From the NCBI RefSeq assembly GCF_900169485.1, contig NZ_LT821227.1, positions 620,001-684,000 of the forward strand: a DNA stretch of 64,000 bases. The letters run 5' to 3'. The notes beneath the pieces were generated by a model, which worked only from the letters and a program-made list of their open reading frames with translations, was not told where the DNA came from and ran no database searches. Source of the DNA: Phoenicibacter congonensis (GTDB lineage Bacteria; Actinomycetota; Coriobacteriia; Coriobacteriales; Eggerthellaceae). Positions 1 to 64,000 of the stretch are shown one piece after another (position 1 is the stretch's first letter; every line of letters starts with the position of its first letter). Both the position numbers and the translations under genes were made by a program.

Positions 1-1
1 C

Positions 2-67
2 GTTTTGCCTTTAATGGCTTCCGAATTTGTGAATGAGCAAACGCCGGCATCTTTCGGCAATGTTTAA
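2..67 (+). CDS. possible C-terminal end of an unidentified gene (partial)
   Basis: One plus-strand frame stays open from the window edge to a TAA at 65-67, giving about 21 residues ending in ...SFGNV. It would converge on ispF, which ends at 119. The stretch is too short to identify. A minus-strand frame is also open here, and a small inverted repeat (GCCG...CGGC) lies around 43-58. This is only a candidate. The 51 bases between 68 and 118 show nothing recognisable. Confidence 0.2.
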   Translation, partial: VLPLMASEFVNEQTPASFGNV

Positions 68-118
68 TTGTTGGTTAATGCGGCCAATCTTTTAACGAAG
101 ATTTGTTTGGCCATGCTC

Positions 119-616
119 TCAGTTGTGCTCGAGCAAACAGACAGCGCTCGCTGCCATCCCTTCTTTTCTCCCAACGAATCCAAGGCGCTCTGTTGTTGTG
201 GCCTTTACACCGACTTTCTGAATTGGTAATTTAAGCGCCGATGCGATGTTTTGACGCATTTGCTGTTTGTGGGGAGCAATTTTTGGAGCTTGTGCCATTA
301 GCACAGAATCAATGTCAATAATAGTAAAGCCCGACTCTTCAATTTTTTGAGCAACTATTTTTAGCATTTCGATTGAGTCGGCATCTTTCCATTCGGAAGA
401 GGTGTCGGGAAACAAGTCTCCAATATCGCCGATTCGGGCTGCTCCCAGGATTGCATCCATGATGGCGTGAACAAGCACATCTGCATCAGAATGACCCAAC
501 AAACCCGATTTGTGTTCAATTTCGACCCCACCTAATATTAGCTTTCTACCTGCTGCTAATGCGTGGACATCAAAACCGTGCCCAATTGAGAGTGTTGGCG
601 TTGAGCTATTCTCCAT
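119..616 (-). CDS. ispF: 2-C-methyl-D-erythritol 2,4-cyclodiphosphate synthase
   Basis: Converts CDP-methylerythritol 2-phosphate to the cyclic 2,4-diphosphate in the cytosolic MEP isoprenoid pathway. The N-terminal GHGFDVHA motif supplies the metal ligands (D16 and H18), with H50 in the LVHA segment as third ligand. The KATTTERLGF segment near the C-terminus is the family's nucleotide-binding signature. I choose the ATG at 616 because CAGGAA sits just ahead of it; an upstream in-frame TTG at 649 has no ribosome-binding site. The product is 165 aa, normal for IspF. The start lies inside the last codons of ispD (11-base overlap), so the two are probably translationally coupled. They catalyse non-consecutive steps, and IspE is not in the window. 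Confidence 0.95.
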   Translation of the reverse strand: MENSSTPTLSIGHGFDVHALAAGRKLILGGVEIEHKSGLLGHSDADVLVHAIMDAILGAARIGDIGDLFPDTSSEWKDADSIEMLKIVAQKIEESGFTIIDIDSVLMAQAPKIAPHKQQMRQNIASALKLPIQKVGVKATTTERLGFVGRKEGMAASAVCLLEHN

Positions 617-1352
617 GAGTTCCTGTTTCGATTTCAATTGAACTTCCAAGCATCGTTCGAATTGACGAGATTAAGAGTTCATAATCCTCTGGAATCGTGA
701 GTTTAATGTTGTTTCTTGTGCCATTGATGGCGGCTATTCGCCCCCCCAGGCGTTCAACTAAAGAAGAGTCGTCGGTCCCAACGAAGCCATCAGCAAGGGC
801 AGCAACGTGTGCCTCTTTATAAATTGCTTTTCTGAAAACCTGTGGAGTGTGTGCTGTCCACAAAACTGAGCGATCGGGTGTGCCTGCAATTAACCCGTCT
901 TCAAGGACTTTAATAGTGTCAATGCAGGGGAAGCCAACGATTGCGCCGTCGATTTCATAATTTCCTTTAAGTTCGTTTATTGCGTGGTCGATGGTTTGTG
1001 TTGTAATGTGGGGACGAGCTCCGTCATGAATTGCAACTATTGGCAAGTCATCGGACGTAACTTCAAGACCATGCAGAGCGCTTTCCTGTCGAATCATTCC
1101 AGCTTCCGCTAGTTTTACAGGTTTTTTAATGTTGAACGGTTCAACTGCAATGCTCATGTATTCGTCTTGTTTATCTTTTGGACAAACTAGAATGATTTCT
1201 GCAATGTTTTCAGAATTATCAAAAGCCTTAAGAGACCATGTGAGCATTGGCTTATCGCCTAGGACTACAGTTTGCTTGCCTCCAGGTTTTTTAAAACGAG
1301 TACCTGAGCCACCAGCTAGAATGATTGCAGATGTTAGTGCTTTTGTAGCCAT
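606..1352 (-). CDS. ispD: 2-C-methyl-D-erythritol 4-phosphate cytidylyltransferase
   Basis: Transfers CMP from CTP to methylerythritol 4-phosphate, the third step of the MEP pathway. The N-terminus carries the nucleotidyltransferase motif AIILAGGSGTRF followed by a conserved lysine (GGKQ). The central IHDGARP motif and the C-terminal GTDDSSLVE segment are typical of IspD. The product is 248 aa from the ATG at 1352, which is preceded by a strong AGGAGG; a longer in-frame start at 1379 lacks this site. It is the first gene of the ispD-ispF pair and diverges from the U32 gene with only 38 bases between starts. Confidence 0.95.
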   Translation of the reverse strand: MATKALTSAIILAGGSGTRFKKPGGKQTVVLGDKPMLTWSLKAFDNSENIAEIILVCPKDKQDEYMSIAVEPFNIKKPVKLAEAGMIRQESALHGLEVTSDDLPIVAIHDGARPHITTQTIDHAINELKGNYEIDGAIVGFPCIDTIKVLEDGLIAGTPDRSVLWTAHTPQVFRKAIYKEAHVAALADGFVGTDDSSLVERLGGRIAAINGTRNNIKLTIPEDYELLISSIRTMLGSSIEIETGTHGE

Positions 1353-1390
1353 GATTCCTCCTAGTCTCTTTGCTAACATTATAAATAATC

Positions 1391-2788
1391 ATGAATTTAT
1401 CGCATAACATAACGTCTGAAAACGGCGCTTTATCCTCGCTAGAGTTGCTTGCTCCTGCCGGAGGGTTAGAGCAGTTGATTGCGGCTGTCAATTTTGGAGC
1501 CGATGCAGTCTATCTTGGTCTCGATCAGTTTTCTATGCGCGCTAAGGCGAAAAACTTTTCGTTTGATGAATTGTCTGAAGGGGTAAAAATTGCACACAGC
1601 GCTGGTGTTAAGGTGCATGTCACTCTAAATATTCAAATGCACGAAGACGATTTAAAAGTGTTGCCTTCCTATTTTGAAAAGATTCAGGCGGCAGGTGTCG
1701 ATGCAGCAATCATTGGAGACATCGGGGCAATGCAGCTCTTATTAAAACATGCACCCGGAGTTGAACTTCATGTTTCCACTCAAGCTGCTGTTGCAAATTC
1801 AGAAAGCGCAAAAGCGTTCTATCAAATGGGTGCAAGCCGAGTTGTTCTCGCTCGTGAAATGACAATGTCAGAAATATCTGAATTTAGGTTAAACATTCCA
1901 CCTGAACTTGAGGTTGAGGCGTTTGTTCACGGAGCGCAATGTATGGCACAGAGTGGACGTTGCTTGATTTCTAGTTATCTTTGTGATCGAAGTGCGAACC
2001 GTGGTGCATGCACTCAGCCTTGTCGCTGGGGCTATCACGTCGTTGAAGAAAAACGTCCTGGTCTTGAGTTTGATCTGGAAGAAGTTTCCCTTTATCAAAC
2101 AGCAAATCCTGAGTTGTTATCATCGATTGATTCTTTGCCAGCAGAGACAGGCATGTGCTCTAAAAGAGAAACTGTTTCTGGCGCCGATGAAGATTCTGGC
2201 GTCAGAAGTTTGACCTATTTGTTCAACGCCCAAGATCTTTGCATGATAGATCATTTGCAAGAGTTAGCTGATGTTGGAGTAAATTCAATAAAAATAGAGG
2301 GAAGAAACAAGAAAGCTTTTTATGTTGCTTCTGTTGTTGGAGCTTATCGTCGAGTTCTAGATGGGGCCGCTCCAGAATCGGTTCATGAAGAACTCGAATG
2401 CGTGTCTCATCGGCCCTACTCGTGCGGTTTTTATTACGCAAACCCTCGCCAGTCTCTTGACTTCGATGGCTACACTCAACAAACTTTGCATGTTGCAGAT
2501 GTTCTTGACTGCACGCGAATGCGTGACAGCGATGAATTTGAGCTCACTATTAGATGCAGGAATAAAATCTGTCAAGATGAGCAAATTGAGGCGCTTATTC
2601 CAAAGACTGGAGTGAAAACTTTTTCGATTAACAATTTTGTGTGGCTCGACAAGCTTGGTGTTGAGCGAGAGCAAGAAGAGGTAAACAGGCCTGGCGAACT
2701 TTACCACGCAACTTCAAAAGTCGAAATTCCAAAAGGTTCATTTTTACGCAAAAGGGAAGAGAGAATTACCTCGAGAGCAATCGCATAG
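1391..2788 (+). CDS. peptidase U32 family protein (TrhP/YegQ-type tRNA hydroxylation protein)
   Basis: A 465-aa TIM-barrel-type U32 protein. It opens with the LELLAPAGG motif and carries the U32 signature around residues 175-215 (VEAFVHGAQCMAQSGRC, then a cysteine-rich segment CDRSANRGACTQPCRW). Family members of this type (TrhP, YrrN/YrrO) take part in prephenate-dependent 5-hydroxyuridine formation in tRNA, and the cysteines resemble those proposed to hold an Fe-S cluster. Older annotations call the family collagenase-like peptidase, with weak support. No Shine-Dalgarno precedes the ATG; TATAAA at 1380-1385 is six bases upstream, so a leaderless mRNA is possible. The exact substrate is inferred from the family only. 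Confidence 0.85.
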   Translation: MNLSHNITSENGALSSLELLAPAGGLEQLIAAVNFGADAVYLGLDQFSMRAKAKNFSFDELSEGVKIAHSAGVKVHVTLNIQMHEDDLKVLPSYFEKIQAAGVDAAIIGDIGAMQLLLKHAPGVELHVSTQAAVANSESAKAFYQMGASRVVLAREMTMSEISEFRLNIPPELEVEAFVHGAQCMAQSGRCLISSYLCDRSANRGACTQPCRWGYHVVEEKRPGLEFDLEEVSLYQTANPELLSSIDSLPAETGMCSKRETVSGADEDSGVRSLTYLFNAQDLCMIDHLQELADVGVNSIKIEGRNKKAFYVASVVGAYRRVLDGAAPESVHEELECVSHRPYSCGFYYANPRQSLDFDGYTQQTLHVADVLDCTRMRDSDEFELTIRCRNKICQDEQIEALIPKTGVKTFSINNFVWLDKLGVEREQEEVNRPGELYHATSKVEIPKGSFLRKREERITSRAIA

Positions 2789-2929
2789 TCGCCTATTTTA
2801 TTTCTGAAAAGCTTTCTAGATTTACTTGAAGGCATTTAAATTTAATGGCTTTCTAATTTCAATTTTTTTTAAAACCCTTCAGTAAAAATAGCTGCATTCT
2901 CTCCTAAAAGTCTGTAGAATCATGACTTT

Positions 2930-2957
2930 TTGCCGTCTTGAGAAAGTTTGTTAATAT
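2930..2957 (+). promoter_or_regulatory. candidate promoter for the DMT transporter
   Basis: TTGCCG at 2930-2935 and TAATAT at 2952-2957 are separated by 16 bases, about 50 bases before the 3009 start. The -35 is imperfect and other placements are possible. The 220-base gap 2789-3008 otherwise shows only AT-rich sequence with a weak interrupted inverted repeat near 2831-2857 followed by a T run, perhaps the U32 terminator. Confidence 0.3.
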
Positions 2958-3008
2958 ATCCATCTTGATAGGGCTTTTTCGCATGAGTAATTATATTGGG
3001 TGCATTAG

Positions 3009-3977
3009 ATGAATGGGAATTCAAAATTTTTACTAGGTTTTCTTTCTGCCGTCACAGGTGCTGCGTTGTGGGGTTTTTCAGGATCTTGTGCGCAATACTT
3101 GACGCAGCATTGTGGAGTGCATCCAATTTTCTTGACTGCTTTTCGCTCAAGCATTGCCATCTTGTTTTTCTTTTTGGCAATGACCTGGCGTCGCAGAAAA
3201 GTTGTTCGAGCAGGAAAGGTTTTTGTTGGGCCTTTCCACACTATTTTTAAAAACAAACGCACTATTCGAGGCTTCTTTCTTTTTGCTGTTTCTCTAGGCG
3301 TCGATCAGTTTGCCTATTCGGCAGCAGTCGCCTACACAAATGCAGGCACAGCAACTGTTTTACAAATGCTTTCAGCTGTTATTGTTATGGTAATCACCTG
3401 CTTTATTTTGAAAAAATTACCCGCAACACGGGAAGTCTCTGCACTGTTTTTGGCCATAATTGCTACTGTGGTAATTAGCACTCAGGGCGACTTGGGATCA
3501 GTTGTTTTGCCAGCTTTAGGGCTTTTCTGGGGCATTCTAAACGCTTTTGCTTGCGCGGGCTACATTATGTTTCCGAAATACACAGGGCTCTTTGATGCAA
3601 TTGGGAGTTTTGCTTCGGTCGCATGTGGGACATTAATTTGTGCAATTGGCGGATGGATCGTTCTTGCCTGCTTGCAAATGGCCGGAATAGATTGTTTGGG
3701 TGCAGTTTCTAATCTGGAAGTTCAAGACTGGTTAATCGCAGTATTTGGACTTGCTTTTACAGGAACCTTTCTGGCGTTTGCACTATATGTGCGTGGTGTT
3801 TCAATGGTTGGTCCTGTGGTTGGCAGTTTGCTTGGAGCAGTTGAACCAGTCAGCGCAGCTGTGCTTTCCTTTCTTTGGCTTGGCACCGATTTTACAATGT
3901 GGGATTCCTGTGGGCTCGTTCTCATGGTGATCATGCTTGTGCTCACTTCTGTGAAAAAACAGAACTCTTCGTGCTAG
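3009..3977 (+). CDS. DMT-superfamily transporter (EamA/RhaT-like)
   Basis: A 322-aa integral membrane protein with about ten hydrophobic helices and the two-fold repeated architecture of EamA exporters. The first half starts with a GAALWGFSGSC helix and the second half contains the GTFLAFALYVRGV and LLGAVEPVSAAVLSF helices that are hallmarks of the family. Such carriers export amino acids or other metabolites; the substrate cannot be read from sequence. It is monocistronic, between the U32 gene and the Mrp gene. No strong ribosome-binding site precedes the ATG (GGGTG only). Confidence 0.85.
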   Translation: MNGNSKFLLGFLSAVTGAALWGFSGSCAQYLTQHCGVHPIFLTAFRSSIAILFFFLAMTWRRRKVVRAGKVFVGPFHTIFKNKRTIRGFFLFAVSLGVDQFAYSAAVAYTNAGTATVLQMLSAVIVMVITCFILKKLPATREVSALFLAIIATVVISTQGDLGSVVLPALGLFWGILNAFACAGYIMFPKYTGLFDAIGSFASVACGTLICAIGGWIVLACLQMAGIDCLGAVSNLEVQDWLIAVFGLAFTGTFLAFALYVRGVSMVGPVVGSLLGAVEPVSAAVLSFLWLGTDFTMWDSCGLVLMVIMLVLTSVKKQNSSC

Positions 3978-4094
3978 TTAGCGAAAATGCTTCAAAACGA
4001 CACCACGGCTTAAAGTTCCCAATGATGATTCACCTCCAATAGAACGATAGTTCCTTGTTGTAATATGAATTCAATGAACTGATAAGGAGTTATC

Positions 4095-4940
4095 ATGGCT
4101 GAAGATCAAAATAATCAAACACCTGAGGGATGCACGCATGACTGTTCAACGTGCACTTTTGGAAGCTGTGGTCAGCGCACCGCTCCACAAAAATATTCTC
4201 CACTCCCTTCTTCGAAAATAGAAAAAATTGTCGCCGTTGTTTCTGGAAAAGGAGGTGTTGGAAAAAGCGCAGTCACATGCATGCTTGCTTCTGAACTTCA
4301 AAAACAAGGCAAAAAGGTTGGAATCCTGGATGCCGACATCACCGGACCTTCGATTCCAAAAGCGTTTGGCGTAAACCGTCGTCCCGGAGCGTCAATTGCT
4401 GGCATAGAGCCAATTCTCACCGAAAGTGGCATCAAAATTATGTCATTGAATCTGCTTCTCGATAATGAAGAGGCTCCTGTTGCTTGGCGAGGGCCTTTGA
4501 TTGGCGGCGTTATCAAGCAATTTTACGAAGAAGTGATGTGGGGTGAGCTCGACTATTTGTTGTTCGACATGCCTCCAGGAACAAGCGATGTTTTCTTGAC
4601 TATCATGCAAATGATTCCAGTTGACGCGATTGTTTCGGTTTCAGCTCCTCAAGAGCTTGTTCAGATGATTGTCGGAAAAGCTGTAAATCTCGCGAAAGAA
4701 ATGAAAGTTCCTGTTGTGGGGTTAGTTGAGAACATGAGTTATTTTGTTTGCGATGAGTGCAACAAAAAACACTACATTTTTGGTGAAACACAAGCTGAAG
4801 ATGTTGCTAAAAAATATAGCATTCCTTCATATGCGACACTTCCTTTGGATCCTGGTTTTGCCAAACTCGTTGACAGTGGCAAAGTTGAGGATTATGACGT
4901 CAAAGGCGCACTCGATGATGTGATTAAGGTTTTGGAATAA
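4095..4940 (+). CDS. Mrp/NBP35-family P-loop ATPase, iron-sulfur cluster carrier
   Basis: A 281-aa deviant-Walker ATPase that probably scaffolds or transfers Fe-S clusters in the cytosol. The Walker A motif GKGGVGKS is at residues 51-58, followed by the LDADITGPS segment. A C-x2-C pair (C219, C222) in the C-terminal half is the cluster ligand pair that bridges the dimer in Mrp proteins. The first 28 residues hold an extra cysteine cluster (C13, C17, C20, C25), reminiscent of eukaryotic and archaeal NBP35 but with tighter spacing. The ATG follows an AAGGAG site. The gene is followed directly by a tRNA gene. Confidence 0.9.
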   Translation: MAEDQNNQTPEGCTHDCSTCTFGSCGQRTAPQKYSPLPSSKIEKIVAVVSGKGGVGKSAVTCMLASELQKQGKKVGILDADITGPSIPKAFGVNRRPGASIAGIEPILTESGIKIMSLNLLLDNEEAPVAWRGPLIGGVIKQFYEEVMWGELDYLLFDMPPGTSDVFLTIMQMIPVDAIVSVSAPQELVQMIVGKAVNLAKEMKVPVVGLVENMSYFVCDECNKKHYIFGETQAEDVAKKYSIPSYATLPLDPGFAKLVDSGKVEDYDVKGALDDVIKVLE

Positions 4941-4971
4941 GCCTTCTCTGTGTTATCATATCTATCGCCGT

Positions 4972-5047
4972 GGGGCATTAGCTCAGCTGGGAGAGCGCAT
5001 GGCTGGCAGCCATGAGGTCAGGGGTTCGATCCCCCTATGCTCCACCA
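4972..5047 (+). tRNA. tRNA-Ala (anticodon GGC)
   Basis: A complete 76-base cloverleaf with CCA encoded. The acceptor GGGGCAT pairs with ATGCTCC and includes the G3:U70 wobble pair, the classic alanyl-tRNA synthetase identity element. The D arm is GCTC/GAGC, the anticodon stem CATGG/CCATG closes a loop with GGC at positions 34-36, and the T arm is AGGGG TTCGATC CCCCT. It reads GCC/GCU alanine codons. Confidence 0.97.
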
Positions 5048-5142
5048 TTCTTTAAGGTTTGTGTAACAAATCTCTCACTTGGCGTCGGAGATCAATTCGT
5101 TCTGCATTTTCACTAAAAGCGAACTGTCAACAGAAGTATTCT

Positions 5143-5170
5143 TTGACACTTGCATCTCATGCAATATACT
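5143..5170 (+). promoter_or_regulatory. sigma-70-type promoter
   Basis: A perfect -35 TTGACA at 5143-5148, a 16-base spacer, and -10 TATACT at 5165-5170. It lies about 58 bases before the acyltransferase ATG and probably starts the glycan-modification pair at 5229-7140. Confidence 0.7.
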
Positions 5171-5228
5171 AAAACTCGTCTTAATTTGGGAATATTTTGC
5201 TTACTTAATTGAATAGGGTAGCTCTTTT

Positions 5229-6257
5229 ATGGAAAAACAGCGCATTGTGTATTTTGATGCATTAAACATTGCTGCGTGCTTGGCAGTAGTTTTTATGCAT
5301 TGCAACGTTCTTGTTCATGCCTATCAACCGGGCATCAATTGGCTTTGTTCTCTTGTTATCGAAGTTGTGTTTTGGTGGGCTGTGCCAATTTTTTTGATGC
5401 TTTCAGGCGCGAATCTCATGCGCTATCGCGATCGTTATGACACAAAGACATTTTTCAAAAAGCGCATGTTGAGAACTTTTGTTCCTTTTATTTTTTGGAG
5501 CATAGCGATTTACTTTTTAAGATTCGGAATGCTCGCAACCTCCCCAACTTTTGGTTTAACAGAGTTTGTCTCACTTTTTATGAATAATGGAATTGAGACT
5601 GTTTACTGGTTTTTCTTTCCACTGTTTGCGCTTTATTTGGCATATCCTGTTTTGTCTTGTTTGGCCGACAGACGCCGTGTTCTTTGGTATCTAGCTGGAA
5701 CATTTTTTGTTCTTCAATCTGTTATTCCGCCCCTTGCCACCCTCTTTGGAGTTCCTTGGAATACTGAAATTCAACAACCAGTCGCCACGGCATTTGTTTT
5801 TTACGCCGTGCTCGGCTATCTTGTGTCCACTCAAGACATTTCGAAGAAGCATCGATTGATAATTTATGCACTTGGAATTGCAGCTCTTATCATTAGGTTT
5901 GTTGAGATGGCCAATTTATCGGCGTCTCTGGGTGCTAAAACAAGCTATTTGAGCACTTCGTATGCATCTTTTGTTGGCGTTTTGCCTGCTTTAGCAGTGT
6001 TTGTTTTTTTTAAATATCTAGATTTTTCAAAGCTAAAACCCAAGATGACTTCTTTTGTTGGGAAGGTCTCTTCTTGCAGCTTGGGCGTTTATTTAATCCA
6101 CTGCATCTTAATTAAAGATGTGATTTTTGGGATTCTTCATGTGCCACTGACATCGATTGGTTTGCGCGTGATTGCGCCATTTGTGGTGTATGCCCTTTGC
6201 GTTATGATTGTGCTGTTAATTAAGAAAGTCCCGGTGCTTAATAGAGTTGTGCCTTAA
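5229..6257 (+). CDS. acyltransferase-3 family membrane protein
   Basis: A 342-aa polytopic protein of the OafA/WecH acyltransferase-3 family, which moves acetyl or succinyl groups from the cytosol onto extracellular or lipid-linked glycans. The first helix carries the family start FDALNIAACLAVVFMHCNV with the conserved histidine; further motifs include VPIFLMLSGANLM and FLRFGM. About ten hydrophobic helices follow. It is the first gene of the glycan locus, 31 bases ahead of the PIG-L gene. The acceptor sugar is unknown. Confidence 0.85.
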   Translation: MEKQRIVYFDALNIAACLAVVFMHCNVLVHAYQPGINWLCSLVIEVVFWWAVPIFLMLSGANLMRYRDRYDTKTFFKKRMLRTFVPFIFWSIAIYFLRFGMLATSPTFGLTEFVSLFMNNGIETVYWFFFPLFALYLAYPVLSCLADRRRVLWYLAGTFFVLQSVIPPLATLFGVPWNTEIQQPVATAFVFYAVLGYLVSTQDISKKHRLIIYALGIAALIIRFVEMANLSASLGAKTSYLSTSYASFVGVLPALAVFVFFKYLDFSKLKPKMTSFVGKVSSCSLGVYLIHCILIKDVIFGILHVPLTSIGLRVIAPFVVYALCVMIVLLIKKVPVLNRVVP

Positions 6258-6288
6258 TCCTCATTTGCATTAGAGCGCTGGTTATGAG

Positions 6289-7140
6289 ATGAGGTCAACT
6301 GGGCTAGCATTTTTAGGAGATGTGCACAATTTGACGAGAAAAACACTTTATGTAGTTCCCCATCAAGATGATGAGCTTTTTACTTTTGGTCTTGATGTAG
6401 TGAAGACTCTCTCACGTGGGGACAGTGTTTATGTCCTTTTAGTGACAGATGGCTCGGAGTGCTGGGTAAAAGACATGCTTGCCGACGGCAAAAAATGCAC
6501 TGATGGTGGCAAGGACTTTCATGACTGTCATAAATATGCATTGTCAACTGAAGATTTTGTCGCAAGTCGAGATAAAGAATTCTTTGAATGTTGTTCTAGG
6601 TTAGGGATAAATAAAGACAACGTACACCTCTCTAACCCGCGTTTTGTTGACATGAATTTTTCGGTTGAAGAAGTTAAGGCTGCCATTAAGTCAGTCGTTG
6701 AAATGATTAACCCTGACAGAGTGTGTGTTCATGCACCAAGGTGGGAGTCATCTTTTAACCCTTGTGAGAGAAATGTCTCAATGCCTCCTCACATAGATCA
6801 CTGCTTTTGCGGCCAGGCGGTTTATCTATTGCTCAGACAAAAGATCATTAAAGATGCTGAATTTTTTATAGAGTTCTATGATTTGGAACGTTTCGAGTCT
6901 TTGCACAGTGACATAACTGTTAGAAGAATTGAAGCTAATTCTGACGAGGCAGAGCTAATTCAAAGGGCAGGGCTTGCCTACAAGGTTTGGAATCCTGATG
7001 AAGGAAGATATGCTATTGGATGGCATTGTGATAAAGAAATGCATTCAAATGCTTTGAAAAGGCCCGTTTCACTGAGCTATAAAATTCCTGTCACAAGGCT
7101 TTTTGCCTCAAGAGTCAAACACAAACTATTTGTTAAATAG
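6289..7140 (+). CDS. PIG-L/LmbE family deacetylase
   Basis: A zinc-dependent N-acetyl sugar deacetylase family protein, 283 aa as drawn. The metal motif reads VVPHQDDE (residues 22-29), a known variant of PHPDDE, and a later MPPHIDHC segment supplies another histidine. The family removes acetyl from GlcNAc-type sugars; the acceptor here may be a glycan precursor. The drawn ATG has no ribosome-binding site. An in-frame TTG at 6331 lies 10 bases after AGGAGA (6315-6320) and would give a 269-aa protein starting just before the motif; I consider it at least as likely. The stop overlaps the 3' end of the convergent FkbH gene. Confidence 0.85.
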   Translation: MRSTGLAFLGDVHNLTRKTLYVVPHQDDELFTFGLDVVKTLSRGDSVYVLLVTDGSECWVKDMLADGKKCTDGGKDFHDCHKYALSTEDFVASRDKEFFECCSRLGINKDNVHLSNPRFVDMNFSVEEVKAAIKSVVEMINPDRVCVHAPRWESSFNPCERNVSMPPHIDHCFCGQAVYLLLRQKIIKDAEFFIEFYDLERFESLHSDITVRRIEANSDEAELIQRAGLAYKVWNPDEGRYAIGWHCDKEMHSNALKRPVSLSYKIPVTRLFASRVKHKLFVK

Positions 7141-7147
7141 CTTTTTC
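7126..7147 (+). terminator. weak hairpin with T run at the PIG-L gene end
   Basis: CTATTT at 7126-7131 pairs with AAATAG at 7135-7140 over a 3-base loop, followed by CTTTTTC. The stem is AT-rich and overlaps both convergent stop codons, so it may serve as a weak terminator for the plus-strand gene. Confidence 0.35.
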
Positions 7148-9234
7148 AATCTACACGGAATAAACATCAGTGCCCTACCGACTTTATATGTAGTAGAGTT
7201 TTTAACAAGACTGAGTTCATTCAAGCTGGAGTTTTCCCGACTGTTTATTTCTGCAAGTTTAGTTCTAATTGTTTCATAGTCTGAGAACTGCTTAATTGCA
7301 AAATCTTCGGTTTCATTCGATATCAAAGTTAGCTCAATGTCTTTGCAAGCATCTGCATTTAATGTAACCACATCACTGTTGGGGATGCAGATTGATGTGG
7401 TGTGTTCTAATCTAATTTCTGTTTCTAGAGCTTCTCTGGACTCAAACCCTATTTGCTTGAGAGTTTGTGTCATAACGGCATTTCTGTCTGTTTTCCTTCC
7501 AATGAAGGTAACTTTTTCGCAATTATTATTGATGGCTAAATCGCACAGCCAGTTGCAAATAGCGTTTTCTACATATTTGCCCATTACTCGACACGACATT
7601 GCAAATTCGCGAACTTCTAAAGTAGCTCCGTTTTTAAAAAGAGAAATAAAGCCAATTTGACCATAGTCTCCAAATTTATCATTGCAAAAGAAACAAACTG
7701 ACGAGTTTCTGTAGCTATTGTTAATTAAATAATTAAAGGAATCCTCGCTATATTTGATCCCAGATAGGTTTAATTGGTTTGTCCTCTGCAAAAGCTCATA
7801 AGAGCGTTTCTTCTTTTCGTTTGAGTCTGGGCTTTCTGCAGTCACCACCATTTGACAGGATTTAACAAAGTCGGTGTTTGTTCCACTAAAGCTGCTTTTG
7901 ATTTGGACTCGCTTTGCTTCTGTTTGATACATCTCGCGTCTCTTTTTTGAGTCGTTCGTGATGGGTGTGTCAAACTCAGGCAAATCAAGAATTGTGGTTG
8001 CTTCTGTTTCGTTGTACGTTCTTATGCAGGGGATAGCGTTCAAAACTTCTGTTCGTTCAAACACTTGATCATCAATAAACGCGAACGAGTTGAGGTTGAG
8101 ATTCAGTGCATCTGCAATCTTTTTAATATTTTGACTTTTCGGACTCCAGTTGATCATTTTGTAAACAAAAAAATCATCTATTCCAAGTCGTTTAAGTTCA
8201 AAAACCGCGTCATCTTCTTGGTTTTTTGATACAACCATTTGGACGATGCCTTTTTTGTCGAGTTGCTCGATAGTTTCTTTTATTCCATTGCGAATTTTAA
8301 GCGAATTTTTTGGGGTTTCAACGAGTGTCCCATCCCAAATGGTGTTGTCAAGGTCCCAACAGACAACCTTGACTTTTTTTGCTGGAGCAGAAGGAACGAC
8401 TATCCCAATTTCTTCCTGTGTGCTGTCTGAATTGCTTTTTGCGATGTCCATCCACTTTGTTTTAGACTCTTCTTTCGGGTTGACAAAATCGGCTGAAAGA
8501 ATAACAATGTGCGCGTTGTAGTCGTTTACAGGAATCAATCTCGCCATCAAAACATCAGGTGTATACATAAACGTTTTGCTTTTTGGTGTGGCAAGTTCTG
8601 TGTGTATGAGAAATTGATTGAATCCCTTGTTGACAGGAAACACACTTCTGTGCATTAACCTCTTAAGTGATGTCAACTCAAATGCCAGATCCCATTTTTC
8701 TTCGTTAAATGAATAAACTTGCAGAAGGAAGTAGTCGCTTGTAGCTCCCAACTCGTCGTCGTCTAGGATGTCGGCCCCTTGTATGTTGCCTTCTTCATAA
8801 ATCTCGTTGAATTTATTGAGCAAAACTGAACCGTGATTATCTTCTTCTTGTTTGGCTAGTGTTACTGATTTTGAGATGAGTGGATTATTTTTGTTTTCAA
8901 CTTTTTCTAAAGTTGTCATTCCTGGGAAAATTACAGTTTCGAGTTTTCCCCATTCCTTAAATGAAATTTCGGCGCTTGAAATGAAATCTTTGAATAATTG
9001 GCTTTCGTTGCAGATAATGCCATTTTTAAACCTTCGGCATTTGCCATCGCAACGTTTTTCGTAATGATTGCATGTTGTAAAACAAAGAGGCTCAGAGCAT
9101 TCAACACAATGTTCACCCCACCATGTTGGTCGAATTGTTTGAATTTCTTCTTTTTTGATGAAATCAGAAGGGGTTTGAATGTCTGATGAAATTAAAGTTT
9201 GTTTTGATGGTTTAGAGAATTGAAACTCAAACAT
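7126..9234 (-). CDS. FkbH-like HAD-IIIC enzyme with N-terminal cysteine cluster and GNAT-like domain
   Basis: A 702-aa multidomain protein. Residues 43-66 hold six cysteines (C43, C46, C51, C55, C62, C66) in a CVEC...C...C...C...C pattern resembling an Fe-S or zinc site. An unassigned region follows to about residue 285. The HAD/FkbH domain begins at CWDLDNTIWDG (D294 nucleophile, D296 acid/base) and continues with IDDQVFER. A GNAT-like segment (FGDYGQIGFISLF, VMGKYVENA) lies near residues 525-580. FkbH proteins typically load a glyceryl or acyl group onto a carrier. Being last in the glycan export operon, it probably makes a substituent of the exported polymer; that role is inferred. Confidence 0.75.
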   Translation of the reverse strand: MFEFQFSKPSKQTLISSDIQTPSDFIKKEEIQTIRPTWWGEHCVECSEPLCFTTCNHYEKRCDGKCRRFKNGIICNESQLFKDFISSAEISFKEWGKLETVIFPGMTTLEKVENKNNPLISKSVTLAKQEEDNHGSVLLNKFNEIYEEGNIQGADILDDDELGATSDYFLLQVYSFNEEKWDLAFELTSLKRLMHRSVFPVNKGFNQFLIHTELATPKSKTFMYTPDVLMARLIPVNDYNAHIVILSADFVNPKEESKTKWMDIAKSNSDSTQEEIGIVVPSAPAKKVKVVCWDLDNTIWDGTLVETPKNSLKIRNGIKETIEQLDKKGIVQMVVSKNQEDDAVFELKRLGIDDFFVYKMINWSPKSQNIKKIADALNLNLNSFAFIDDQVFERTEVLNAIPCIRTYNETEATTILDLPEFDTPITNDSKKRREMYQTEAKRVQIKSSFSGTNTDFVKSCQMVVTAESPDSNEKKKRSYELLQRTNQLNLSGIKYSEDSFNYLINNSYRNSSVCFFCNDKFGDYGQIGFISLFKNGATLEVREFAMSCRVMGKYVENAICNWLCDLAINNNCEKVTFIGRKTDRNAVMTQTLKQIGFESREALETEIRLEHTTSICIPNSDVVTLNADACKDIELTLISNETEDFAIKQFSDYETIRTKLAEINSRENSSLNELSLVKNSTTYKVGRALMFIPCRLKKLFNK

Positions 9235-9330
9235 TAATCTATCCCTTCATCTTCTTTGAGGAGCCGTGCTAAAAACCGTTTGCTTCTAGTCTGGCATCGC
9301 GATAGCTTCATCAAATTTTGGCTTAATAAT

Positions 9331-10089
9331 TTATGCCCCTAGGTTTCTGTAGGCCTCGCAAACTTCTTTCGCGTCGCCTTTCATGCGCATGTGCCCTTTT
9401 TCAATCCAAATGGCTTTTCTGCAGAGTTGTTCTACCTGGTCGATGCTGTGTGAAACAAACAGAAGTGTGGTCCCGTAGTTGTCTACAAGGTCGTTGATTC
9501 TTCTCATGCATTTTTCTTGGAAGAGGAAGTCGCCAACTGACAATGCCTCATCAACAATCAAAATGTCGGGGACTGTGGCTGTTGCAATTGCAAATGCAAT
9601 TCTTGCAACCATGCCCGATGAATAGTTCTTCATGGGCATGTCAACAAAGTCGTGGATTTCGGCAAAGTCAACAATTTTGTCGAAATTCTCATCTATAAAC
9701 TCTTTGCTATAGCCAAGCAGGGAGCCGTTGAGATAGGTGTTTTCTCTGGCTGTTAGCTCATAGTCAAAACCGGCGCCGAGCTCAATTAAAGGAGCAATTG
9801 TGCCATTGATTTTGCATGTTCCTTTTGATGGTTCAAGCACGCCTGCAACAATTTTTAGAAGCGTTGATTTGCCAGAGCCGTTTGTTCCAACGATGCCATA
9901 AACATCGCCTCGGTTGACAGTGAAATTGATGTTCTCAAGTGCCTTGAATTCCCTAAACATCAATTCACGACGAATCATTTTTATGAAATATTCTTTTAGG
10001 TTTGTTAGTTTTTCGTTAGCAATGTTGAACACCATGTCAACATCTTTAACTTCAATCATTACCTCAGAAGTGTCGATTTTATTATTCAC
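9331..10089 (-). CDS. polysaccharide/teichoic acid export ABC transporter ATPase (Wzt/TagH-like)
   Basis: A 252-aa ATPase: Walker A GTNGSGKST, signature YSSGMVARIAFAIA, Walker B ILIVDEALSVGD, then the switch histidine in FVSHS. The IELGAGFDYELTARENTYLNG segment is specific to O-antigen and teichoic-acid exporters. It lacks the C-terminal carbohydrate-binding domain of long Wzt proteins, so any export-coupled glycan recognition must be elsewhere. It sits 14 bases after the permease gene, its obvious partner. A 96-base gap separates it from the FkbH gene downstream. Confidence 0.92.
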   Translation of the reverse strand: MNNKIDTSEVMIEVKDVDMVFNIANEKLTNLKEYFIKMIRRELMFREFKALENINFTVNRGDVYGIVGTNGSGKSTLLKIVAGVLEPSKGTCKINGTIAPLIELGAGFDYELTARENTYLNGSLLGYSKEFIDENFDKIVDFAEIHDFVDMPMKNYSSGMVARIAFAIATATVPDILIVDEALSVGDFLFQEKCMRRINDLVDNYGTTLLFVSHSIDQVEQLCRKAIWIEKGHMRMKGDAKEVCEAYRNLGA

Positions 10090-10103
10090 TGTGCGCCCTG
10101 TCT

Positions 10104-10937
10104 TTATACGTAAAGAATGAATTTATGTTCTGTTTTTCTAAAAACTAATATTCCAAGAGCCAATGAAATCGCTGCCATTGCGATGCAAATTAAATTCTGC
10201 TCTAGTGTTGGTGTGATTCCATACATCATGATGTCGCGGAAATAGGTGATGTATTGATACATTGGATTGAACTGAATGAGAAATTGCAGTGTGTCAGGCA
10301 GAAGTTCTAGTGGGTAAAAAAGTGGTGTTGCATAGGTCCAGGCGGTCAGAACTACACTCCACAAATGAATAACATCTCTGAAAAACACTGCAAGTGACGA
10401 CAAAATCAATCCTAAACCTGCAGAAAAAGCAACAACATAAACGATGCAAAGAGGCAGAAAGAGAATGTCCCACGTTGGCATGATTCTGAAATAAATCATT
10501 ACAGCCACTGCAGCAATTGCCGAGAACAAAAAGTTCACCAGCGAAAAGATGACTTTTTCAAGCGGAAACACCATTTTTTCGATTCTAATTTTTTGAATGA
10601 GTGAGGCTGCGCCAATGATTGACTGCATTGCTCCACTTGTTGCGTCGCTCATTAGGTTGAACATAATCTGCCCAAGAATCAAATAAAGAGGGAAGTTTTC
10701 AATGTTAAATCGGAACATATATGAAAAAACGGCAGACATGACTATCATCATGAGAAGCGGGTTTAGGACCGACCACACGACACCGAGAACACTTCTTCTG
10801 TATTTGACTTTGAAATCTTTTCCTACAAGTGTTTTTAGAATAAACAGGTTTTTCTTCCATGTGCGAGTTTCAATTGCGTTAGTTGCAATTTCAGACTCTC
10901 GAGTTAATGCCTGAGTGTTATTATCGCTATTACTCAT
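10104..10937 (-). CDS. polysaccharide export ABC transporter permease (Wzm/TagG-like)
   Basis: A 277-aa ABC-2 type permease with about six hydrophobic helices. The amphipathic N-terminal segment (LVGKDFKVKYRRSVLGVVWSVLNP) is characteristic of Wzm/TagG proteins, and the family motifs YATPLFYPLELLP and FNPMYQYITYFRDIM are present. It moves an undecaprenyl-linked glycan across the membrane with the ATPase encoded next to it. Its start overlaps the preceding GT2 gene by 8 bases, so expression is coupled. Confidence 0.92.
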   Translation of the reverse strand: MSNSDNNTQALTRESEIATNAIETRTWKKNLFILKTLVGKDFKVKYRRSVLGVVWSVLNPLLMMIVMSAVFSYMFRFNIENFPLYLILGQIMFNLMSDATSGAMQSIIGAASLIQKIRIEKMVFPLEKVIFSLVNFLFSAIAAVAVMIYFRIMPTWDILFLPLCIVYVVAFSAGLGLILSSLAVFFRDVIHLWSVVLTAWTYATPLFYPLELLPDTLQFLIQFNPMYQYITYFRDIMMYGITPTLEQNLICIAMAAISLALGILVFRKTEHKFILYV

Positions 10938-12123
10938 CGGTATCCTGACTGCTCAATCGTGTTTTAGTTCTGTTTAGGGCTGATGACCAACCTGAATATT
11001 TTACTTCTTTAGCAAACGCCTTTGCCAAGTGCGCTGCTCTTCTTGCTTTTGATGGTTTTTTGTTGTCAAACATTTTTTTGTATGCTTTTAGCGCAACCGT
11101 CTCATCATCTGGGCTCTCTCCCAAAAAAAGCTTCGCTTTTAGTTTCTCTTTGGAACTTTGGTTTTTTAGTGACGCCAAAAATGCTCTCTCCACGCCGTCG
11201 AAATAGTAGGTTGCCGCTGGTTTGTCGAGTTCAAACTGTGGCACATATTTCTCTCTGCAATCCTGCATGAATGCTAAATTGTAGGGAAGTGTTAGCGTTG
11301 TTTCTTTCCAATAGAGCATGTGCAAAACATAGTTTTGATAGTTTTGTCTGTTGCTGTTCATGAGGCCATATTCTTCAAGCTGATTTTTCATTACGACAAG
11401 TGCGTCAATCATGAACTGATATTCGTTGCTTGTGGTGTCGCTCAAACTTCCTTCACGAGACCTTCTGTAGTGATATAAGTTTTTATTTAGGTAATAAATC
11501 TTGTTTGCCGCCGTTAGTGCAACATATGTAAAAGGCATGTCTTCATGTGCTCCTACAGCTGGGAACCGCAAGTGAAGGCTTTCCAACATTGATCGTTTGT
11601 AGAGTTTGTTAACAGTAAAACCAATTAAATATTTGTAAAAGTGATCAATGTCAGAAGCTTTAAATGCTTTTTTCGCAGGAATTCTGCTTTTGTCGACTGC
11701 TGTCTTGTGTGGAGTAAATTTTTTTGTCTCTTCATCAAATAAATCGATGTCAAACACAACAGCATCGGCATCATTTTCGACTGATGCGCAGAGAGCTTGC
11801 TCAATGAGCTCTGGCTCTACGAAATCATCGGAGTCTACAAAACAAATGTAGTCTCCTTTTGCTTCATCAAGTCCAGCATTTCTTGTTTTTCCTGCTCCGG
11901 AATTTTCTTTATCAATCACTTTGAGTCGAGAATCTTTGTTCTCCCAGCTTCTCAACACTTCTAGGCTGTTGTCGCTTGAGCCGTCATTTACACAAATTAT
12001 TTCGATGTTCTTGTGAGTTTGATTCGTTAGCGACTCTAACATTTCGTCAAGATATTCTTCTGCGTTATACACTGGGATAACAACAGAAACAAGAAGCGAT
12101 GAAATATCGTTTTTAGATTGCAT
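10930..12123 (-). CDS. family 2 glycosyltransferase
   Basis: A 397-aa GT-A enzyme. Residues 12-130 hold the GT2 core: VVIPVYNAEEYL, ICVNDGSSDNSLEVL, NSGAGKTRNAGLDEAKGD and the metal-binding FVDSDDFV (DXD-type). The C-terminal half is the charged tail common in wall-polymer GT2s. It sits between another GT2 gene (17 bases away) and the exporter permease, so it probably builds the exported glycan. Donor and acceptor are unknown. Confidence 0.9.
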   Translation of the reverse strand: MQSKNDISSLLVSVVIPVYNAEEYLDEMLESLTNQTHKNIEIICVNDGSSDNSLEVLRSWENKDSRLKVIDKENSGAGKTRNAGLDEAKGDYICFVDSDDFVEPELIEQALCASVENDADAVVFDIDLFDEETKKFTPHKTAVDKSRIPAKKAFKASDIDHFYKYLIGFTVNKLYKRSMLESLHLRFPAVGAHEDMPFTYVALTAANKIYYLNKNLYHYRRSREGSLSDTTSNEYQFMIDALVVMKNQLEEYGLMNSNRQNYQNYVLHMLYWKETTLTLPYNLAFMQDCREKYVPQFELDKPAATYYFDGVERAFLASLKNQSSKEKLKAKLFLGESPDDETVALKAYKKMFDNKKPSKARRAAHLAKAFAKEVKYSGWSSALNRTKTRLSSQDTDE

Positions 12124-12140
12124 AAAAATCCTGGGTCGAT

Positions 12141-13178
12141 TTATTTAAACAGTTTGTTTGTTGCCAGCACAAAAGCTTTCTTAACCGAAGAAATCTTGTG
12201 CGGTACAACTGTGAAGTTTTGTTCTGTTTTCCATTCTTTGTCGTTAATTAACTTTTGCACTTCTTCCCATTCTGCAACAGCAAAGAAGTTTTTATCAAGT
12301 CTGTCCTCGTCTTCATAGACTTTAAATTCTTTTCGCATTTGCTTTAAGAAGTCGTCTCTAAGAGCGATGTCTAGTCTGTTATAGTTCCAAAGATATGTCT
12401 CCCATTTTTTAGCAGGGACAATTTTTTTGAAAGCATCGAGTTTTGTGGGATGTTTAGCTAAAAGCTCCTCAAAAGACTTGTATTCATCGCAGACGCAAAA
12501 CACTTTCGCTCCCGATTTGACAGAAGAGTTTTCATTGTCAATTCGATAGTGCAAAAATGCGCGTCGAGTGATTGCGGCTCTGTTTGCGAGCGTCAATGCT
12601 TTTAGCATGAAACCTGTGTCTTGGTAGGATGCCCCTGGTGTTTCAAGGAAATCAATTCCGTTATCAGCAATGAATTCCCTTTTGTAAAGCCCTGTCCAGA
12701 TGGCTGGACTTCCTCGCAAAATGTCGGTGAAATCAGCTGGATTGAACGATTTTTCATAGGGTGCACCAGAAAGATCTGTAACGTTGATGACGTTGGTTAG
12801 TTCGCCACCTTTCATCGTCCAATAATTTGACCTCACAACATCTGCATTGGTTTTTGTTGCAAGTTCCCAGAGCTGTTGAAACATGTTTACACTTGCGATG
12901 TCATCTGATTCAACGATGCCAATGTAGTCACCTGTTGCATTTTTGAAGCCCATGTTCATTGAGTGACCATAGCCTGCATTTGGCTTTGTAAACACTTTAA
13001 AGCGGAAATCTGCTTTTTCATATTTTCTAGCAATCTCTAGAGAGCTGTCTGTGGAGCCATCGTCAATTACGAGAATTTCTATGTCTTTTAGTGTTTGGTC
13101 TTTAAGGGAGCTTAAACACTCATTTAAATATTTTTCAACATTGTAAACTGGAACAACGATTGAGACTTTTGGGGTCAT
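12141..13178 (-). CDS. family 2 glycosyltransferase
   Basis: A 345-aa GT2 enzyme and the first gene of the minus-strand glycan operon. Core motifs are VSIVVPVYNVEKYLNECL, ILVIDDGSTDSSLEIA, NAGYGHSMNMGFKNATGD and VESDDIA. The C-terminal part (PGASYQDTGFMLKAL, RRAFLHYRIDNENSS) matches the GT2 subgroup found in LPS and teichoic-acid clusters. A good promoter lies about 35 bases upstream. It has the same GTxDY-type organisation as the neighbouring GT2 but clearly diverged sequence. Confidence 0.9.
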   Translation of the reverse strand: MTPKVSIVVPVYNVEKYLNECLSSLKDQTLKDIEILVIDDGSTDSSLEIARKYEKADFRFKVFTKPNAGYGHSMNMGFKNATGDYIGIVESDDIASVNMFQQLWELATKTNADVVRSNYWTMKGGELTNVINVTDLSGAPYEKSFNPADFTDILRGSPAIWTGLYKREFIADNGIDFLETPGASYQDTGFMLKALTLANRAAITRRAFLHYRIDNENSSVKSGAKVFCVCDEYKSFEELLAKHPTKLDAFKKIVPAKKWETYLWNYNRLDIALRDDFLKQMRKEFKVYEDEDRLDKNFFAVAEWEEVQKLINDKEWKTEQNFTVVPHKISSVKKAFVLATNKLFK

Positions 13179-13212
13179 TAATCCTGCCTTTTTTCTCTTT
13201 TATCGACACTAC

Positions 13213-13242
13213 ATTATAAAATAACAGTGTATTCGTTGTAAA
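13213..13242 (-). promoter_or_regulatory. promoter of the minus-strand glycan operon
   Basis: On the minus strand, -35 TTTACA (13237-13242) and -10 TATAAT (13213-13218) are 18 bases apart, with the GT2 ATG at 13178 about 35 bases downstream. It would drive GT2-GT2-permease-ATPase-FkbH. Confidence 0.6.
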
Positions 13243-13314
13243 ACTTATGCGAGCAAGTCGATTAACCCGCAGGTGGTTTTTTTATTGCGTTTTAAATTTA
13301 GAAAAGGAGAATTT

Positions 13315-14412
13315 GTGAATAATCACCATGATGTTTTGATTGTTGGCGCTGGCCTTTTTGGTTCAATTGTGGCCTTGGAGGCAAATAAGCGCGGCAAATC
13401 AGTCCTAGTCATTGAGAAACGCGATCACATTGGGGGCAATTGTTACACGCGCGATTGGTCAGGCATTAATGTTCACATGTATGGTGCTCACATTTTTAGG
13501 ACTGCCGACAAAAATGTTTGGAATTATTTGCAGCAGTTTGCTGAATTTAACAATTTTATAAATTCTCCAGTTGCAAATTTTAACGGCGAACTATTTAATC
13601 TTCCTTTTAACATGAATACTTTCTATGAGCTTTGGGGCGTTGTAACGCCCAGGGAAGCTAAAGACAAAATTGCCTCGCAATGTATTGCTTGTGAGAATCC
13701 AACAAACTTGGAAGAACACATTCTCTCTCTTGCTGGTAAAGACATTTACGAAAAGCTTGTAAAGGGATACACCGAGAAACAGTGGGGCAGAAAGTGCACG
13801 GAATTGCCTCCGTCAATAATGCGTCGAATTCCGTTCAGATTCCGTTTTGACAACAACTATTTTGTGGACCCCTACCAAGGAATACCAAAGGGCGGCTACA
13901 CACCAATTTTTGAAAAGATGTTAAAGGGTTGTGATGTGCGCCTCAACTGTGATTTTTTCAACTGCAAAGATGAGGTCATGGCTGCTTGTGACAAAGTAAT
14001 TTTTACTGGAACTGTAGATTCTTTTTATGATTATAAATTTGGAGAACTTGAATATCGCAGCTTGCGTTTTGAGCATAAAGAGCTTGAATGTGACAATTAT
14101 CAAGGTGTGGCCGTCATGAATTTTACCGATGCCGAAACTCCCTACACACGAATTATTGAGCATAAACATTTTGAGTTTGGGACTCAGCCGACGACAATCA
14201 TTTCAAAAGAATACCCTCAGGATTGGAAACGCGGCATTGAGCCTTATTATCCAATGGAAGATGCTGAAAATGTCAACAAGTTTAAGCGCTATAAAGAGCT
14301 CGCTGACAACGAAGAGAAAGTGATGTTTGGTGGACGCCTTGGTGAGTATAAATATTACGACATGCAAGACACGATTAAATCGGCGCTATCCTTTGTGGAA
14401 AAGCATTTTTAG
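13315..14412 (+). CDS. glf: UDP-galactopyranose mutase
   Basis: Flavoenzyme that interconverts UDP-galactopyranose and UDP-galactofuranose. The FAD-binding N-terminus reads DVLIVGAGLFGSI, followed by EKRDHIGGNCYT and the MYGAHIFRT active-site segment. Further Glf motifs are GYTEKQWG, RRIPFRFRFDNNYF and the C-terminal FGGRLGEYKYYDM. I choose the GTG at 13315 because AAGGAGA (13304-13310) is at the right distance; a longer ORF from 13273 has no such site. The product is 365 aa, normal for Glf. Its presence implies galactofuranose in the glycan made by this locus. Confidence 0.95.
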   Translation: MNNHHDVLIVGAGLFGSIVALEANKRGKSVLVIEKRDHIGGNCYTRDWSGINVHMYGAHIFRTADKNVWNYLQQFAEFNNFINSPVANFNGELFNLPFNMNTFYELWGVVTPREAKDKIASQCIACENPTNLEEHILSLAGKDIYEKLVKGYTEKQWGRKCTELPPSIMRRIPFRFRFDNNYFVDPYQGIPKGGYTPIFEKMLKGCDVRLNCDFFNCKDEVMAACDKVIFTGTVDSFYDYKFGELEYRSLRFEHKELECDNYQGVAVMNFTDAETPYTRIIEHKHFEFGTQPTTIISKEYPQDWKRGIEPYYPMEDAENVNKFKRYKELADNEEKVMFGGRLGEYKYYDMQDTIKSALSFVEKHF

Positions 14413-14576
14413 TTTAAATTTCCATGGACGCATGTTGTGTCTTCGTTTTTTGTGCACAACTGCATTTCTTTATTTAAGCTGTTAGTGACTGGTGCGTTTG
14501 GGAATGATGATGTTCATGAAGTTCCTGGGAGAAATTGGCGTTGCTATGCACAAAAAGCTTCGCTGCTTAACTATCG

Positions 14577-14939
14577 ATGGTAGGTTCTAATGAAAAGGTG
14601 CCTTCGAAAGTGAAGGTTTTATCCTATTCAGGCGATGATATGTTCCAAACTGCCTCGATGGAAGCTAAAGATGCATTTCCTGATGGATCAATTTCAGCGA
14701 TTATTGCAGCGTCGTGGCTTTCTCGATCTTGGCAAAACTCCATTCATCCCAATTTGGTAAAAGGAACGGGGCTTGCCGACCTTGGGAAGAGGAAGCAAGA
14801 AGTCACAATCCTGAGAGGTTATTTGCCATCAACTCTTCTTGAAGTATGCTTTATAAATAACAGTTATGAAATGAACCAATATCAAAACAGGAAGGATTTT
14901 ATTGCAAAACAGATTGCTTTTGGTATTGTTTCTCGATAG
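14577..14939 (+). pseudogene. remnant joining a CWB2 fragment to an amidase C-terminus
   Basis: A 120-codon ORF without a signal peptide. Residues 12-46 (SYSGDDMFQTASMEAKDAF..., AIIAAS) match the first CWB2 repeat of the next gene. Residues 50-120 match the end of N-acetylmuramoyl-L-alanine amidase domains (SIHPNLVKGTGLADLGKR, TILRG, STLLEVCFINN). The rest of the CWB2 module and the amidase catalytic half are missing, so this looks like an in-frame internal deletion of a secreted CWB2-amidase gene. Upstream, 14413-14576 has no signal-peptide ORF in frame and nothing else recognisable. A short functional protein is possible but unlikely. Confidence 0.7.
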
Positions 14940-14957
14940 AAAAGGCGGAAAAACTAT

Positions 14958-16889
14958 ATGAAAAAAAGATTTCTCAGCGGTGTTTCTTTAGTTTTGTCAC
15001 TCTCTTTAATTTCTCTCATGCTTCCTTGTGTTTCTTACGCGCAAGATTCAACTGAAGAGAGTTACGTTTCAGGAATAACTGATGCTGAAATTGATGAGGT
15101 GGTTGGGGAACTTGGCATCTCTGATGAAGTCAGTCTAATGAACAACGATGTTGATAAACTGGTGTCATTTTCAGGACAGGATATGTTTGAAACTGCTGCT
15201 TTAGAAGCTGCATATGCCTATCCAGAGGGATCGAGTTCTGCAATCATTGCTGGTTCTGGCGACGCGTGGGTAGACTCACTTGCTGTGTCTAGCTTGGCTT
15301 CAAAAAAAGGTCCAATCTTATTTTCATATAGAGATTCTCTTCCAGATAAAACTCTTTCCGCTTTAAAATCACTTGGCGTCAGCAGCGTAATAGTAGTTGG
15401 CGGATCTGCTGTAATTTCCGATAGTGTTTTAAACACACTAAAAGCAAATGGAATATCTGTTGAGGAAAGGCTCTGGGGTGATGATTGTTATGGAACGCAA
15501 CTTGCGATTTATAACTATGGAGACAGGCACAACATCTGGAGCGGTGACATTGCGTTTGTTGCATCGTCCCTGGGTTTTGGTGACGCTCTTTCTGCTTCCC
15601 CTGTTGCCTATGACCTAAACGCTCCAATTTTCATTGCTAAAGGCGATGGTCTTCTCACAGAAGAGGCTCAAAAAACACTCATAAATGCTGCAAAAGATGG
15701 CAAATACAAAGAGGTTGTTGCTCTTGGTGGAAGTTCGGTTATCTCCGAAAGAACAATGGGTTTTCTAGACGCTGTAGCTGCCCTGTCTGGTGGTGTGGAG
15801 CCTCAGAGGTTATGGGGCCAAGATCAATATAAGACGTCGGTTGCAATCGCCAATTGGGCTGTTTCTGAAAAAGGGTTTTCAAATGTTTCACCTGGATATG
15901 CAACGGGTCGAGCACCATATGATGCTTTAGCAGGTTCTGTAGTCCAAGGAATTAGCAAGTCTCCGCTGCTGTTGGTCGATGACAACTATCGTGATGCCAT
16001 TAGCTACACCACTCAAAATTCAAGTCAGATTGGACAAGTAAAATTCTTCGGCGGCGAAGCAGTTGTTTCAAATAATGTTCGCTCTTCGATTATCTCAGTG
16101 TGTTTTGGAGTGCTAATGCAGGAAAACACTGGTATATCCTTAGATAGAATGGTTGATCTTGAATATGCCTCCATCCAAAATTTTGACAGCTCATGCACAA
16201 GGGACGAGTTGACTAGATATATCGGTGCAGAGTGTAATTTCAGCTCATCAGATTGTTATCAATTTGCAAAACTAAATGACGGCTATTCAGGATCTATGTC
16301 TGCAGTTGATTTGAATAATTTTATTAGCTCCAACAGCAAAGGTGCTAATGGCATTCTTGCAGGTCAAGGGCAAGCTTTTATAGATGCTTCTAAACAATAT
16401 GGTGTCAATGAAGTTTATCTTTTGTGCCATGCTATCCTTGAAACTGGATGGGGGACATCGCAGTTGTCGACAGGTTGGACCTACAACGACGAAATTCCTT
16501 CGGGCCACGCTCCTGTGAATGCCGCGCCTGATGGCAAGACCTATTACAATTTCTTTGGAATTGGAGCAGTTGACAATGATCCTTTGTGGGGAGGAAGAAT
16601 AACGGCTATCAAAAATGGCTGGGACACTCCAGAAAAGGCGATTATTGGTGGTGCAAAATGGATTGCATCTTCAACGAACTATCTCAACAATCAATGGAGT
16701 CAAAACACTCTTTACAAAATGCGTTGGAACTATTTTCAGGCGGCTAAAGATGGGTCAGTGTGGCATCAATATGCAACAGCGAAACACTGGGCAACAGGAA
16801 TTGCGAAAATTATCAATCAGTGCTACTCTAGTGCAGGAATTACTCCAGCAAATTCGGGGCTAATCTTCCTCATTCCTGTTTATAACTAA
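14958..16889 (+). CDS. secreted CWB2-anchored N-acetylglucosaminidase
   Basis: A 643-aa autolysin-type enzyme. Residues 1-29 are a signal peptide (lysine-rich start, long hydrophobic core). Three CWB2 repeats at about 65-385 (LVSFSGQDMFETAALEA, ERLWGDDCYGTQLAIY, QRLWGQDQYKTSVAIA) anchor it to the wall. The C-terminal domain, about 395-640, is a glucosaminidase (GH73/LytD type): HAILETGWGTS with catalytic glutamate E495, then YNFFGIGAVDNDP and GAKWIASSTNYLNNQW. It cleaves peptidoglycan glycan strands after GlcNAc. Here CWB2 is N-terminal, unlike the other five CWB2 proteins in the window. It follows the decayed CWB2-amidase remnant by 18 bases. Confidence 0.92.
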   Translation: MKKRFLSGVSLVLSLSLISLMLPCVSYAQDSTEESYVSGITDAEIDEVVGELGISDEVSLMNNDVDKLVSFSGQDMFETAALEAAYAYPEGSSSAIIAGSGDAWVDSLAVSSLASKKGPILFSYRDSLPDKTLSALKSLGVSSVIVVGGSAVISDSVLNTLKANGISVEERLWGDDCYGTQLAIYNYGDRHNIWSGDIAFVASSLGFGDALSASPVAYDLNAPIFIAKGDGLLTEEAQKTLINAAKDGKYKEVVALGGSSVISERTMGFLDAVAALSGGVEPQRLWGQDQYKTSVAIANWAVSEKGFSNVSPGYATGRAPYDALAGSVVQGISKSPLLLVDDNYRDAISYTTQNSSQIGQVKFFGGEAVVSNNVRSSIISVCFGVLMQENTGISLDRMVDLEYASIQNFDSSCTRDELTRYIGAECNFSSSDCYQFAKLNDGYSGSMSAVDLNNFISSNSKGANGILAGQGQAFIDASKQYGVNEVYLLCHAILETGWGTSQLSTGWTYNDEIPSGHAPVNAAPDGKTYYNFFGIGAVDNDPLWGGRITAIKNGWDTPEKAIIGGAKWIASSTNYLNNQWSQNTLYKMRWNYFQAAKDGSVWHQYATAKHWATGIAKIINQCYSSAGITPANSGLIFLIPVYN

Positions 16890-16903
16890 AGAAAAGAGAC
16901 TTC

Positions 16904-18061
16904 GTGAATAAAGATGTTGCTTCGCGCCGCCTGGCCGTTGTTGTCCCCACCTACCCAAGTGAAGACAACATGTATCTCTGCGCCTTCGTTCATTCACGAG
17001 TTAAAGCCTATTTGCAAGCTGGCATTGACGTTGAAGTCTTGTGTGTGTGGGATTATTACGAAGACCACACTGAATATGAAATAGAAGGTGTGCACGTCAC
17101 CAGGCTAATCCCCGGATCGCTTGAGCCCCATCTTTTTGAAAACAAGTTTGATGTTTGTTTTCTGCATTTCTTTGATTTAAATTTTGTTGATGCTGTCATG
17201 TCGCAACGTCTAAATGGTTTGAAGTTTTTTCTTTGGTCCCACAATCCCGAAACCCGCTACTGGGACTGGCCACTTTTTACAACGCCCTATTTCACCAATC
17301 CAGCAAAGTTAACACATGAGCAGACCGAAGAATTCACTAAAAGAGATTCTGTTATTAGGCAATTGAATAATCAATCAAATGTTTCATGGGTCTTTGTTTC
17401 TGAAACTTTAAAAAAGCGCAGCGAAGAATTGATTGGAATTCATTTTAATCGTGCACATGTTATCTCTAATCTTGTCGACGAAAAGGTATATCAATTTTCA
17501 AAAAGGAACAAAGACACCCGGCATAAGGTAATAGTTGTCAGAAAGTTTGACAATGTTAACACCTATGCAATAGACATAGATGTGCAAACGATTGTTGAGC
17601 TCAGCAAGCGCCGAATTTTTAAAGACCTAACGTTTGACATCTATGGGTCTGGCCCAATGTTTGAAAACTTGACTGAACCGATTAAAGATTTTGAAAATGT
17701 CAATTTGCATGAGCATTTTCTTTCGCAAAAAGAACTGAAAGAAGCCTATGACAATCATGGCATTGGTTTGTTTGCTACGCGTTTTGATTCGCAAGGAGTT
17801 TCAATGTGTGAAGCCGCAATGAGTGGGATGCCTGTTGTGTCTTCGAACATCGATGCTGCTAATTATTTCCTTCCTAACGACATTGGACTTTTGTGTGATG
17901 TTGAGAATCCATGTGAATATGCTGATGTAGTTGAAAAACTAGCTCGCAATCGTTGGTACTACAATAAATGCGCAAAAGCATGTCGTCAAAAAATTGAGAA
18001 GAGGTGCTCTAGGGCGCAAACTGTAGAAAAAGAAATTGACCTCTTTTGGAGGTCAATTTAG
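16904..18061 (+). CDS. family 4 glycosyltransferase (GT-B)
   Basis: A 385-aa retaining-type GT-B enzyme starting at a GTG, 14 bases after the glucosaminidase. The N-terminus (VVVPTYPSEDNMYLCAFVHSR) is the acceptor lobe. The C-terminal lobe has FDIYGSGPMFENL, LSQKELKEAYDNHGIGLFATRFDSQGVSMCEAAMSG and GMPVVSSN, the GT4 nucleotide-sugar site with the E-x7-E-like pair. Codons 378-385 overlap a hairpin that appears to terminate the convergent gene. It is probably part of glycan assembly, with unknown linkage specificity. Confidence 0.88.
   Translation: MNKDVASRRLAVVVPTYPSEDNMYLCAFVHSRVKAYLQAGIDVEVLCVWDYYEDHTEYEIEGVHVTRLIPGSLEPHLFENKFDVCFLHFFDLNFVDAVMSQRLNGLKFFLWSHNPETRYWDWPLFTTPYFTNPAKLTHEQTEEFTKRDSVIRQLNNQSNVSWVFVSETLKKRSEELIGIHFNRAHVISNLVDEKVYQFSKRNKDTRHKVIVVRKFDNVNTYAIDIDVQTIVELSKRRIFKDLTFDIYGSGPMFENLTEPIKDFENVNLHEHFLSQKELKEAYDNHGIGLFATRFDSQGVSMCEAAMSGMPVVSSNIDAANYFLPNDIGLLCDVENPCEYADVVEKLARNRWYYNKCAKACRQKIEKRCSRAQTVEKEIDLFWRSI
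18026..18059 (-). terminator. intrinsic terminator of the 810-aa GT gene, inside the convergent gene
   Basis: AAATTGACCTC (18033-18043) and GAGGTCAATTT (18049-18059) form a perfect 11-bp stem with a 5-base loop. Read on the minus strand, the stem is followed by CTTTTTC. It therefore fits as terminator for the minus-strand gene ending at 18071, yet it is made of the last coding codons of the plus-strand GT4 gene. Confidence 0.65.
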
Positions 18062-18070
18062 GTTGAACGT

Positions 18071-20503
18071 TTAATATTTCATTAATGTCCTTGCAATTTT
18101 TCGTGTGACCCTGTTTCTTGGAATCAACTTTAGCGGTCCTTTGTTCGCAAGCTCTTTCGCCGCCTCTTTGCGCCTTGTGCCTCTAGGGTCGTCATACAAC
18201 GTTCCTGCAATTCCATATGCGCTATTTTTAAACCCACTCTGTCGCACTTCACTCAGCACCCTGTATTCTTTGTTAGTTGCCTCGTACAAATCAGGAGCTG
18301 ATGTCTTTAGGAATTCGTCAAAGTCTTTTGCGCGTTCAAGTCCACGTTCTTGATTTGGATCCCAAAGCAAACTCAGCGTGTAGTGCGAATTCAGAAGGTT
18401 ATAGACAAATCTTGTTTTCATATATTTTATTTGGTTAGCATTAGCAACTTTTTTGTGGTCGCAGTAATATTTGACCATTCTTCTAATGACTCTGTCATGG
18501 TGGTCATATCTTTTAACGAAATTGTCTCTGTTTATGCTCTGGTCTGCATTTCCCACTGCATATTTGTAAACATATTCAGGCGTAAACATGACAGTTTCTA
18601 CATAGGGAATTGGGAACAGAATATATTCAACATCGACATAAAATGTGTGTTCCTGAAGTTTGAAATTAGCTTTCTTGAGCACTTCAGTTTTGAACATGCT
18701 TGAAGCCATTGTGAAATATTCCATCGACATGTCAGTCTTCGAAAATGAATAACACCTGTAGTTTTCTAGAGAGCTGAATTTCATCCATGGGACTGTGTGG
18801 CCGTCTTGCACATAGACTTGATGGTAGTTAGTTGAAACAAGGTCAGGGAGCTTGTCAACTTTTATTAGTTTGTTAATCATCTCGTCGAGAGATTTGCTGT
18901 CAACCCAATCGTCTCCGTCAATCACTCTGAAATATGTTCCTGTTGCTTTTTCTAGAGCTGCATTTATTGTTGAGCCGTGTCCTCCGTTTTGTTTGTCGAT
19001 GATTTTTACAATGTTTGGGTAATGCTCTTGGAATGCCTTTGCAACTTTAATTGTGTTGTCTTTTGAACCATCGTTTACAACAATTATTTCAAGCAGGTTT
19101 GAAACACTGCTGCTCAATAAAGAAAACAAGCATCTGTCGAGATATTGTTCTACGTTGTAGGAAGGCACACAAATGCTCAATATCTTCTCTGCGCCCTCAG
19201 CGCTATTTTTAACGGCAGGCCAGTTCGTTCTGGCATTGTCTAATTCTTTTGCATCAAGTGCTTTTTCTATAATTTCGTCATATCGTTTTGCTACGTTTTC
19301 TGACTTGTAGAGAGTCCTGTATTCTTTGTTGATTGCAGGTTTAAGTTTGTGATTTGCAATGTTTCTCAATATTTCAGAAAGCTCTTCTATGTTTTGATTT
19401 TCGCAGCAAACACCGCCGGCATCTTTAACCATTGAGTATGCTGGTGAATAGTTGCCTGTGATAGCAAGTATTGGCTTGTCGGTGCCAAAATAGTCTGCAA
19501 GTTTTCCTGCAAAGAAAACTGATCCTCCTGGATTGTCAAGGAAATCAAACTTTGCGTCTACGTGAATGAGCCAGTCGGTCTCTTTCATGATTTGTAGGCT
19601 GGTTAGATAGTCAACGCTGTCCTCAATAGAAATTGTGTCATAGAGATAGTAGTTATAGACAAGCGTCCTCACTTCATCAGGAACATTGCCTATGAATCTT
19701 AATTTCAAATTTGAGATGACATCTGACTCTTTGTCTTTGAGGAGCTTGATTGCCCTCACTATTGGCACTAAAGACCTCACTGTATCGGAGTGGCCCAGGA
19801 ACGTGAGTTCAACAACATTATCGTCCTCTTTTTTGTGACTATTGGGTTCTGGGTAGATGCTTTCGTCATATGAATGAGGGACAGAGAAAGTGTTGTTTCT
19901 CCTTCTTCCGTCTAACACATAATTCTTTAGTGTGTCTAGCGGAAAGAGTAAAACGTCTGAATTGTGAATTGCATAGTCCTCAGTTTCTTTCTGTTCACAA
20001 AGGTGACGTATTTTGTCCGACGGGTGATTTTTCCATCCATCGCACCCTGCCCACAGTGCTACTTGAAAATCAATTTTTTCCTGAGGTGACAACTCCTCGT
20101 TTTCCAACACGAAGGCTTTTAGGTCATAGGGAGATTTTGATATAGGATCAGCTAAAGAAGCTATCCATTTAGCTTCAGGGCACGCCTCTTTAATTTTTTT
20201 GGCAACAGAAATGCTCTCTGGTGGCATGCTTCTAGTCATAAATGCATCGTAGTGCTCTGTTTTGTTTCTTTCTATAAACAATTCAGCACATTTGTCGACC
20301 CATTCGTCAAGCTTGTCAGTTTTTATTGGGAACACATTTATGTTGTCAGAAGTGAGGTTTAGCTTGTGTTTGTAGCTCCACAAGTCGCAATCGGCGGAGC
20401 AAACATCATATGTGTGTTTTGATTTGCTCAGTAGTTTGTAGGTGACTATTCCTTCAGAAGAAGTGGCTGGAGGAAAAAACCAGCTTGCAACGAAAATTTT
20501 CAA
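18071..20503 (-). CDS. two-domain glycosyltransferase: GT-B (GT4-like) fused to GT2
   Basis: An 810-aa fusion. Residues 1-430 are a GT-B lobe pair (MKIFVASWFFPPATSSEG, FLGHSDTVRSLVPIVRAI, AGKLADYFGTDKPILAIT). Residues 445-800 are a GT2 domain: LSICVPSYNVEQYLDRCL, IIVVNDGSKDNTIKVA, NGGHGSTINAALEKATG and the DXD-type RVIDGDDWVDS. The two catalytic units presumably add two successive sugars to the same acceptor. It converges on the GT4 gene and lies 17 bases downstream of the UDP-GlcNAc 2-epimerase gene, with which it probably forms an operon. Donor specificities are unknown. Confidence 0.85.
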   Translation of the reverse strand: MKIFVASWFFPPATSSEGIVTYKLLSKSKHTYDVCSADCDLWSYKHKLNLTSDNINVFPIKTDKLDEWVDKCAELFIERNKTEHYDAFMTRSMPPESISVAKKIKEACPEAKWIASLADPISKSPYDLKAFVLENEELSPQEKIDFQVALWAGCDGWKNHPSDKIRHLCEQKETEDYAIHNSDVLLFPLDTLKNYVLDGRRRNNTFSVPHSYDESIYPEPNSHKKEDDNVVELTFLGHSDTVRSLVPIVRAIKLLKDKESDVISNLKLRFIGNVPDEVRTLVYNYYLYDTISIEDSVDYLTSLQIMKETDWLIHVDAKFDFLDNPGGSVFFAGKLADYFGTDKPILAITGNYSPAYSMVKDAGGVCCENQNIEELSEILRNIANHKLKPAINKEYRTLYKSENVAKRYDEIIEKALDAKELDNARTNWPAVKNSAEGAEKILSICVPSYNVEQYLDRCLFSLLSSSVSNLLEIIVVNDGSKDNTIKVAKAFQEHYPNIVKIIDKQNGGHGSTINAALEKATGTYFRVIDGDDWVDSKSLDEMINKLIKVDKLPDLVSTNYHQVYVQDGHTVPWMKFSSLENYRCYSFSKTDMSMEYFTMASSMFKTEVLKKANFKLQEHTFYVDVEYILFPIPYVETVMFTPEYVYKYAVGNADQSINRDNFVKRYDHHDRVIRRMVKYYCDHKKVANANQIKYMKTRFVYNLLNSHYTLSLLWDPNQERGLERAKDFDEFLKTSAPDLYEATNKEYRVLSEVRQSGFKNSAYGIAGTLYDDPRGTRRKEAAKELANKGPLKLIPRNRVTRKIARTLMKY

Positions 20504-20520
20504 AATTTCTCCTTTAATTC

Positions 20521-21624
20521 TTAAGAAAGGTTCTCCAGGAATTTGACTATTCTTTTTGAAGCGTTCCCATCGCCATATGGGTTAATCGCCTTGCTCATTT
20601 GTGAATATTTTTCTTCACATGTGAGCAAATCAGTGACAATTTTTACAATGCTCGCTTTATCAACGCCGGCAACCACAGCTGTGCCTGCCATCACGGCTTC
20701 TGGTCTTTCTGTTTCAGTTCTCAAGACCACAACAGGTTTGCCGAGATGTGGGGCTTCTTCTTGAAGGCCACCAGAATCGGTCATGACTAACTTGCATTTG
20801 TTCATTGCGTTGTGCAAATCCTCTACGTCCACAGGGTCCGTGAGTGTTACATGTTTGTTTTGTCCCAACACATCGAACACGGTTTCCCGAACAGCAGGGT
20901 TTAGATGCACTGGATAAATCACACGAAGGTCGTCAAAATTTTTTGTTAATTCGTTTACAGCTTCGCAAATGTTTTTTAGAGGCTCTCCGAGGTTTTCACG
21001 TCTGTGCGCAGTTAGCACTATGGTTGGTTTTGAGAAGTCGTGTTTTTGCAAATCCTCATTTTTAAATTTATATGCATCTTTTGTAGTGTATTGGAACGCG
21101 TCGATTACGGTGTTCCCTGTGACCACAACACCCTGTTCAATTCCTTCTTTCTCGAGCGCAAGCTTGTTGTTTTCTGTTGGGGCGAAATGATATGTTGCGA
21201 TAGCCGAAATGATTTTTCTGTTCATTTCTTCGGGAAAAGGTGAATAGATGTTTCCTGTGCGCAAGCCTGCTTCAACATGTCCAACTGTTATTTTTTCGTA
21301 AAAAGAGGCAAGCGCAGCCGCCATGCTGGTGGTTGTGTCGCCGTGCACCAAAACAATGTCAGGTTTAGATTTCTCAAGGATGGGCTTCATAGAATTCAGC
21401 ACATCTGTCGTGATTGAAGTGATTGTCTGACGGGGTTTCATTATTTCAAGATCAAAGTCGGGCTTGATGTTGAAAATGTCTAGCACCTGGTCAAGCATGG
21501 TTCTGTGCTGGCCAGTGACGCAAACTTGACCATCGAGTTTGTTTGATTTATTGATCTCGAGGACCAGCGGGCACATCTTAATGGCTTCTGGTCTTGTCCC
21601 AAACACAGTGAGTACTCTAAGCAA
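20521..21624 (-). CDS. wecB: UDP-N-acetylglucosamine 2-epimerase (non-hydrolysing)
   Basis: Interconverts UDP-GlcNAc and UDP-ManNAc; the WecB/MnaA family supplies ManNAc for wall teichoic acid and other glycans. The 367-aa product has the N-terminal TVFGTRPEAIK, GHVEAGLRTG, the TAHRRENLG motif, and the substrate-binding DSGGLQEEAPHLGKP and RTETERPEA segments. It starts with TTG at 21624, with GGAA five bases upstream. It diverges from the subtilase gene and is the first gene of a two-gene minus operon with the GT fusion. The epimerase implies ManNAc, or a derivative, in the local glycan. Confidence 0.95.
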   Translation of the reverse strand: MLRVLTVFGTRPEAIKMCPLVLEINKSNKLDGQVCVTGQHRTMLDQVLDIFNIKPDFDLEIMKPRQTITSITTDVLNSMKPILEKSKPDIVLVHGDTTTSMAAALASFYEKITVGHVEAGLRTGNIYSPFPEEMNRKIISAIATYHFAPTENNKLALEKEGIEQGVVVTGNTVIDAFQYTTKDAYKFKNEDLQKHDFSKPTIVLTAHRRENLGEPLKNICEAVNELTKNFDDLRVIYPVHLNPAVRETVFDVLGQNKHVTLTDPVDVEDLHNAMNKCKLVMTDSGGLQEEAPHLGKPVVVLRTETERPEAVMAGTAVVAGVDKASIVKIVTDLLTCEEKYSQMSKAINPYGDGNASKRIVKFLENLS

Positions 21625-21728
21625 CTTATTCCAATCTATCTATATTTTTCTACTGTCTAATTCTATTTTATTGACCAGTGTAAAAATTGTTTTTCCGAAA
21701 AGATTGACTTTCCTTGTATTATCGATTT

Positions 21729-24700
21729 ATGAAAAAAATGGGCAAAAAAACGCTGAGTGTTGCTTTTTCGCTTTTTATGGCAACAGTTTTGTGCGCGTCG
21801 CAAATTCTTGTATTCAACACCCTGGCATATGCCGACGACCTTGATAAGCAGGCTGTATTGCAGGAAATAGGCACGTCGGGCTATTCGGAAGATGCGGTAG
21901 TTGTTAAGTTTAAGGACAGTGTTGAGAGTCCATCGTCGCAGTCTGTAATTGATGGCTCAAATGCTGTTAAAGACACAGAAGAGGCAGCACCAAAAAAAAT
22001 AGCAGACAACACAGCTGTTGTTGAGCTTCAAGATGGCGCTTCAGTTGTTGAGGCAATTGTCGATTTAAAAGAAGATCCAAGAGTTGAATATGTGGAGCCC
22101 GACTATACCATCGAGTTGGCAGATGAGACAACGCTTGCAAATGACGTGAACCGTCTCGGCGGGCAAACATATTCGGACGCCGATTCTTCGATTGCTGGCA
22201 ATTCGCTTTCTGATTCTGCGTCTGTTGCTTCTAAAGTTGAAGTCAACGACCCAAACGTTGGGCAACAATGGTACATTTCCGATGAGAACTCTAAGGTTAA
22301 AGATGCCTGGGATGTCGCTAAATGCAATAATCAGGTGACTGTTGCAATTGTTGACACAGGTGTCGATGCTGACAATCCTGAGCTAGTAAACAACATCGTA
22401 GGTGGCAGGTCTTTTGCTACCGACGATGCGAGTGATTGGAATGATACGCACGGACATGGGACAGCAGTAGCTGGTGTTATTTCGGCACAAACTAACAATG
22501 CACTTGACATTTCTGGTGCGAGCTACAACGCTAACCTTTTGATTTGCAGGGCTTTTACTGGGAAAACTGCACCTTCTAGCGACATTGCAGCGGGGATAAG
22601 ATGGATTATTGGCGTTGCAGACCAATACAACGTAAAAGTTATCAACATGAGTTTTGGCATTTCAAAATCTCAACCAAAAGCAATAGAAGAAGCAATCAAC
22701 GATGCAGAGTCAGCTGGCATTCTTTGTGTTTGTGCAAGCGGCAATGAAAGCAACATAACTGATCTTGCAAGCGTCGATTTCCCTGCTAATTTAGACAACA
22801 CAGTTGGAGTTGGGGCAATCACATCCAGGCACACAAGAAGCTATTTTTCAAACGTTGGGGAGTCTCTTGATGTTGTGGCACCAGGCTCAAACATTCGAAC
22901 ACTAAGCATTAATTCAGGAGAAGAAGTCTATGAAGATGGAACTTCCTTTTCCACTCCGTTTGTCTCAGCTGCCGCCGCTTTGTGCTATTCGACTAACCAT
23001 CATGCGAAGCCATCTGTAATAAAGGGCTGTTTAACATCTACTGCAATTGATTTGGGCACAAGCGGGAAAGATGATTATTACGGCTATGGTCAAGTGGATG
23101 TTTATAGTGCGGTTATATCTGCCAAGTCTACTAAGGCTAACAACTACAAGATTTTTAATCCAAAAGATGATTCAAAGATTGATCAGTTTAAATCTAGAGT
23201 TTTTAATGGCTTGTTGAACAAAAATTCTTCTGTCGATGTGTCTGACATTGGAATTAATGTCTCAGACATAACTTTTCAAAACACTTCAGGTCAAGTGCTC
23301 ACGGGGGCTACTGCTTTAACTGAAATAATTCGCAGTCACCCTCTCTTTTCAACTCTTTGTGTGGGCTGGAATTCGCTCAGCTTGGTGACTGACGGCGACA
23401 TTGTTTCGTCTGTTTCTGTAGATAGCTATATGACCACATGGAAAGACGATTTGATCAGTGCTTTTGTTGACAAGTATGAGTCATTTCTGGAAAACGCTCC
23501 ATTGAATGGAAGCGATGTTAAGAAGGCCGCATTTGTTCACGATTGGATTTGTGGCAACACAACCTATTCTTTACAAACTATAAATTTGCCAGAATTTGCA
23601 ATAGGTTGCATTGCTAACGGCAAGGCGCTTTGCGCAGGCTATTCCTATGCCTATCAGTTCCTTTGTGAACAAATTGGGATTGACTGCAATTATGTTGCGG
23701 GAACAACGAATGCTGGATCTCACGCATGGAATAAAGTAAAAATAGATGGACAGTGGTTCTTGGTTGACTCAACCTGGGATGGTTCATTCACTTCTGCATC
23801 AAATCCAAATAACTTTGGGCATGCCTATTTTTTGCTAAATGACGAGGAGTTTAAAGAGGCAGGAGATGGTTCACATGCAAACGATTGTGATGTCACTGGG
23901 AATGAACCTATTAACAATGATTGGTATTTTGCTAATAAATATTGGCAGGATGTGAGAGGTCCTCTGAGTGTTGAACAACTCAACCAAGATCCAAAACTCA
24001 CAAAGAAAGATGATTCCAATCCTGGGGGAAATCCATCTTCATCATCTCTCATCCGAATTTTCGGGCAAGATTGCTATGGAACTAATGCCGCCACCATTTC
24101 AAATGACATTAAAGAAAACGGATTGCCAAATGGAGTGATTGTTTGCGGAACGAGTCACTACCTTGATTCTCTCAGTGCAGCTGCACTTTCAGGTTTGCTT
24201 GATTATCCAATTCTGCTTGTCAATGGCACCGATGATTCTATGAATGAAACTTCTCTGGGAGCTCTTCAAGAACTCACTAACTCTTCAACAAACTCGCTTG
24301 AAATAATCGTTTTAGGTGGAAAGTTTGCAATATCTGAGGGCATCGAGAATGAACTTTCTTCATATGACAGCGATGGAGTTTGTAAGCGCATCTATGGTGA
24401 TGACGGTTATGCGACTAACCGCGCTGTCTATGACTTTGGCACCACACGTGGATCTTGGGACGCTAACGAAGTTCTTGTAGCTTCAGGCGCTGGTTATCAT
24501 GACGCGCTCGGTGCAGGCAGCTATGCAATGTCAAAACGAGCATTCATTTTGCTTGTTAACCCAAATGGCGACAATGCGCCAATGATTGACAAGGCCAAAG
24601 GTCATGGTCAGGCAACAATTTTGGGTGGCCTTGCCGCTGTTCCTTTCCAGGTCAAATCTGATTTAGAGGACGCTGGAGTGACAACTATTCGTCTCGCTGG

Positions 24701-24998
24701 CGAAGATGCATATCAAACAAACACTACATTTGTGAAGTATGCAGTTGCTCAAGGAATGTCTCTTGATGGAGCAGGCTTCTCATCTGGTCTTGGTTATTAT
24801 GATGCTTTGGGTTCTTCTCACATTCTTGGTAAATCCAACAGTGTCATGTTCCTTGTGTCACTTGATTATTCTTTGAATCAACCAGTTTATGACATGCTAA
24901 AAGAATCTGGGGTTTCTTTCACTAGCGGTCGTGTCTTTGGTGGCGAAGTTGTTGTTTCAAGCACCACAAAAGAGGCATTTGAAAACTGCATTAATTAG
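21729..24998 (+). CDS. secreted subtilase with transglutaminase-like domain and CWB2 anchor
   Basis: A 1089-aa surface protein from ATG 21729 (an in-frame TTG at 21714 is an alternative; neither has a clear ribosome-binding site). In order: signal peptide to the ALAYA-like cleavage region near 34; I9-type propeptide (VVVKFKDSVES... VEYVEPDYTIE); S8 subtilase with Asp in AIVDTGVD (about 209), His in THGHGT (about 241) and Ser in GTSFSTP (about 406); transglutaminase-like fold with Cys in KALCAGYSY (about 635), His in GSHAW (about 665) and Asp in VDSTWD (about 680); three CWB2 repeats from about 780 to the end. All catalytic residues of both enzymes are present. The CWB2 end is about 95% identical at DNA level to that of the next gene. 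Confidence 0.92.
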   Translation: MKKMGKKTLSVAFSLFMATVLCASQILVFNTLAYADDLDKQAVLQEIGTSGYSEDAVVVKFKDSVESPSSQSVIDGSNAVKDTEEAAPKKIADNTAVVELQDGASVVEAIVDLKEDPRVEYVEPDYTIELADETTLANDVNRLGGQTYSDADSSIAGNSLSDSASVASKVEVNDPNVGQQWYISDENSKVKDAWDVAKCNNQVTVAIVDTGVDADNPELVNNIVGGRSFATDDASDWNDTHGHGTAVAGVISAQTNNALDISGASYNANLLICRAFTGKTAPSSDIAAGIRWIIGVADQYNVKVINMSFGISKSQPKAIEEAINDAESAGILCVCASGNESNITDLASVDFPANLDNTVGVGAITSRHTRSYFSNVGESLDVVAPGSNIRTLSINSGEEVYEDGTSFSTPFVSAAAALCYSTNHHAKPSVIKGCLTSTAIDLGTSGKDDYYGYGQVDVYSAVISAKSTKANNYKIFNPKDDSKIDQFKSRVFNGLLNKNSSVDVSDIGINVSDITFQNTSGQVLTGATALTEIIRSHPLFSTLCVGWNSLSLVTDGDIVSSVSVDSYMTTWKDDLISAFVDKYESFLENAPLNGSDVKKAAFVHDWICGNTTYSLQTINLPEFAIGCIANGKALCAGYSYAYQFLCEQIGIDCNYVAGTTNAGSHAWNKVKIDGQWFLVDSTWDGSFTSASNPNNFGHAYFLLNDEEFKEAGDGSHANDCDVTGNEPINNDWYFANKYWQDVRGPLSVEQLNQDPKLTKKDDSNPGGNPSSSSLIRIFGQDCYGTNAATISNDIKENGLPNGVIVCGTSHYLDSLSAAALSGLLDYPILLVNGTDDSMNETSLGALQELTNSSTNSLEIIVLGGKFAISEGIENELSSYDSDGVCKRIYGDDGYATNRAVYDFGTTRGSWDANEVLVASGAGYHDALGAGSYAMSKRAFILLVNPNGDNAPMIDKAKGHGQATILGGLAAVPFQVKSDLEDAGVTTIRLAGEDAYQTNTTFVKYAVAQGMSLDGAGFSSGLGYYDALGSSHILGKSNSVMFLVSLDYSLNQPVYDMLKESGVSFTSGRVFGGEVVVSSTTKEAFENCIN
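24387..24943 (+). repeat. near-identical CWB2 segment, copy 1
   Basis: These 557 bases align without gaps to 30256-30812. By eye the identity is roughly 95%, with long exact blocks, far above the similarity of the rest of either gene to the other. It encodes CWB2 repeats 2 and 3. Confidence 0.85.
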
Positions 24999-25022
24999 TT
25001 AAGTAACAAGCAGTTTTTTACG

Positions 25023-25075
25023 GGGGCTTCTCGAGGGATTATGAATTCCGCATGAGAAGCCTCCTCTTCTTTTTC
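25023..25075 (+). terminator. terminator after the subtilase gene
   Basis: GGGGCTTCTC (25023-25032) pairs with GAGAAGCCTC (25054-25063), with a nested GGGATT/AATTCC stem, followed by TCTTCTTTTTC. It ends the 21729-24998 transcript. Confidence 0.75.
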
Positions 25076-25092
25076 ATTCAATTTTCACTATT

Positions 25093-25120
25093 TTGACACA
25101 CTGAATTATGGATATATAAA
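25093..25120 (+). promoter_or_regulatory. promoter of the 1815-aa surface protein gene
   Basis: Consensus -35 TTGACA (25093-25098), a 16-base spacer, and TATAAA (25115-25120). The coding start at 25420 leaves a leader of about 290 bases. That leader has a small AGAGAT/ATCTCT hairpin near 25149-25167 and no riboswitch class I recognise. Confidence 0.6.
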
Positions 25121-25419
25121 AGCGTCCGTGTGATAACATGTTTTTGGGCAAGAGATTCCATTATCTCTGCTGTTTCTGTGCATAAAGTTCTGCTGCCTCT
25201 GCATCGATTTCTTCTAGTAGGTGGAGAGTGAAGAATTTTGATACCCAGCAATCGCTAGGTTACATTTCCCAGTGTTTTCTTGTTTGTTTTTATTGATGGG
25301 TGTTAAGCACAAAAATCGAAAACAATTCAATTCTTATGCGGGATTTAGAGGTTTTTATTGTTCCACCTTTTAATTGTTTTGTTTTCAAAACGGTAAGTAT
25401 TTTTTTGAAGGAGGTGTTT

Positions 25420-28400
25420 ATGAAAAAAACCGAATTATCAGATTCGACATTAGGGAAGGGAGGTGTTTTGGTGTCTAAGAAAAACACTATTCAAGGTTCG
25501 CTTTTGAGAGTTGTTCTTGCATTTGCGCTTGTTTTAGGCTTAATGCCTTCGTTGGCTACAACTAAAGCTTTTGCTGATGAATCAGCAAATCTCTCTGGAT
25601 ATCCCCAAGCTCCAGACATGACGGTGACATTCGATAGTGATGGGGGAACACCTGCTTCCTCAAATTCAGTTATCAAATTTGATGGAAGTGGCTACTACGT
25701 TTCTGCTCCTAGCCCAGCTCCTTCGAAAGCTGGCTTTAAGCTCACCGGTTGGACTATCCAATCTCCTGACAATGAAGAAACCTTTGAATCTAACTTTAGT
25801 GATGAAGACTTCTTTGGTTTTGACACTAATGGTGACAGCTCTGTTGTTCTAAAGGCACAATGGACCGAAGATGCGTCTAACCCAGGCACCACTGTTCCAG
25901 CGGAAAATGTTGTTGCAAAGATTGGTGATGTTCAATACTCATCTCTTTCAGAGGCTTTTTCTTCTGCCAAAACTGGTGAAATCATTACCATGACAGCTGA
26001 TGTTGACGATGTCTATGGCATATTCGTAAAAGATAAAGCTGTGACTCTCGACATGGCTGGTCACAAAATCACTTCTGACAATCTTGATGCTGACGGTCAG
26101 CAAATCTACGTGAGGAAATCTGACGATAAGAGCAAGACATGGCCAGCTGTTTTCAATGTAGAAAACGAAGGTTCGTCACTCACTATTACTGGGAATGGCA
26201 CTATTGCTGGCCCAGAAGGTGAGCAGGCTAAAGCCCTCGATTCAACTTGCATAATTACTGTCGATTCGGGATCTAGCTTCACAATGACCGATGGCGCTAT
26301 CACATGTGGTGGCATTGGGTCAGATGGCATGTATGGTGTTTATGCTCTTGGCGGTGGATCTATCACTTTAGGCGAAGAGGCGGGCAATGGGCCTTCCATT
26401 ACCTCTCATTTCGCTGCGGTTGGAGAGAACAACACAACAAGCCCAGCTAATGTCACAATTTATGGTGGCAATTACAAGTCAATGGCTACACCAGGAGATA
26501 GTGACTGGTGGTATTACTTCTGCACTCCTGTTTATGCTGCTGCTTCTGGCAACATCAACATTTCAGGCGGCACTTTTGAAGGCACATATGGACTTGTTTC
26601 TCGTTACGCCAATGTCGATCAAAATCTGCGCATTTCAGGCGGCACTTTTAATGGTGCCAAACAAGCTATTTTAAAGGAAGATAAACAAGGCACAGAAGGT
26701 GCAACTGGCACTCGTTCAATTGCAGTGGCGGGCGGTTCTTTCTCAACAGCTGTTCCAGCTGACATGTGTGCAGAAGGCTTTGAACCAAAAGAGAATGGCG
26801 ATGGCACATTTGGTGTCCAAAATGAGAAGACCGACCCTGTTTCTGGTCCTTACGACCTAAAAGCCCTTGTCGTTGATTCTGAAGGCAATCCTGTTAGCGG
26901 AATGAACTTTAATCTCTACAAGACAGGTTCATCTGCAGGTGCTACTGAGCCAGGTTCACCAGTTTTTGGTTCGAGCTTAAAAACCTACACCACTGATGCA
27001 GATGGTGTTCTTTCTGTCAACGCACAAGAATCGTTTGACAAGTTACAGTATTTTGTCTCTAATGCTAAGTATGCGGCTATTAAGTCGGCAGACAAAAACA
27101 ATGTGGTTAGCAGCATTGACATTTCAAACGCAATCGGGCAAAAGCACACTCAAACAGGCGATGGTCTTTTGTATCTTGGTTATAAAGAGAAATTAACTAC
27201 CCCAAGAACCGACTTCTTCTATAGATTTGCATTTGATGATTTCCAATATGTGAACCTTGATTCTAATGGCAACAATAACAATGCTGCACCTGAGCAAATT
27301 GATGCAACAGTAAAAATTGTTGTTGAAAAGAGAACAGGCGTTTATAAAGACGATCTTCAAACCGCAATATCAAAAGCTTCTGCTCTAGAAGAAACCGATT
27401 ATTTCTCAGGGTGGGACGCTCTTAAGACTTCTCTAGATGCGGCTAAAAGTGTGGATGCTGACTCATCAGCCACACAAGATGCAGTCGATGAGGCTACGGA
27501 GAATCTCAATGCAGCTGTTGAAGGTCTTGTTCAATATCCTGGCTCTACAGACTCAAAAATTCAAATTCTCGTGCTTGGTGAAGATGGAACACCATACAAC
27601 GGAGATATCAAGTTTGTAGCCTATGGACTTGGCGATGATGGGAATGTAACTGAAACTGTGGTTGCAGACGACATTATGGCTTCAGGCGGAATTCTTTCTT
27701 TAGAGCTCACAACTGTAAATCAAAAAAATGTTGTTGTTAAGGTAAAACCTGGACAATCTTTGACCTCAGACGATGAATTCAAAATCAAAGTCTCACCATC
27801 TTTAAATCAATGGGTGCCAGGCTACTTTATTAGCGTTAACGGCACAGATCTGCCTTATGATGGGTCTCAGGTGCGTGGTCTAAAGTGCCAGTTAAAAGCA
27901 GACCAATCTTGGAATGCTAACGATTTTACCTATGATGGAGCTACTGTTACAGGCCTCAGCGACTCTGGTAAAGCTAAGATGGCTACCGATCCTAATGTTG
28001 TTGTGCCATCAACTTCTCCTGACGGAACAGCAATTACTGCAATTGGAAAAGGCGCTGCAAACACTGGCATTTTCAGTGTTGGGTCAGGAACGTCTCAGGT
28101 TAATCCTTCTAATGTGACACTTCCTGAAGGAATCACATCAATTGGCGATTTTGCTTTTACGAATTATGCAGGTGTAGCGATTTCTTTCCCTTCAACTCTC
28201 AAGAGCATTGGAGTTAATTCATTTGCATCTTCAAAGTTAGAGTCACTAGATCTTCCTGACAGTGTTACAACGTTGGGAAATGCTGCTTTCAGAGCCTCGA
28301 AGAATCTCACTACTCTCAAAATCGGCAAAGGCATCACTGAGCTCCCACAGGCGTCTTTTTCAATGACGGGCATTACAAATCTCTCTATTCCAGAGAACGT

Positions 28401-30867
28401 CAAAACAATCGGAAGAATGGCGTTTGATGGTACCCCTGTTAGCTCTTTGACCTTTGAGGGGAAAGCAACAGTTGAGACTATTGGTGATACCGCTTTCGGA
28501 AACAACAGTTTAAAAGAGCTAGAAATACCAGCTTCAGTCAAGACGATTGAGAGATATGCTTTCAGAATTAAACAAGGCGCAACTCTTGAAAAACTCACCC
28601 TTCATGAGGGACTGGAGTCTATTGGTAAACAGGCATTCAAAGGCACCTTGCTAACTGAGCTTAACCTTCCAAGCACTGTAACAACTCTTGATAAGAGCGC
28701 ATTTGAAGCTAATAAAGCTTCTGATGGCAAAGTGGTTTTGTGGGTGACTAACGATGCTCAACTTGAGGACCATGGTGCATTTATTGCAAACAGCGATTTC
28801 CACAAGACGCAAAAGGTTTCAAGCGAAGTTACTGTTACATTCAATGCCAACGGTGGAAAGTTTGGCGATAACGATTCACAAGAAGTGAAAGTCGAAAAAG
28901 GTCAAGTTGTAGTTGCACCGTCAACTAATCCAACATGGGATAAACATGATTTCATCCGCTGGACTACTGATCCTGAGGGCCAAAATAGATATGACTTCTC
29001 AACATCAGTAACTGGTGACATTACCCTTTATGCCTCATGGTATGAGTGGGAGCAATTCACGGTCAAATTTGACCTAAATGGTCATGGTGGACCTCAACCA
29101 GAAGATCAAATTGTCTACATTGAGGATCAAGAGCATGCATATGCCACCAAGCCAGCAGACCCTTCGGCAGAAGGTTATTATTTCTGCTGCTGGAATGAAA
29201 AGGACCCTGTTTATGGGACGCTCCATAAATGGGATTTCGACGACCATGATTTCTATCATGTAGATGATTCGGCTGATCCTGACACGGGAACGCTAACACT
29301 TTACGCTCGCTGGATTCCTGTAAAGTATTCTATTTCCTACAAAAACGTTGACGGTGCTGTTAATCCAAACACCACTTCTCAATACACAATAGAGTCTGAA
29401 GACATCGCCTTGCAGCCAGCAAGCAAAGAGGGATATTCTTTTGTGGGCTGGTTTGACAAAGATGGCAGCGAGTCTGGCGACTGGGGCAATCCTGTAGAAA
29501 AGATTTCAAAGGGGAGCACAGGTAACGTAGAGCTCTATGCTCGCTGGATTAAAGAACTAAACGTAAAGTTTAGTGTAACCGGAATTGATGCTGACGGAAA
29601 AGCACAATCATGGGTTGACGAGTCTGACTTTAAAGTAGCTGAAGGTGACTTGGCCTCTCATTTAACTGAACAGGCATTGTCTGCTAAAGGAGTTAGCTTT
29701 GATGCAACTAAGACCTCCGATAACTGGTGGCTTAACAGCATCACGTCTCCTTTTGACAGCTCCATGAAACTTGGCACTCAAAAAATTGGCAAGGATTGGG
29801 CATACTGGTCACTTCTCGTTAATGGTGAATATTCTGATAAAGGCGCTGGGCAACTTGAACTCAAAGAAGGCGATGTGATTTCTTGGGTATATGAGATGCC
29901 AGCTGCTCCTGAGAAGGTTTACAGAATGGCAGGCGATGACTGCTATGGCACAAACCTTGAAACCATTAAACAAGATGTTGCAGAAAATGGCACACCAAAT
30001 GGTGTTATTGTTTGCGGAACAGGACATTATCTTGATTCGCTTAGTGCAGCAGCACTTTCAGGCCTTCTGAACTATCCAATTTTGCTTGTAAACGGTTCTG
30101 ACGATTCAATCAACAGCAATTCACTTGAAGCTTTGTCTCAACTTTCAAATAATGGAGCAAACAAGCTTGACGTCATTGTTCTGGGTGGAAAATTCGCAGT
30201 ATCTGACGCAATTGAAAGCCAGCTTAATGGCTATGATGTTGACGGAAAATGCGAACGCATCTATGGTGATGACGGTTATGCGACTAACCGCGCTGTCTAT
30301 GACTTTGGCACCACACGTGGATCTTGGGACGCTAACGAAGTTCTTGTAGCTTCAGCCGCTGGTTATCATGACGCGCTCGGTGCAGGCAGCTATGCGATGT
30401 CAAAACGTGCATTCATTTTGCTTGTGAACCCAAATGGCGACAATGCGCCAATGATTGACAAGGCCAAAGGGCATGGTCAGGCAACAATTTTGGGTGGCCT
30501 TGCCGCTGTTCCATTCCAGGTGCAGTCTGAATTGGAGGATGCTGGTGTGGCAACAACTCGTCTCGCAGGCGAAGATGCATACCAAACAAACACTACATTT
30601 GTGAAGTATGCGGTTGCTCAAGGAATGTCTCTTGATGGAGCAGGCTTCTCTTCTGGTCTTGGTTATTATGACGCACTGGGTTCTTCTCACATTTTGGGCA
30701 AATCCAACAGTGTTATGTTCCTTGTGTCTCTTGATGATTCATTGAATCAACCAGTTTATGACATGCTGAAAGAATCTGGGGTTTCTTTCACTAGCGGTCG
30801 TGTCTTTGGTGGAAGTGCTGTAATCTCCGATGAAGTTAAACAAGCATTCGAAGAAAGCATCAAATAA
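25420..30867 (+). CDS. giant modular surface protein: InlB-like, SpaA/FIVAR-like, BspA LRR, DUF4430, CWB2
   Basis: A 1815-aa secreted protein. The ATG at 25420 follows GAAGGAGGTG; a second in-frame start, GTG 25471, has its own GGGAGGTG and sits closer to the signal peptide (cleavage near KAFA). Order: InlB-type B repeat (67-147); glycine-rich beta-helix-like region (165-467); SpaA-like segment (476-627); FIVAR-like helical segment (640-703); a DFTY...GLSDSG cap at 833 and BspA-type LRRs to about 1127 (LPEGITSIGDFAF, IPENVKTIGRMAF); three further B repeats (1139-1375, ...LYARW); DUF4430 (1380-1494); three CWB2 repeats (1502-1815). Probably an adhesin non-covalently held to the wall polymer. 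No LPxTG is present. A hairpin terminator follows the stop. Confidence 0.9.
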   Translation: MKKTELSDSTLGKGGVLVSKKNTIQGSLLRVVLAFALVLGLMPSLATTKAFADESANLSGYPQAPDMTVTFDSDGGTPASSNSVIKFDGSGYYVSAPSPAPSKAGFKLTGWTIQSPDNEETFESNFSDEDFFGFDTNGDSSVVLKAQWTEDASNPGTTVPAENVVAKIGDVQYSSLSEAFSSAKTGEIITMTADVDDVYGIFVKDKAVTLDMAGHKITSDNLDADGQQIYVRKSDDKSKTWPAVFNVENEGSSLTITGNGTIAGPEGEQAKALDSTCIITVDSGSSFTMTDGAITCGGIGSDGMYGVYALGGGSITLGEEAGNGPSITSHFAAVGENNTTSPANVTIYGGNYKSMATPGDSDWWYYFCTPVYAAASGNINISGGTFEGTYGLVSRYANVDQNLRISGGTFNGAKQAILKEDKQGTEGATGTRSIAVAGGSFSTAVPADMCAEGFEPKENGDGTFGVQNEKTDPVSGPYDLKALVVDSEGNPVSGMNFNLYKTGSSAGATEPGSPVFGSSLKTYTTDADGVLSVNAQESFDKLQYFVSNAKYAAIKSADKNNVVSSIDISNAIGQKHTQTGDGLLYLGYKEKLTTPRTDFFYRFAFDDFQYVNLDSNGNNNNAAPEQIDATVKIVVEKRTGVYKDDLQTAISKASALEETDYFSGWDALKTSLDAAKSVDADSSATQDAVDEATENLNAAVEGLVQYPGSTDSKIQILVLGEDGTPYNGDIKFVAYGLGDDGNVTETVVADDIMASGGILSLELTTVNQKNVVVKVKPGQSLTSDDEFKIKVSPSLNQWVPGYFISVNGTDLPYDGSQVRGLKCQLKADQSWNANDFTYDGATVTGLSDSGKAKMATDPNVVVPSTSPDGTAITAIGKGAANTGIFSVGSGTSQVNPSNVTLPEGITSIGDFAFTNYAGVAISFPSTLKSIGVNSFASSKLESLDLPDSVTTLGNAAFRASKNLTTLKIGKGITELPQASFSMTGITNLSIPENVKTIGRMAFDGTPVSSLTFEGKATVETIGDTAFGNNSLKELEIPASVKTIERYAFRIKQGATLEKLTLHEGLESIGKQAFKGTLLTELNLPSTVTTLDKSAFEANKASDGKVVLWVTNDAQLEDHGAFIANSDFHKTQKVSSEVTVTFNANGGKFGDNDSQEVKVEKGQVVVAPSTNPTWDKHDFIRWTTDPEGQNRYDFSTSVTGDITLYASWYEWEQFTVKFDLNGHGGPQPEDQIVYIEDQEHAYATKPADPSAEGYYFCCWNEKDPVYGTLHKWDFDDHDFYHVDDSADPDTGTLTLYARWIPVKYSISYKNVDGAVNPNTTSQYTIESEDIALQPASKEGYSFVGWFDKDGSESGDWGNPVEKISKGSTGNVELYARWIKELNVKFSVTGIDADGKAQSWVDESDFKVAEGDLASHLTEQALSAKGVSFDATKTSDNWWLNSITSPFDSSMKLGTQKIGKDWAYWSLLVNGEYSDKGAGQLELKEGDVISWVYEMPAAPEKVYRMAGDDCYGTNLETIKQDVAENGTPNGVIVCGTGHYLDSLSAAALSGLLNYPILLVNGSDDSINSNSLEALSQLSNNGANKLDVIVLGGKFAVSDAIESQLNGYDVDGKCERIYGDDGYATNRAVYDFGTTRGSWDANEVLVASAAGYHDALGAGSYAMSKRAFILLVNPNGDNAPMIDKAKGHGQATILGGLAAVPFQVQSELEDAGVATTRLAGEDAYQTNTTFVKYAVAQGMSLDGAGFSSGLGYYDALGSSHILGKSNSVMFLVSLDDSLNQPVYDMLKESGVSFTSGRVFGGSAVISDEVKQAFEESIK
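30256..30812 (+). repeat. near-identical CWB2 segment, copy 2
   Basis: The partner of 24387-24943, in the same orientation 5.9 kb away, with no gaps and mostly third-position differences. It suggests recent gene conversion or duplication between neighbouring CWB2 genes. Confidence 0.85.
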
Positions 30868-30878
30868 TTTAGTAGTTA

Positions 30879-30902
30879 AGTAGAAATATCTACTGTTTTT
30901 TT
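30879..30902 (+). terminator. terminator after the 1815-aa surface protein
   Basis: AGTAGA (30879-30884), loop AATA, TCTACT (30889-30894), then G and seven T. It lies 12 bases after the TAA and 15 bases before the next ATG, so it may only partly separate the two genes. Confidence 0.65.
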
Positions 30903-30916
30903 ACAAAGGAGGCTTC

Positions 30917-33900
30917 ATGGCGGATCTAAAAAAATCCATTTGCTTGAGGCCTCCTCTCATTTTGTTTTGTTGTTTGTTGTTCCTTCTGGCTTTTCCTGTT
31001 TGTGCTTTTGCACAAGATGGTGCTGTGAGCGCCGATGATGCAGATGTACTCAATGACGGTTTCTCACTTTCGTGGGTCGAAAGTGACGGGGAGCACGTCA
31101 AGGAAAAAGATTTGTTTGAAAACGAACGCTTTAATTATGTGATGCCCGTCAAAGATGTAGATGGAAACGCAGTAGACGGAGTCAAATTCCAAATTTGGAA
31201 CGCCACAACGCAAACAAATGAGACGGAGGTCATTTCAGCTGATGGAAAGATTAACCTGTCACTATTAAAAAATCACAACTACATTTTTTTCCCAATGGAT
31301 AAAGCATGGCAGGGTAAAACCTATGTCTGGGTTAAAGATGGAAAACTTGTGAGCACTAAAACTCTAACAAAAGAATCTTTGAGTTCTCCAACAGTTTGGA
31401 GTTATCCAGAGGTTACCCAAGTAACATTGAGCAAACGCTCACAAGCACTAGACAACGAAAACGATGCGAGGCGACACACTTTTTCTTGGTATTTAAAAAG
31501 GGATGGCAATGATATCGCTTTGTTTAACCCAAAAGTGGAGTTCGTCAGCACTCTTGAGACTGTGGAAGGAAGGGTTGTAACCTATTCAAGCGGAAGCACC
31601 ACAATTTATGCTTCTTTGCTTGAAGATGTTGACTACATGGTAATCTACAAGAGCCCTTCTGGCGTAACTTTAGGTGTAGAGCCTTTTCCTGTTGTCTATA
31701 AAGACAAAAGCGAATATCCAGAACAATTTAGTGAATATTGGCCTGTTGCTTCGACATATGACCACAGATGTTGTCAACAAGTTCTTTACTTTAATGTAAT
31801 TCCTTTGTCTGAACTAGGAAGCACTTGCGATAGCATTTCTACAGATGATGGAAACACAACTGTCGAGGGAATGGACTTTACCGATGAGCAATCGGGAAGA
31901 AGGCCATCTCTTCACACTTTGGATGTTACTTCGCAATATAAAAATCTAAATGGGTTTGTTGACTATGGGGTTTATTCGATTAAAGCTGAGAATACTGCGC
32001 GAAGCGAAGCTTTTAAAGTCGCGGGACTCGATTTTAAAATCACCCAAAAACTACCAAGCGGAAAAACTGTTAAAGCAGTTTATGAAATGAATGATGATGG
32101 ATCGCTTTTAAAATTAAATTCATTTACTCAAAATGGAGATGCGGTCAAGTTCACAACGAGCACTCTTTCTGCTAAACCAGTTGTTTTTGAATACACCTCT
32201 GATGCGCCAGCTAAAAGCAAGATTTTGAATTTGAAGGTTGTGGATGAAGACGGCAACGCTGTGCGTGGTGTTGGAGTTGAGCTCACTGCACAAGGCGAGT
32301 TACAAAAGCCAGTCATTTCTCTTCCAACGACCGATGCCTATGGCGAGACAGCGCGCGAGTGTGACGACACAGAAATTGTGGACGTTGCCTATCAAATTTC
32401 AATTAAGAACAATGCACGAGAGTTAGTTTCTGAAACTACGGTTCAGTTTGCACGCAACGACACTAGTGGCGTTTATGTAGACAAAATCAATGGGCAAGAT
32501 TATTCTGGTGAAGCAACTGTTGTTGTTAAAAATGTTGTTAATCGTTCAATTCTGAAATTGAAAGTTACCGATGGTGCAGGCAACCCAGTTGAAGGCGTGT
32601 CGTTAAAGCTAGTTCCTGACGCAGACAATGTTCAACACAACAAAGATTCGATTATTCTCACAACAAGAACCGACAAAAATGGAGTTTTGAGCAAGGACAT
32701 TTCTGAGCTCATCAATGGATCAGGAGAGACAGAATATTGGACTATCTCAACAACTGACAGCAGCCTTGGAGAACCAGAGAGCAGCGCAAAGCTAAAAGCT
32801 GATTCAGTAATTTCAATTGGCATGGGTGAAGATGGAGATAATCCTGGTGTGCTTGAATATGACATCGTTGCAGCTCACGATGGTATCCCATACTCTTCGA
32901 AGGAATATGCAGGTCTTGTTGATTTGCGTGTCGTCAAAACTTCACTTGTGCAAATACAAAACTATCAGGATCACGCCCAAAGACTTGATAGGCCATTTTT
33001 AATTGTTGAGAATGGCTCTAAGATTGAGGCTCCTGAGCTGGTGACTGATGGAACGCCAATTGCTGGTTGGTATACTGACCCCAATTTCACAAATAAATGG
33101 AATTTTGATAACGATGTCGTGAGCGAAAACATGTCATTGTATCCAAAGTGGAAAACAAGTCTTGGTCTTAGAGTGACGCGTCTTGCTGGCGATGACTGCT
33201 ATGGGACAAATTTTGACACGTTGTGTCAGGATGTTGACAATAATGGAAGACCAAATGGAGTAATTGTTTGTGGAACAAGCCACTATCTTGACTCATTGAG
33301 TGCCGCGGCACTTTCTGGACTTCTTGATTATCCCGTTTTGCTTGTCAATGGTTCAGACTCAGTTTTGAATGAAACTTCGTTATCGGCAATCAAAATGCTC
33401 ACTAATGATGGCGCAAATAAAATTGAGTTAATTGTTCTTGGTGGCAAGTTTGCCATTTCTGAAGAGATGGAATCTCAGTTGAGCGCTTTTGACAGCGACG
33501 GAAGTTGTGAGAGAATTTTCGGCGATGATGGGTATTCAACCAATCGTGCTGTCTATGACTTTGGATTGACCCGTGGTTCTTGGAACTCAGATGAAGTTTT
33601 GATCGCATCTGGTGCGGGTTATCATGATGCTTTGGGGGCTGGCGGCTATGCAGCAGCCAAGAATACTTTCATTTTTCTTGCAAACCCACACAGTGACAAC
33701 TCTTCAATGATTGCGAAGGCTAAAAATCACTCTAGAGCCACAATCCTTGGTGGTGTTTTTGCGGTTTCTAACGAAACTCAAGCCGGACTAGAATCGGCTG
33801 GTCTAACAACAGCCAGGCTTGCAGGGGATGATGCCTACAAAACAAATGTTGAGTTTGTTAAATATGCTTTGGCAAATGGAATGAGCCTCAACGCTGCTGG

Positions 33901-34111
33901 TTTCTCCTCTGGTCTTGGCTATTACGATGCTCTTGGCTCTTCTCACATCCTTGGAAAGTCTAGGAGTGTGATTTTTTTGATTTCTCTAGACAGTTCGCTA
34001 AATCGTCCTGCAATAGACATGCTTTACAACAGCACTGAGGAATTGACTGATGGAACTGTTTTTGGTGGTGAAGCAGTAATCACACAAGACTTTGTAAACA
34101 GCATTCTGTAG
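30917..34111 (+). CDS. CWB2 surface protein with Ig-like and InlB-like modules
   Basis: A 1064-aa secreted protein; the ATG follows AAAGGAGG. The signal peptide ends near CAFA (about 32). Residues about 72-428 form a module shared with the 1590-aa protein (ATTQTNETEV, a DARRHTF motif, YDHRCCQQVLYFNVI, SGKTVKAVYEM). Two transthyretin/SpaA-like Ig segments follow (LNLKVVDEDGNAVRGVGVEL; LKLKVTDGAGNPVEGVSLKL), then an InlB-like repeat (AGWYTDPNFTNKWNF, about 702-745). Three CWB2 repeats run from 753 to the end (TRLAGDDCYGTNF, ERIFGDDGYSTNRAV, ARLAGDDAYKTNVEF). No enzymatic domain is recognisable. Likely an extracellular stalk or adhesin. Confidence 0.88.
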   Translation: MADLKKSICLRPPLILFCCLLFLLAFPVCAFAQDGAVSADDADVLNDGFSLSWVESDGEHVKEKDLFENERFNYVMPVKDVDGNAVDGVKFQIWNATTQTNETEVISADGKINLSLLKNHNYIFFPMDKAWQGKTYVWVKDGKLVSTKTLTKESLSSPTVWSYPEVTQVTLSKRSQALDNENDARRHTFSWYLKRDGNDIALFNPKVEFVSTLETVEGRVVTYSSGSTTIYASLLEDVDYMVIYKSPSGVTLGVEPFPVVYKDKSEYPEQFSEYWPVASTYDHRCCQQVLYFNVIPLSELGSTCDSISTDDGNTTVEGMDFTDEQSGRRPSLHTLDVTSQYKNLNGFVDYGVYSIKAENTARSEAFKVAGLDFKITQKLPSGKTVKAVYEMNDDGSLLKLNSFTQNGDAVKFTTSTLSAKPVVFEYTSDAPAKSKILNLKVVDEDGNAVRGVGVELTAQGELQKPVISLPTTDAYGETARECDDTEIVDVAYQISIKNNARELVSETTVQFARNDTSGVYVDKINGQDYSGEATVVVKNVVNRSILKLKVTDGAGNPVEGVSLKLVPDADNVQHNKDSIILTTRTDKNGVLSKDISELINGSGETEYWTISTTDSSLGEPESSAKLKADSVISIGMGEDGDNPGVLEYDIVAAHDGIPYSSKEYAGLVDLRVVKTSLVQIQNYQDHAQRLDRPFLIVENGSKIEAPELVTDGTPIAGWYTDPNFTNKWNFDNDVVSENMSLYPKWKTSLGLRVTRLAGDDCYGTNFDTLCQDVDNNGRPNGVIVCGTSHYLDSLSAAALSGLLDYPVLLVNGSDSVLNETSLSAIKMLTNDGANKIELIVLGGKFAISEEMESQLSAFDSDGSCERIFGDDGYSTNRAVYDFGLTRGSWNSDEVLIASGAGYHDALGAGGYAAAKNTFIFLANPHSDNSSMIAKAKNHSRATILGGVFAVSNETQAGLESAGLTTARLAGDDAYKTNVEFVKYALANGMSLNAAGFSSGLGYYDALGSSHILGKSRSVIFLISLDSSLNRPAIDMLYNSTEELTDGTVFGGEAVITQDFVNSIL

Positions 34112-34140
34112 TTTTAAGTCTCAGCATTTCTTCTTTGTTT

Positions 34141-34174
34141 AAGGACCTGATTAGTCGGGTCCTTAATTATTTTT
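34141..34174 (+). terminator. terminator after the 1064-aa surface protein
   Basis: AAGGACC (34141-34147) pairs with GGTCCTT (34158-34164), followed by AATTATTTTTT. The remaining intergenic sequence to 34358 contains no clear promoter. Confidence 0.8.
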
Positions 34175-34358
34175 TAGCTTTATTTTCTTTGATAAAATTT
34201 AAAAGTCTAATTTTTGAACATTTGCGCCTTTGAGGGAACTCGTTTATCTGCAAAACGAATTGCACATGTTCTCTAACGTCTGCTTGTCAAATAATTCTGT
34301 TATGGCAAGACATTTCTGCAACTTTTCAATGTTGATATTTTATGGAAAGGGTTTCTAG

Positions 34359-37300
34359 ATGCTAAAAAAATTTACATCGAGTCTTTTAGCATTATGTTTG
34401 GCTTTGATGGCTCTGCCGGCCAATCTAGCTTTTGCTGAGGACTCAACTAGTCAGGTGTTGACAACACCTCTTGAGTTTAAAGCTCAGGTTGTTGACACAT
34501 CTGGCACCCCAGTTGTTGGTGCGAAATTTGCAGCATATAAAACTGGTAGCGCGCAAGGTGCTGTTTCTCCTGGCGCATCAACAAGCGGTTCTAAGGTGGA
34601 AGAATATGTGACTGACAGTGATGGAGTTCTGACTGTTGAATCAAAGTCACTTGGAGATCTTGTTTACACCTATTACTTCGATTCATTGTCTTCAAGGTAT
34701 GTTGCACTCAAGTCATCTGATGCAAACAACCAAATTCAATCGATTGAAATGAAAAATGAACTTAAGCAAGCAACTGGCACAGGCGATGTTCCTCTTTATT
34801 TAGGATTGCGTGAAAAAGCGACATCTCCTGTTCTTCGTTATTTTAACGATGTTGCTATTGACACTGAGAACTTTGTTACTCTCGATTCAACACCAACAGC
34901 AACAACAAGCACTCCAACTTCTATTGAAACAGAGGTCAAAATTGTTATGGCTCCAAGAACAGGGGTTTATAAAGACGCCCTGAAAGAGCTCATTGATTCT
35001 GCTTCAACACTGAATTCATCTGACTACTGCTATGGATTTGATGATATGTCAGCCGTTCTTTCTGTTGCAAAAGGCGTTTATGACAATGGCGCCGCAACCC
35101 AACAAGACGTAAATAAAGCAAGCGCTGATCTTCAATCGGCAATTGATGCCATGATTAAATATCCTCCAACCACTGAAGATGAATTCCAAGCTATCGTTCT
35201 TGGGCCAGATGGAAAAACTTTTTCAGATGAAGTTAAGTTTGCAGCATATGAATTGAATTCGGACGGCTCGACTAGTGAAAATGTGCTCGCAGATGACATC
35301 ACTCCAACGAACGGCATTATTCGTTTAACGGCTGCTGATCTTTCCAACAAAAGTGCTGTTGTTAAATTAAAGGAAAATGAAAATTACGAGACTGAAGACA
35401 CCATCAAACTCGATGTTGCAGTTGAATATGGTGCAGGATATTTCGAGAAAGTAAACGGAGAAGCTATTGGTTATGGCAACACCGTTTATAAATATGCCTT
35501 CAAGCTTGCAAGCAAAGAAGTTAAGGTTGATGTTCCAGTTTCTGGACCGCTCACACTAAATGCAAAAGTTGTTGATGAAAATGGCAAGCCAGTGTCCAAC
35601 ATGAGATTTGGACTTTATAAATCTGGTTCCGCCAAGGGCGCAAAACAACCAGGTGCTAATGCATATGGCGCTGCTCTTAAGGACTACTACACTGACAAAG
35701 AAGGTGTTCTCAAAATTAGTGCTGCTGAGGCGGCAGAACTCACTGATTATTGGTATACAACCAAGTTGTATTCACTCATTAAAGCCAAAGATGCAAATTA
35801 CAATGTAAAAAACATTAGCATTTCGAATGAACAGCGTCAGTTTTCAAGAGACGGGAATTTACCTCTCTATCTTGGACAAGACGAGAAAATGACGACTCCG
35901 CGTTTGAAGTACTTTAACGATTTTGCTTTTACTGACATTGAATTTGTAAACCTTGATGCGAACAGCACAAAGCCATCTGAGGCGCCAATTCCGTTCGACA
36001 CGGAAGTAAAAATTGTTGTAGAAACCAGAACTGGTGTTTACAAGGACTCCCTAAGTGAGCTTGTCAACAGCGTTTCATCCTACAAAGCCTCTGATTATGC
36101 TCAAGGATTTGAGAGTTTTAGCTCTAATCTAGCTACGGCAAAAGATGTGGTTGCAAACAACGAAGCTACTCAAGACGCGGTTGACAAGGCAGAGTCTGAT
36201 TTGCAAGCTGCTATTTCAGGTTTAATAAAATATCCTCCAACAGATTGCAATTCATTTAACGCGTGTGTTATTGATGAGAGTGGAAAATATTTCTCTGGTT
36301 CACAGACTTTTGTTGCCTATGAGCTCGACGACAATGATCAGCCAACCGATACAATCGCTGCCGACAACATTTCAGTTAGCAATGGAATTTTGAGCGCCAC
36401 TCCACAATCCTTAAACTATAAAAATGTTCTTTTAAAACTGAAGGATAACAACAAATACACGACTTCTGATGAGTTCAAAATTAAAGTTCAACCTCGTCAG
36501 AGTTCTTTCTTTGATGATTCTTGCATCCTGAGCGTTAATGGGAAAGATGTTTCCGCTTACGGCACCACTTTAAAAGAATTCTCCGTGAAACTTTCATTAA
36601 AGCCTGGCTGGGAAGACCACGCTGGTGGTGTTCCAAAAGGACAGACAGTGAAAGTTGCAGACATTCCAGTTGAATATACCGATGGTGAGGTGGTTGAAGA
36701 CGGCTTTACTATCGACTTCAACATCCCAAATTCGATAACTTCAAAGCTAGAACACAAGGTTTTTGAGGTTAAAGACGGAAAAATTGCTGGATTTGAAACC
36801 GTTTCTGGTTATGAGACTCAAGCCACAATTCTCTACACTAACCAAAAGTATGGAGCCTTTGCTGTTGTTGGTAATGAGGGGACGCTTTCGATGTTTGGCC
36901 GTTATGAAGGCAAACTTCCTCTTTTGTGGAGCGCAGAAGATGGTGCTGATGGAGAAGAACAAACACTCGAGAAGATTCTGATTAAAAAGGCACCAACACG
37001 CGACGAGAGCACTAACGCAAACAGTGGAAAATCTCAAGGAGAGGGTGTTGACAATCGCTACGACGATGGCGAGCGTCCAGATGCATTCGACACGACCTAC
37101 AACACACTCGATGTTGTTTTACAAACTCTTCCTATTAGAGACGAAGACGGAAGTGGCGTGAGCAAATCTCTCAAATTTAATTTCTTCGATGCGACAACAC
37201 AGGAGTTTGAACAGGTAGTTGAGTCTCTGCCAGGACTCCTTCCTCAAGTAACCCTCAAAAAGGATCATCACTACATCGTTTATTTGCAAGATGATGAATA

Positions 37301-39131
37301 TGAGATGAAGAATATGTATTTCACGCTCAATAACAGCAGCGTCGAAACATATCCTATTGACGACAAAACTGACCAGCGAATTCAGCAAGTCACTGTAAAA
37401 AAGAAAGCAACAGTTGGGGAGAGCCCCGATGTTCGCAGACATGAGGCTTTCTTTGCTATTGGCTACAAGGACGCAGAAGGCAATGTCGACTATTCGAAAT
37501 ACTTCAGTGATTTAACATTTAAATTTGTTAGTGAAGACGACACACAAACAGGTGAGTGGATTTATGACGAGAATGGGCGTCTTGAAAATCAAATAAAAGT
37601 AAACCTTATTGAAGACATTCAATATATGGTGACTGTCGAATCTAGCGATTACACTATTGACTCATTCCCTGTCACAATTAAAAATCACGAGGAAAACCCA
37701 CTAATTCGTCCATATTTCCCATACAATCATTTCATTTGCGGGAATGTTTTAGAGCTTGATGTTATTGACAAAAGCGAGGCTCATAAAAATGACAGCCCGA
37801 TAACGAGCATCTCAGGAAAAACAACTGTTAGTGGTTTGAACTTTATGACAAACATCAGCAGCGGAAATTATCTGCTGAACGATCGCATTTTGGGTGATGT
37901 AAAGGTTGATGAGTTGGAGGGCCAGGACTATGAGGTGCTCGACCTTGACATGGTTAACATGTACAGAAATGGCGAACTCAGCAAGCTTGCGATTGGTGAC
38001 TTCACAGTTGAGACTCAAATTCAGTCTGGCAAAAAAGTTAAAGCGGTCTATGAACTTAAGAAAGACGGAAGCCTAAACCTTTTGTCTCACACACAAGATG
38101 GAGACAAACTAACTTTCAAAACAACGTCGATGACTATCAACAACTATGTGATTGTTTATGACAAGCCACCAAAGAACATTGAGAATGTCGTGAGATTGTC
38201 AGGTGATGACTGCTATGGCACAAACCTTCAGACAATCAAAGAAGACATTGCACAAAATGGCGCACCAAGTGGCGTGATTGTTTGTGGCACTGGTCACTAT
38301 CTTGATTCTTTGAGTGCAGCAGCTCTCTCTGGTCTTCTCAACTATCCAATTTTGCTTGTAAATGGAACAGATGATTCCATTAATGCCTCCTCACTTCAGG
38401 CATTGACTGAGATTACTGCAGGTGGCACAGGCAAACTTGATGTCATTTTGCTTGGTGGTAAATTTGCTGTTTCTGAAGGAATCGAGTCTCAGCTAAATGG
38501 CTATGACAATGACGGCAAATGCGAGAGAATTTTTGGAGACGATGGTTATTCAACAAATCGCGCAGTTTATGACTTCGGAGCAACTCGCGGTTCTTGGAAC
38601 AATGATGAAGTTCTCATCGCGTCTGGAGCTGGCTATCATGACGCTTTGGGTGCCGGCAGCTATGCTGCTTCCAAAAACACTTTCATTCTTCTTGCTAACC
38701 CTGCTGGAGACAATTCTGAAATGGTGAAGAAGGCTGCAGCTCATGCTAAAGCTACAATCCTTGGCGGAAAGTTTGCGGTTTCAGATGAAACTCAGCAAGC
38801 CATTGAAGCAGCAGGTGTTGCGACTAGCCGAATTGCTGGAGACGATGCCTATAAAACAAATGTTGAGTTTGTTAAGTATGCAATAGCTAACGGAATGAAG
38901 CTTGACAAGGCAGGATTCAGCTCAGGTCTTGGATATTACGATGCTCTTGGTTCTTCCCACATTTTGGGCAAGTCAAACAGCGTCATGTTCTTGATTTCTA
39001 AAGATGACTCTCTGAATCAGCCTGCATATGAAGTTATTAAGAATAGCGATGAAACCATTGGTTCATCGAGAATCTTCGGTGGAGAAGCGGTCATGACAAA
39101 ATCGTTCGAAGACGCTTTGAAATCTTTGTAA
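34359..39131 (+). CDS. giant CWB2 surface protein with duplicated SpaA-like/FIVAR-like modules
   Basis: A 1590-aa secreted protein. The signal peptide ends near LAFA (about 26). A module of SpaA-like strand region plus FIVAR-like helices occurs twice (about 37-266 and 396-625). Landmarks of each copy are the KxGSAxGA linker, the LPLYLG or VPLYLG segment, RTGVYKD and the KYPPT end. The same module occurs once in the 1815-aa protein. An unassigned beta region (about 748-900) precedes a module shared with the 1064-aa protein (about 913-1269, with DVRRHEAFF, VSGLNFMTN, SGKKVKAVYELK). Three CWB2 repeats close the protein (1278-1590). Presumably an adhesin; no catalytic motif is seen. The gene lies 45 bases upstream of the TVP38-like gene. 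Confidence 0.88.
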   Translation: MLKKFTSSLLALCLALMALPANLAFAEDSTSQVLTTPLEFKAQVVDTSGTPVVGAKFAAYKTGSAQGAVSPGASTSGSKVEEYVTDSDGVLTVESKSLGDLVYTYYFDSLSSRYVALKSSDANNQIQSIEMKNELKQATGTGDVPLYLGLREKATSPVLRYFNDVAIDTENFVTLDSTPTATTSTPTSIETEVKIVMAPRTGVYKDALKELIDSASTLNSSDYCYGFDDMSAVLSVAKGVYDNGAATQQDVNKASADLQSAIDAMIKYPPTTEDEFQAIVLGPDGKTFSDEVKFAAYELNSDGSTSENVLADDITPTNGIIRLTAADLSNKSAVVKLKENENYETEDTIKLDVAVEYGAGYFEKVNGEAIGYGNTVYKYAFKLASKEVKVDVPVSGPLTLNAKVVDENGKPVSNMRFGLYKSGSAKGAKQPGANAYGAALKDYYTDKEGVLKISAAEAAELTDYWYTTKLYSLIKAKDANYNVKNISISNEQRQFSRDGNLPLYLGQDEKMTTPRLKYFNDFAFTDIEFVNLDANSTKPSEAPIPFDTEVKIVVETRTGVYKDSLSELVNSVSSYKASDYAQGFESFSSNLATAKDVVANNEATQDAVDKAESDLQAAISGLIKYPPTDCNSFNACVIDESGKYFSGSQTFVAYELDDNDQPTDTIAADNISVSNGILSATPQSLNYKNVLLKLKDNNKYTTSDEFKIKVQPRQSSFFDDSCILSVNGKDVSAYGTTLKEFSVKLSLKPGWEDHAGGVPKGQTVKVADIPVEYTDGEVVEDGFTIDFNIPNSITSKLEHKVFEVKDGKIAGFETVSGYETQATILYTNQKYGAFAVVGNEGTLSMFGRYEGKLPLLWSAEDGADGEEQTLEKILIKKAPTRDESTNANSGKSQGEGVDNRYDDGERPDAFDTTYNTLDVVLQTLPIRDEDGSGVSKSLKFNFFDATTQEFEQVVESLPGLLPQVTLKKDHHYIVYLQDDEYEMKNMYFTLNNSSVETYPIDDKTDQRIQQVTVKKKATVGESPDVRRHEAFFAIGYKDAEGNVDYSKYFSDLTFKFVSEDDTQTGEWIYDENGRLENQIKVNLIEDIQYMVTVESSDYTIDSFPVTIKNHEENPLIRPYFPYNHFICGNVLELDVIDKSEAHKNDSPITSISGKTTVSGLNFMTNISSGNYLLNDRILGDVKVDELEGQDYEVLDLDMVNMYRNGELSKLAIGDFTVETQIQSGKKVKAVYELKKDGSLNLLSHTQDGDKLTFKTTSMTINNYVIVYDKPPKNIENVVRLSGDDCYGTNLQTIKEDIAQNGAPSGVIVCGTGHYLDSLSAAALSGLLNYPILLVNGTDDSINASSLQALTEITAGGTGKLDVILLGGKFAVSEGIESQLNGYDNDGKCERIFGDDGYSTNRAVYDFGATRGSWNNDEVLIASGAGYHDALGAGSYAASKNTFILLANPAGDNSEMVKKAAAHAKATILGGKFAVSDETQQAIEAAGVATSRIAGDDAYKTNVEFVKYAIANGMKLDKAGFSSGLGYYDALGSSHILGKSNSVMFLISKDDSLNQPAYEVIKNSDETIGSSRIFGGEAVMTKSFEDALKSL

Positions 39132-39176
39132 TTTATTGTTTGGATAAAAACTAGATTTAAGTAGAAAGGCAGTTTT

Positions 39177-40307
39177 GTGGATAAAGCGATGAAATACATT
39201 AGCTTTTTGGTTGTCGGATTGTTGGGGGCACTTGCGGCGTCCTATGCGATGTATTCGACAACCAACCACAAAGCTGGCCTTTTGTTCATTCCAATTGTCG
39301 TTTTATTGTTTGCTATTTTTGCTTTTGCAATGAGAGGAAGTGAGAGGGGCATTGGCTGGAAAGGAACGTGTTTTGCTGCAATGGTGCTCGTTTCTTGCGC
39401 TGTCGCATGGATGGGGCCAACACTTGGGCTTTTCACTCGTCCTGCCGTTGCTTTGCAAGAGGCTTTTGGATTTTCTGAGGCGCTTGTTCCTTTTGTCACT
39501 CAAGTGTTGTTTTCTATTGCAGGCATTGGAGTTGTCGCGGTTTGCGCATGGAATTTTATTTCTCCTGCTCCAGAACAAAAGTTCGATGATGAAGATGAAC
39601 GCAAAAGAGTTAGGTATGCCCAAACAGTAAAGATGATAACATTTATCGTTCTCTTTGCGGGCATCCTAATTTGTTCTTGCGTGCCTTCCATCAGAGAAGA
39701 ACTAACAAAACTTGCTTCCTATGCTTCAGGCGATTTTGGTGGCCTCACAGAATACATCAGAAGCTATGGGGCATATGCTGTTGTTGTTACATTCCTGTTG
39801 ATGATTTTTCAAAGTCTTGCAGCGCCAATACCTGCTTTTCTCATTACATTTGCAAATGCAGCTGTGTTCGGATGGGTGTGGGGCGCACTCATTTCCTGGT
39901 CGAGCGCAATGGTTGCTTCTGTTATTTGTTTTTACATCGCAAGATTTCTCGGGCGAGACGCCGTTATGAATTTTATGAGCAAAGGAATGCTTGCTTCAAT
40001 CGACAAATTCTTTGAGAAATATGGCAAAAATGCGATTCTAGTTTGCCGTCTTCTTCCTTTTGTTTCCTTTGATTTCGTTAGCTATGCAGCCGGACTCACA
40101 GGAATGAATTTTTGGGGCTTCTTTTTGGCGACTGGAATTGGTCAGTTGCCTGCAACGCTTGTTTATTCCTACCTTGGCGACATGCTCACATCAGGCGTTG
40201 TTTATGCAATGTATGCAATTCTCACAACCTGTGCTTTATTCGTTGCAATCATGCTTGGAAGAAAGGTCTACAAAGACCGCCACAAGGGCATGATTGTTGA
40301 TGAGTAA
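39177..40307 (+). CDS. TVP38/TMEM64 (VTT, DedA-like) membrane protein
   Basis: A 376-aa polytopic protein starting at GTG with AAAGGC upstream. The N-terminal third has four hydrophobic helices and a short acidic linker (EQKFDDEDERKR). The VTT domain, about 195-345, is recognisable by SLAAPIPAFLITFANAAVFGW, ARFLGRD, KYGKNAILVCRLLPFVSFD and GMNFWGFFLATGIG. VTT proteins are implicated in lipid scrambling and undecaprenyl-phosphate or phosphatidylethanolamine recycling; for this subgroup that is an inference. Placement inside a wall-polymer and surface-protein region would suit a carrier-lipid role. It converges on the interrupted surface gene with 16 bases between stops. Confidence 0.85.
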   Translation: MDKAMKYISFLVVGLLGALAASYAMYSTTNHKAGLLFIPIVVLLFAIFAFAMRGSERGIGWKGTCFAAMVLVSCAVAWMGPTLGLFTRPAVALQEAFGFSEALVPFVTQVLFSIAGIGVVAVCAWNFISPAPEQKFDDEDERKRVRYAQTVKMITFIVLFAGILICSCVPSIREELTKLASYASGDFGGLTEYIRSYGAYAVVVTFLLMIFQSLAAPIPAFLITFANAAVFGWVWGALISWSSAMVASVICFYIARFLGRDAVMNFMSKGMLASIDKFFEKYGKNAILVCRLLPFVSFDFVSYAAGLTGMNFWGFFLATGIGQLPATLVYSYLGDMLTSGVVYAMYAILTTCALFVAIMLGRKVYKDRHKGMIVDE

Positions 40308-40323
40308 TCATTTCGTTTAGTTT

Positions 40324-40959
40324 TTAATCTTCCACCCAGACCTGAGTGTATTCAGCAGGTATCACGACTTGATCATAGATTGGCGTGTACTGCTTATGTA
40401 GGCCATTTCAAGGTTGTGGCCGGTGCGCTTGCCAGGCAGCTTCATTTGGAAATTGAGCGCCACACATGCAAACCACGGCTACTAGATTGTTTACCACTCT
40501 TTCTGGAGTCACTAGCACTTGCTCCCAGTGTCCCGATGGGGGTTTTGCGGTGCTGCCGCCACTTGGGTTGCCACTGTTCGTGTTTGTACTGCTTGTTGCT
40601 GGGTTATTATTCTTAGTTGAACTATTCTTGCTTTGAGTGCCGTCTCTAGAATCGTCTTCTGAGTCGGCCTTTTCATCTTCGGAGTCTTCCTCTTCTTCTG
40701 CTTCAATCTCTTCCTTAGCTGGTTCTGGAACAGCATCAGCTTCTTCTTCAATTAAGTCAAGCAAGTCTGATTGTCCCAACAGTGCTTTTTTTGAAATAGT
40801 TTCTATGTTTGCGTTGTTCTTTTTTTCTGGATTTTTTCCGAATGCTTGGACGTTGATTTGCACAATTGGCAATGAGAATGCGAGAACGAGCGTGACAAAC
40901 AGTGTCACTTTATCAAGCTGTGTTTTTGCCGTAGTTTTTATAATTGCGTTTTTGCGCAA
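40324..40959 (-). pseudogene. secreted or surface protein interrupted by an in-frame TGA
   Basis: From a TTG with AAGGAG upstream, the first 183 codons encode a basic N-terminus, one hydrophobic segment (about 19-37), an acidic low-complexity stretch (about 68-100), a Ser/Thr/Asn/Gly-rich linker, and a cysteine motif VCMCGAQFPNEAAWQAH. TGA at 40408-40410 then interrupts the frame. The same frame continues for 27 sense codons (...YTPIYDQVVIPAEYTQVWVED) to a TAA at 40324-40326, and that tail fits the repetitive C-termini of this surface-protein type. I read this as a nonsense mutation or base-call error in a 211-codon gene. A truncated 183-aa protein may still be made. A TATAAT lies at 40979-40984 on the minus strand. 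Confidence 0.65.
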
Positions 40960-41174
40960 AATTCTCCTTAAGAAAATGATTATATAGTGGTGTTATTGGG
41001 AAGCAGAACCATGCTCTGTGCAGGCAGACACGGTGATGTGTTATGATATTTCGACTACAGTGGACCACTGCAACCGTCTGTATATCTTACTGCATAATCA
41101 CAAAAGTGCTTCATTTTTTCTGCCTGATTCATAGTTTTTCTACAATTTGGTGCATTCGTTCATTAAGGAGAAGT

Positions 41175-44100
41175 ATGTTGACAACTAATAAATTAAAGGT
41201 GTCAGTTGCCTTCGTCGTCGCAATGTTTGTTCTTGGATTTGTTGCATTGTTTCCTTCTTGCGCAATTGCAGAAGAATCAAACGTGGCTGATGGTGTTTCT
41301 GTTTCTGGCACTGCGTGGACTTCAGATGATTTTACCTATGCAGATGTACAAACAGTAACGAGTTCAACTGGGGGCGAACCACTATACCCAGAGGGAGTAA
41401 AGCTCTATGGATGCGACTATTCTAGGCAATTCTACTTAAAAGGAATAGTCGTTAGTGGTTTTTCTGAGTCAGGCGCTCAAAAGTTAGCCGATGGCAACAC
41501 CGACATTGTCATTCCACGAACCGACACAGAAGGAAACGTTTTGATTGGGGTTGGACCTTCAGCTTTTAGAGAAAAAGGTCTCACATCTGTTGAGTTCCCA
41601 ACTGGAATGAAGACTGATTATGTTGATGAGACAACTAAATATGTTTCAAGGCGTGGCAATTTTGTAATTCTAGAAGGGGCTTTTTCAAAAAACAATTTAA
41701 CTGAAGTGAATTTGCCAGAAGGTGTCATCGCTTGCATGCCAAATTCTTTTTTCATGAATAAGTTGGAGACTGTAAAGCTCCCTCGCACAATTTGGTGGAT
41801 AGAAAATCAGGCTTTTGCGAGAAACCAGATCTCTGAGGTCGTGTTCCCTACAACCACAGATTTTCAACTTGAAATCCATGGAAGTGCGTTCGGTTCGAAC
41901 AACATTAAAAGTTTGAGACTTCCTGATTTCACCGCTGTTGTGAATAAGACCGCATTTGTTTTAAACCCAGGACTAGAGGCAATTTCAGATGCTTGCACTA
42001 ATTCCAGCATTAAAAATGGCGGCGGCGTTGTCTACATGTACACCGACAATTTGAATTTGCAAAACCTAGACAGAATCCACACCACCGACAGAGCAACAGA
42101 AAGCCAACACTCATGGTGTCAAAAGCTGATTTCTGAAATTGGAGCCTACAAATCTGACGTTCAGTGGCTCTCGCAAGATTTCACCTATGAAGACACAGAG
42201 AACTATCGTGTCAAAATCACTGGTTTAAGCGAAAGTGGAATTGCAAAAAGAAAGGTTAATCCTGACCTTGCATTCCCCGACGTTGACTCGCGTGGAAGAT
42301 TTGTTGTAGAAATTGCTGGAACAACTAATAATTCAGAATTTGAAGGTGGAGTTTTTGCAACTGCTGATGAAAAACTAAGGTCAGTCACTTTTCCATCACT
42401 TTGCAAAACTATTGGTGAAAACGCCTTTAGATGCGCTGGGTTAATAGATGCTGTGATTAGCAACGACGTTGAGACGATTGGACTTGCTGCTTTTCAGCAG
42501 AACAATCTCTCAAGCATAATCTTGCCTGATTCAGTTAAATCAATTGGCGCAGGTTGTTTTGCTACTAACCCGACTCTTGAGAAAATCGATTTGTCAAATA
42601 GTTTGACAGAAATCCCAGGTGGGGCTTTTGGCTGTAGTGACGGTGTTAATTACATGACGAACCTGACAAGCATAAAAATCCCTGAGTCAATTACATCTAT
42701 TGGGCAAAATGCTTTTGCTGGGAATAACTTTCATGAAATCAACATTCCGAAAAGTGTTAAATCAATTGGCAAGTATGCTTTTTCCACTAAGAACTATTTA
42801 AGCGATGAGTGCAAGTTGACTCTTGAAGAGGGACTTGTGTCGATTGGTGATTATGCGTTCAGAAACAAAGTCATCAAAGAAGTTCATCTCCCAACGACAG
42901 TTGAAGAGTTAAAAGCTAAAACTTTCATTAAGCAATATTCAGATAGCACACATGCTGTTGTAACTAAAGTCTATGTGTCTAAAGAGGTTCAGGCGACAGA
43001 TAAAACGAAATTCCCGACGTCTGAATATCACGAAATTATTTTAGACACGAACAACTTGTGGGTTGCAAGCGACTTTACCTATGACAACGTTGTTTCTTCT
43101 GGCGGAGATTCAATTCGTGTGGTTACTGGCTTGAGCGAATCAGGACAAACTAAAGCAAGCTCTCATAAAAATCTAGTCATTCCTTCTTCTGACACAACAG
43201 GTGCAACAGTGCAGGGAATTGGCGCAGCTGCATTTAAAGGACAAGAGTTTACGTCAGTTTCATTTGGAAGGGGAACTGGAAAAATCGAGATTGGAGATGA
43301 GGCTTTTGCAGGTTGCAGACTTGATAGCATGGTGTTGCCAGACGAGCTTGTTTCGATTGGCAAATCTTCTTTTGCTGACAACAACTTAACAACCCTAAAC
43401 ATCCCTTCTACTTTGAGCACAATTCCTGAAAGCGCATTTGAGAACAATGCTTTTAAAGAACTCGTTATTCCTGGAAATGTGCACGTTATTGAAAGGAATG
43501 CTTTTTACAATCCAAGCCCAGCAAGCGATTACATTAGCTCGCTTTCTTTAAACGAAGGATTGATGACAGTTGCTGACAATGCTTTTGGTGGACTCATGGC
43601 CACAAAGGCTGAGTTGCCATCCACCGTCTCAGAATTGTCAGAACTTGCTTTTGGAGACACAACCTCAAATCCTGTTGCCCTTCACACCAACTGCAAGGAA
43701 ATTGTTGATGGTCTAACTAACCTCCCTGCTAAAGGCAAAAATTTTGAAACAGTTTACGATAAATTAACCCTCACAGGCTGGTCATCTGAAGACTTCACCT
43801 ATGTCGGATCTGCCATTACTGGTTTCTCTGAGACAGGAAAAGTTAAACGTGAATCTAACCTAAATCTTGTTTTACCAGACGTTTCCCCTGATGGAACAGT
43901 CATAACGGAAATATCAGGTTACGTTGCGCCGACTAAGCTAAGCGACGTTAATCAAACAGTCGTTGATGTGGGAAATCCTGTTTTCGGGGTTCCTGAAAGC
44001 GAGATTTCATTTGGTTCATCTGACAAAGGAAATGTAATTAGTCCTAATGGCTTGAAGTCGGTTATTTTGCCAGCAAGCTTGCAAACAATTGGCGAGAACG

Positions 44101-45746
44101 CTTTTAGATACAACAATCTTGAGATAGTTCAATTCCCAGAAACGCTAACCTCCATTGGAACAACTGCTTTTAAGGGGAACAAGCTCACTAACATCTATCT
44201 TCCCGATTCTGTCACAAGTTGTGGCGATGGATGTTTTTCTAACAACAACATTACGAAGGCTCGTCTCTCCGAGCAAATGCCAATTATTCCTGACGGCTTC
44301 CTTTCGATGAACATTCGCATGGAAAACATCACTTTGCCTGAGTGCATTACCGACATTGGGCAAACTGCCTTTGCTGGTGCTCGTTTAACAGAACTTACTA
44401 TCCCATCAAATGTCACACACATCGGAAGAAAAGCGTTTCATTTGCATCACTTGTCGGAGCTGACGATTCCGGGAAATGTCAAAACTATCGATGACAATGC
44501 TTTTGAAGGCACATTCAAAGGACAAACATTAAAGAGCCTAACCATCGAAGAAGGTGTTGAGTCTATTGGAAATGGCTGTTTTAAAGAGGGTCTTTTGGCA
44601 GAAGTCACTCTTCCTGCAAGCGTTAAATCTTTTGGATATAAAGTCTTTGAGAACAATGTCGGCATTGACCCAGAAAAGGGTGATCACAGAGTAAAAGTTC
44701 TTTATTCTGATGCTTCACAGGGGTCTCTCTTCACTGAAGGTGACAACACGGTTTTGATTGAAAAAGTTGACGAACCAATTGGAAATCCTATTAATGTCAC
44801 AAGACTTTCAGGTGATGATTGTTATGGGACAAATCTCGACACTATCAAAAACGACATCGAAACCAACGGTTTGCCAACCGGTGTCATAGTTTGTGGCACA
44901 AGCCATTATCTTGACTCATTGAGCGCTGCTGCTCTTTCGGGAATGTTGGACTATCCTGTTTTGCTTGTAAATGGTTCCGACGATGCTATTAATTCGACAT
45001 CTTTAGAGGCTCTAAATGAGCTAACTGGCGGTGGCTCTAGAACTCTTGACATCATAGTGCTTGGGGGCAAATTTGCTATCTCTGATGGCATCGAAAGTGA
45101 ACTTTGCGCCTATGACAGAGATGGTGCATGCGATCGAATCTTTGGTGATGATGGATATGCAACCAACCGAGCGGTTTATGATTTTGGAAACACACGTGGA
45201 TCTTGGAACGCAAACGAAGTTCTCGTTGCTTCAGGTGCGGGCTATCATGACGCACTCGGGGCTGGAAGCTATGCAATGGCAAATGATTCTTTCATCTTGT
45301 TAGTCAATCCCTATGGTGATAATGCACCGATGGCAGAAAAGGCTTCGCATCATGCAAAAGCCACAGTGCTTGGCGGCTTCTTTGCTGTCCCCCAAGATGT
45401 TGAAAATTCGTTGACATCATCTGGAATTGCTACTTCAAGAATTGCTGGCGATGACGCATATCAAACAAACATTGCTTTCGTAACCTATGCAGTTGCTCAA
45501 GGAATGTCGCTAGAAGGTGCAGGTTTTAGTTCTGGACTTGGTTACTATGACGCCCTTGGCTCTTCACACAATCTTGGCAAAACTAAAAGCGTCATGTTCC
45601 TTGCTTCGCTGGATGAGAGTCTCAATCAAGGAGCCTATGATTTAATGAAGAGCTCTGGCGCTAGCATCAAAAACGCTAAAGTTTTTGGCGGTTTGGCTGT
45701 CATTTCATCTACAACCGAAAATGCTATTAGGACTGTCCTGCAATAA
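41175..45746 (+). CDS. giant BspA-type leucine-rich-repeat surface protein with CWB2 anchor
   Basis: A 1523-aa secreted protein from the ATG at 41175, which follows AAGGAG; upstream in-frame codons back to 41043 lack a site. The signal peptide ends near CAIA (about 31). Four blocks each begin with a W-x3-DFTY...GLSESG cap (about residues 44, 330, 629 and 869) and continue into LRR_5/BspA repeats of the form LPDSVxxIGxxAFxxNxL. Three CWB2 repeats close the protein (about 1208-1523). BspA-type proteins commonly bind host matrix or other bacteria; that function is inferred. This is the last of the five giant CWB2 genes and is followed by a strong terminator. Confidence 0.9.
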   Translation: MLTTNKLKVSVAFVVAMFVLGFVALFPSCAIAEESNVADGVSVSGTAWTSDDFTYADVQTVTSSTGGEPLYPEGVKLYGCDYSRQFYLKGIVVSGFSESGAQKLADGNTDIVIPRTDTEGNVLIGVGPSAFREKGLTSVEFPTGMKTDYVDETTKYVSRRGNFVILEGAFSKNNLTEVNLPEGVIACMPNSFFMNKLETVKLPRTIWWIENQAFARNQISEVVFPTTTDFQLEIHGSAFGSNNIKSLRLPDFTAVVNKTAFVLNPGLEAISDACTNSSIKNGGGVVYMYTDNLNLQNLDRIHTTDRATESQHSWCQKLISEIGAYKSDVQWLSQDFTYEDTENYRVKITGLSESGIAKRKVNPDLAFPDVDSRGRFVVEIAGTTNNSEFEGGVFATADEKLRSVTFPSLCKTIGENAFRCAGLIDAVISNDVETIGLAAFQQNNLSSIILPDSVKSIGAGCFATNPTLEKIDLSNSLTEIPGGAFGCSDGVNYMTNLTSIKIPESITSIGQNAFAGNNFHEINIPKSVKSIGKYAFSTKNYLSDECKLTLEEGLVSIGDYAFRNKVIKEVHLPTTVEELKAKTFIKQYSDSTHAVVTKVYVSKEVQATDKTKFPTSEYHEIILDTNNLWVASDFTYDNVVSSGGDSIRVVTGLSESGQTKASSHKNLVIPSSDTTGATVQGIGAAAFKGQEFTSVSFGRGTGKIEIGDEAFAGCRLDSMVLPDELVSIGKSSFADNNLTTLNIPSTLSTIPESAFENNAFKELVIPGNVHVIERNAFYNPSPASDYISSLSLNEGLMTVADNAFGGLMATKAELPSTVSELSELAFGDTTSNPVALHTNCKEIVDGLTNLPAKGKNFETVYDKLTLTGWSSEDFTYVGSAITGFSETGKVKRESNLNLVLPDVSPDGTVITEISGYVAPTKLSDVNQTVVDVGNPVFGVPESEISFGSSDKGNVISPNGLKSVILPASLQTIGENAFRYNNLEIVQFPETLTSIGTTAFKGNKLTNIYLPDSVTSCGDGCFSNNNITKARLSEQMPIIPDGFLSMNIRMENITLPECITDIGQTAFAGARLTELTIPSNVTHIGRKAFHLHHLSELTIPGNVKTIDDNAFEGTFKGQTLKSLTIEEGVESIGNGCFKEGLLAEVTLPASVKSFGYKVFENNVGIDPEKGDHRVKVLYSDASQGSLFTEGDNTVLIEKVDEPIGNPINVTRLSGDDCYGTNLDTIKNDIETNGLPTGVIVCGTSHYLDSLSAAALSGMLDYPVLLVNGSDDAINSTSLEALNELTGGGSRTLDIIVLGGKFAISDGIESELCAYDRDGACDRIFGDDGYATNRAVYDFGNTRGSWNANEVLVASGAGYHDALGAGSYAMANDSFILLVNPYGDNAPMAEKASHHAKATVLGGFFAVPQDVENSLTSSGIATSRIAGDDAYQTNIAFVTYAVAQGMSLEGAGFSSGLGYYDALGSSHNLGKTKSVMFLASLDESLNQGAYDLMKSSGASIKNAKVFGGLAVISSTTENAIRTVLQ

Positions 45747-45865
45747 ATTTCATCTGGCGCATGCATTTAAGGATCTTTAGTTAAAGGTTAGTGGGTGTAT
45801 AAGGGCCGAAAAATTGGTTAGTCATTATTTGCATTGCGAAGTTTAAAGAGCATCAGTCACCCTTG

Positions 45866-45889
45866 GCACCCTTCGGGGTGCTTTTTTTT
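45866..45889 (+). terminator. strong intrinsic terminator with TTCG tetraloop
   Basis: GCACCC (45866-45871), loop TTCG, GGGTGC (45876-45881), then eight T. It is 120 bases after the stop of the LRR surface gene. Confidence 0.92.
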
Positions 45890-46191
45890 CTGTGCAAGTC
45901 GCAACCATTTCATGGATTAAACATCATCTTGATGCTGGGGTTTGCGCCGACAGCTAAGTGTGCAAATTAACGACCATTTCCAGATTAAAATGCAACTTTG
46001 TTTTGTGGCTAATTCTATTTTTTTCTATTCTTCTTTGTTGATTTTTGTGGTTCAGCCCATCAGTTAGATGGATTTAAGCTGACTCGCTTTGCGGCGCTAT
46101 CTTAAAGTCTGAGGTCCTTATTTGACTGCCTTTGCGGTCTTTATGGGCAAAATTGAGATGATTTTCCTGTGAGCTCAAACCAAGATTCTAG
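45890..46191. other. non-coding spacer
   Basis: About 300 bases between the terminator and the end of the convergent acyltransferase gene. I see no plausible coding frame, RNA fold or repeat in it. Confidence 0.5.
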
Positions 46192-49092
46192 TTAGTGAGA
46201 TTTATTTGTGAAAACTAGAAAAAACAGTGGAATTGAGATTACGAGTGGATATATGTATCTAAACAAACACACTGGTGATAAAAAGTAGGTCACAATCAAA
46301 CCTAAAGTCAAGAGAATCGGAAGCGTTAGGTCTCCTCTTTTCCTACAGATTGCCGCCATCATGCAAGTGACAAAAAGCATGAAATAAAACCCGCTTTTAA
46401 CTCCAATTGAGAGGATTGGGATGTCATTCCAGCTAGTCGATTTGAACCATTCTGCAATTTTGTTGTCAATGGCAGGGATCAGACTAGTGCGAGGAATGTC
46501 AATGTAGTTGGGGTTAATGTTTGTTCCTGTTGATGTTTGATATTCAACATAGGGATGATACATTCGAGGGTCGGGGTAGTTTTTGGCTGGATACCAAAAG
46601 CCAAGTGAATTCATCAGAAACGCATCAACATATGATTTCGGGCATTTTAGGCCAATCGACACATAAAGCTTGAGATATTTTCCCAAATCGTTTTTGACAT
46701 AGTTTTGGTTCAGCCTATCCTTTGCAACATCAGAGATCTCACTTTGCCCCCAATACCATGAGCAATCAGTTGGTGCATAGCCATATGCTTCGGTGTTGTA
46801 GGCCTGTATATAGATTAAAATTTCGTCATCATTAAAGCGCTCAGGGTGTTCTTCAAGAGCCCTGGCCATTTGCTGAGACGGGATTGATGACATCTCACGA
46901 ATCGTCACTTTTGAGCCTGAAACCCCAAGTGCTGAGAAGAATGGCCCTGATATCGCATAGAAGGCCGCAATTGAAATTAACCCTGCAGCAAGCAGTTTTT
47001 TCTGTTTGTGCCTCACAAGATAGGGAATTGCCAACACAATCATGACCAGAAATGCATATGCTCCGTTGTTTCGCATCAGCATCATGAGTACGCACCAGAC
47101 ACAAAGTGGAAGCATGTTTTTGGCAGTTATAGTCTCATTATTGGTGATTTTGCTCCCAAGCTTGGTTAGCTCAATTAGTGCTAGCAAAAAGAAAGTGCCA
47201 AAGAGCACATCTTGACAAGTTGAAATGCGTGTGATTAATGCAAAGGGGAACAACGCAGAGAACAAAAGTGTTGCAACGAAAAAGACAAAACTTTTTGATC
47301 TGTCCAGAACGAAAATGCACAACTTATACAGTGCATAAATGCTGAAAGACGCTTGAATTATCATTGCAATTGAAAGTCCAAGACCAGTTGAGGCAACGGA
47401 TTTTCCAATGTTTATGCAAGTGCCAAGCAACGCGGAATACAGAACTGAATATTGTGTTCTCAAAGGCACGATGGAATTCAAGAACTGTAACACGTGGTTC
47501 CCGCCGTCGTAGGCATAAAGTCCAGGAAACATGATTAAGAACATCATGAATTGAGGAACTGCAAGAATAAAAACTGTGATTATCTTCAATCTTCTGGTTG
47601 GTTTCAAGCATCCGTTTTTGCCTTTTGCAATCTCTTTTGTTGACTTGTAATTGCTTGAGTGTCTTCCCTTTACAGTTTCGCTTGGAGCGAAATGCTCGCT
47701 ATTTGCTTTGCGCTCTGTACTTTCATTGTCCTTAAAAGCGTGTTTGACATTTGAGTTTTCTGCCCATCCTTCAATAACATGCTTTTTTGGTTTTAGGACA
47801 AACAAACAAATTGGAGAAACTAAAATCATGGCGGAAATGATTTTAGCAACGGTTAAAAGTCGCCACTCAACTGCTGAATTTGTGTCTAGTTGATAACCAA
47901 GCACAAAAACTATTGAGACATATGCCGACAAAGCTAACGTGCAAATAATTAACCTTAGAGTGAAGCAACGCTTGCAGGTTGCAACCTCGTGAGAATAACG
48001 ACTTGTGTTTTTAGCTGAGTATAATTCTGCTGAATTTTTTTCCGCTGGATAGTCGTTTAGGCTTCCCTGTTGGTTCTCACATTCGTTCTTTCTGAGAGAT
48101 TTGATTAGTGCGCTTGAAACAACACCAAGTAATATCGAGACGACCAGGGTTAAAAACCAGAGCTCCAAACGAGGCGATGTAATTAAAGACTGGGCGCATT
48201 CGCTTGCAGTTGCAATGCTTCTTCCCATGCATGCCATGACCCAGTCCCTAACGGCGAGATGAATGACATATGCAATCATTATTGGTTGGTTTCCAATTTT
48301 TGCAGCAGCTGCAAAAAGTTTTTGCGCTGATGGGTTGTCGGTTTGAGACGCTGGATATTTTATTGCAAGCACGAACAAACAAAACACAAGGACATATGTC
48401 GACGCATAGATTTCCTGCCAGCCAAACAGCAGACATTCTCCGTAAGATAGAAGCGCGGCAACGAGCGAGCCGATTGTTAAACCTGGCGTTTTCTTCTTTT
48501 TAAACTTTTCCTCGTTTTCCCGAACAAAAAGACCTAGTGAGAAACAGGGGATTCCCATGAAGAGCCATGTTCTGAAATAGGGGACATCTGGTTCAAACAA
48601 TCCAAGAAGTTCTTTTGTGATAAACATGAATGCAAAAAGCAAAATTGAAATCGCATAAAACGCCTTGTTCGAAATCTTGAGTTTCTTCGTCACAAGAACT
48701 ATTGCATAAACATAGACGAGTGCTGGCAAAAACCACAAGTGGCCAACAGCTCCAGTTTGATTGAAAAGAATGAAATTAATGTAGGTGCTTTTACTATTTA
48801 AGTTTGCGAAGAATGCATCGGATCCGCCCCAAATGTTGAGGATTGAGATGAGCAAATAAAAACAAAGAGAGACTGCAAACAGTACTAATATTTTTTTCAG
48901 TCTTTTTAAGATTTTCTTCGCGTTTGAATTGTAGGAAAAGAACCCCGAGACCGCAAAAAAGATGGGAACTCCAATTCTTGACAAGCAATTAAACAGCCAC
49001 TCGATGCTCGTTGTTGGCGTTGCCATGTGAAGATAGACTACGCCTGCAAAAGATACAATTTTTAGTATGTCGAGAGTTTTGTTGCGACCCAT
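46192..49092 (-). CDS. acyltransferase-3 fused to a DUF6020-type polytopic membrane protein
   Basis: A fusion of about 966 aa. Residues 1-350 are an acyltransferase-3 domain (KTLDILKIVSFAGVVYLHMA with the conserved histidine, GVPIFFAVSGFF, about ten helices). A charged linker follows to about 500. The C-terminal half is a DUF6020-like multi-helix protein resembling GT-C glycosyltransferases (FPGLYAYDGGNHVLQFLN, TRISTCQDVLFGTF, LMRNNGAYAFLVMI). The family is frequent in Gram-positive glycan loci. I place the start at MGRNKTLD (49092): the longer frame to 49158 begins in a duplicated coaC fragment and has no ribosome-binding site. No site is obvious at 49092 either. Likely role: modifying or elongating a lipid-linked glycan outside the membrane. 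Confidence 0.8.
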   Translation of the reverse strand: MGRNKTLDILKIVSFAGVVYLHMATPTTSIEWLFNCLSRIGVPIFFAVSGFFSYNSNAKKILKRLKKILVLFAVSLCFYLLISILNIWGGSDAFFANLNSKSTYINFILFNQTGAVGHLWFLPALVYVYAIVLVTKKLKISNKAFYAISILLFAFMFITKELLGLFEPDVPYFRTWLFMGIPCFSLGLFVRENEEKFKKKKTPGLTIGSLVAALLSYGECLLFGWQEIYASTYVLVFCLFVLAIKYPASQTDNPSAQKLFAAAAKIGNQPIMIAYVIHLAVRDWVMACMGRSIATASECAQSLITSPRLELWFLTLVVSILLGVVSSALIKSLRKNECENQQGSLNDYPAEKNSAELYSAKNTSRYSHEVATCKRCFTLRLIICTLALSAYVSIVFVLGYQLDTNSAVEWRLLTVAKIISAMILVSPICLFVLKPKKHVIEGWAENSNVKHAFKDNESTERKANSEHFAPSETVKGRHSSNYKSTKEIAKGKNGCLKPTRRLKIITVFILAVPQFMMFLIMFPGLYAYDGGNHVLQFLNSIVPLRTQYSVLYSALLGTCINIGKSVASTGLGLSIAMIIQASFSIYALYKLCIFVLDRSKSFVFFVATLLFSALFPFALITRISTCQDVLFGTFFLLALIELTKLGSKITNNETITAKNMLPLCVWCVLMMLMRNNGAYAFLVMIVLAIPYLVRHKQKKLLAAGLISIAAFYAISGPFFSALGVSGSKVTIREMSSIPSQQMARALEEHPERFNDDEILIYIQAYNTEAYGYAPTDCSWYWGQSEISDVAKDRLNQNYVKNDLGKYLKLYVSIGLKCPKSYVDAFLMNSLGFWYPAKNYPDPRMYHPYVEYQTSTGTNINPNYIDIPRTSLIPAIDNKIAEWFKSTSWNDIPILSIGVKSGFYFMLFVTCMMAAICRKRGDLTLPILLTLGLIVTYFLSPVCLFRYIYPLVISIPLFFLVFTNKSH

Positions 49093-49150
49093 CAACAACA
49101 TTATATTTTGTTTCGCACGAACAAAACTCAGCAAAGTAGCGACAGAATTA

Positions 49151-49298
49151 TGAAGCAATCATACAACAAGGAATGAGTGCCACGCCACACGTCTATTATC
49201 CCGCGCGAGCTTGCGCCTTATTTGATTGCACCTGCTACTGGAAACACAATTGCCAAGCTCGCTTGTGGTATGGCCGATGATGCAGTTTGCGCATGTGC
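49151..49298 (+). pseudogene. decayed duplicate fragment of the CoaC-like flavoprotein gene
   Basis: 49176-49298 matches 55961-56082 (the PHVYYPARA...PATANTIAKLACGMADDAVCAC region) with only a few substitutions and one inserted base, which shifts the frame. Just before it, tgaagcaat (49151-49159) matches the sequence at the flavoprotein start codon, so the fragment looks like a copy with an internal deletion. It lies directly upstream of the importer promoter. Confidence 0.85.
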
Positions 49299-49337
49299 TA
49301 TTCGTTTGGAATACACCTCGTCCGTTTGCCGGAAAGT

Positions 49338-49366
49338 TTGACCGCATTTCTTAACAGTCATAAAAT
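49338..49366 (+). promoter_or_regulatory. promoter of the ABC importer operon
   Basis: -35 TTGACC (49338-49343), a 17-base spacer, and -10 TAAAAT (49361-49366). The leader to the first gene is about 115 bases. It contains the inverted repeat CTGCAA/TTGCAG (49386-49391 and 49406-49411) and a GGGC-GCTT-GCCC hairpin (49434-49445) followed eight bases later by a T-rich run, possible operator or attenuator elements. Confidence 0.65.
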
Positions 49367-49490
49367 ATATATGAACAAGGTTAAACTGCAAAATTTGTTC
49401 TGCACTTGCAGTATATTCCTGCAAAAGAGATGTGGGCGCTTGCCCTGAAGTTGTTTCTTTTTTAGCTCTGCGCATTTTAATAGGAGTAAA

Positions 49491-50309
49491 TTGCCCAAAG
49501 AGATTCTGTGTATTGGGCAGAAAGAAGCATATATGAATTCCGATTCGAAGAAACCGTCTAATCCGACGGTCGACTTGGTGGGCATTCACAAGTCTTTTAA
49601 TCACGTTAGAGCTCTTGTAGACGCAAATTTGCAAGCGTTCCCTGGAGAGGTGCTTGCGATTGTTGGGGATAACGGTGCGGGGAAGTCTACACTCATAAAG
49701 ATTCTATCGGGAGTTTTAAAGCCCGATTCTGGTTTGATAAAAGTCAATGGCAAGGAATATGATTCACTCACGGTAACCGAGTCATTGAATGCGGGAATTT
49801 CGACTGTTTATCAAGATTTATCTCTTGGAAACTCACTGGATGTTGCCTCAAACATTTTTATTGGAACTGAACTCACTAAATTCGGGTTTCTTGATTCAAA
49901 AAAAATGCACGAACAATCCAAAAAGCTTCTTAAAGAACTCGAAGTTGACATTCCTGACACTCATGCAATTGTTGGAGATTTGAGCGGCGGTCAACGCCAA
50001 GGGGTGGCTGTTGCACGTTTGGTCCATCACGGTGGAAACATACTTATTTTTGATGAACCAACAGCTGCAATGGGTGTTGTTGAGTCTGACCACACATTGA
50101 AATTCATAAAGTCTCTTGCGAAAAAAGGAATGACTGTTGTTCTGATTTGCCACAATTTGTCACAGGTTTTTGAATTTGCTGACAGACTTGCTGTTATGAG
50201 ACACGGAAGCGTTCTTGTTGAGAAAAGTATTTATGACATCTCAATGAAGAATGTGCTTGAGATCTTAACAACTGCAGATGGCGCTAAAAGAATTGAGCAG
50301 GAGCTATAA
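49491..50309 (+). CDS. sugar-type ABC importer ATPase (single nucleotide-binding domain)
   Basis: A 272-aa ATPase related to FrcA and to half of RbsA/MglA. Walker A is GDNGAGKST, signature LSGGQRQGVAVAR, Walker B ILIFDEPTAAMG, with the Q-loop in STVYQDLSLG and switch histidine in VLICHN. RbsA-type partners normally have two such domains on one chain; the single-domain form implies a homodimer. The TTG at 49491 has TAGGAG four bases upstream; ATG 49533 (MNSDSKKP) is an alternative with a weaker site. It precedes the permease by 2 bases. Substrate probably a carbohydrate or riboside, judging from family and neighbours. Confidence 0.88.
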   Translation: MPKEILCIGQKEAYMNSDSKKPSNPTVDLVGIHKSFNHVRALVDANLQAFPGEVLAIVGDNGAGKSTLIKILSGVLKPDSGLIKVNGKEYDSLTVTESLNAGISTVYQDLSLGNSLDVASNIFIGTELTKFGFLDSKKMHEQSKKLLKELEVDIPDTHAIVGDLSGGQRQGVAVARLVHHGGNILIFDEPTAAMGVVESDHTLKFIKSLAKKGMTVVLICHNLSQVFEFADRLAVMRHGSVLVEKSIYDISMKNVLEILTTADGAKRIEQEL

Positions 50310-50311
50310 AC

Positions 50312-51292
50312 ATGGAAATGCTTAAAAACTATTGGGCTAGCGTAAAAAGGTCACGTCAAACATATAACCTCTTTTTGCTCCTTGTCATGGTTGCAATCAT
50401 AGTAATCTTCTCGTTTTTGTCGCCATATTTCTTGACAGGGGCTACCTTTAAAAATGTGCTCAACCAAAGTTCACTCTACATTTTCTTAACCATTGGCATG
50501 GCTTTTGTTATTGCGGCTGGCGAGATTGATCTTTCGGTCGGCGTTGTTATTGGTTTTGTTGGCATGGTCATGTCGGAAATGCTTGCAGCAGGCATTGGCG
50601 CTCCAATTTGCTTGGTAGTTGGAATTATTACAGGTGCTTTGATTGGTCTGTTTAATGGATGGCTTGTCTCACGTTTCAAAATCAATTCTTTTATAGTCAC
50701 TTTGTGTACGACAACTTCTTTACGTGGGGTAATTTTGTTAATTATGAACGGCAAGTCTAATTATGGTTTTGGCTCGTTGTTCTCATTTATCGGCGCAGGC
50801 GATGTTGGTTATAGCGGACTTTTAAACATGCCAATCTTGCTCGCTATTATTGCGGCTGTTGTCTCTGATGTTGTAATGAGAAAAACTAAATTTGGTGTCT
50901 ACACAATGTTTCTTGGTGCCAATGAAGTTGCTTTGAACAGGTCTGGAGTAAAATCTTCGCGCCACAAGATTGCTGTTTTTGTTTTATCTGGTGTGCTTTC
51001 TGCGATTGCGGGCATTATTGTTATGGCTCGTCTTGATTCAGCGCAACCGCTAGCAGGACAAGGCTACGAAATGGACGCGATCGCTGCGGTAATCTTGGGT
51101 GGTATTGGTCTCGATGGAGGTCGAGGAACAATCGCTGGCCCTTGCATTGCATGTCTCATTTTGACAATCATTAAAGTTGGACTTACATTGATGGGAGTTT
51201 CAACTCACTATCAAGAAATTATTACAGGCATCATCATTTTAGCCTCAGTGCTTGTGTCAAATAAAGAGATTAGAAAGAGGAGCGAAGTTTAA
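50312..51292 (+). CDS. sugar-type ABC importer permease (RbsC/FrcB-like)
   Basis: A 326-aa polytopic permease of the ribose/fructose/galactose family with eight to ten hydrophobic helices. It has the family landmarks IGMAFVIAAGEIDLSVGVVIG and the cytoplasmic coupling region GANEVALNRSGVKS, then AAVILGGIGLDGGRGTIAGP. It pairs with the ATPase 2 bases upstream and the lipoprotein binding protein further downstream. The PfkB kinase follows at 3 bases, indicating coupled uptake and phosphorylation. Confidence 0.92.
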   Translation: MEMLKNYWASVKRSRQTYNLFLLLVMVAIIVIFSFLSPYFLTGATFKNVLNQSSLYIFLTIGMAFVIAAGEIDLSVGVVIGFVGMVMSEMLAAGIGAPICLVVGIITGALIGLFNGWLVSRFKINSFIVTLCTTTSLRGVILLIMNGKSNYGFGSLFSFIGAGDVGYSGLLNMPILLAIIAAVVSDVVMRKTKFGVYTMFLGANEVALNRSGVKSSRHKIAVFVLSGVLSAIAGIIVMARLDSAQPLAGQGYEMDAIAAVILGGIGLDGGRGTIAGPCIACLILTIIKVGLTLMGVSTHYQEIITGIIILASVLVSNKEIRKRSEV

Positions 51293-51295
51293 ATT

Positions 51296-52237
51296 ATGAA
51301 AATGCTCACATCAGGTTCGATTGCGATTGATGTTTTATTCCAGGCCTCAGGATTGCCTGCGCCCGATGGATTTGCGTTGATATATAACGAAACTCGTAAG
51401 CCAGGTGGAAGCTCCGCTAATGTCACTGTTTCTGCATGTGGCTATGGCGTTTGTGGCTATCAAGTTGGCATTGTGGGAGACGATCAAATGGGTAAAGACT
51501 TTATTCAGTCTTTGCATGATGACGGTGTAAATGCCGACTATATGCAGGTAAAGCCCGGTGGTGTTACAATGCACACATTTGTTATTACGACTGATAACGG
51601 CGAACACACGATTTTTGCAAATTTTGGCACGTGCAAAGAGGGTTTTAAAATTTCGCAAATTCCAGCAGACATTCTTAATGATAAAGATGTTTATTTCACC
51701 GACATGTTCTCAAGCTTTATTTCGCTTCCTTTGGCCATCAAAGCGCATGAAATTGGCAAAAAAGTTGTGCTTAACATACAGTCGACGCTTGATTTTTTGG
51801 AGCTTTGTAAAACTACCAGGGAAGAGATGGAAGAGGCTCTCTCAATTGCCGATGTAATCATAGGCGGTAATGCACATTTGCGATCCATCTTAAAAGAGGA
51901 TGAACATGTTGTAACAGAAGATGTCGTAAGGCACATATATGAGAAATACCAGCCAAGCGATGGAGTGATTTGCACGCTCGGCTCGAAAGGTGCAATGTGG
52001 GCTTGCGATGAGGGAGTTTTGCGTGCTCCTGCCTATAAATTAGATAATGTCGTCGACACTACTGGTGCGGGCGATGCCTTCCTCGGAGGGCTCATATATT
52101 CCTTTTATTCGGCAAACATGTCAAAGCAAGACTGCCTTGCGTTTGGCAATGGATCTGCAGCCATCTGTTGCGCGAAACTAGGTGCCCGTTCTGCCCCATC
52201 TGTTGATGATGTTTTGAAATTTCAAGAATCACATTAG
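51296..52237 (+). CDS. PfkB-family carbohydrate/nucleoside kinase
   Basis: A 313-aa ribokinase-fold enzyme. The N-terminal GGSSANVTVSACGYG motif binds the substrate and the C-terminal DTTGAGDAFLGGLIYSF motif holds the catalytic aspartate and anion hole. It is encoded between the importer permease and binding protein genes, so it most likely phosphorylates the imported sugar or a sugar released from it. Ribokinase, adenosine kinase-like and fructokinase activities are all possible; sequence alone does not decide. Confidence 0.88.
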   Translation: MKMLTSGSIAIDVLFQASGLPAPDGFALIYNETRKPGGSSANVTVSACGYGVCGYQVGIVGDDQMGKDFIQSLHDDGVNADYMQVKPGGVTMHTFVITTDNGEHTIFANFGTCKEGFKISQIPADILNDKDVYFTDMFSSFISLPLAIKAHEIGKKVVLNIQSTLDFLELCKTTREEMEEALSIADVIIGGNAHLRSILKEDEHVVTEDVVRHIYEKYQPSDGVICTLGSKGAMWACDEGVLRAPAYKLDNVVDTTGAGDAFLGGLIYSFYSANMSKQDCLAFGNGSAAICCAKLGARSAPSVDDVLKFQESH

Positions 52238-52338
52238 CTTTTTCACTTGTGGTATGCAGTTGAGCGGAAAAACATATTCTGAATTTTTGAAGAATTATCC
52301 AAAATGCGCGTTTTGTTTTGATTAGGGAGGAAGTAAAA

Positions 52339-53427
52339 GTGAGTTTAACAAAGAAAACATCTATAGTGGCAATTCTTGCAGCATTGCTTTTATGCTGCTC
52401 ATTGTTCATGGCAGGCTGTTCAAGCAGCAGTTCAGACACTAAAGCTAGTGGAAACCAGGCAAAAGAAAACACAACAGAACAGACTGAATTTAATAAAGCA
52501 AGAGCAAATCTTGATGAAAAGATGAAGGCTTCTGACGTTAAGGGCAACAGTTCCGACACATATGGCCTCATACTTTCTTCTCTTGGAAATGAATTCTGGC
52601 AGACAGAAAAAGATGGTGCAGTGGACGCAGCTAAAGAATTTGGTGTAACTCTTGACGTTCAGGCTACCGATAAAGACACCGACTACACTGGTCAGCTCGA
52701 CATTATGCAAACCATGGTTTCAAAGAAATACAAAGCTCTTGCTGTGTCTCCACTTTCAGAGAACAACCTTGTAAACGGAATTGCTGATGCCAACAAAGCT
52801 GGTGTGAAAGTTATTCTTAATGGCACACTTCAAAACGAAGATGCTATGAAGGCTGCTAATGCTTCTGTTGATGGCACCATGCAGATGGACTTCATGAAAC
52901 AAGGAACAATGGCTGGCGAATTTGCTGCAAAGAAATGTAATAACAAGGGCAACGCTGCAATTATCGCAGGCACAGAAGGTGCAACTAACAGTGATGGACG
53001 TCGTGATGGTGCTAAAAACGCAATGGAAAAAGCAGGCATGAAAGTTGTTGCTGTTCAGCAGTGCGACTTTGATCAACAAAAGGCATATGATGCAACAAAA
53101 TCAATCATGCAGGCAAACCCTGACATTGTTGCCATCACATGCGGCAATGACGACATGGCCATGGGTGTTATCAAGGCACTTGATGAGCTTGGGAAGAAAG
53201 ACAACGTTGTTGTGGTTGGCAACGACTTCACCTCTGAAGCAAAAGAGTCTATTAAAGCAGGCAAACTTGATGCAACTGTAGCAATGTCTCCATATCTTGG
53301 TGGCAGAGCTTGCACCATTGCTATGATTCGTGCTTCACAAGGCGAGAATGTTGGAACAGTCACTGACTACATTCCTATGAATCTTGTTAGCGCCGACAAT
53401 GTTGCCGACATGGAAGACTGGAAATAG
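52339..53427 (+). CDS. sugar-type substrate-binding lipoprotein
   Basis: A 362-aa periplasmic-binding-protein-like domain (RbsB family, type I fold) tethered as a lipoprotein. The GTG at 52339 follows GGGAGGAAG. The signal peptide ends in the lipobox FMAG-C27, followed by a serine-rich linker. The family's sugar-binding hinge motifs appear as LSSLGNEFWQTEKDGA, VSPLSENNLVNGI, GTEGATNSDGRRDGA and TCGNDDMAMGVI. It captures the importer's ligand. A 101-base gap before it and a hairpin after it suggest that it can be expressed at a different level from the membrane components. Confidence 0.92.
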   Translation: MSLTKKTSIVAILAALLLCCSLFMAGCSSSSSDTKASGNQAKENTTEQTEFNKARANLDEKMKASDVKGNSSDTYGLILSSLGNEFWQTEKDGAVDAAKEFGVTLDVQATDKDTDYTGQLDIMQTMVSKKYKALAVSPLSENNLVNGIADANKAGVKVILNGTLQNEDAMKAANASVDGTMQMDFMKQGTMAGEFAAKKCNNKGNAAIIAGTEGATNSDGRRDGAKNAMEKAGMKVVAVQQCDFDQQKAYDATKSIMQANPDIVAITCGNDDMAMGVIKALDELGKKDNVVVVGNDFTSEAKESIKAGKLDATVAMSPYLGGRACTIAMIRASQGENVGTVTDYIPMNLVSADNVADMEDWK

Positions 53428-53465
53428 TCTTGTTGTATGTTTTTGACAACAATCAACTGATTGAG

Positions 53466-53529
53466 GTTTAAAACTTAGAAGGGAGGCTAGTCTCGCTTGA
53501 GTGAGTCTATCTCCCTTCTTCTTTTAAAC
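53466..53529 (+). terminator. long two-part hairpin between binding protein and ARH genes
   Basis: An outer stem GTTTAAAA/TTTTAAAC (53466-53473, 53522-53529) encloses an inner stem AGAAGGGAG/CTCCCTTCT (53477-53485, 53511-53519). The inner stem is followed by TCTTTT. It probably terminates most transcripts after the binding protein and protects their 3' ends. Confidence 0.75.
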
Positions 53530-53570
53530 GTGTTTATTGACATTGCACATAAAGAGAAGGTAATGATTTT

Positions 53571-54608
53571 ATGAACGAAAAATTGTATGACAAGATTCTT
53601 GGGGGTCTTGTTGGGGGTGCAGCAGGAGATGCTATGGGTGCTGCCACCGAAGGCCGGTCTCGAAAAAACATTTTGGAATTATTCGGCCATAAGGTCACTT
53701 GTTTAGAAAAACCGCCGACGGACACGTTTGGGGCAGGCAATGAGCCAGGAGGTTTTACTGATGACTTTTCTTCTGCCTATTTCGTTGCGCGTGCTGTCAT
53801 TGACAACGGGGGAATAGTTGAGGAAGAGTGCGTTAAAAAAGCACTTGTAGAGTGGTCCACGCATCATGAATTCTTCGACAGATTTGCAGGTCCAACAACA
53901 CGTTTGGCAATTCGCAGGTTTGCTGGTGAGTCAATTCCAGAGAGCAATTCAATCAAGAACCTTAATCGTCAGGCGACAAATGGTTCCGCGATGAGAATTG
54001 CTCCAATCGGACTCATTAATGCAGGAAATGTTGACAAAGCGATAACAGATGCTGTTATTGTTGCTGAAGTAACACACAAAAATTCTCTTGCCTTGTCTGG
54101 GGCATGTGCGATTAGCGCAGCTGTGTCAAAGGCGTGCGAGGAAACTTCCGATTTAGTAGATGTCGTTAATTCTGGTCTTTATGGTGCAAAAAAAGGCGAA
54201 GAAATTGGCATTGATAAATATGGCGAATCGGCTGGTCCTAGCGTTTATAAACGCATTGAACTAGCAATTGAACTTGCCTATTCAAACAAGCCATTAGACG
54301 ATGTCATCATTGACATTGCCGACACTATTGGAACAGGTCTTCACATCAGCGAAGCTGTGCCTTCGGCGTTTGGCTTTTTCATTGCTTGCCGTGGCCTTGG
54401 TTTGCCGACCATTGTAGAAACTATTAATGCTGGATATGACACAGACACTGTTGGCACTATAGCTGGTGCGTTGGCTGGAACATACAGTGGTGTGAGCACT
54501 TTTACTACTGAAATGATTGACACGATGGAAAACGTAAACGGTCTAGACATAGTTGGGTTAGCAAAAGATATAACTCAAACTGTTGAGAAAAATTTTGAAC
54601 AGGCCTAG
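53571..54608 (+). CDS. ADP-ribosylglycohydrolase family protein (metal site intact)
   Basis: A 345-aa all-helical ARH/DraG-type hydrolase that would cleave an ADP-ribosyl or related ribosyl bond using two magnesium ions. The N-terminal GGLVGGAAGDAMGAATEG is the fold's entry motif. The metal ligands are present: T63-D64-D65 in GGFTDDFS and D290/D292 in NAGYDTDTVG. It follows a sugar-type importer and a PfkB kinase and is 27 bases upstream of a degenerate paralogue. The substrate could be an ADP-ribosylated molecule, free ADP-ribose-like riboside or another ribosyl conjugate; the locus suggests an imported small molecule rather than a protein. Confidence 0.88.
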   Translation: MNEKLYDKILGGLVGGAAGDAMGAATEGRSRKNILELFGHKVTCLEKPPTDTFGAGNEPGGFTDDFSSAYFVARAVIDNGGIVEEECVKKALVEWSTHHEFFDRFAGPTTRLAIRRFAGESIPESNSIKNLNRQATNGSAMRIAPIGLINAGNVDKAITDAVIVAEVTHKNSLALSGACAISAAVSKACEETSDLVDVVNSGLYGAKKGEEIGIDKYGESAGPSVYKRIELAIELAYSNKPLDDVIIDIADTIGTGLHISEAVPSAFGFFIACRGLGLPTIVETINAGYDTDTVGTIAGALAGTYSGVSTFTTEMIDTMENVNGLDIVGLAKDITQTVEKNFEQA

Positions 54609-54635
54609 AGATTAGCGTTGACTTGGAGCAATAAC

Positions 54636-55733
54636 ATGGGAAAAATAAATAACAAAAACAACAATGACACTTCTGCCATTGAAAAAATAATTTTTGATAT
54701 TGTCTCTGGCTCTGCTATTGGCGACGCCTTAGCCGCAGCCACTGACGGGCTTTCAGAAAGCGCAATTGTTCAAGCATATGGACATGACGTTACAGATTTT
54801 GAAATTCCGTCTGACAAGTGTTTTTCAGCAGGAAGAAGAATTGGTCAGGTAACAGATGCTTTTTCCATTCCTTACTTTTTGATGAGTTCAATAATCGAAA
54901 ACGATGAATTGTCAAAAGAGGTTGCCCTGCAATCTCTTTCAGAATGGGCTGACACCGATTATTCCAAATTTGCTGGCATGACAACTCGCCCAGTAATTGA
55001 GCAGATAAAAGATAAAAACAACACTGATCCATGGGCATTTGCTGGAAAACTGGGCTCAAAAATCTACAAAGGCCACTATTATGCATTGTCTTCAAACGGA
55101 TCTATAAAAGCTTGGGTCGCCGGCCTTGGTGAGCTTGAGAACATGAGCGTTAGTCAGATTGTTGCCGACGCTGTTGAAATTGCACTTTCTTCACACGATG
55201 ATAATTTAAGCATTTCGGCTGTGGTTTCTGTTGCTTTGTCAATGAGCGCCGCTTTGAGAAATAATAGCATTGAGCAATGTTTCGACAGTGCTATTGATGG
55301 CGCTTTAATTGGAGAAAAGCGCGCAGAATTACTCAACGACATCTGGGATTACCCTGGTCCATCAATGCACAAACGCTTGTGTCTTGCAAGAAAAACAGTT
55401 TATTCTTGTCGCGAATCGCTAAAAAGAGACAGATTAATAGCAAGAAAAGAGTTGCGAGACATCATTGGTTGTGGACCAGAAGTTACAGAAACTGTTCCTT
55501 TAGCGCTTGGGCTTTTGCTTGCACATAAAGATGACCCAATGGCTGCTTTGGTGGACGCAGTGAACGTAGGTGACGAAACGTGTGCTTGCGCTTCATTGGT
55601 TGGAGCCTACATCGGTGCACTTTATGGCGATAGCATTTGGAAAGACAATTGGGTAAATTTGGTAGAGCAGGAAAACGGCTTTGCATTCTCAAGATTAGCT
55701 AGAGATTATGCAGCTTTTTTGATTGCTAGGTAG
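54636..55733 (+). CDS. degenerate ADP-ribosylglycohydrolase paralogue, probable pseudoenzyme
   Basis: 365 aa from ATG 54636 (TTGGAG 8 bases upstream; an in-frame TTG at 54618 has no site). The overall ARH plan is kept: SGSAIGDALAAATDG, then a QVTDAFS segment, then a C-terminal NVGDETCACASLVGAYIGALYG. However, the TDD motif has become T73-D74-A75, and the DTDT motif aligns with E314-T315-C316-A317, so at least two metal-binding aspartates are gone. The frame is intact over the whole length, so it appears to be maintained. It may partner or regulate the active neighbour, or bind a ligand without hydrolysis. Confidence 0.8.
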   Translation: MGKINNKNNNDTSAIEKIIFDIVSGSAIGDALAAATDGLSESAIVQAYGHDVTDFEIPSDKCFSAGRRIGQVTDAFSIPYFLMSSIIENDELSKEVALQSLSEWADTDYSKFAGMTTRPVIEQIKDKNNTDPWAFAGKLGSKIYKGHYYALSSNGSIKAWVAGLGELENMSVSQIVADAVEIALSSHDDNLSISAVVSVALSMSAALRNNSIEQCFDSAIDGALIGEKRAELLNDIWDYPGPSMHKRLCLARKTVYSCRESLKRDRLIARKELRDIIGCGPEVTETVPLALGLLLAHKDDPMAALVDAVNVGDETCACASLVGAYIGALYGDSIWKDNWVNLVEQENGFAFSRLARDYAAFLIAR

Positions 55734-55756
55734 CCCGATTCTGGTTTGGTGAAGCA

Positions 55757-56293
55757 ATGAGTGAAAGAAGAGAAATTTTGCTGGGAGTTTGTGGCTCGGC
55801 GTCAGCCCACAGCGCTTGTGAGATTGTCACGCTCCTTAAAAACAAAGGTTTCAGCGTAAAAGTAGCGTCCACCCCAGCAGCACTAAAGTTTATTAATGTT
55901 GCAAGTTTGAGATGCAGGTCAGGAAAAGACGTGCTCATAGACATTTTTGATGACAGCACAAGTCCCACGCCACACGTCTATTATCCCGCGCGAGCTTGCG
56001 CATATTTGATTGCACCTGCTACTGCAAACACAATTGCCAAGCTCGCTTGTGGTATGGCCGATGATGCAGTTTGCGCATGTGCACTTGCTGCTGATTGCAA
56101 AAAAATTATTGCACCGGCGATGAATACTCACATGTATTTAAACGAAGCCACACAACACAATCTTGAAACTTTGAAAAACCGAGGGTATGAAATCATTGAG
56201 CCAGTTGTAGCTAGACTTGCGTGTGGAGTCACAGGAATTGGTCATCTGGCGCCAGTCGATGAAATAGTCAGAAGAGTATTAGAAATTATTTAA
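55757..56293 (+). CDS. stand-alone CoaC-like flavoprotein (HFCD family)
   Basis: A 178-aa FMN-dependent cysteine-decarboxylase fold. Matches to phosphopantothenoylcysteine decarboxylase (CoaC) are strong: ILLGVCGSASAHSA at the FMN site, a histidine in TPHVYYPARA, IAPATANTIAKLACGMADD, the APAMN substrate clamp and the RLACG cysteine. In most bacteria CoaC is fused to CoaB; here there is no CoaB domain. It could act in coenzyme A synthesis with a separate CoaB or decarboxylate a different cysteinyl compound. It is 23 bases after the ARH paralogue. A broken copy of its middle part lies at 49151-49298. Confidence 0.85.
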   Translation: MSERREILLGVCGSASAHSACEIVTLLKNKGFSVKVASTPAALKFINVASLRCRSGKDVLIDIFDDSTSPTPHVYYPARACAYLIAPATANTIAKLACGMADDAVCACALAADCKKIIAPAMNTHMYLNEATQHNLETLKNRGYEIIEPVVARLACGVTGIGHLAPVDEIVRRVLEII

Positions 56294-56325
56294 AGAAATT
56301 TAACTGAGATGCCAAATTGCGCATA

Positions 56326-56358
56326 ACGACTCACTATTTAGTCATTCGGTTTTTTTTA
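56326..56358 (+). terminator. possible weak terminator
   Basis: GACT...AGTC with an 8-base loop, then CATTCGG and eight T, about 35 bases after the flavoprotein stop. The short stem makes this uncertain. Confidence 0.35.
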
Positions 56359-56410
56359 ATTCCCCTGCAAAACTATTGCGCGAACAATTACTAATGCTAG
56401 AATAAAGGAC

Positions 56411-57775
56411 ATGATTTTAACTGCTAAATATGTGTTTCCAATCTCTCAAAAACCAATCGAGGATGCAGGCGTTCTGGTCCGTGGTGACAAAATTGTTGAG
56501 GTTGACTACACCACTAATCTCATCAAGCATTATCCAAACGAAGAAGTGAAAGACTTGGGCCAGGCTGCAATCATGCCTGGTTTTGTGAACCTTCACACAC
56601 GTCTTGAGCGCACACTTCTCAGAGGCACAGTTGCCGATGAACCATATACTTCATGGCTGTTGAAATACATGAACTATTCCTCTAAGATGTCAAAGCGCGA
56701 TAAATATGATTCAGCGCACATTGGATGCCTTGAGGCTATTCGTTCAGGCACAACAACAGTTGCTGACATGGCTTCCACAGATGGCACAATTAATGCCGTT
56801 AACGATTCAGGCCTTCGTGCAGTTGTTTATCGTGACGTTTGCTCTCCTGACAAAGATCGCGTTGATTCTGTCATGGAACACGTTACTCGTGACATTCACG
56901 CTTGGCAAGACAAAGCGAATTCCGACCTTGTGCAGGTTGGAATCACTCCTGCTACTGTTTTTGAAACGCACCCTCTTGTTTACGCGAAGGCTTCAGAACT
57001 TGCTGCTAAAGAAAACTTGCCTTTGCAGCTTCGTCTTGGGGGTTCTGTAGAGGAGCTTGAGTTCGTTGAGCGTGGAACTTCAATCTTTAAATCGTCGGAA
57101 AAACATTATGTTCGTTTAGGCTATGTCGAGACGCCACCATGGCTTCCTTTTGGTGTTCGTCCTGTAGAATATGTTAAAAATTGGCGAGCATTCGACGCTG
57201 ACAATGTGAGTGTCGTGCATGCAATTCATGTCAACGATGATGATGTTCGCACACTCAAATCGCACGGTGTTGGCATTGCATCATGTCCTGGAAGTGAAGC
57301 TCAACTTGGAATGGGCCATGCGCCTGTTTCCGAATTTTTGCAACTTGGTATTCCGGTGGGATTTGGATCTGACACTCCTGCTGCGTCTGAGGCAAGTGGA
57401 ATGCTTCGTGAAATGAGAATTGCCCTTCTTCTTCACAGAGCAAACGATGTTCACAACTTCTTAAGATCTTCGACTGTTCTTAGAATGGGAACTCTTGGCG
57501 GTGCTAAAGTTTTGCACATGGATGACAAAATTGGCACTTTAGAGCCAGGTAAATTGGCAGACATTACAGCTGTAGACTTGACCCAATCGCTTCAGATTAT
57601 TGAGCTTAATCCAATATCAGCGGTCATAAATTCTTGTTCGGCTTCCGACATCATGCTCACGATGGTTGGGGGAAAAATCCTCTATGAGAACGGAGAATTT
57701 ACGCAGGACGTTGACTATGATGATTTGTTCGATAAAGTGCGTTCTACGCGAGCAAAGCTCACTGAGCCAGTCTAG
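56411..57775 (+). CDS. amidohydrolase-superfamily protein with altered metal site
   Basis: A 454-aa protein resembling SAH/aminofutalosine deaminases and chlorohydrolases. The N-terminal MPGFVNLHTRLE corresponds to the family HxH motif, but the second histidine is R64. The segment normally reading HxxE is LRLGGS (R208, G210). The later histidines (H270, H273 in VVHAIHVN) and the aspartate D321 in GSDTPAAS are kept. Thus two of four usual metal ligands and the catalytic glutamate are missing, while length and fold landmarks (RSGTTTVADMAS, GTLEPGKLADI) are intact. It may be inactive, bind a ligand, or use different chemistry. AAAGGA precedes the ATG. Confidence 0.8.
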   Translation: MILTAKYVFPISQKPIEDAGVLVRGDKIVEVDYTTNLIKHYPNEEVKDLGQAAIMPGFVNLHTRLERTLLRGTVADEPYTSWLLKYMNYSSKMSKRDKYDSAHIGCLEAIRSGTTTVADMASTDGTINAVNDSGLRAVVYRDVCSPDKDRVDSVMEHVTRDIHAWQDKANSDLVQVGITPATVFETHPLVYAKASELAAKENLPLQLRLGGSVEELEFVERGTSIFKSSEKHYVRLGYVETPPWLPFGVRPVEYVKNWRAFDADNVSVVHAIHVNDDDVRTLKSHGVGIASCPGSEAQLGMGHAPVSEFLQLGIPVGFGSDTPAASEASGMLREMRIALLLHRANDVHNFLRSSTVLRMGTLGGAKVLHMDDKIGTLEPGKLADITAVDLTQSLQIIELNPISAVINSCSASDIMLTMVGGKILYENGEFTQDVDYDDLFDKVRSTRAKLTEPV

Positions 57776-57827
57776 TTTTTCGTTGAGTTTTGTTTTTTCT
57801 AGGAACCTTTAAGGCGGTTATATCATC

Positions 57828-58052
57828 ATGGCAAACAGAAAAGCAAAGAAACAAAATGTTGGTCAGCGAAAGCTGTCAAAAGCTCAAATTGAAGCTAAAG
57901 AAAAAGCTGCTCGAGAGGCCGAGGAGCGTGAAGAAATTGCAAAAGCAAAAAGCGAGCGAACAAAAAAGATTTTTACAGTTGTTATTTGTGTAATTCTAAT
58001 CCTTGCTCTCGGAGTTCCTGCCGTGGCATTGTCGGTTTTGGGAATGGGTTAA
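57828..58052 (+). CDS. small basic single-pass membrane protein
   Basis: A 74-aa protein: a lysine/arginine/glutamate-rich helix (residues 1-46, with coiled-coil character around AKEKAAREAEEREEIAKAK) and one C-terminal transmembrane segment (about 48-70). It lies 20 bases upstream of the tatB-like gene and may be co-transcribed with it. I do not recognise a family. Confidence 0.7.
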   Translation: MANRKAKKQNVGQRKLSKAQIEAKEKAAREAEEREEIAKAKSERTKKIFTVVICVILILALGVPAVALSVLGMG

Positions 58053-58071
58053 GCTTTTAGGCTGGTAGCTC

Positions 58072-58635
58072 TTGTTTGGAATTGGCTTTACAGAGTTTTT
58101 AATAATCTTAATTTTTGGTTTTCTTATCTTTGGACCTGACAAATTGCCAAAGATAGCTAAAACTATTGGCCATGCCATTGGCAAATTCCGTGCTATTCAA
58201 AAACAAACTGCTGAAACTGTGTCGTGGAAAGATTTCCTGGACCCTGAAAATGAAGACCCATTCAAGAGCTCTTTAGAAGCTGCCGAAAAAATGAAAGACG
58301 TTGTCGTTAGCAACGCAAAAGACATCAAAGACGATGTCAAGGATGTGGCTTCTGAAACTTCTTCTTCTTTAAAGGAACGCAAAGACGAGCTCAGCGACAA
58401 AAAGGCAGCATATGAAGCATTGAGGGCGGCTCGCGACAAGCAAAAAGCTGAACTAGCCGACGAAAATTCTAACGCTTCAAAGCGTGCTAGATATGATGAA
58501 AAAAGAAAAGTGCGCGAAGCCCTCAAAACGTCTGAGAAAAAAGAAGCAGCTGAGTCTGTAGTGTCTAGACAGGCTGATTCTTCTCATCCAGAAAAAGTCG
58601 AGCCCTCATCTAAAGCTGGGGAAGGGGATGAATAA
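58072..58635 (+). CDS. tatB: Sec-independent translocase protein TatA/TatB family
   Basis: A 187-aa protein starting at TTG. The N-terminus FGIGFTEFLIILIFGFLIFGP-DKLP is a membrane helix, glycine/proline hinge and amphipathic helix of the TatA/B family; FGIGFTE favours TatB. The long charged tail (about 90-187) is lysine/glutamate-rich and probably coiled. With TatC it forms the receptor for twin-arginine substrates. No other TatA is in the window, so this protein may do both jobs or TatA lies elsewhere. It is 3 bases upstream of tatC. Confidence 0.85.
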   Translation: MFGIGFTEFLIILIFGFLIFGPDKLPKIAKTIGHAIGKFRAIQKQTAETVSWKDFLDPENEDPFKSSLEAAEKMKDVVVSNAKDIKDDVKDVASETSSSLKERKDELSDKKAAYEALRAARDKQKAELADENSNASKRARYDEKRKVREALKTSEKKEAAESVVSRQADSSHPEKVEPSSKAGEGDE

Positions 58636-58638
58636 ATA

Positions 58639-59439
58639 ATGCCTATCGGTCCAGCTAAAATGTCATTATTTGACCACTTAAGCGAGCTTCGTGCGAGGCT
58701 TGTGAGAATAGTTGTTGCATTGTTGGTTGCGATTTGTTTTTTCTACATCGCTTCTCCTACGATGGGACAGATTCTACTTTGGCCAGTTAGAGATTTTTTG
58801 CCGACAAGCGATTCGGGTGCGGTAATGTTAAACGCCCTTGATCCTTTCGAGGCTTTTACAACGCGTTTGACAATCACACTTTTCTTCTCAGTCATTGGAA
58901 CATCGCCTGTAACAATTTGGCAAATTCTGGCTTTCTTTTTGCCTGCCTTAAAGCCTAATGAGCGCAAATGGTTTATGCCAACTTTTATTGCTGCATGCGC
59001 CTTGTTCATTTTTGGAGTTGTGTTTTGCTATTGTGTTATCTTGAATGCAGCATTCGGCTGGCTGACCGACCAATCGTGGGGACTTGGAACGATTGAGCCA
59101 AGGATGTCTACCTACATCTCAATAATCATCAAGTTTCTTCTTTCTTTTGGTGTTGCTTTTGAAATTCCACTCGTGGTTTTCTATCTAGTCATTTTCAACA
59201 TTGTGCCTTACAAAAAAATACGCAGTTCATGGCGCTACATTTATGTAACTCTTCTTGTGATTTGCGCAATGGTCACACCCGACTCTTCTCCAATAACAAT
59301 GCTTTTGATGTTTGGCGCTTTAGTCGTCCTTTATGAAGCAAGTTTGCTTTTAGCGAGAATTGTCTTGAAAAAGAGAATCGAAAAGGAGCAAGAAGAGCTT
59401 GATGAGCTTGACGAAGCAGAGATGAGCATTGCTAGGTGA
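58639..59439 (+). CDS. tatC: Sec-independent translocase protein TatC
   Basis: A 266-aa, six-helix membrane protein and twin-arginine signal receptor. The N-terminal MSLFDHLSELRARL is the diagnostic TatC motif, and the first periplasmic loop and the FEIPLVVFYLV helix are typical. It folds exported cofactor-containing enzymes across the membrane with TatB/A. It ends in TGA, evidence that TGA is a stop codon in this genome. hypA follows 19 bases later. Confidence 0.95.
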   Translation: MPIGPAKMSLFDHLSELRARLVRIVVALLVAICFFYIASPTMGQILLWPVRDFLPTSDSGAVMLNALDPFEAFTTRLTITLFFSVIGTSPVTIWQILAFFLPALKPNERKWFMPTFIAACALFIFGVVFCYCVILNAAFGWLTDQSWGLGTIEPRMSTYISIIIKFLLSFGVAFEIPLVVFYLVIFNIVPYKKIRSSWRYIYVTLLVICAMVTPDSSPITMLLMFGALVVLYEASLLLARIVLKKRIEKEQEELDELDEAEMSIAR

Positions 59440-59458
59440 TGTGAGGTTGCGCTAGCTC

Positions 59459-59809
59459 ATGCACGAACTTTCTATTGTTACAAACGTTTTAGACACTGCA
59501 GTTAGCCACGCTAAACAACAGCATGCCTCAAGGCTTCTTGGCGTTAATTTGCGAATTGGCGAATATAAAGAAGTCGTTGATGATGCACTACAGTTCTCTT
59601 TTAGAATTCTTGCCGACGATAATGAATTCACCAATGGTGCAAAGCTGAATGTTGAATATGTGAAGCCTTCTTCGATTTGTCCTGATTGTGGGCATGAATG
59701 GGAGCATGACATGTTTCATCGCAAGTGTCCAGAATGCGGATGCGATTGGACAATTCTGGTTCACGGAAGCGAATTGGAAATCTCTTCTATTGAGATTGAA
59801 GAAGAATAA
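59459..59809 (+). CDS. hypA: hydrogenase nickel-insertion protein HypA
   Basis: A 116-aa metallochaperone. The N-terminal MHE holds the nickel-binding His2 and Glu3. Two C-x2-C pairs (C74/C77 and C90/C93) form the structural zinc site. It delivers Ni to [NiFe]-hydrogenase or urease maturation. No other hyp or hydrogenase gene is visible nearby. The link to tat is reasonable because many hydrogenases are Tat substrates. Confidence 0.95.
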   Translation: MHELSIVTNVLDTAVSHAKQQHASRLLGVNLRIGEYKEVVDDALQFSFRILADDNEFTNGAKLNVEYVKPSSICPDCGHEWEHDMFHRKCPECGCDWTILVHGSELEISSIEIEEE

Positions 59810-60008
59810 TTAGAAGTATAATTCTAGTTTCTATAAATCATCATGAATTTTTTTCGAATTCCAACATGCAATCCTAATTTATCCTTTTTTTATGGTTGTG
59901 GAATTCAAAGCAGCAACATGAACTTTTTGTTTTTTTAAATGCCCAAATGAACAAAGTGATTTGTTCTTAATTACATCTCTTCCAAAAAGGCAACAAAGAT
60001 TTTCATAA

Positions 60009-60033
60009 AAAAGCCCATTTCTGGGCTTTTGTT
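60009..60033. terminator. bidirectional terminator between hypA and asd
   Basis: AAAAGCCCA (60009-60017), loop TTTC, TGGGCTTTT (60022-60030). T runs on both strands let it serve asd, whose stop is at 60052, and probably hypA. The remaining 59810-60008 is AT-rich with no recognisable feature. Confidence 0.85.
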
Positions 60034-60051
60034 TTTATATCTTAAAAATCA

Positions 60052-61074
60052 CTAAATCAGATGTTGCGCTATTTTAACTGCGTTTGTTGCAGCGCCAATT
60101 CGAATTTGGTCTCCTGTGCACCAAAGCGCAAGTGATTTGTTTGGTTCAAATGCAGAAATGTCTTCGCGAATTCTGCCAACAAAAACGAGATCTTGGTCTG
60201 AAGTGTATAGTGGCATTGGGTAGCGTTTCTTTGGGTCATCGTTTCTGACATCGTCAATCAACTTAACACCTTTTGCGTCTGCAAGAATGTCGCGTGCCAT
60301 GTCAGGTGTCATCTCGTTTTCAAATTCAACGGTGATTGATTCTGAATGAGAACGAGCTATTGGAACACGCACGCAGGTGCAATTAACACGAAGGTTTTCG
60401 TGGTGCAAAATTTTTCTTCCTTCGTTTTGCATTTTCATTTCTTCTGACGTGTAGAAGTTATCACCAATGCCACCAATGTCGGGGATGAGGTTCATTGCTA
60501 GTTGATCAACAAAAGCTTTTGGTTCAGGGACGTCACTTCCTTGCGCGATTGCTTTTTGTTGTGTCAGAAGTTCGGTGATTCCCGGCATGCCTGCACCAGA
60601 AGCGGCTTGGTAGGTGCTAACAATCATCCTTTTGATTGTTGCTTGCTTGTGCAGTGGGGCAACCGCCAAAAGTGCGATGATTGTTGCGCAATTCGGGTTG
60701 GCAATGATGCCATTGTTTTGTTCAATATCTTGTGGGTTTACTTCAGCCACAACAAGCGGTACATCTTTGTCAAGGCGATATGCTGAAGAGTTGTCAACGA
60801 CAACCGCTCCTGCTTTCACAGCTTTTGGAATCCAAATTTTTGCGATGTTGTTTTCAACTGCGCTCAATACGATGTCAACATCATCAAAGCATCCGTCTTT
60901 TGCTTCTTGCAGAGCAATGTCTTCTCCCAAAAATTTTGCAGTTTTTCCAACTGAGCTTTTACTTGCGATAAGTTTCAGGCTTGCAATGGGAAAACTTGCC
61001 TCTTCAAGGCATTGAATCATTTGTTGGCCAACTGCGCCAGTTGCTCCAAGAACACAAACGTTTTTAGCAGTCAT
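60052..61074 (-). CDS. asd: aspartate-semialdehyde dehydrogenase
   Basis: Reduces aspartyl phosphate to aspartate semialdehyde for lysine, diaminopimelate, threonine and methionine. The 340-aa product has the NADP-binding VLGATGAVGQQM, the nucleophile C129 in NPNCATI, the YQAASGAGMPGI segment and the catalytic histidine in VPIARSHSES. It is the last gene of the minus-strand hom-lysC-asd operon, 3 bases after lysC. Confidence 0.96.
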   Translation of the reverse strand: MTAKNVCVLGATGAVGQQMIQCLEEASFPIASLKLIASKSSVGKTAKFLGEDIALQEAKDGCFDDVDIVLSAVENNIAKIWIPKAVKAGAVVVDNSSAYRLDKDVPLVVAEVNPQDIEQNNGIIANPNCATIIALLAVAPLHKQATIKRMIVSTYQAASGAGMPGITELLTQQKAIAQGSDVPEPKAFVDQLAMNLIPDIGGIGDNFYTSEEMKMQNEGRKILHHENLRVNCTCVRVPIARSHSESITVEFENEMTPDMARDILADAKGVKLIDDVRNDDPKKRYPMPLYTSDQDLVFVGRIREDISAFEPNKSLALWCTGDQIRIGAATNAVKIAQHLI

Positions 61075-61077
61075 TTT

Positions 61078-62403
61078 TTACTCCGAACTAGTTTCGTTTA
61101 CAAATGCATCATAGATAACTTGAACGCATCTCTCGAAGTCTCTATTTTCAACTCCGATCACAATCGTTCGTTCCTGCGAGGACTGAGAAATCATGCGAAC
61201 GTTGATTTTTGCATCGCCAACGACACCCAACAACTTGCCTGATGTGCCTATTTTCGATGGCATGTTTCTTCCTACGACAGAAATTAGAGCTAGATTCTCG
61301 TTGATTTCAATCTTGTCAGGTTCAAGTTCCTTTTTAATGTCTGCAACGATTGAATAAATGCTGTCTTTAACATCTTTTGCATTTACGACAACAGAGAAAC
61401 TGTCGATGCCAGTTGGTATGTGTTCGATGCTTACTCCATATTTTTCAAAAGTTGAAAGCACTGAGCGAAGGAAACCAACTGAATTTGCGAGTTTTGTTTT
61501 CGTGATGTAGACACTCAAGAAGTCTTTTTTCCCAGCAATGCCGGTTACAAGAGGGTCAGTGGGGTCTGGTTCCCACAATTCTCTGATGATTGTTCCTTCT
61601 GCCTCGGGTTCATTCGTGTTTTTAATTTGAATTGGGATATTTTTTTCGCGAACAGGGAAGATTGCTTCTTCATGTAATACACTAGCCCCCATGTAGGAAA
61701 GCTCTTGCATTTCGTCAAAAGTAATCTTTTTGATTGTTCTGGGGTTTTCTACAATGCTTGGATCGGCACTCAAAAAACCCGAAACATCGGTCCAGTTTTC
61801 ATAAAGGTCGGCATCAAGTGCGCTTGCCATCAAAGAACCAGTGATGTCACCGCCACCACGGTCGAGCAGCTTAATGTGTCCATCGGTTGTTCCGCCATAA
61901 AAACCAGGCATCACGAAGTGGTCATATTTCTTAACAACCTCGCGAATTGCTTCGTTGGTTGCTTCTAGATTCAGCGTCCCATCATGGTGAAAGATGATAG
62001 CTTCTGCTGCGTCGAGATATTCAAATCCCAAATATTCTGCCATGAGATGAGCGGTTAGCCATTCTCCGCGGGAAATGATGTAGGGCGCAGAATCTGTTGG
62101 AATCGTCTGACGAAGTAGGTAAAACTTTTCCTCGACTGGATATTTGAGTCCAAGATTGTTTTTAATCTCAAGATAGCGACTTTCAATGTCGTCTAACAAT
62201 GCAGAATAGTCAACATGATAGTCGCGATGTGCAACAACTAGGCACAACAAATCTGTAACTTTGTTGTCGCCCTTAAAACGGCGGCCTGAAGCACTCACGC
62301 AAACGAATTTGCGTCCTTCATCAGATTCGATGATTTTCTTGATTTTTTTAAACTGTTCGGAGTTTGCTGTGGAACTTCCTCCGAATTTTGTAATTTTCAG
62401 CAT
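61078..62403 (-). CDS. lysC: aspartate kinase
   Basis: Phosphorylates aspartate, the committed step of the aspartate family. The 441-aa monofunctional enzyme has KFGGSS at residues 5-10, the LLDRGGGDITGSL catalytic segment, and tandem ACT regulatory domains in the last 150 residues (VGFLRSVLSTFEKYGVSIEHI; ISVVGRNMPSKIGTSGKLLGVVGDA), so feedback inhibition is likely. Length fits the long class without homoserine dehydrogenase fusion. It sits between hom and asd on the same strand. Confidence 0.95.
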   Translation of the reverse strand: MLKITKFGGSSTANSEQFKKIKKIIESDEGRKFVCVSASGRRFKGDNKVTDLLCLVVAHRDYHVDYSALLDDIESRYLEIKNNLGLKYPVEEKFYLLRQTIPTDSAPYIISRGEWLTAHLMAEYLGFEYLDAAEAIIFHHDGTLNLEATNEAIREVVKKYDHFVMPGFYGGTTDGHIKLLDRGGGDITGSLMASALDADLYENWTDVSGFLSADPSIVENPRTIKKITFDEMQELSYMGASVLHEEAIFPVREKNIPIQIKNTNEPEAEGTIIRELWEPDPTDPLVTGIAGKKDFLSVYITKTKLANSVGFLRSVLSTFEKYGVSIEHIPTGIDSFSVVVNAKDVKDSIYSIVADIKKELEPDKIEINENLALISVVGRNMPSKIGTSGKLLGVVGDAKINVRMISQSSQERTIVIGVENRDFERCVQVIYDAFVNETSSE

Positions 62404-62441
62404 TTTTTTGTTCGTCCTTTTGGGCAGTCTTTTTGCAAAAA

Positions 62442-63590
62442 TTATACTGTCTTCTGAATGCTGGCCATAAAGCTATTTGGGTCTTCTACCAGCAAATTCT
62501 CGGCGATTTGGTGTGCTTCTGCAGGGTACTTCCCACCAATCTCAAAATAGCCAGGACGAATCATGATTGTTTGGCGTGGAAGAGAGTGCTCTGCTTTTGT
62601 CCTGAACAGATATGTCGATGGCATGATGGTTTCATCAAATTCAAGCTCACGCGACAGGTCATAAACTGGGCGCTTGCCGTCTGCGCAGTCTATGATGTCT
62701 TGCACAATTGCATTTGCAGTTGGTAAAGCACCAGCGCCGGCGCCAAAGAACTTGAGCTCACCGATTGTCTCTCCTGTGAGAGAGACGGTGTTGAAATAGC
62801 CAGGAGTGTTTGCCTCTAGTGTGTTTTCTTCACAAAGCTGTGGTTCGACTGTCACGAAATATTTATCACCCTTAATTTGGCCTCTAGTTAGCATGCGAAC
62901 GCGAAGTCCCAGCTCCTTGAAAACCTCAATGTCTTCAGCTGTCAAATTTCTAATGCCTGATGTTGGGATTTTATCGGTGCAAAGCGTGCTGAAAGCGATG
63001 CTTGCACTAATCATTGATTTTGCTTTAACGTCGTCACCATCGATGTCGGCAGAAGGGTTTGCTTCTGCATATCCTTTTTCTTGCGCAAGTTTGAGGGTTT
63101 CACTAAAATCGGCGTTCTCTTTTTCCATTTTGTCGATGATGAAGTTGGAAGTGCCGTTGATGATTCCAGAAAATTGCGTAATTTGATCGATTCTCTTCAC
63201 GCGCATGAGGTTGTGAATCCAAGGCACACCGCCGCCAGCTGTAGCTTCGAGAAAAAGCCCAACATTGTTGTCATTTGCAGCGTCAACAAACTCTTTCATA
63301 TATTTTGAAACTACTGCTTTATTTGAAGTGACAACATGCTTTCCAGCATTTAGCGCATCAAGAATGAAAGTGTGAGCAGGCTCTATTCCGCCCATTGACT
63401 CAACAACAAGATTGATTGTGTCGTCTTCTGTGATGTCTTCTATTTTGTCAGTAAAGCGATCGTCGCCTTCGCGAAAAATTTTATCGAGAATTCGAGTGAC
63501 TTTTAAATTTGAGCCTTTATCCATTCGATTGTCGATAATCTCCACTACGCCACCACCGACGGTGCCGCATCCCATCACAGCAATGTTCAT
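62442..63590 (-). CDS. hom: homoserine dehydrogenase
   Basis: Reduces aspartate semialdehyde to homoserine. The 382-aa product begins with the nucleotide-binding NIAVMGCGTVGGGVV and contains SNKAVVSKYM, EATAGGGVPWI, GIINGTSNFI and the catalytic ADIDGDDVKAKSM segment. The C-terminal ACT domain of the longer homoserine dehydrogenases appears to be absent, so feedback control may rest on the aspartate kinase. I choose the ATG at 63590, preceded by GGAAAGAG; the in-frame GTG at 63608 has no site. It is the first gene of hom-lysC-asd. Confidence 0.95.
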   Translation of the reverse strand: MNIAVMGCGTVGGGVVEIIDNRMDKGSNLKVTRILDKIFREGDDRFTDKIEDITEDDTINLVVESMGGIEPAHTFILDALNAGKHVVTSNKAVVSKYMKEFVDAANDNNVGLFLEATAGGGVPWIHNLMRVKRIDQITQFSGIINGTSNFIIDKMEKENADFSETLKLAQEKGYAEANPSADIDGDDVKAKSMISASIAFSTLCTDKIPTSGIRNLTAEDIEVFKELGLRVRMLTRGQIKGDKYFVTVEPQLCEENTLEANTPGYFNTVSLTGETIGELKFFGAGAGALPTANAIVQDIIDCADGKRPVYDLSRELEFDETIMPSTYLFRTKAEHSLPRQTIMIRPGYFEIGGKYPAEAHQIAENLLVEDPNSFMASIQKTV

Positions 63591-63702
63591 TATTTTTTCT
63601 CTTTCCACTACGTTTTGAAAGGCTAATAATCCTAATAAATTTTACAGGTTATGCGAGGCTTCCGCCTGCTAATGCGTGTATGTAATATACTTTAATAGCT
63701 TC

Positions 63703-64000
63703 ATGAAACAAAGATTTGACATAAAACGCATGGACGTTGACGGGATTGACGTTGCCTACACTGCAATCGGAAGTGGCGACAAGTTCGCGGTCGTTTGCCA
63801 AGGGTGGGGAACCAGCTTTGGAGTTTATGAAATAATTGCCAATGCGATAACTGATGAATACACAACCATCCTTTTTGACTTTCCTGGTTTTGGGAACACG
63901 AAAGAGCCAAATGAAAGTTGGGATGTTTCGCAATATTCAAGTTTTTTTATTGATTTTCTTGAGGCGCTCGACATTAAAAAAGCTACGCTGATTGGCCATT
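63703..64000 (+). CDS. alpha/beta hydrolase (truncated by window end)
   Basis: An open frame from ATG 63703 to the end of the window (99 codons). The start resembles alpha/beta hydrolases: DGIDVAYTAIGSGDK, an oxyanion-hole-type CQGWGTSFG (usually HGxG), LFDFPGFGNTKEP, and the beginning of the nucleophile elbow LIGH at the edge. It diverges from hom. The substrate is not predictable and the C-terminal half is outside the window. Confidence 0.8.
   Translation, partial: MKQRFDIKRMDVDGIDVAYTAIGSGDKFAVVCQGWGTSFGVYEIIANAITDEYTTILFDFPGFGNTKEPNESWDVSQYSSFFIDFLEALDIKKATLIGH

Follow-up and report, generated by a model that had tools for sequence, protein, structure and literature searches.

A subtilisin domain, a transglutaminase-like domain and a CWB2 anchor on one predicted surface protein of Phoenicibacter congonensis

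Domain structure and genomic setting

The DNA analysed here (the window) is a stretch of 64,000 nucleotides from Phoenicibacter congonensis. On its forward strand, the S8-TG-CWB2 gene (21714..24998) is a single reading frame, without interruption, of 1,094 residues when read from the TTG codon at 21714, from which all residues of the protein are numbered; the likely start is the ATG codon at 21729, which is residue 6. The N-terminus (21729..21833) is signal-peptide-like, as judged by eye from its basic residues, its hydrophobic core and the AYA motif before DD, and the protein is apparently secreted. The domains that follow are, in this order, a fervidolysin-like N-terminal propeptide (residues 48-130, 21855..22103; PF22148, Fervidolysin_NPro, 31.1 bits against a cut-off of 21), an S8 subtilase domain (residues 206-459, 22329..23090; PF00082, Peptidase_S8, E 9.6e-51, 173.2 bits against the Pfam cut-off of 21.8), a transglutaminase-like (TG) core (residues 600-685, 23511..23768; PF01841, Transglut_core, 42.6 bits against a cut-off of 23) and a CWB2 anchor of three repeats (residues 777-1094, 24042..24995; PF04122, CW_binding_2, E 5.2e-32, three stretches), and each of these families scores above its curated Pfam cut-off. 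Between the S8 domain and the TG core lies a pre-TG segment (residues 476-575, 23139..23438), where the similarity to some S8-free TG proteins already starts, these matches beginning at residue 486-490 of the protein, or at position 12-21 of the TG query.

The catalytic triad and the oxyanion asparagine of the S8 domain are complete (D214, H248, N344 and S411, with codons at 22353, 22455, 22743 and 22944), and when this domain is compared with the PDB, it matches subtilisins with a best E-value of 8.8e-35. The Cys-His-Asp set of the TG domain is also complete (C640, H670 and D685, with codons at 23631, 23721 and 23766). A preliminary description of this DNA had reported both sets, followed by CWB2, which is confirmed here. 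Its proposal of a wall-bound factor with two enzymes stands for the two residue sets and the anchor, which are supported by the sequence; the cross-linking that was part of the same proposal does not stand in this way, because the fold concerned also includes proteases. Some other assignments are rejected. The type VII secretion mycosin model (TIGR03921) scores 164.3 against a cut-off of 278.75, the MAG6410 family lipoprotein model (NF045980) scores 81.1 against 450, with its best stretch covering only residues 601-716, and the protein is not Cwp84 itself, as it has an S8 domain instead of a C1A papain domain, for which there is no Pfam match at E 0.001.

The divergent neighbour on the reverse strand is wecB (20521..21624; TIGR00236, 496.8 bits against 210.15), coding for a UDP-GlcNAc 2-epimerase. 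It belongs to an upstream region (7126-21624) that also has glycosyltransferases, a UDP-galactopyranose mutase (GLF), an ABC transporter whose membrane part is of the ABC-2 type and a CWB2-glucosaminidase (14958..16889, forward strand, profile match). Downstream, also on the forward strand, Pfam matches identify four CWB2 proteins, with BspA-type LRR and Flg_new repeats (25300..30867), with Flg_new above the cut-off (30917..34111), with FIVAR (34359..39131) and with LRR_5 (41043..45746). The second of these has in addition a borderline match to the Ig-like Big_1 family (36.9 bits against 34.9, no single stretch passing). The five large neighbours mentioned in the preliminary description are actually these four large proteins and the smaller CWB2-glucosaminidase upstream. 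From its gene content, the upstream region appears to be a wall-polysaccharide-type locus next to a CWB2 cluster, similar to the PSII/slpA arrangement of Clostridioides difficile, where the PSII locus is described as lying next to CWB2 genes, PSII as being bound by CWB2 and SlpA as being cleaved by the CWB2 protease Cwp84 (PMC5842191, PMC8056022).

Several smaller features are also observed. A 120-residue reading frame at 14577-14939 matches only the end of Amidase_3 (profile positions 101-172 of 174) and is possibly a truncated amidase. A VTT-domain protein (39177-40307) lies amid the CWB2 genes, and a single reading frame at 46192-49158 combines an acyltransferase domain with DUF6020. Outside the window, two short frames (G000:C1:470549-471083) resemble the remnant of a broken CWB2 domain. 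The CWB2 anchors are mosaic when the region of about 24380-24860 is compared with the matching part of 29917-30861 in the next gene: the nucleotide identity is 97% over about 80 codons, 89-92% over the next 80 and 53-74% over the first 120 codons, suggesting a recent gene conversion between the anchors.

Fold of the transglutaminase-like domain

The AF2 model of the TG core has a mean pLDDT of 67.1; within positions 11-120, eight of the eleven ten-residue blocks have values of 84-93 and the others of 61, 71 and 75, and the rest of the model is below 50. In this model the catalytic cysteine opens a helix, the histidine is on the second next strand and the aspartate comes right after the third. 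A first model, calculated for the whole TG module, has a mean pLDDT of 48.7 and its fold search gave the same top three structures; the shorter model is relied on here.

When the model of the TG core is compared with known structures, the best match is 9crn (TglA of Streptococcus pyogenes; Z 12.2, rmsd 4.4, 149 aligned), followed by 4xz7 (a TGase, Z 10.2, termed streptococcal in PMC10318531) and 3isr (a putative cysteine protease, Z 9.3). LapG matches with Z 9.0-9.1 at 7% identity and 3kd4, deposited as a putative protease, with Z 7.8. The animal transglutaminases have Z of about 7-8, and values below 8 may reflect merely a common arrangement. Foldseek gives the same top three as the Z ranking, the best (9crn) having E 3.1e-7, and TgpA has E 4.2e-3. 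This is also in agreement with the PDB sequence search, in which the TG query finds 9crn (E 6.4e-8) and then 3isr (E 0.037); two antibody chains behind 3isr in this sequence list are regarded as chance matches. As modelled, the TG core has the papain/TG fold.

The TG-like fold is shared with TglA (9crn), the streptococcal TGase (4xz7) and TgpA (6g49). TgpA carries a PF01841 domain and is described as having transglutaminase activity in vitro (PMC3507681); unlike the predicted wall-anchored protein, TgpA is an inner-membrane protein. LapG has this fold with the C-H-D residues, as the TG domain has here, and is described as a protease that frees a large surface adhesin (PMC4359373); unlike the protein studied here, it is periplasmic and under LapD control, according to the same source. 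A streptococcal relative is named a putative transglutaminase/protease in a review (PMC13361665), and among the literature matches listed no paper on the reaction of TglA was found. Given this fold, cross-linking, deamidation and proteolysis are therefore all admissible, and cross-linking is an option, not a finding, because the nearest solved structures bear both TGase and protease names.

Occurrence of the domain combination

The source genome is one contig of 1.45 Mb and 99.7% complete, and the S8-TG-CWB2 gene is its sole match to PF00082 and also its sole match to PF01841. The other genome of the genus that was examined, a draft of 84% completeness and 5% contamination, codes for a protein with the identical domain architecture and 52% identity across residues 6-763. 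Since this congener shares the architecture, the fusion is not due to chance. The identity between the two fused proteins is highest in the TG domain (62.4%), followed by the CWB2 anchor (58.4%), the S8 domain (51.6%), the pre-TG segment (51.0%) and the propeptide (45.8%). The fused gene of the congener also adjoins a divergent gene whose translation, judged by eye, resembles that of wecB, and the congener has a second TG-like gene (L090), with a zinc ribbon. Among the fetched domains, with the gene of the window counted in, the S8 residues D/H/N/S are intact in all 35, and the TG residues are conserved in 100 (Cys), 101 (His) and 80 (Asp) of 102, the remaining 22 domains having E (9), S (6), Q (5) or G (2) in the Asp column. 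Across 32 aligned TG modules, including that of the window, C, H and D are invariant.

Relatives were searched for in 138 genomes of the family, in 137 when the Pfam TG model was used, and also in 395 genomes of the order and 396 of the phylum, and 118 regions were hand-picked for fetching among the matches listed, mainly those with frames longer than about 750 aa. The fusions were counted in 251 sources (250 loci and the window), which are a similarity-chosen sample and no census. Here, 195 distinct reading frames have S8 or TG, of which 101 have TG alone, 79 S8 alone, 7 TG with CWB2, 6 S8 with CWB2 and 2 all three; some of these frames leave contig ends and might conceal a partner domain, and CWB2 is the only anchor scored. 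S8 and TG are thus on one chain in 2 of the 195 sampled frames, and both are of this genus, being the gene of the window and that of the congener. A widespread architecture, named in the preliminary description as what would speak against its proposal, is hence not what is seen in this sample of the order; Bacillota chromosomes were left out of the searches for fusions, so that an S8-TG fusion may exist elsewhere.

At E 1e-6 the TG module has matches in 12 of the 396 genomes of the phylum sample, every one of which belongs to the same order, and an S8 partner of the 765-aa, 817-aa and 934-aa (stop-containing) frames was looked for only in the loci returned. A scan of genome contigs returned three loci, S8 relatives only, one of them from Denitrobacterium. 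A match to the TG module was seen in 7 of 72,556 plasmid records and one to the S8-TG region in 89 of 50,697 phage records, with no match spanning more than 80% of the query in either set; the best 15 of the 89 phage matches concern the S8 part only. Searches of viral contigs with the TG module alone and with one alignment profile (A3) found no relative, and the S8 search found L180, which went only into alignments left out of the fold modelling. Profile searches returned IMG/VR contigs (L176-L179 and L210) having transglutaminase-like genes in which all of Cys, His and Asp are intact; L209 is a further profile-search match on the viral contig of L176. The TG-like genes of L176-L179 adjoin other long reading frames, which by eye look like phage structural genes.

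The relatives with S8 and CWB2 (L030, L031, L032, L038, L040 and L193), all of the same family, have S8 followed by CWB2, as here, without TG, and a Pfam scan of two of them (L030 and L038) shows a fervidolysin-like propeptide, as it does here. Conversely, seven proteins from the order (L096, L104, L105, L134, L143, L155 and L191) have TG followed by CWB2, as here, without S8; in L104 an Ig-like domain lies between TG and CWB2, and L096 has the same domain below the cut-off. At L191, from another genus of the family, two such genes are successive (2910-7697 and 7865-11104). Two TG-like domains per protein are seen in L098, L142, L157, L058 and L059, the first one of L142 having A and S in the Cys and His columns.

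In locus L089, from another genus, one gene for S8 and one for TG are adjacent on the same strand with their frames overlapping by 14 bases, and each bears choline-binding repeats, so that the pair looks like a two-gene counterpart of the S8-TG idea with another anchor. It is the only such pair among all counted loci, many of which have short flanks. Since only this one of the 16 S8 loci fetched with wider flanks outside the genus has a TG neighbour, the adjacency supports a functional link only weakly.

In the literature search, no description of an architecture of subtilase, transglutaminase and CWB2 (cell wall binding) was found. The parts are familiar and the combination is new, all three being on one chain only in this genus among the relatives examined.

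Possible functions at the cell surface

It is possible, with a probability that we estimate at about 0.42, that the S8-TG-CWB2 protein resembles Cwp84 in its role, as a CWB2-anchored enzyme that processes proteins of the surface or of the extracellular space. The secreted protein would be held on the wall by CWB2, and its subtilisin would mature by removal of the N-terminal propeptide. The chain would dock on a wall polysaccharide, presumably the product of the adjacent glycosyltransferase/WecB/ABC-exporter locus. The mature subtilisin would cut neighbouring surface proteins or extracellular ones. The TG-like cysteine domain would work on the same local protein pool, where a thiol hydrolase activity, of a peptidase or of a deamidase, is more likely than cross-linking. 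The protein would fill the role that Cwp84 has for the C. difficile S-layer. By analogy, the four CWB2 neighbours are possible substrates, considering their gene position and the precedent of Cwp84 and SlpA (PMC5842191).

This reading is supported by the domain order, the intact residues, the conservation in the congener, the single copies and the setting with CWB2 genes and polysaccharide genes. Also in its favour, further CWB2 genes occur in the fetched flank of S8+CWB2 genes at three of six places (L188, L189 and L190). Counted against it are the partial confidence of the AF2 model, the draft state of the congener genome together with its second TG-like gene, and the other three of these places (L186, L187 and L193), where no further CWB2 gene was found in the flank. 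For the chemistry of the TG domain, the structural comparison offers hydrolysis as an option, as 3isr and 3kd4 are deposited as putative proteases and LapG has Z 9.0-9.1. Against the hydrolase reading, a transferase role is possible because the two structures ranked highest go by the names TglA (9crn) and TGase (4xz7), and because TgpA is in the Foldseek list.

As in the Cwp84/Cwp13 system of C. difficile, there would be a CWB2-anchored protease amid CWB2 genes beside a wall-polymer locus (PMC5842191). The domains differ: in Cwp84 a C1A papain protease is combined with a lectin-like domain, and in the protein described here an S8 subtilisin with a TG-like domain. Secreted TG-like domains on a surface-targeting module are also described for Ruminococcus flavefaciens, with a dockerin in place of CWB2, and S8 is not mentioned in the available portion of that report (PMC2930009).

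The protein could instead be a nutritional surface protease that breaks down protein from the host or from its diet, with the CWB2 neighbours not being substrates. Its subtilisin-type domain is near secreted subtilisins, and there is a single copy of each enzyme family in a genome of 1.45 Mb, a count that covers the S8 and TG families only; we consider this reading doubtful, as the place beside a polysaccharide locus and within a CWB2 cluster suggests a role at the wall. In the cut-and-crosslink scheme, the subtilisin would trim surface proteins, which the TG domain would then link through glutamyl-lysine bonds, making the CWB2 coat stronger. The complete C-H-D set, the closeness of the fold to 9crn and 4xz7, and the animal transglutaminases further down the ranking agree with this, as do the in vitro activity of TgpA, of the same Pfam family (PMC3507681), and putative S-layer transglutaminases in S. 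pyogenes, which a review raises as a possibility (PMC13361665). Such cross-linking nevertheless seems unlikely, with putative cysteine proteases among the nearest solved structures and LapG being a protease of the same fold (PMC4359373).

The location of S8 and TG on one chain could also mean that the subtilisin mainly processes its own chain, switching on or releasing the TG domain, and the TGase zymogen of Streptomyces, which is activated by a secreted protease (PMC9047793), is counted in favour of this. We regard such self-activation as very unlikely: the pre-TG segment is not specific to the fusion, because S8-free TG proteins have counterparts of it, and the Streptomyces enzyme is no close parallel because its active site is altered (CDH; PMC10318531). 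A bolder version, in which one wall protein both matures and covalently welds the CWB2-anchored coat, its subtilisin cutting or activating and its TG-like domain joining surface proteins, is quite improbable; if such single-chain welding were true, the adjacent gene pair of L089, with its choline-binding repeats, would be a parallel solution in another genus.

If both active sites act on the same surface proteins, as the processing-enzyme reading would have it, this protein would be, to our knowledge, the first in which a CWB2 anchor carries a subtilisin together with a transglutaminase-like enzyme. The gene offers a single-gene test of the maturation of a CWB2 coat outside C. difficile, and a route to the function of the secreted transglutaminase-like domains of bacteria.
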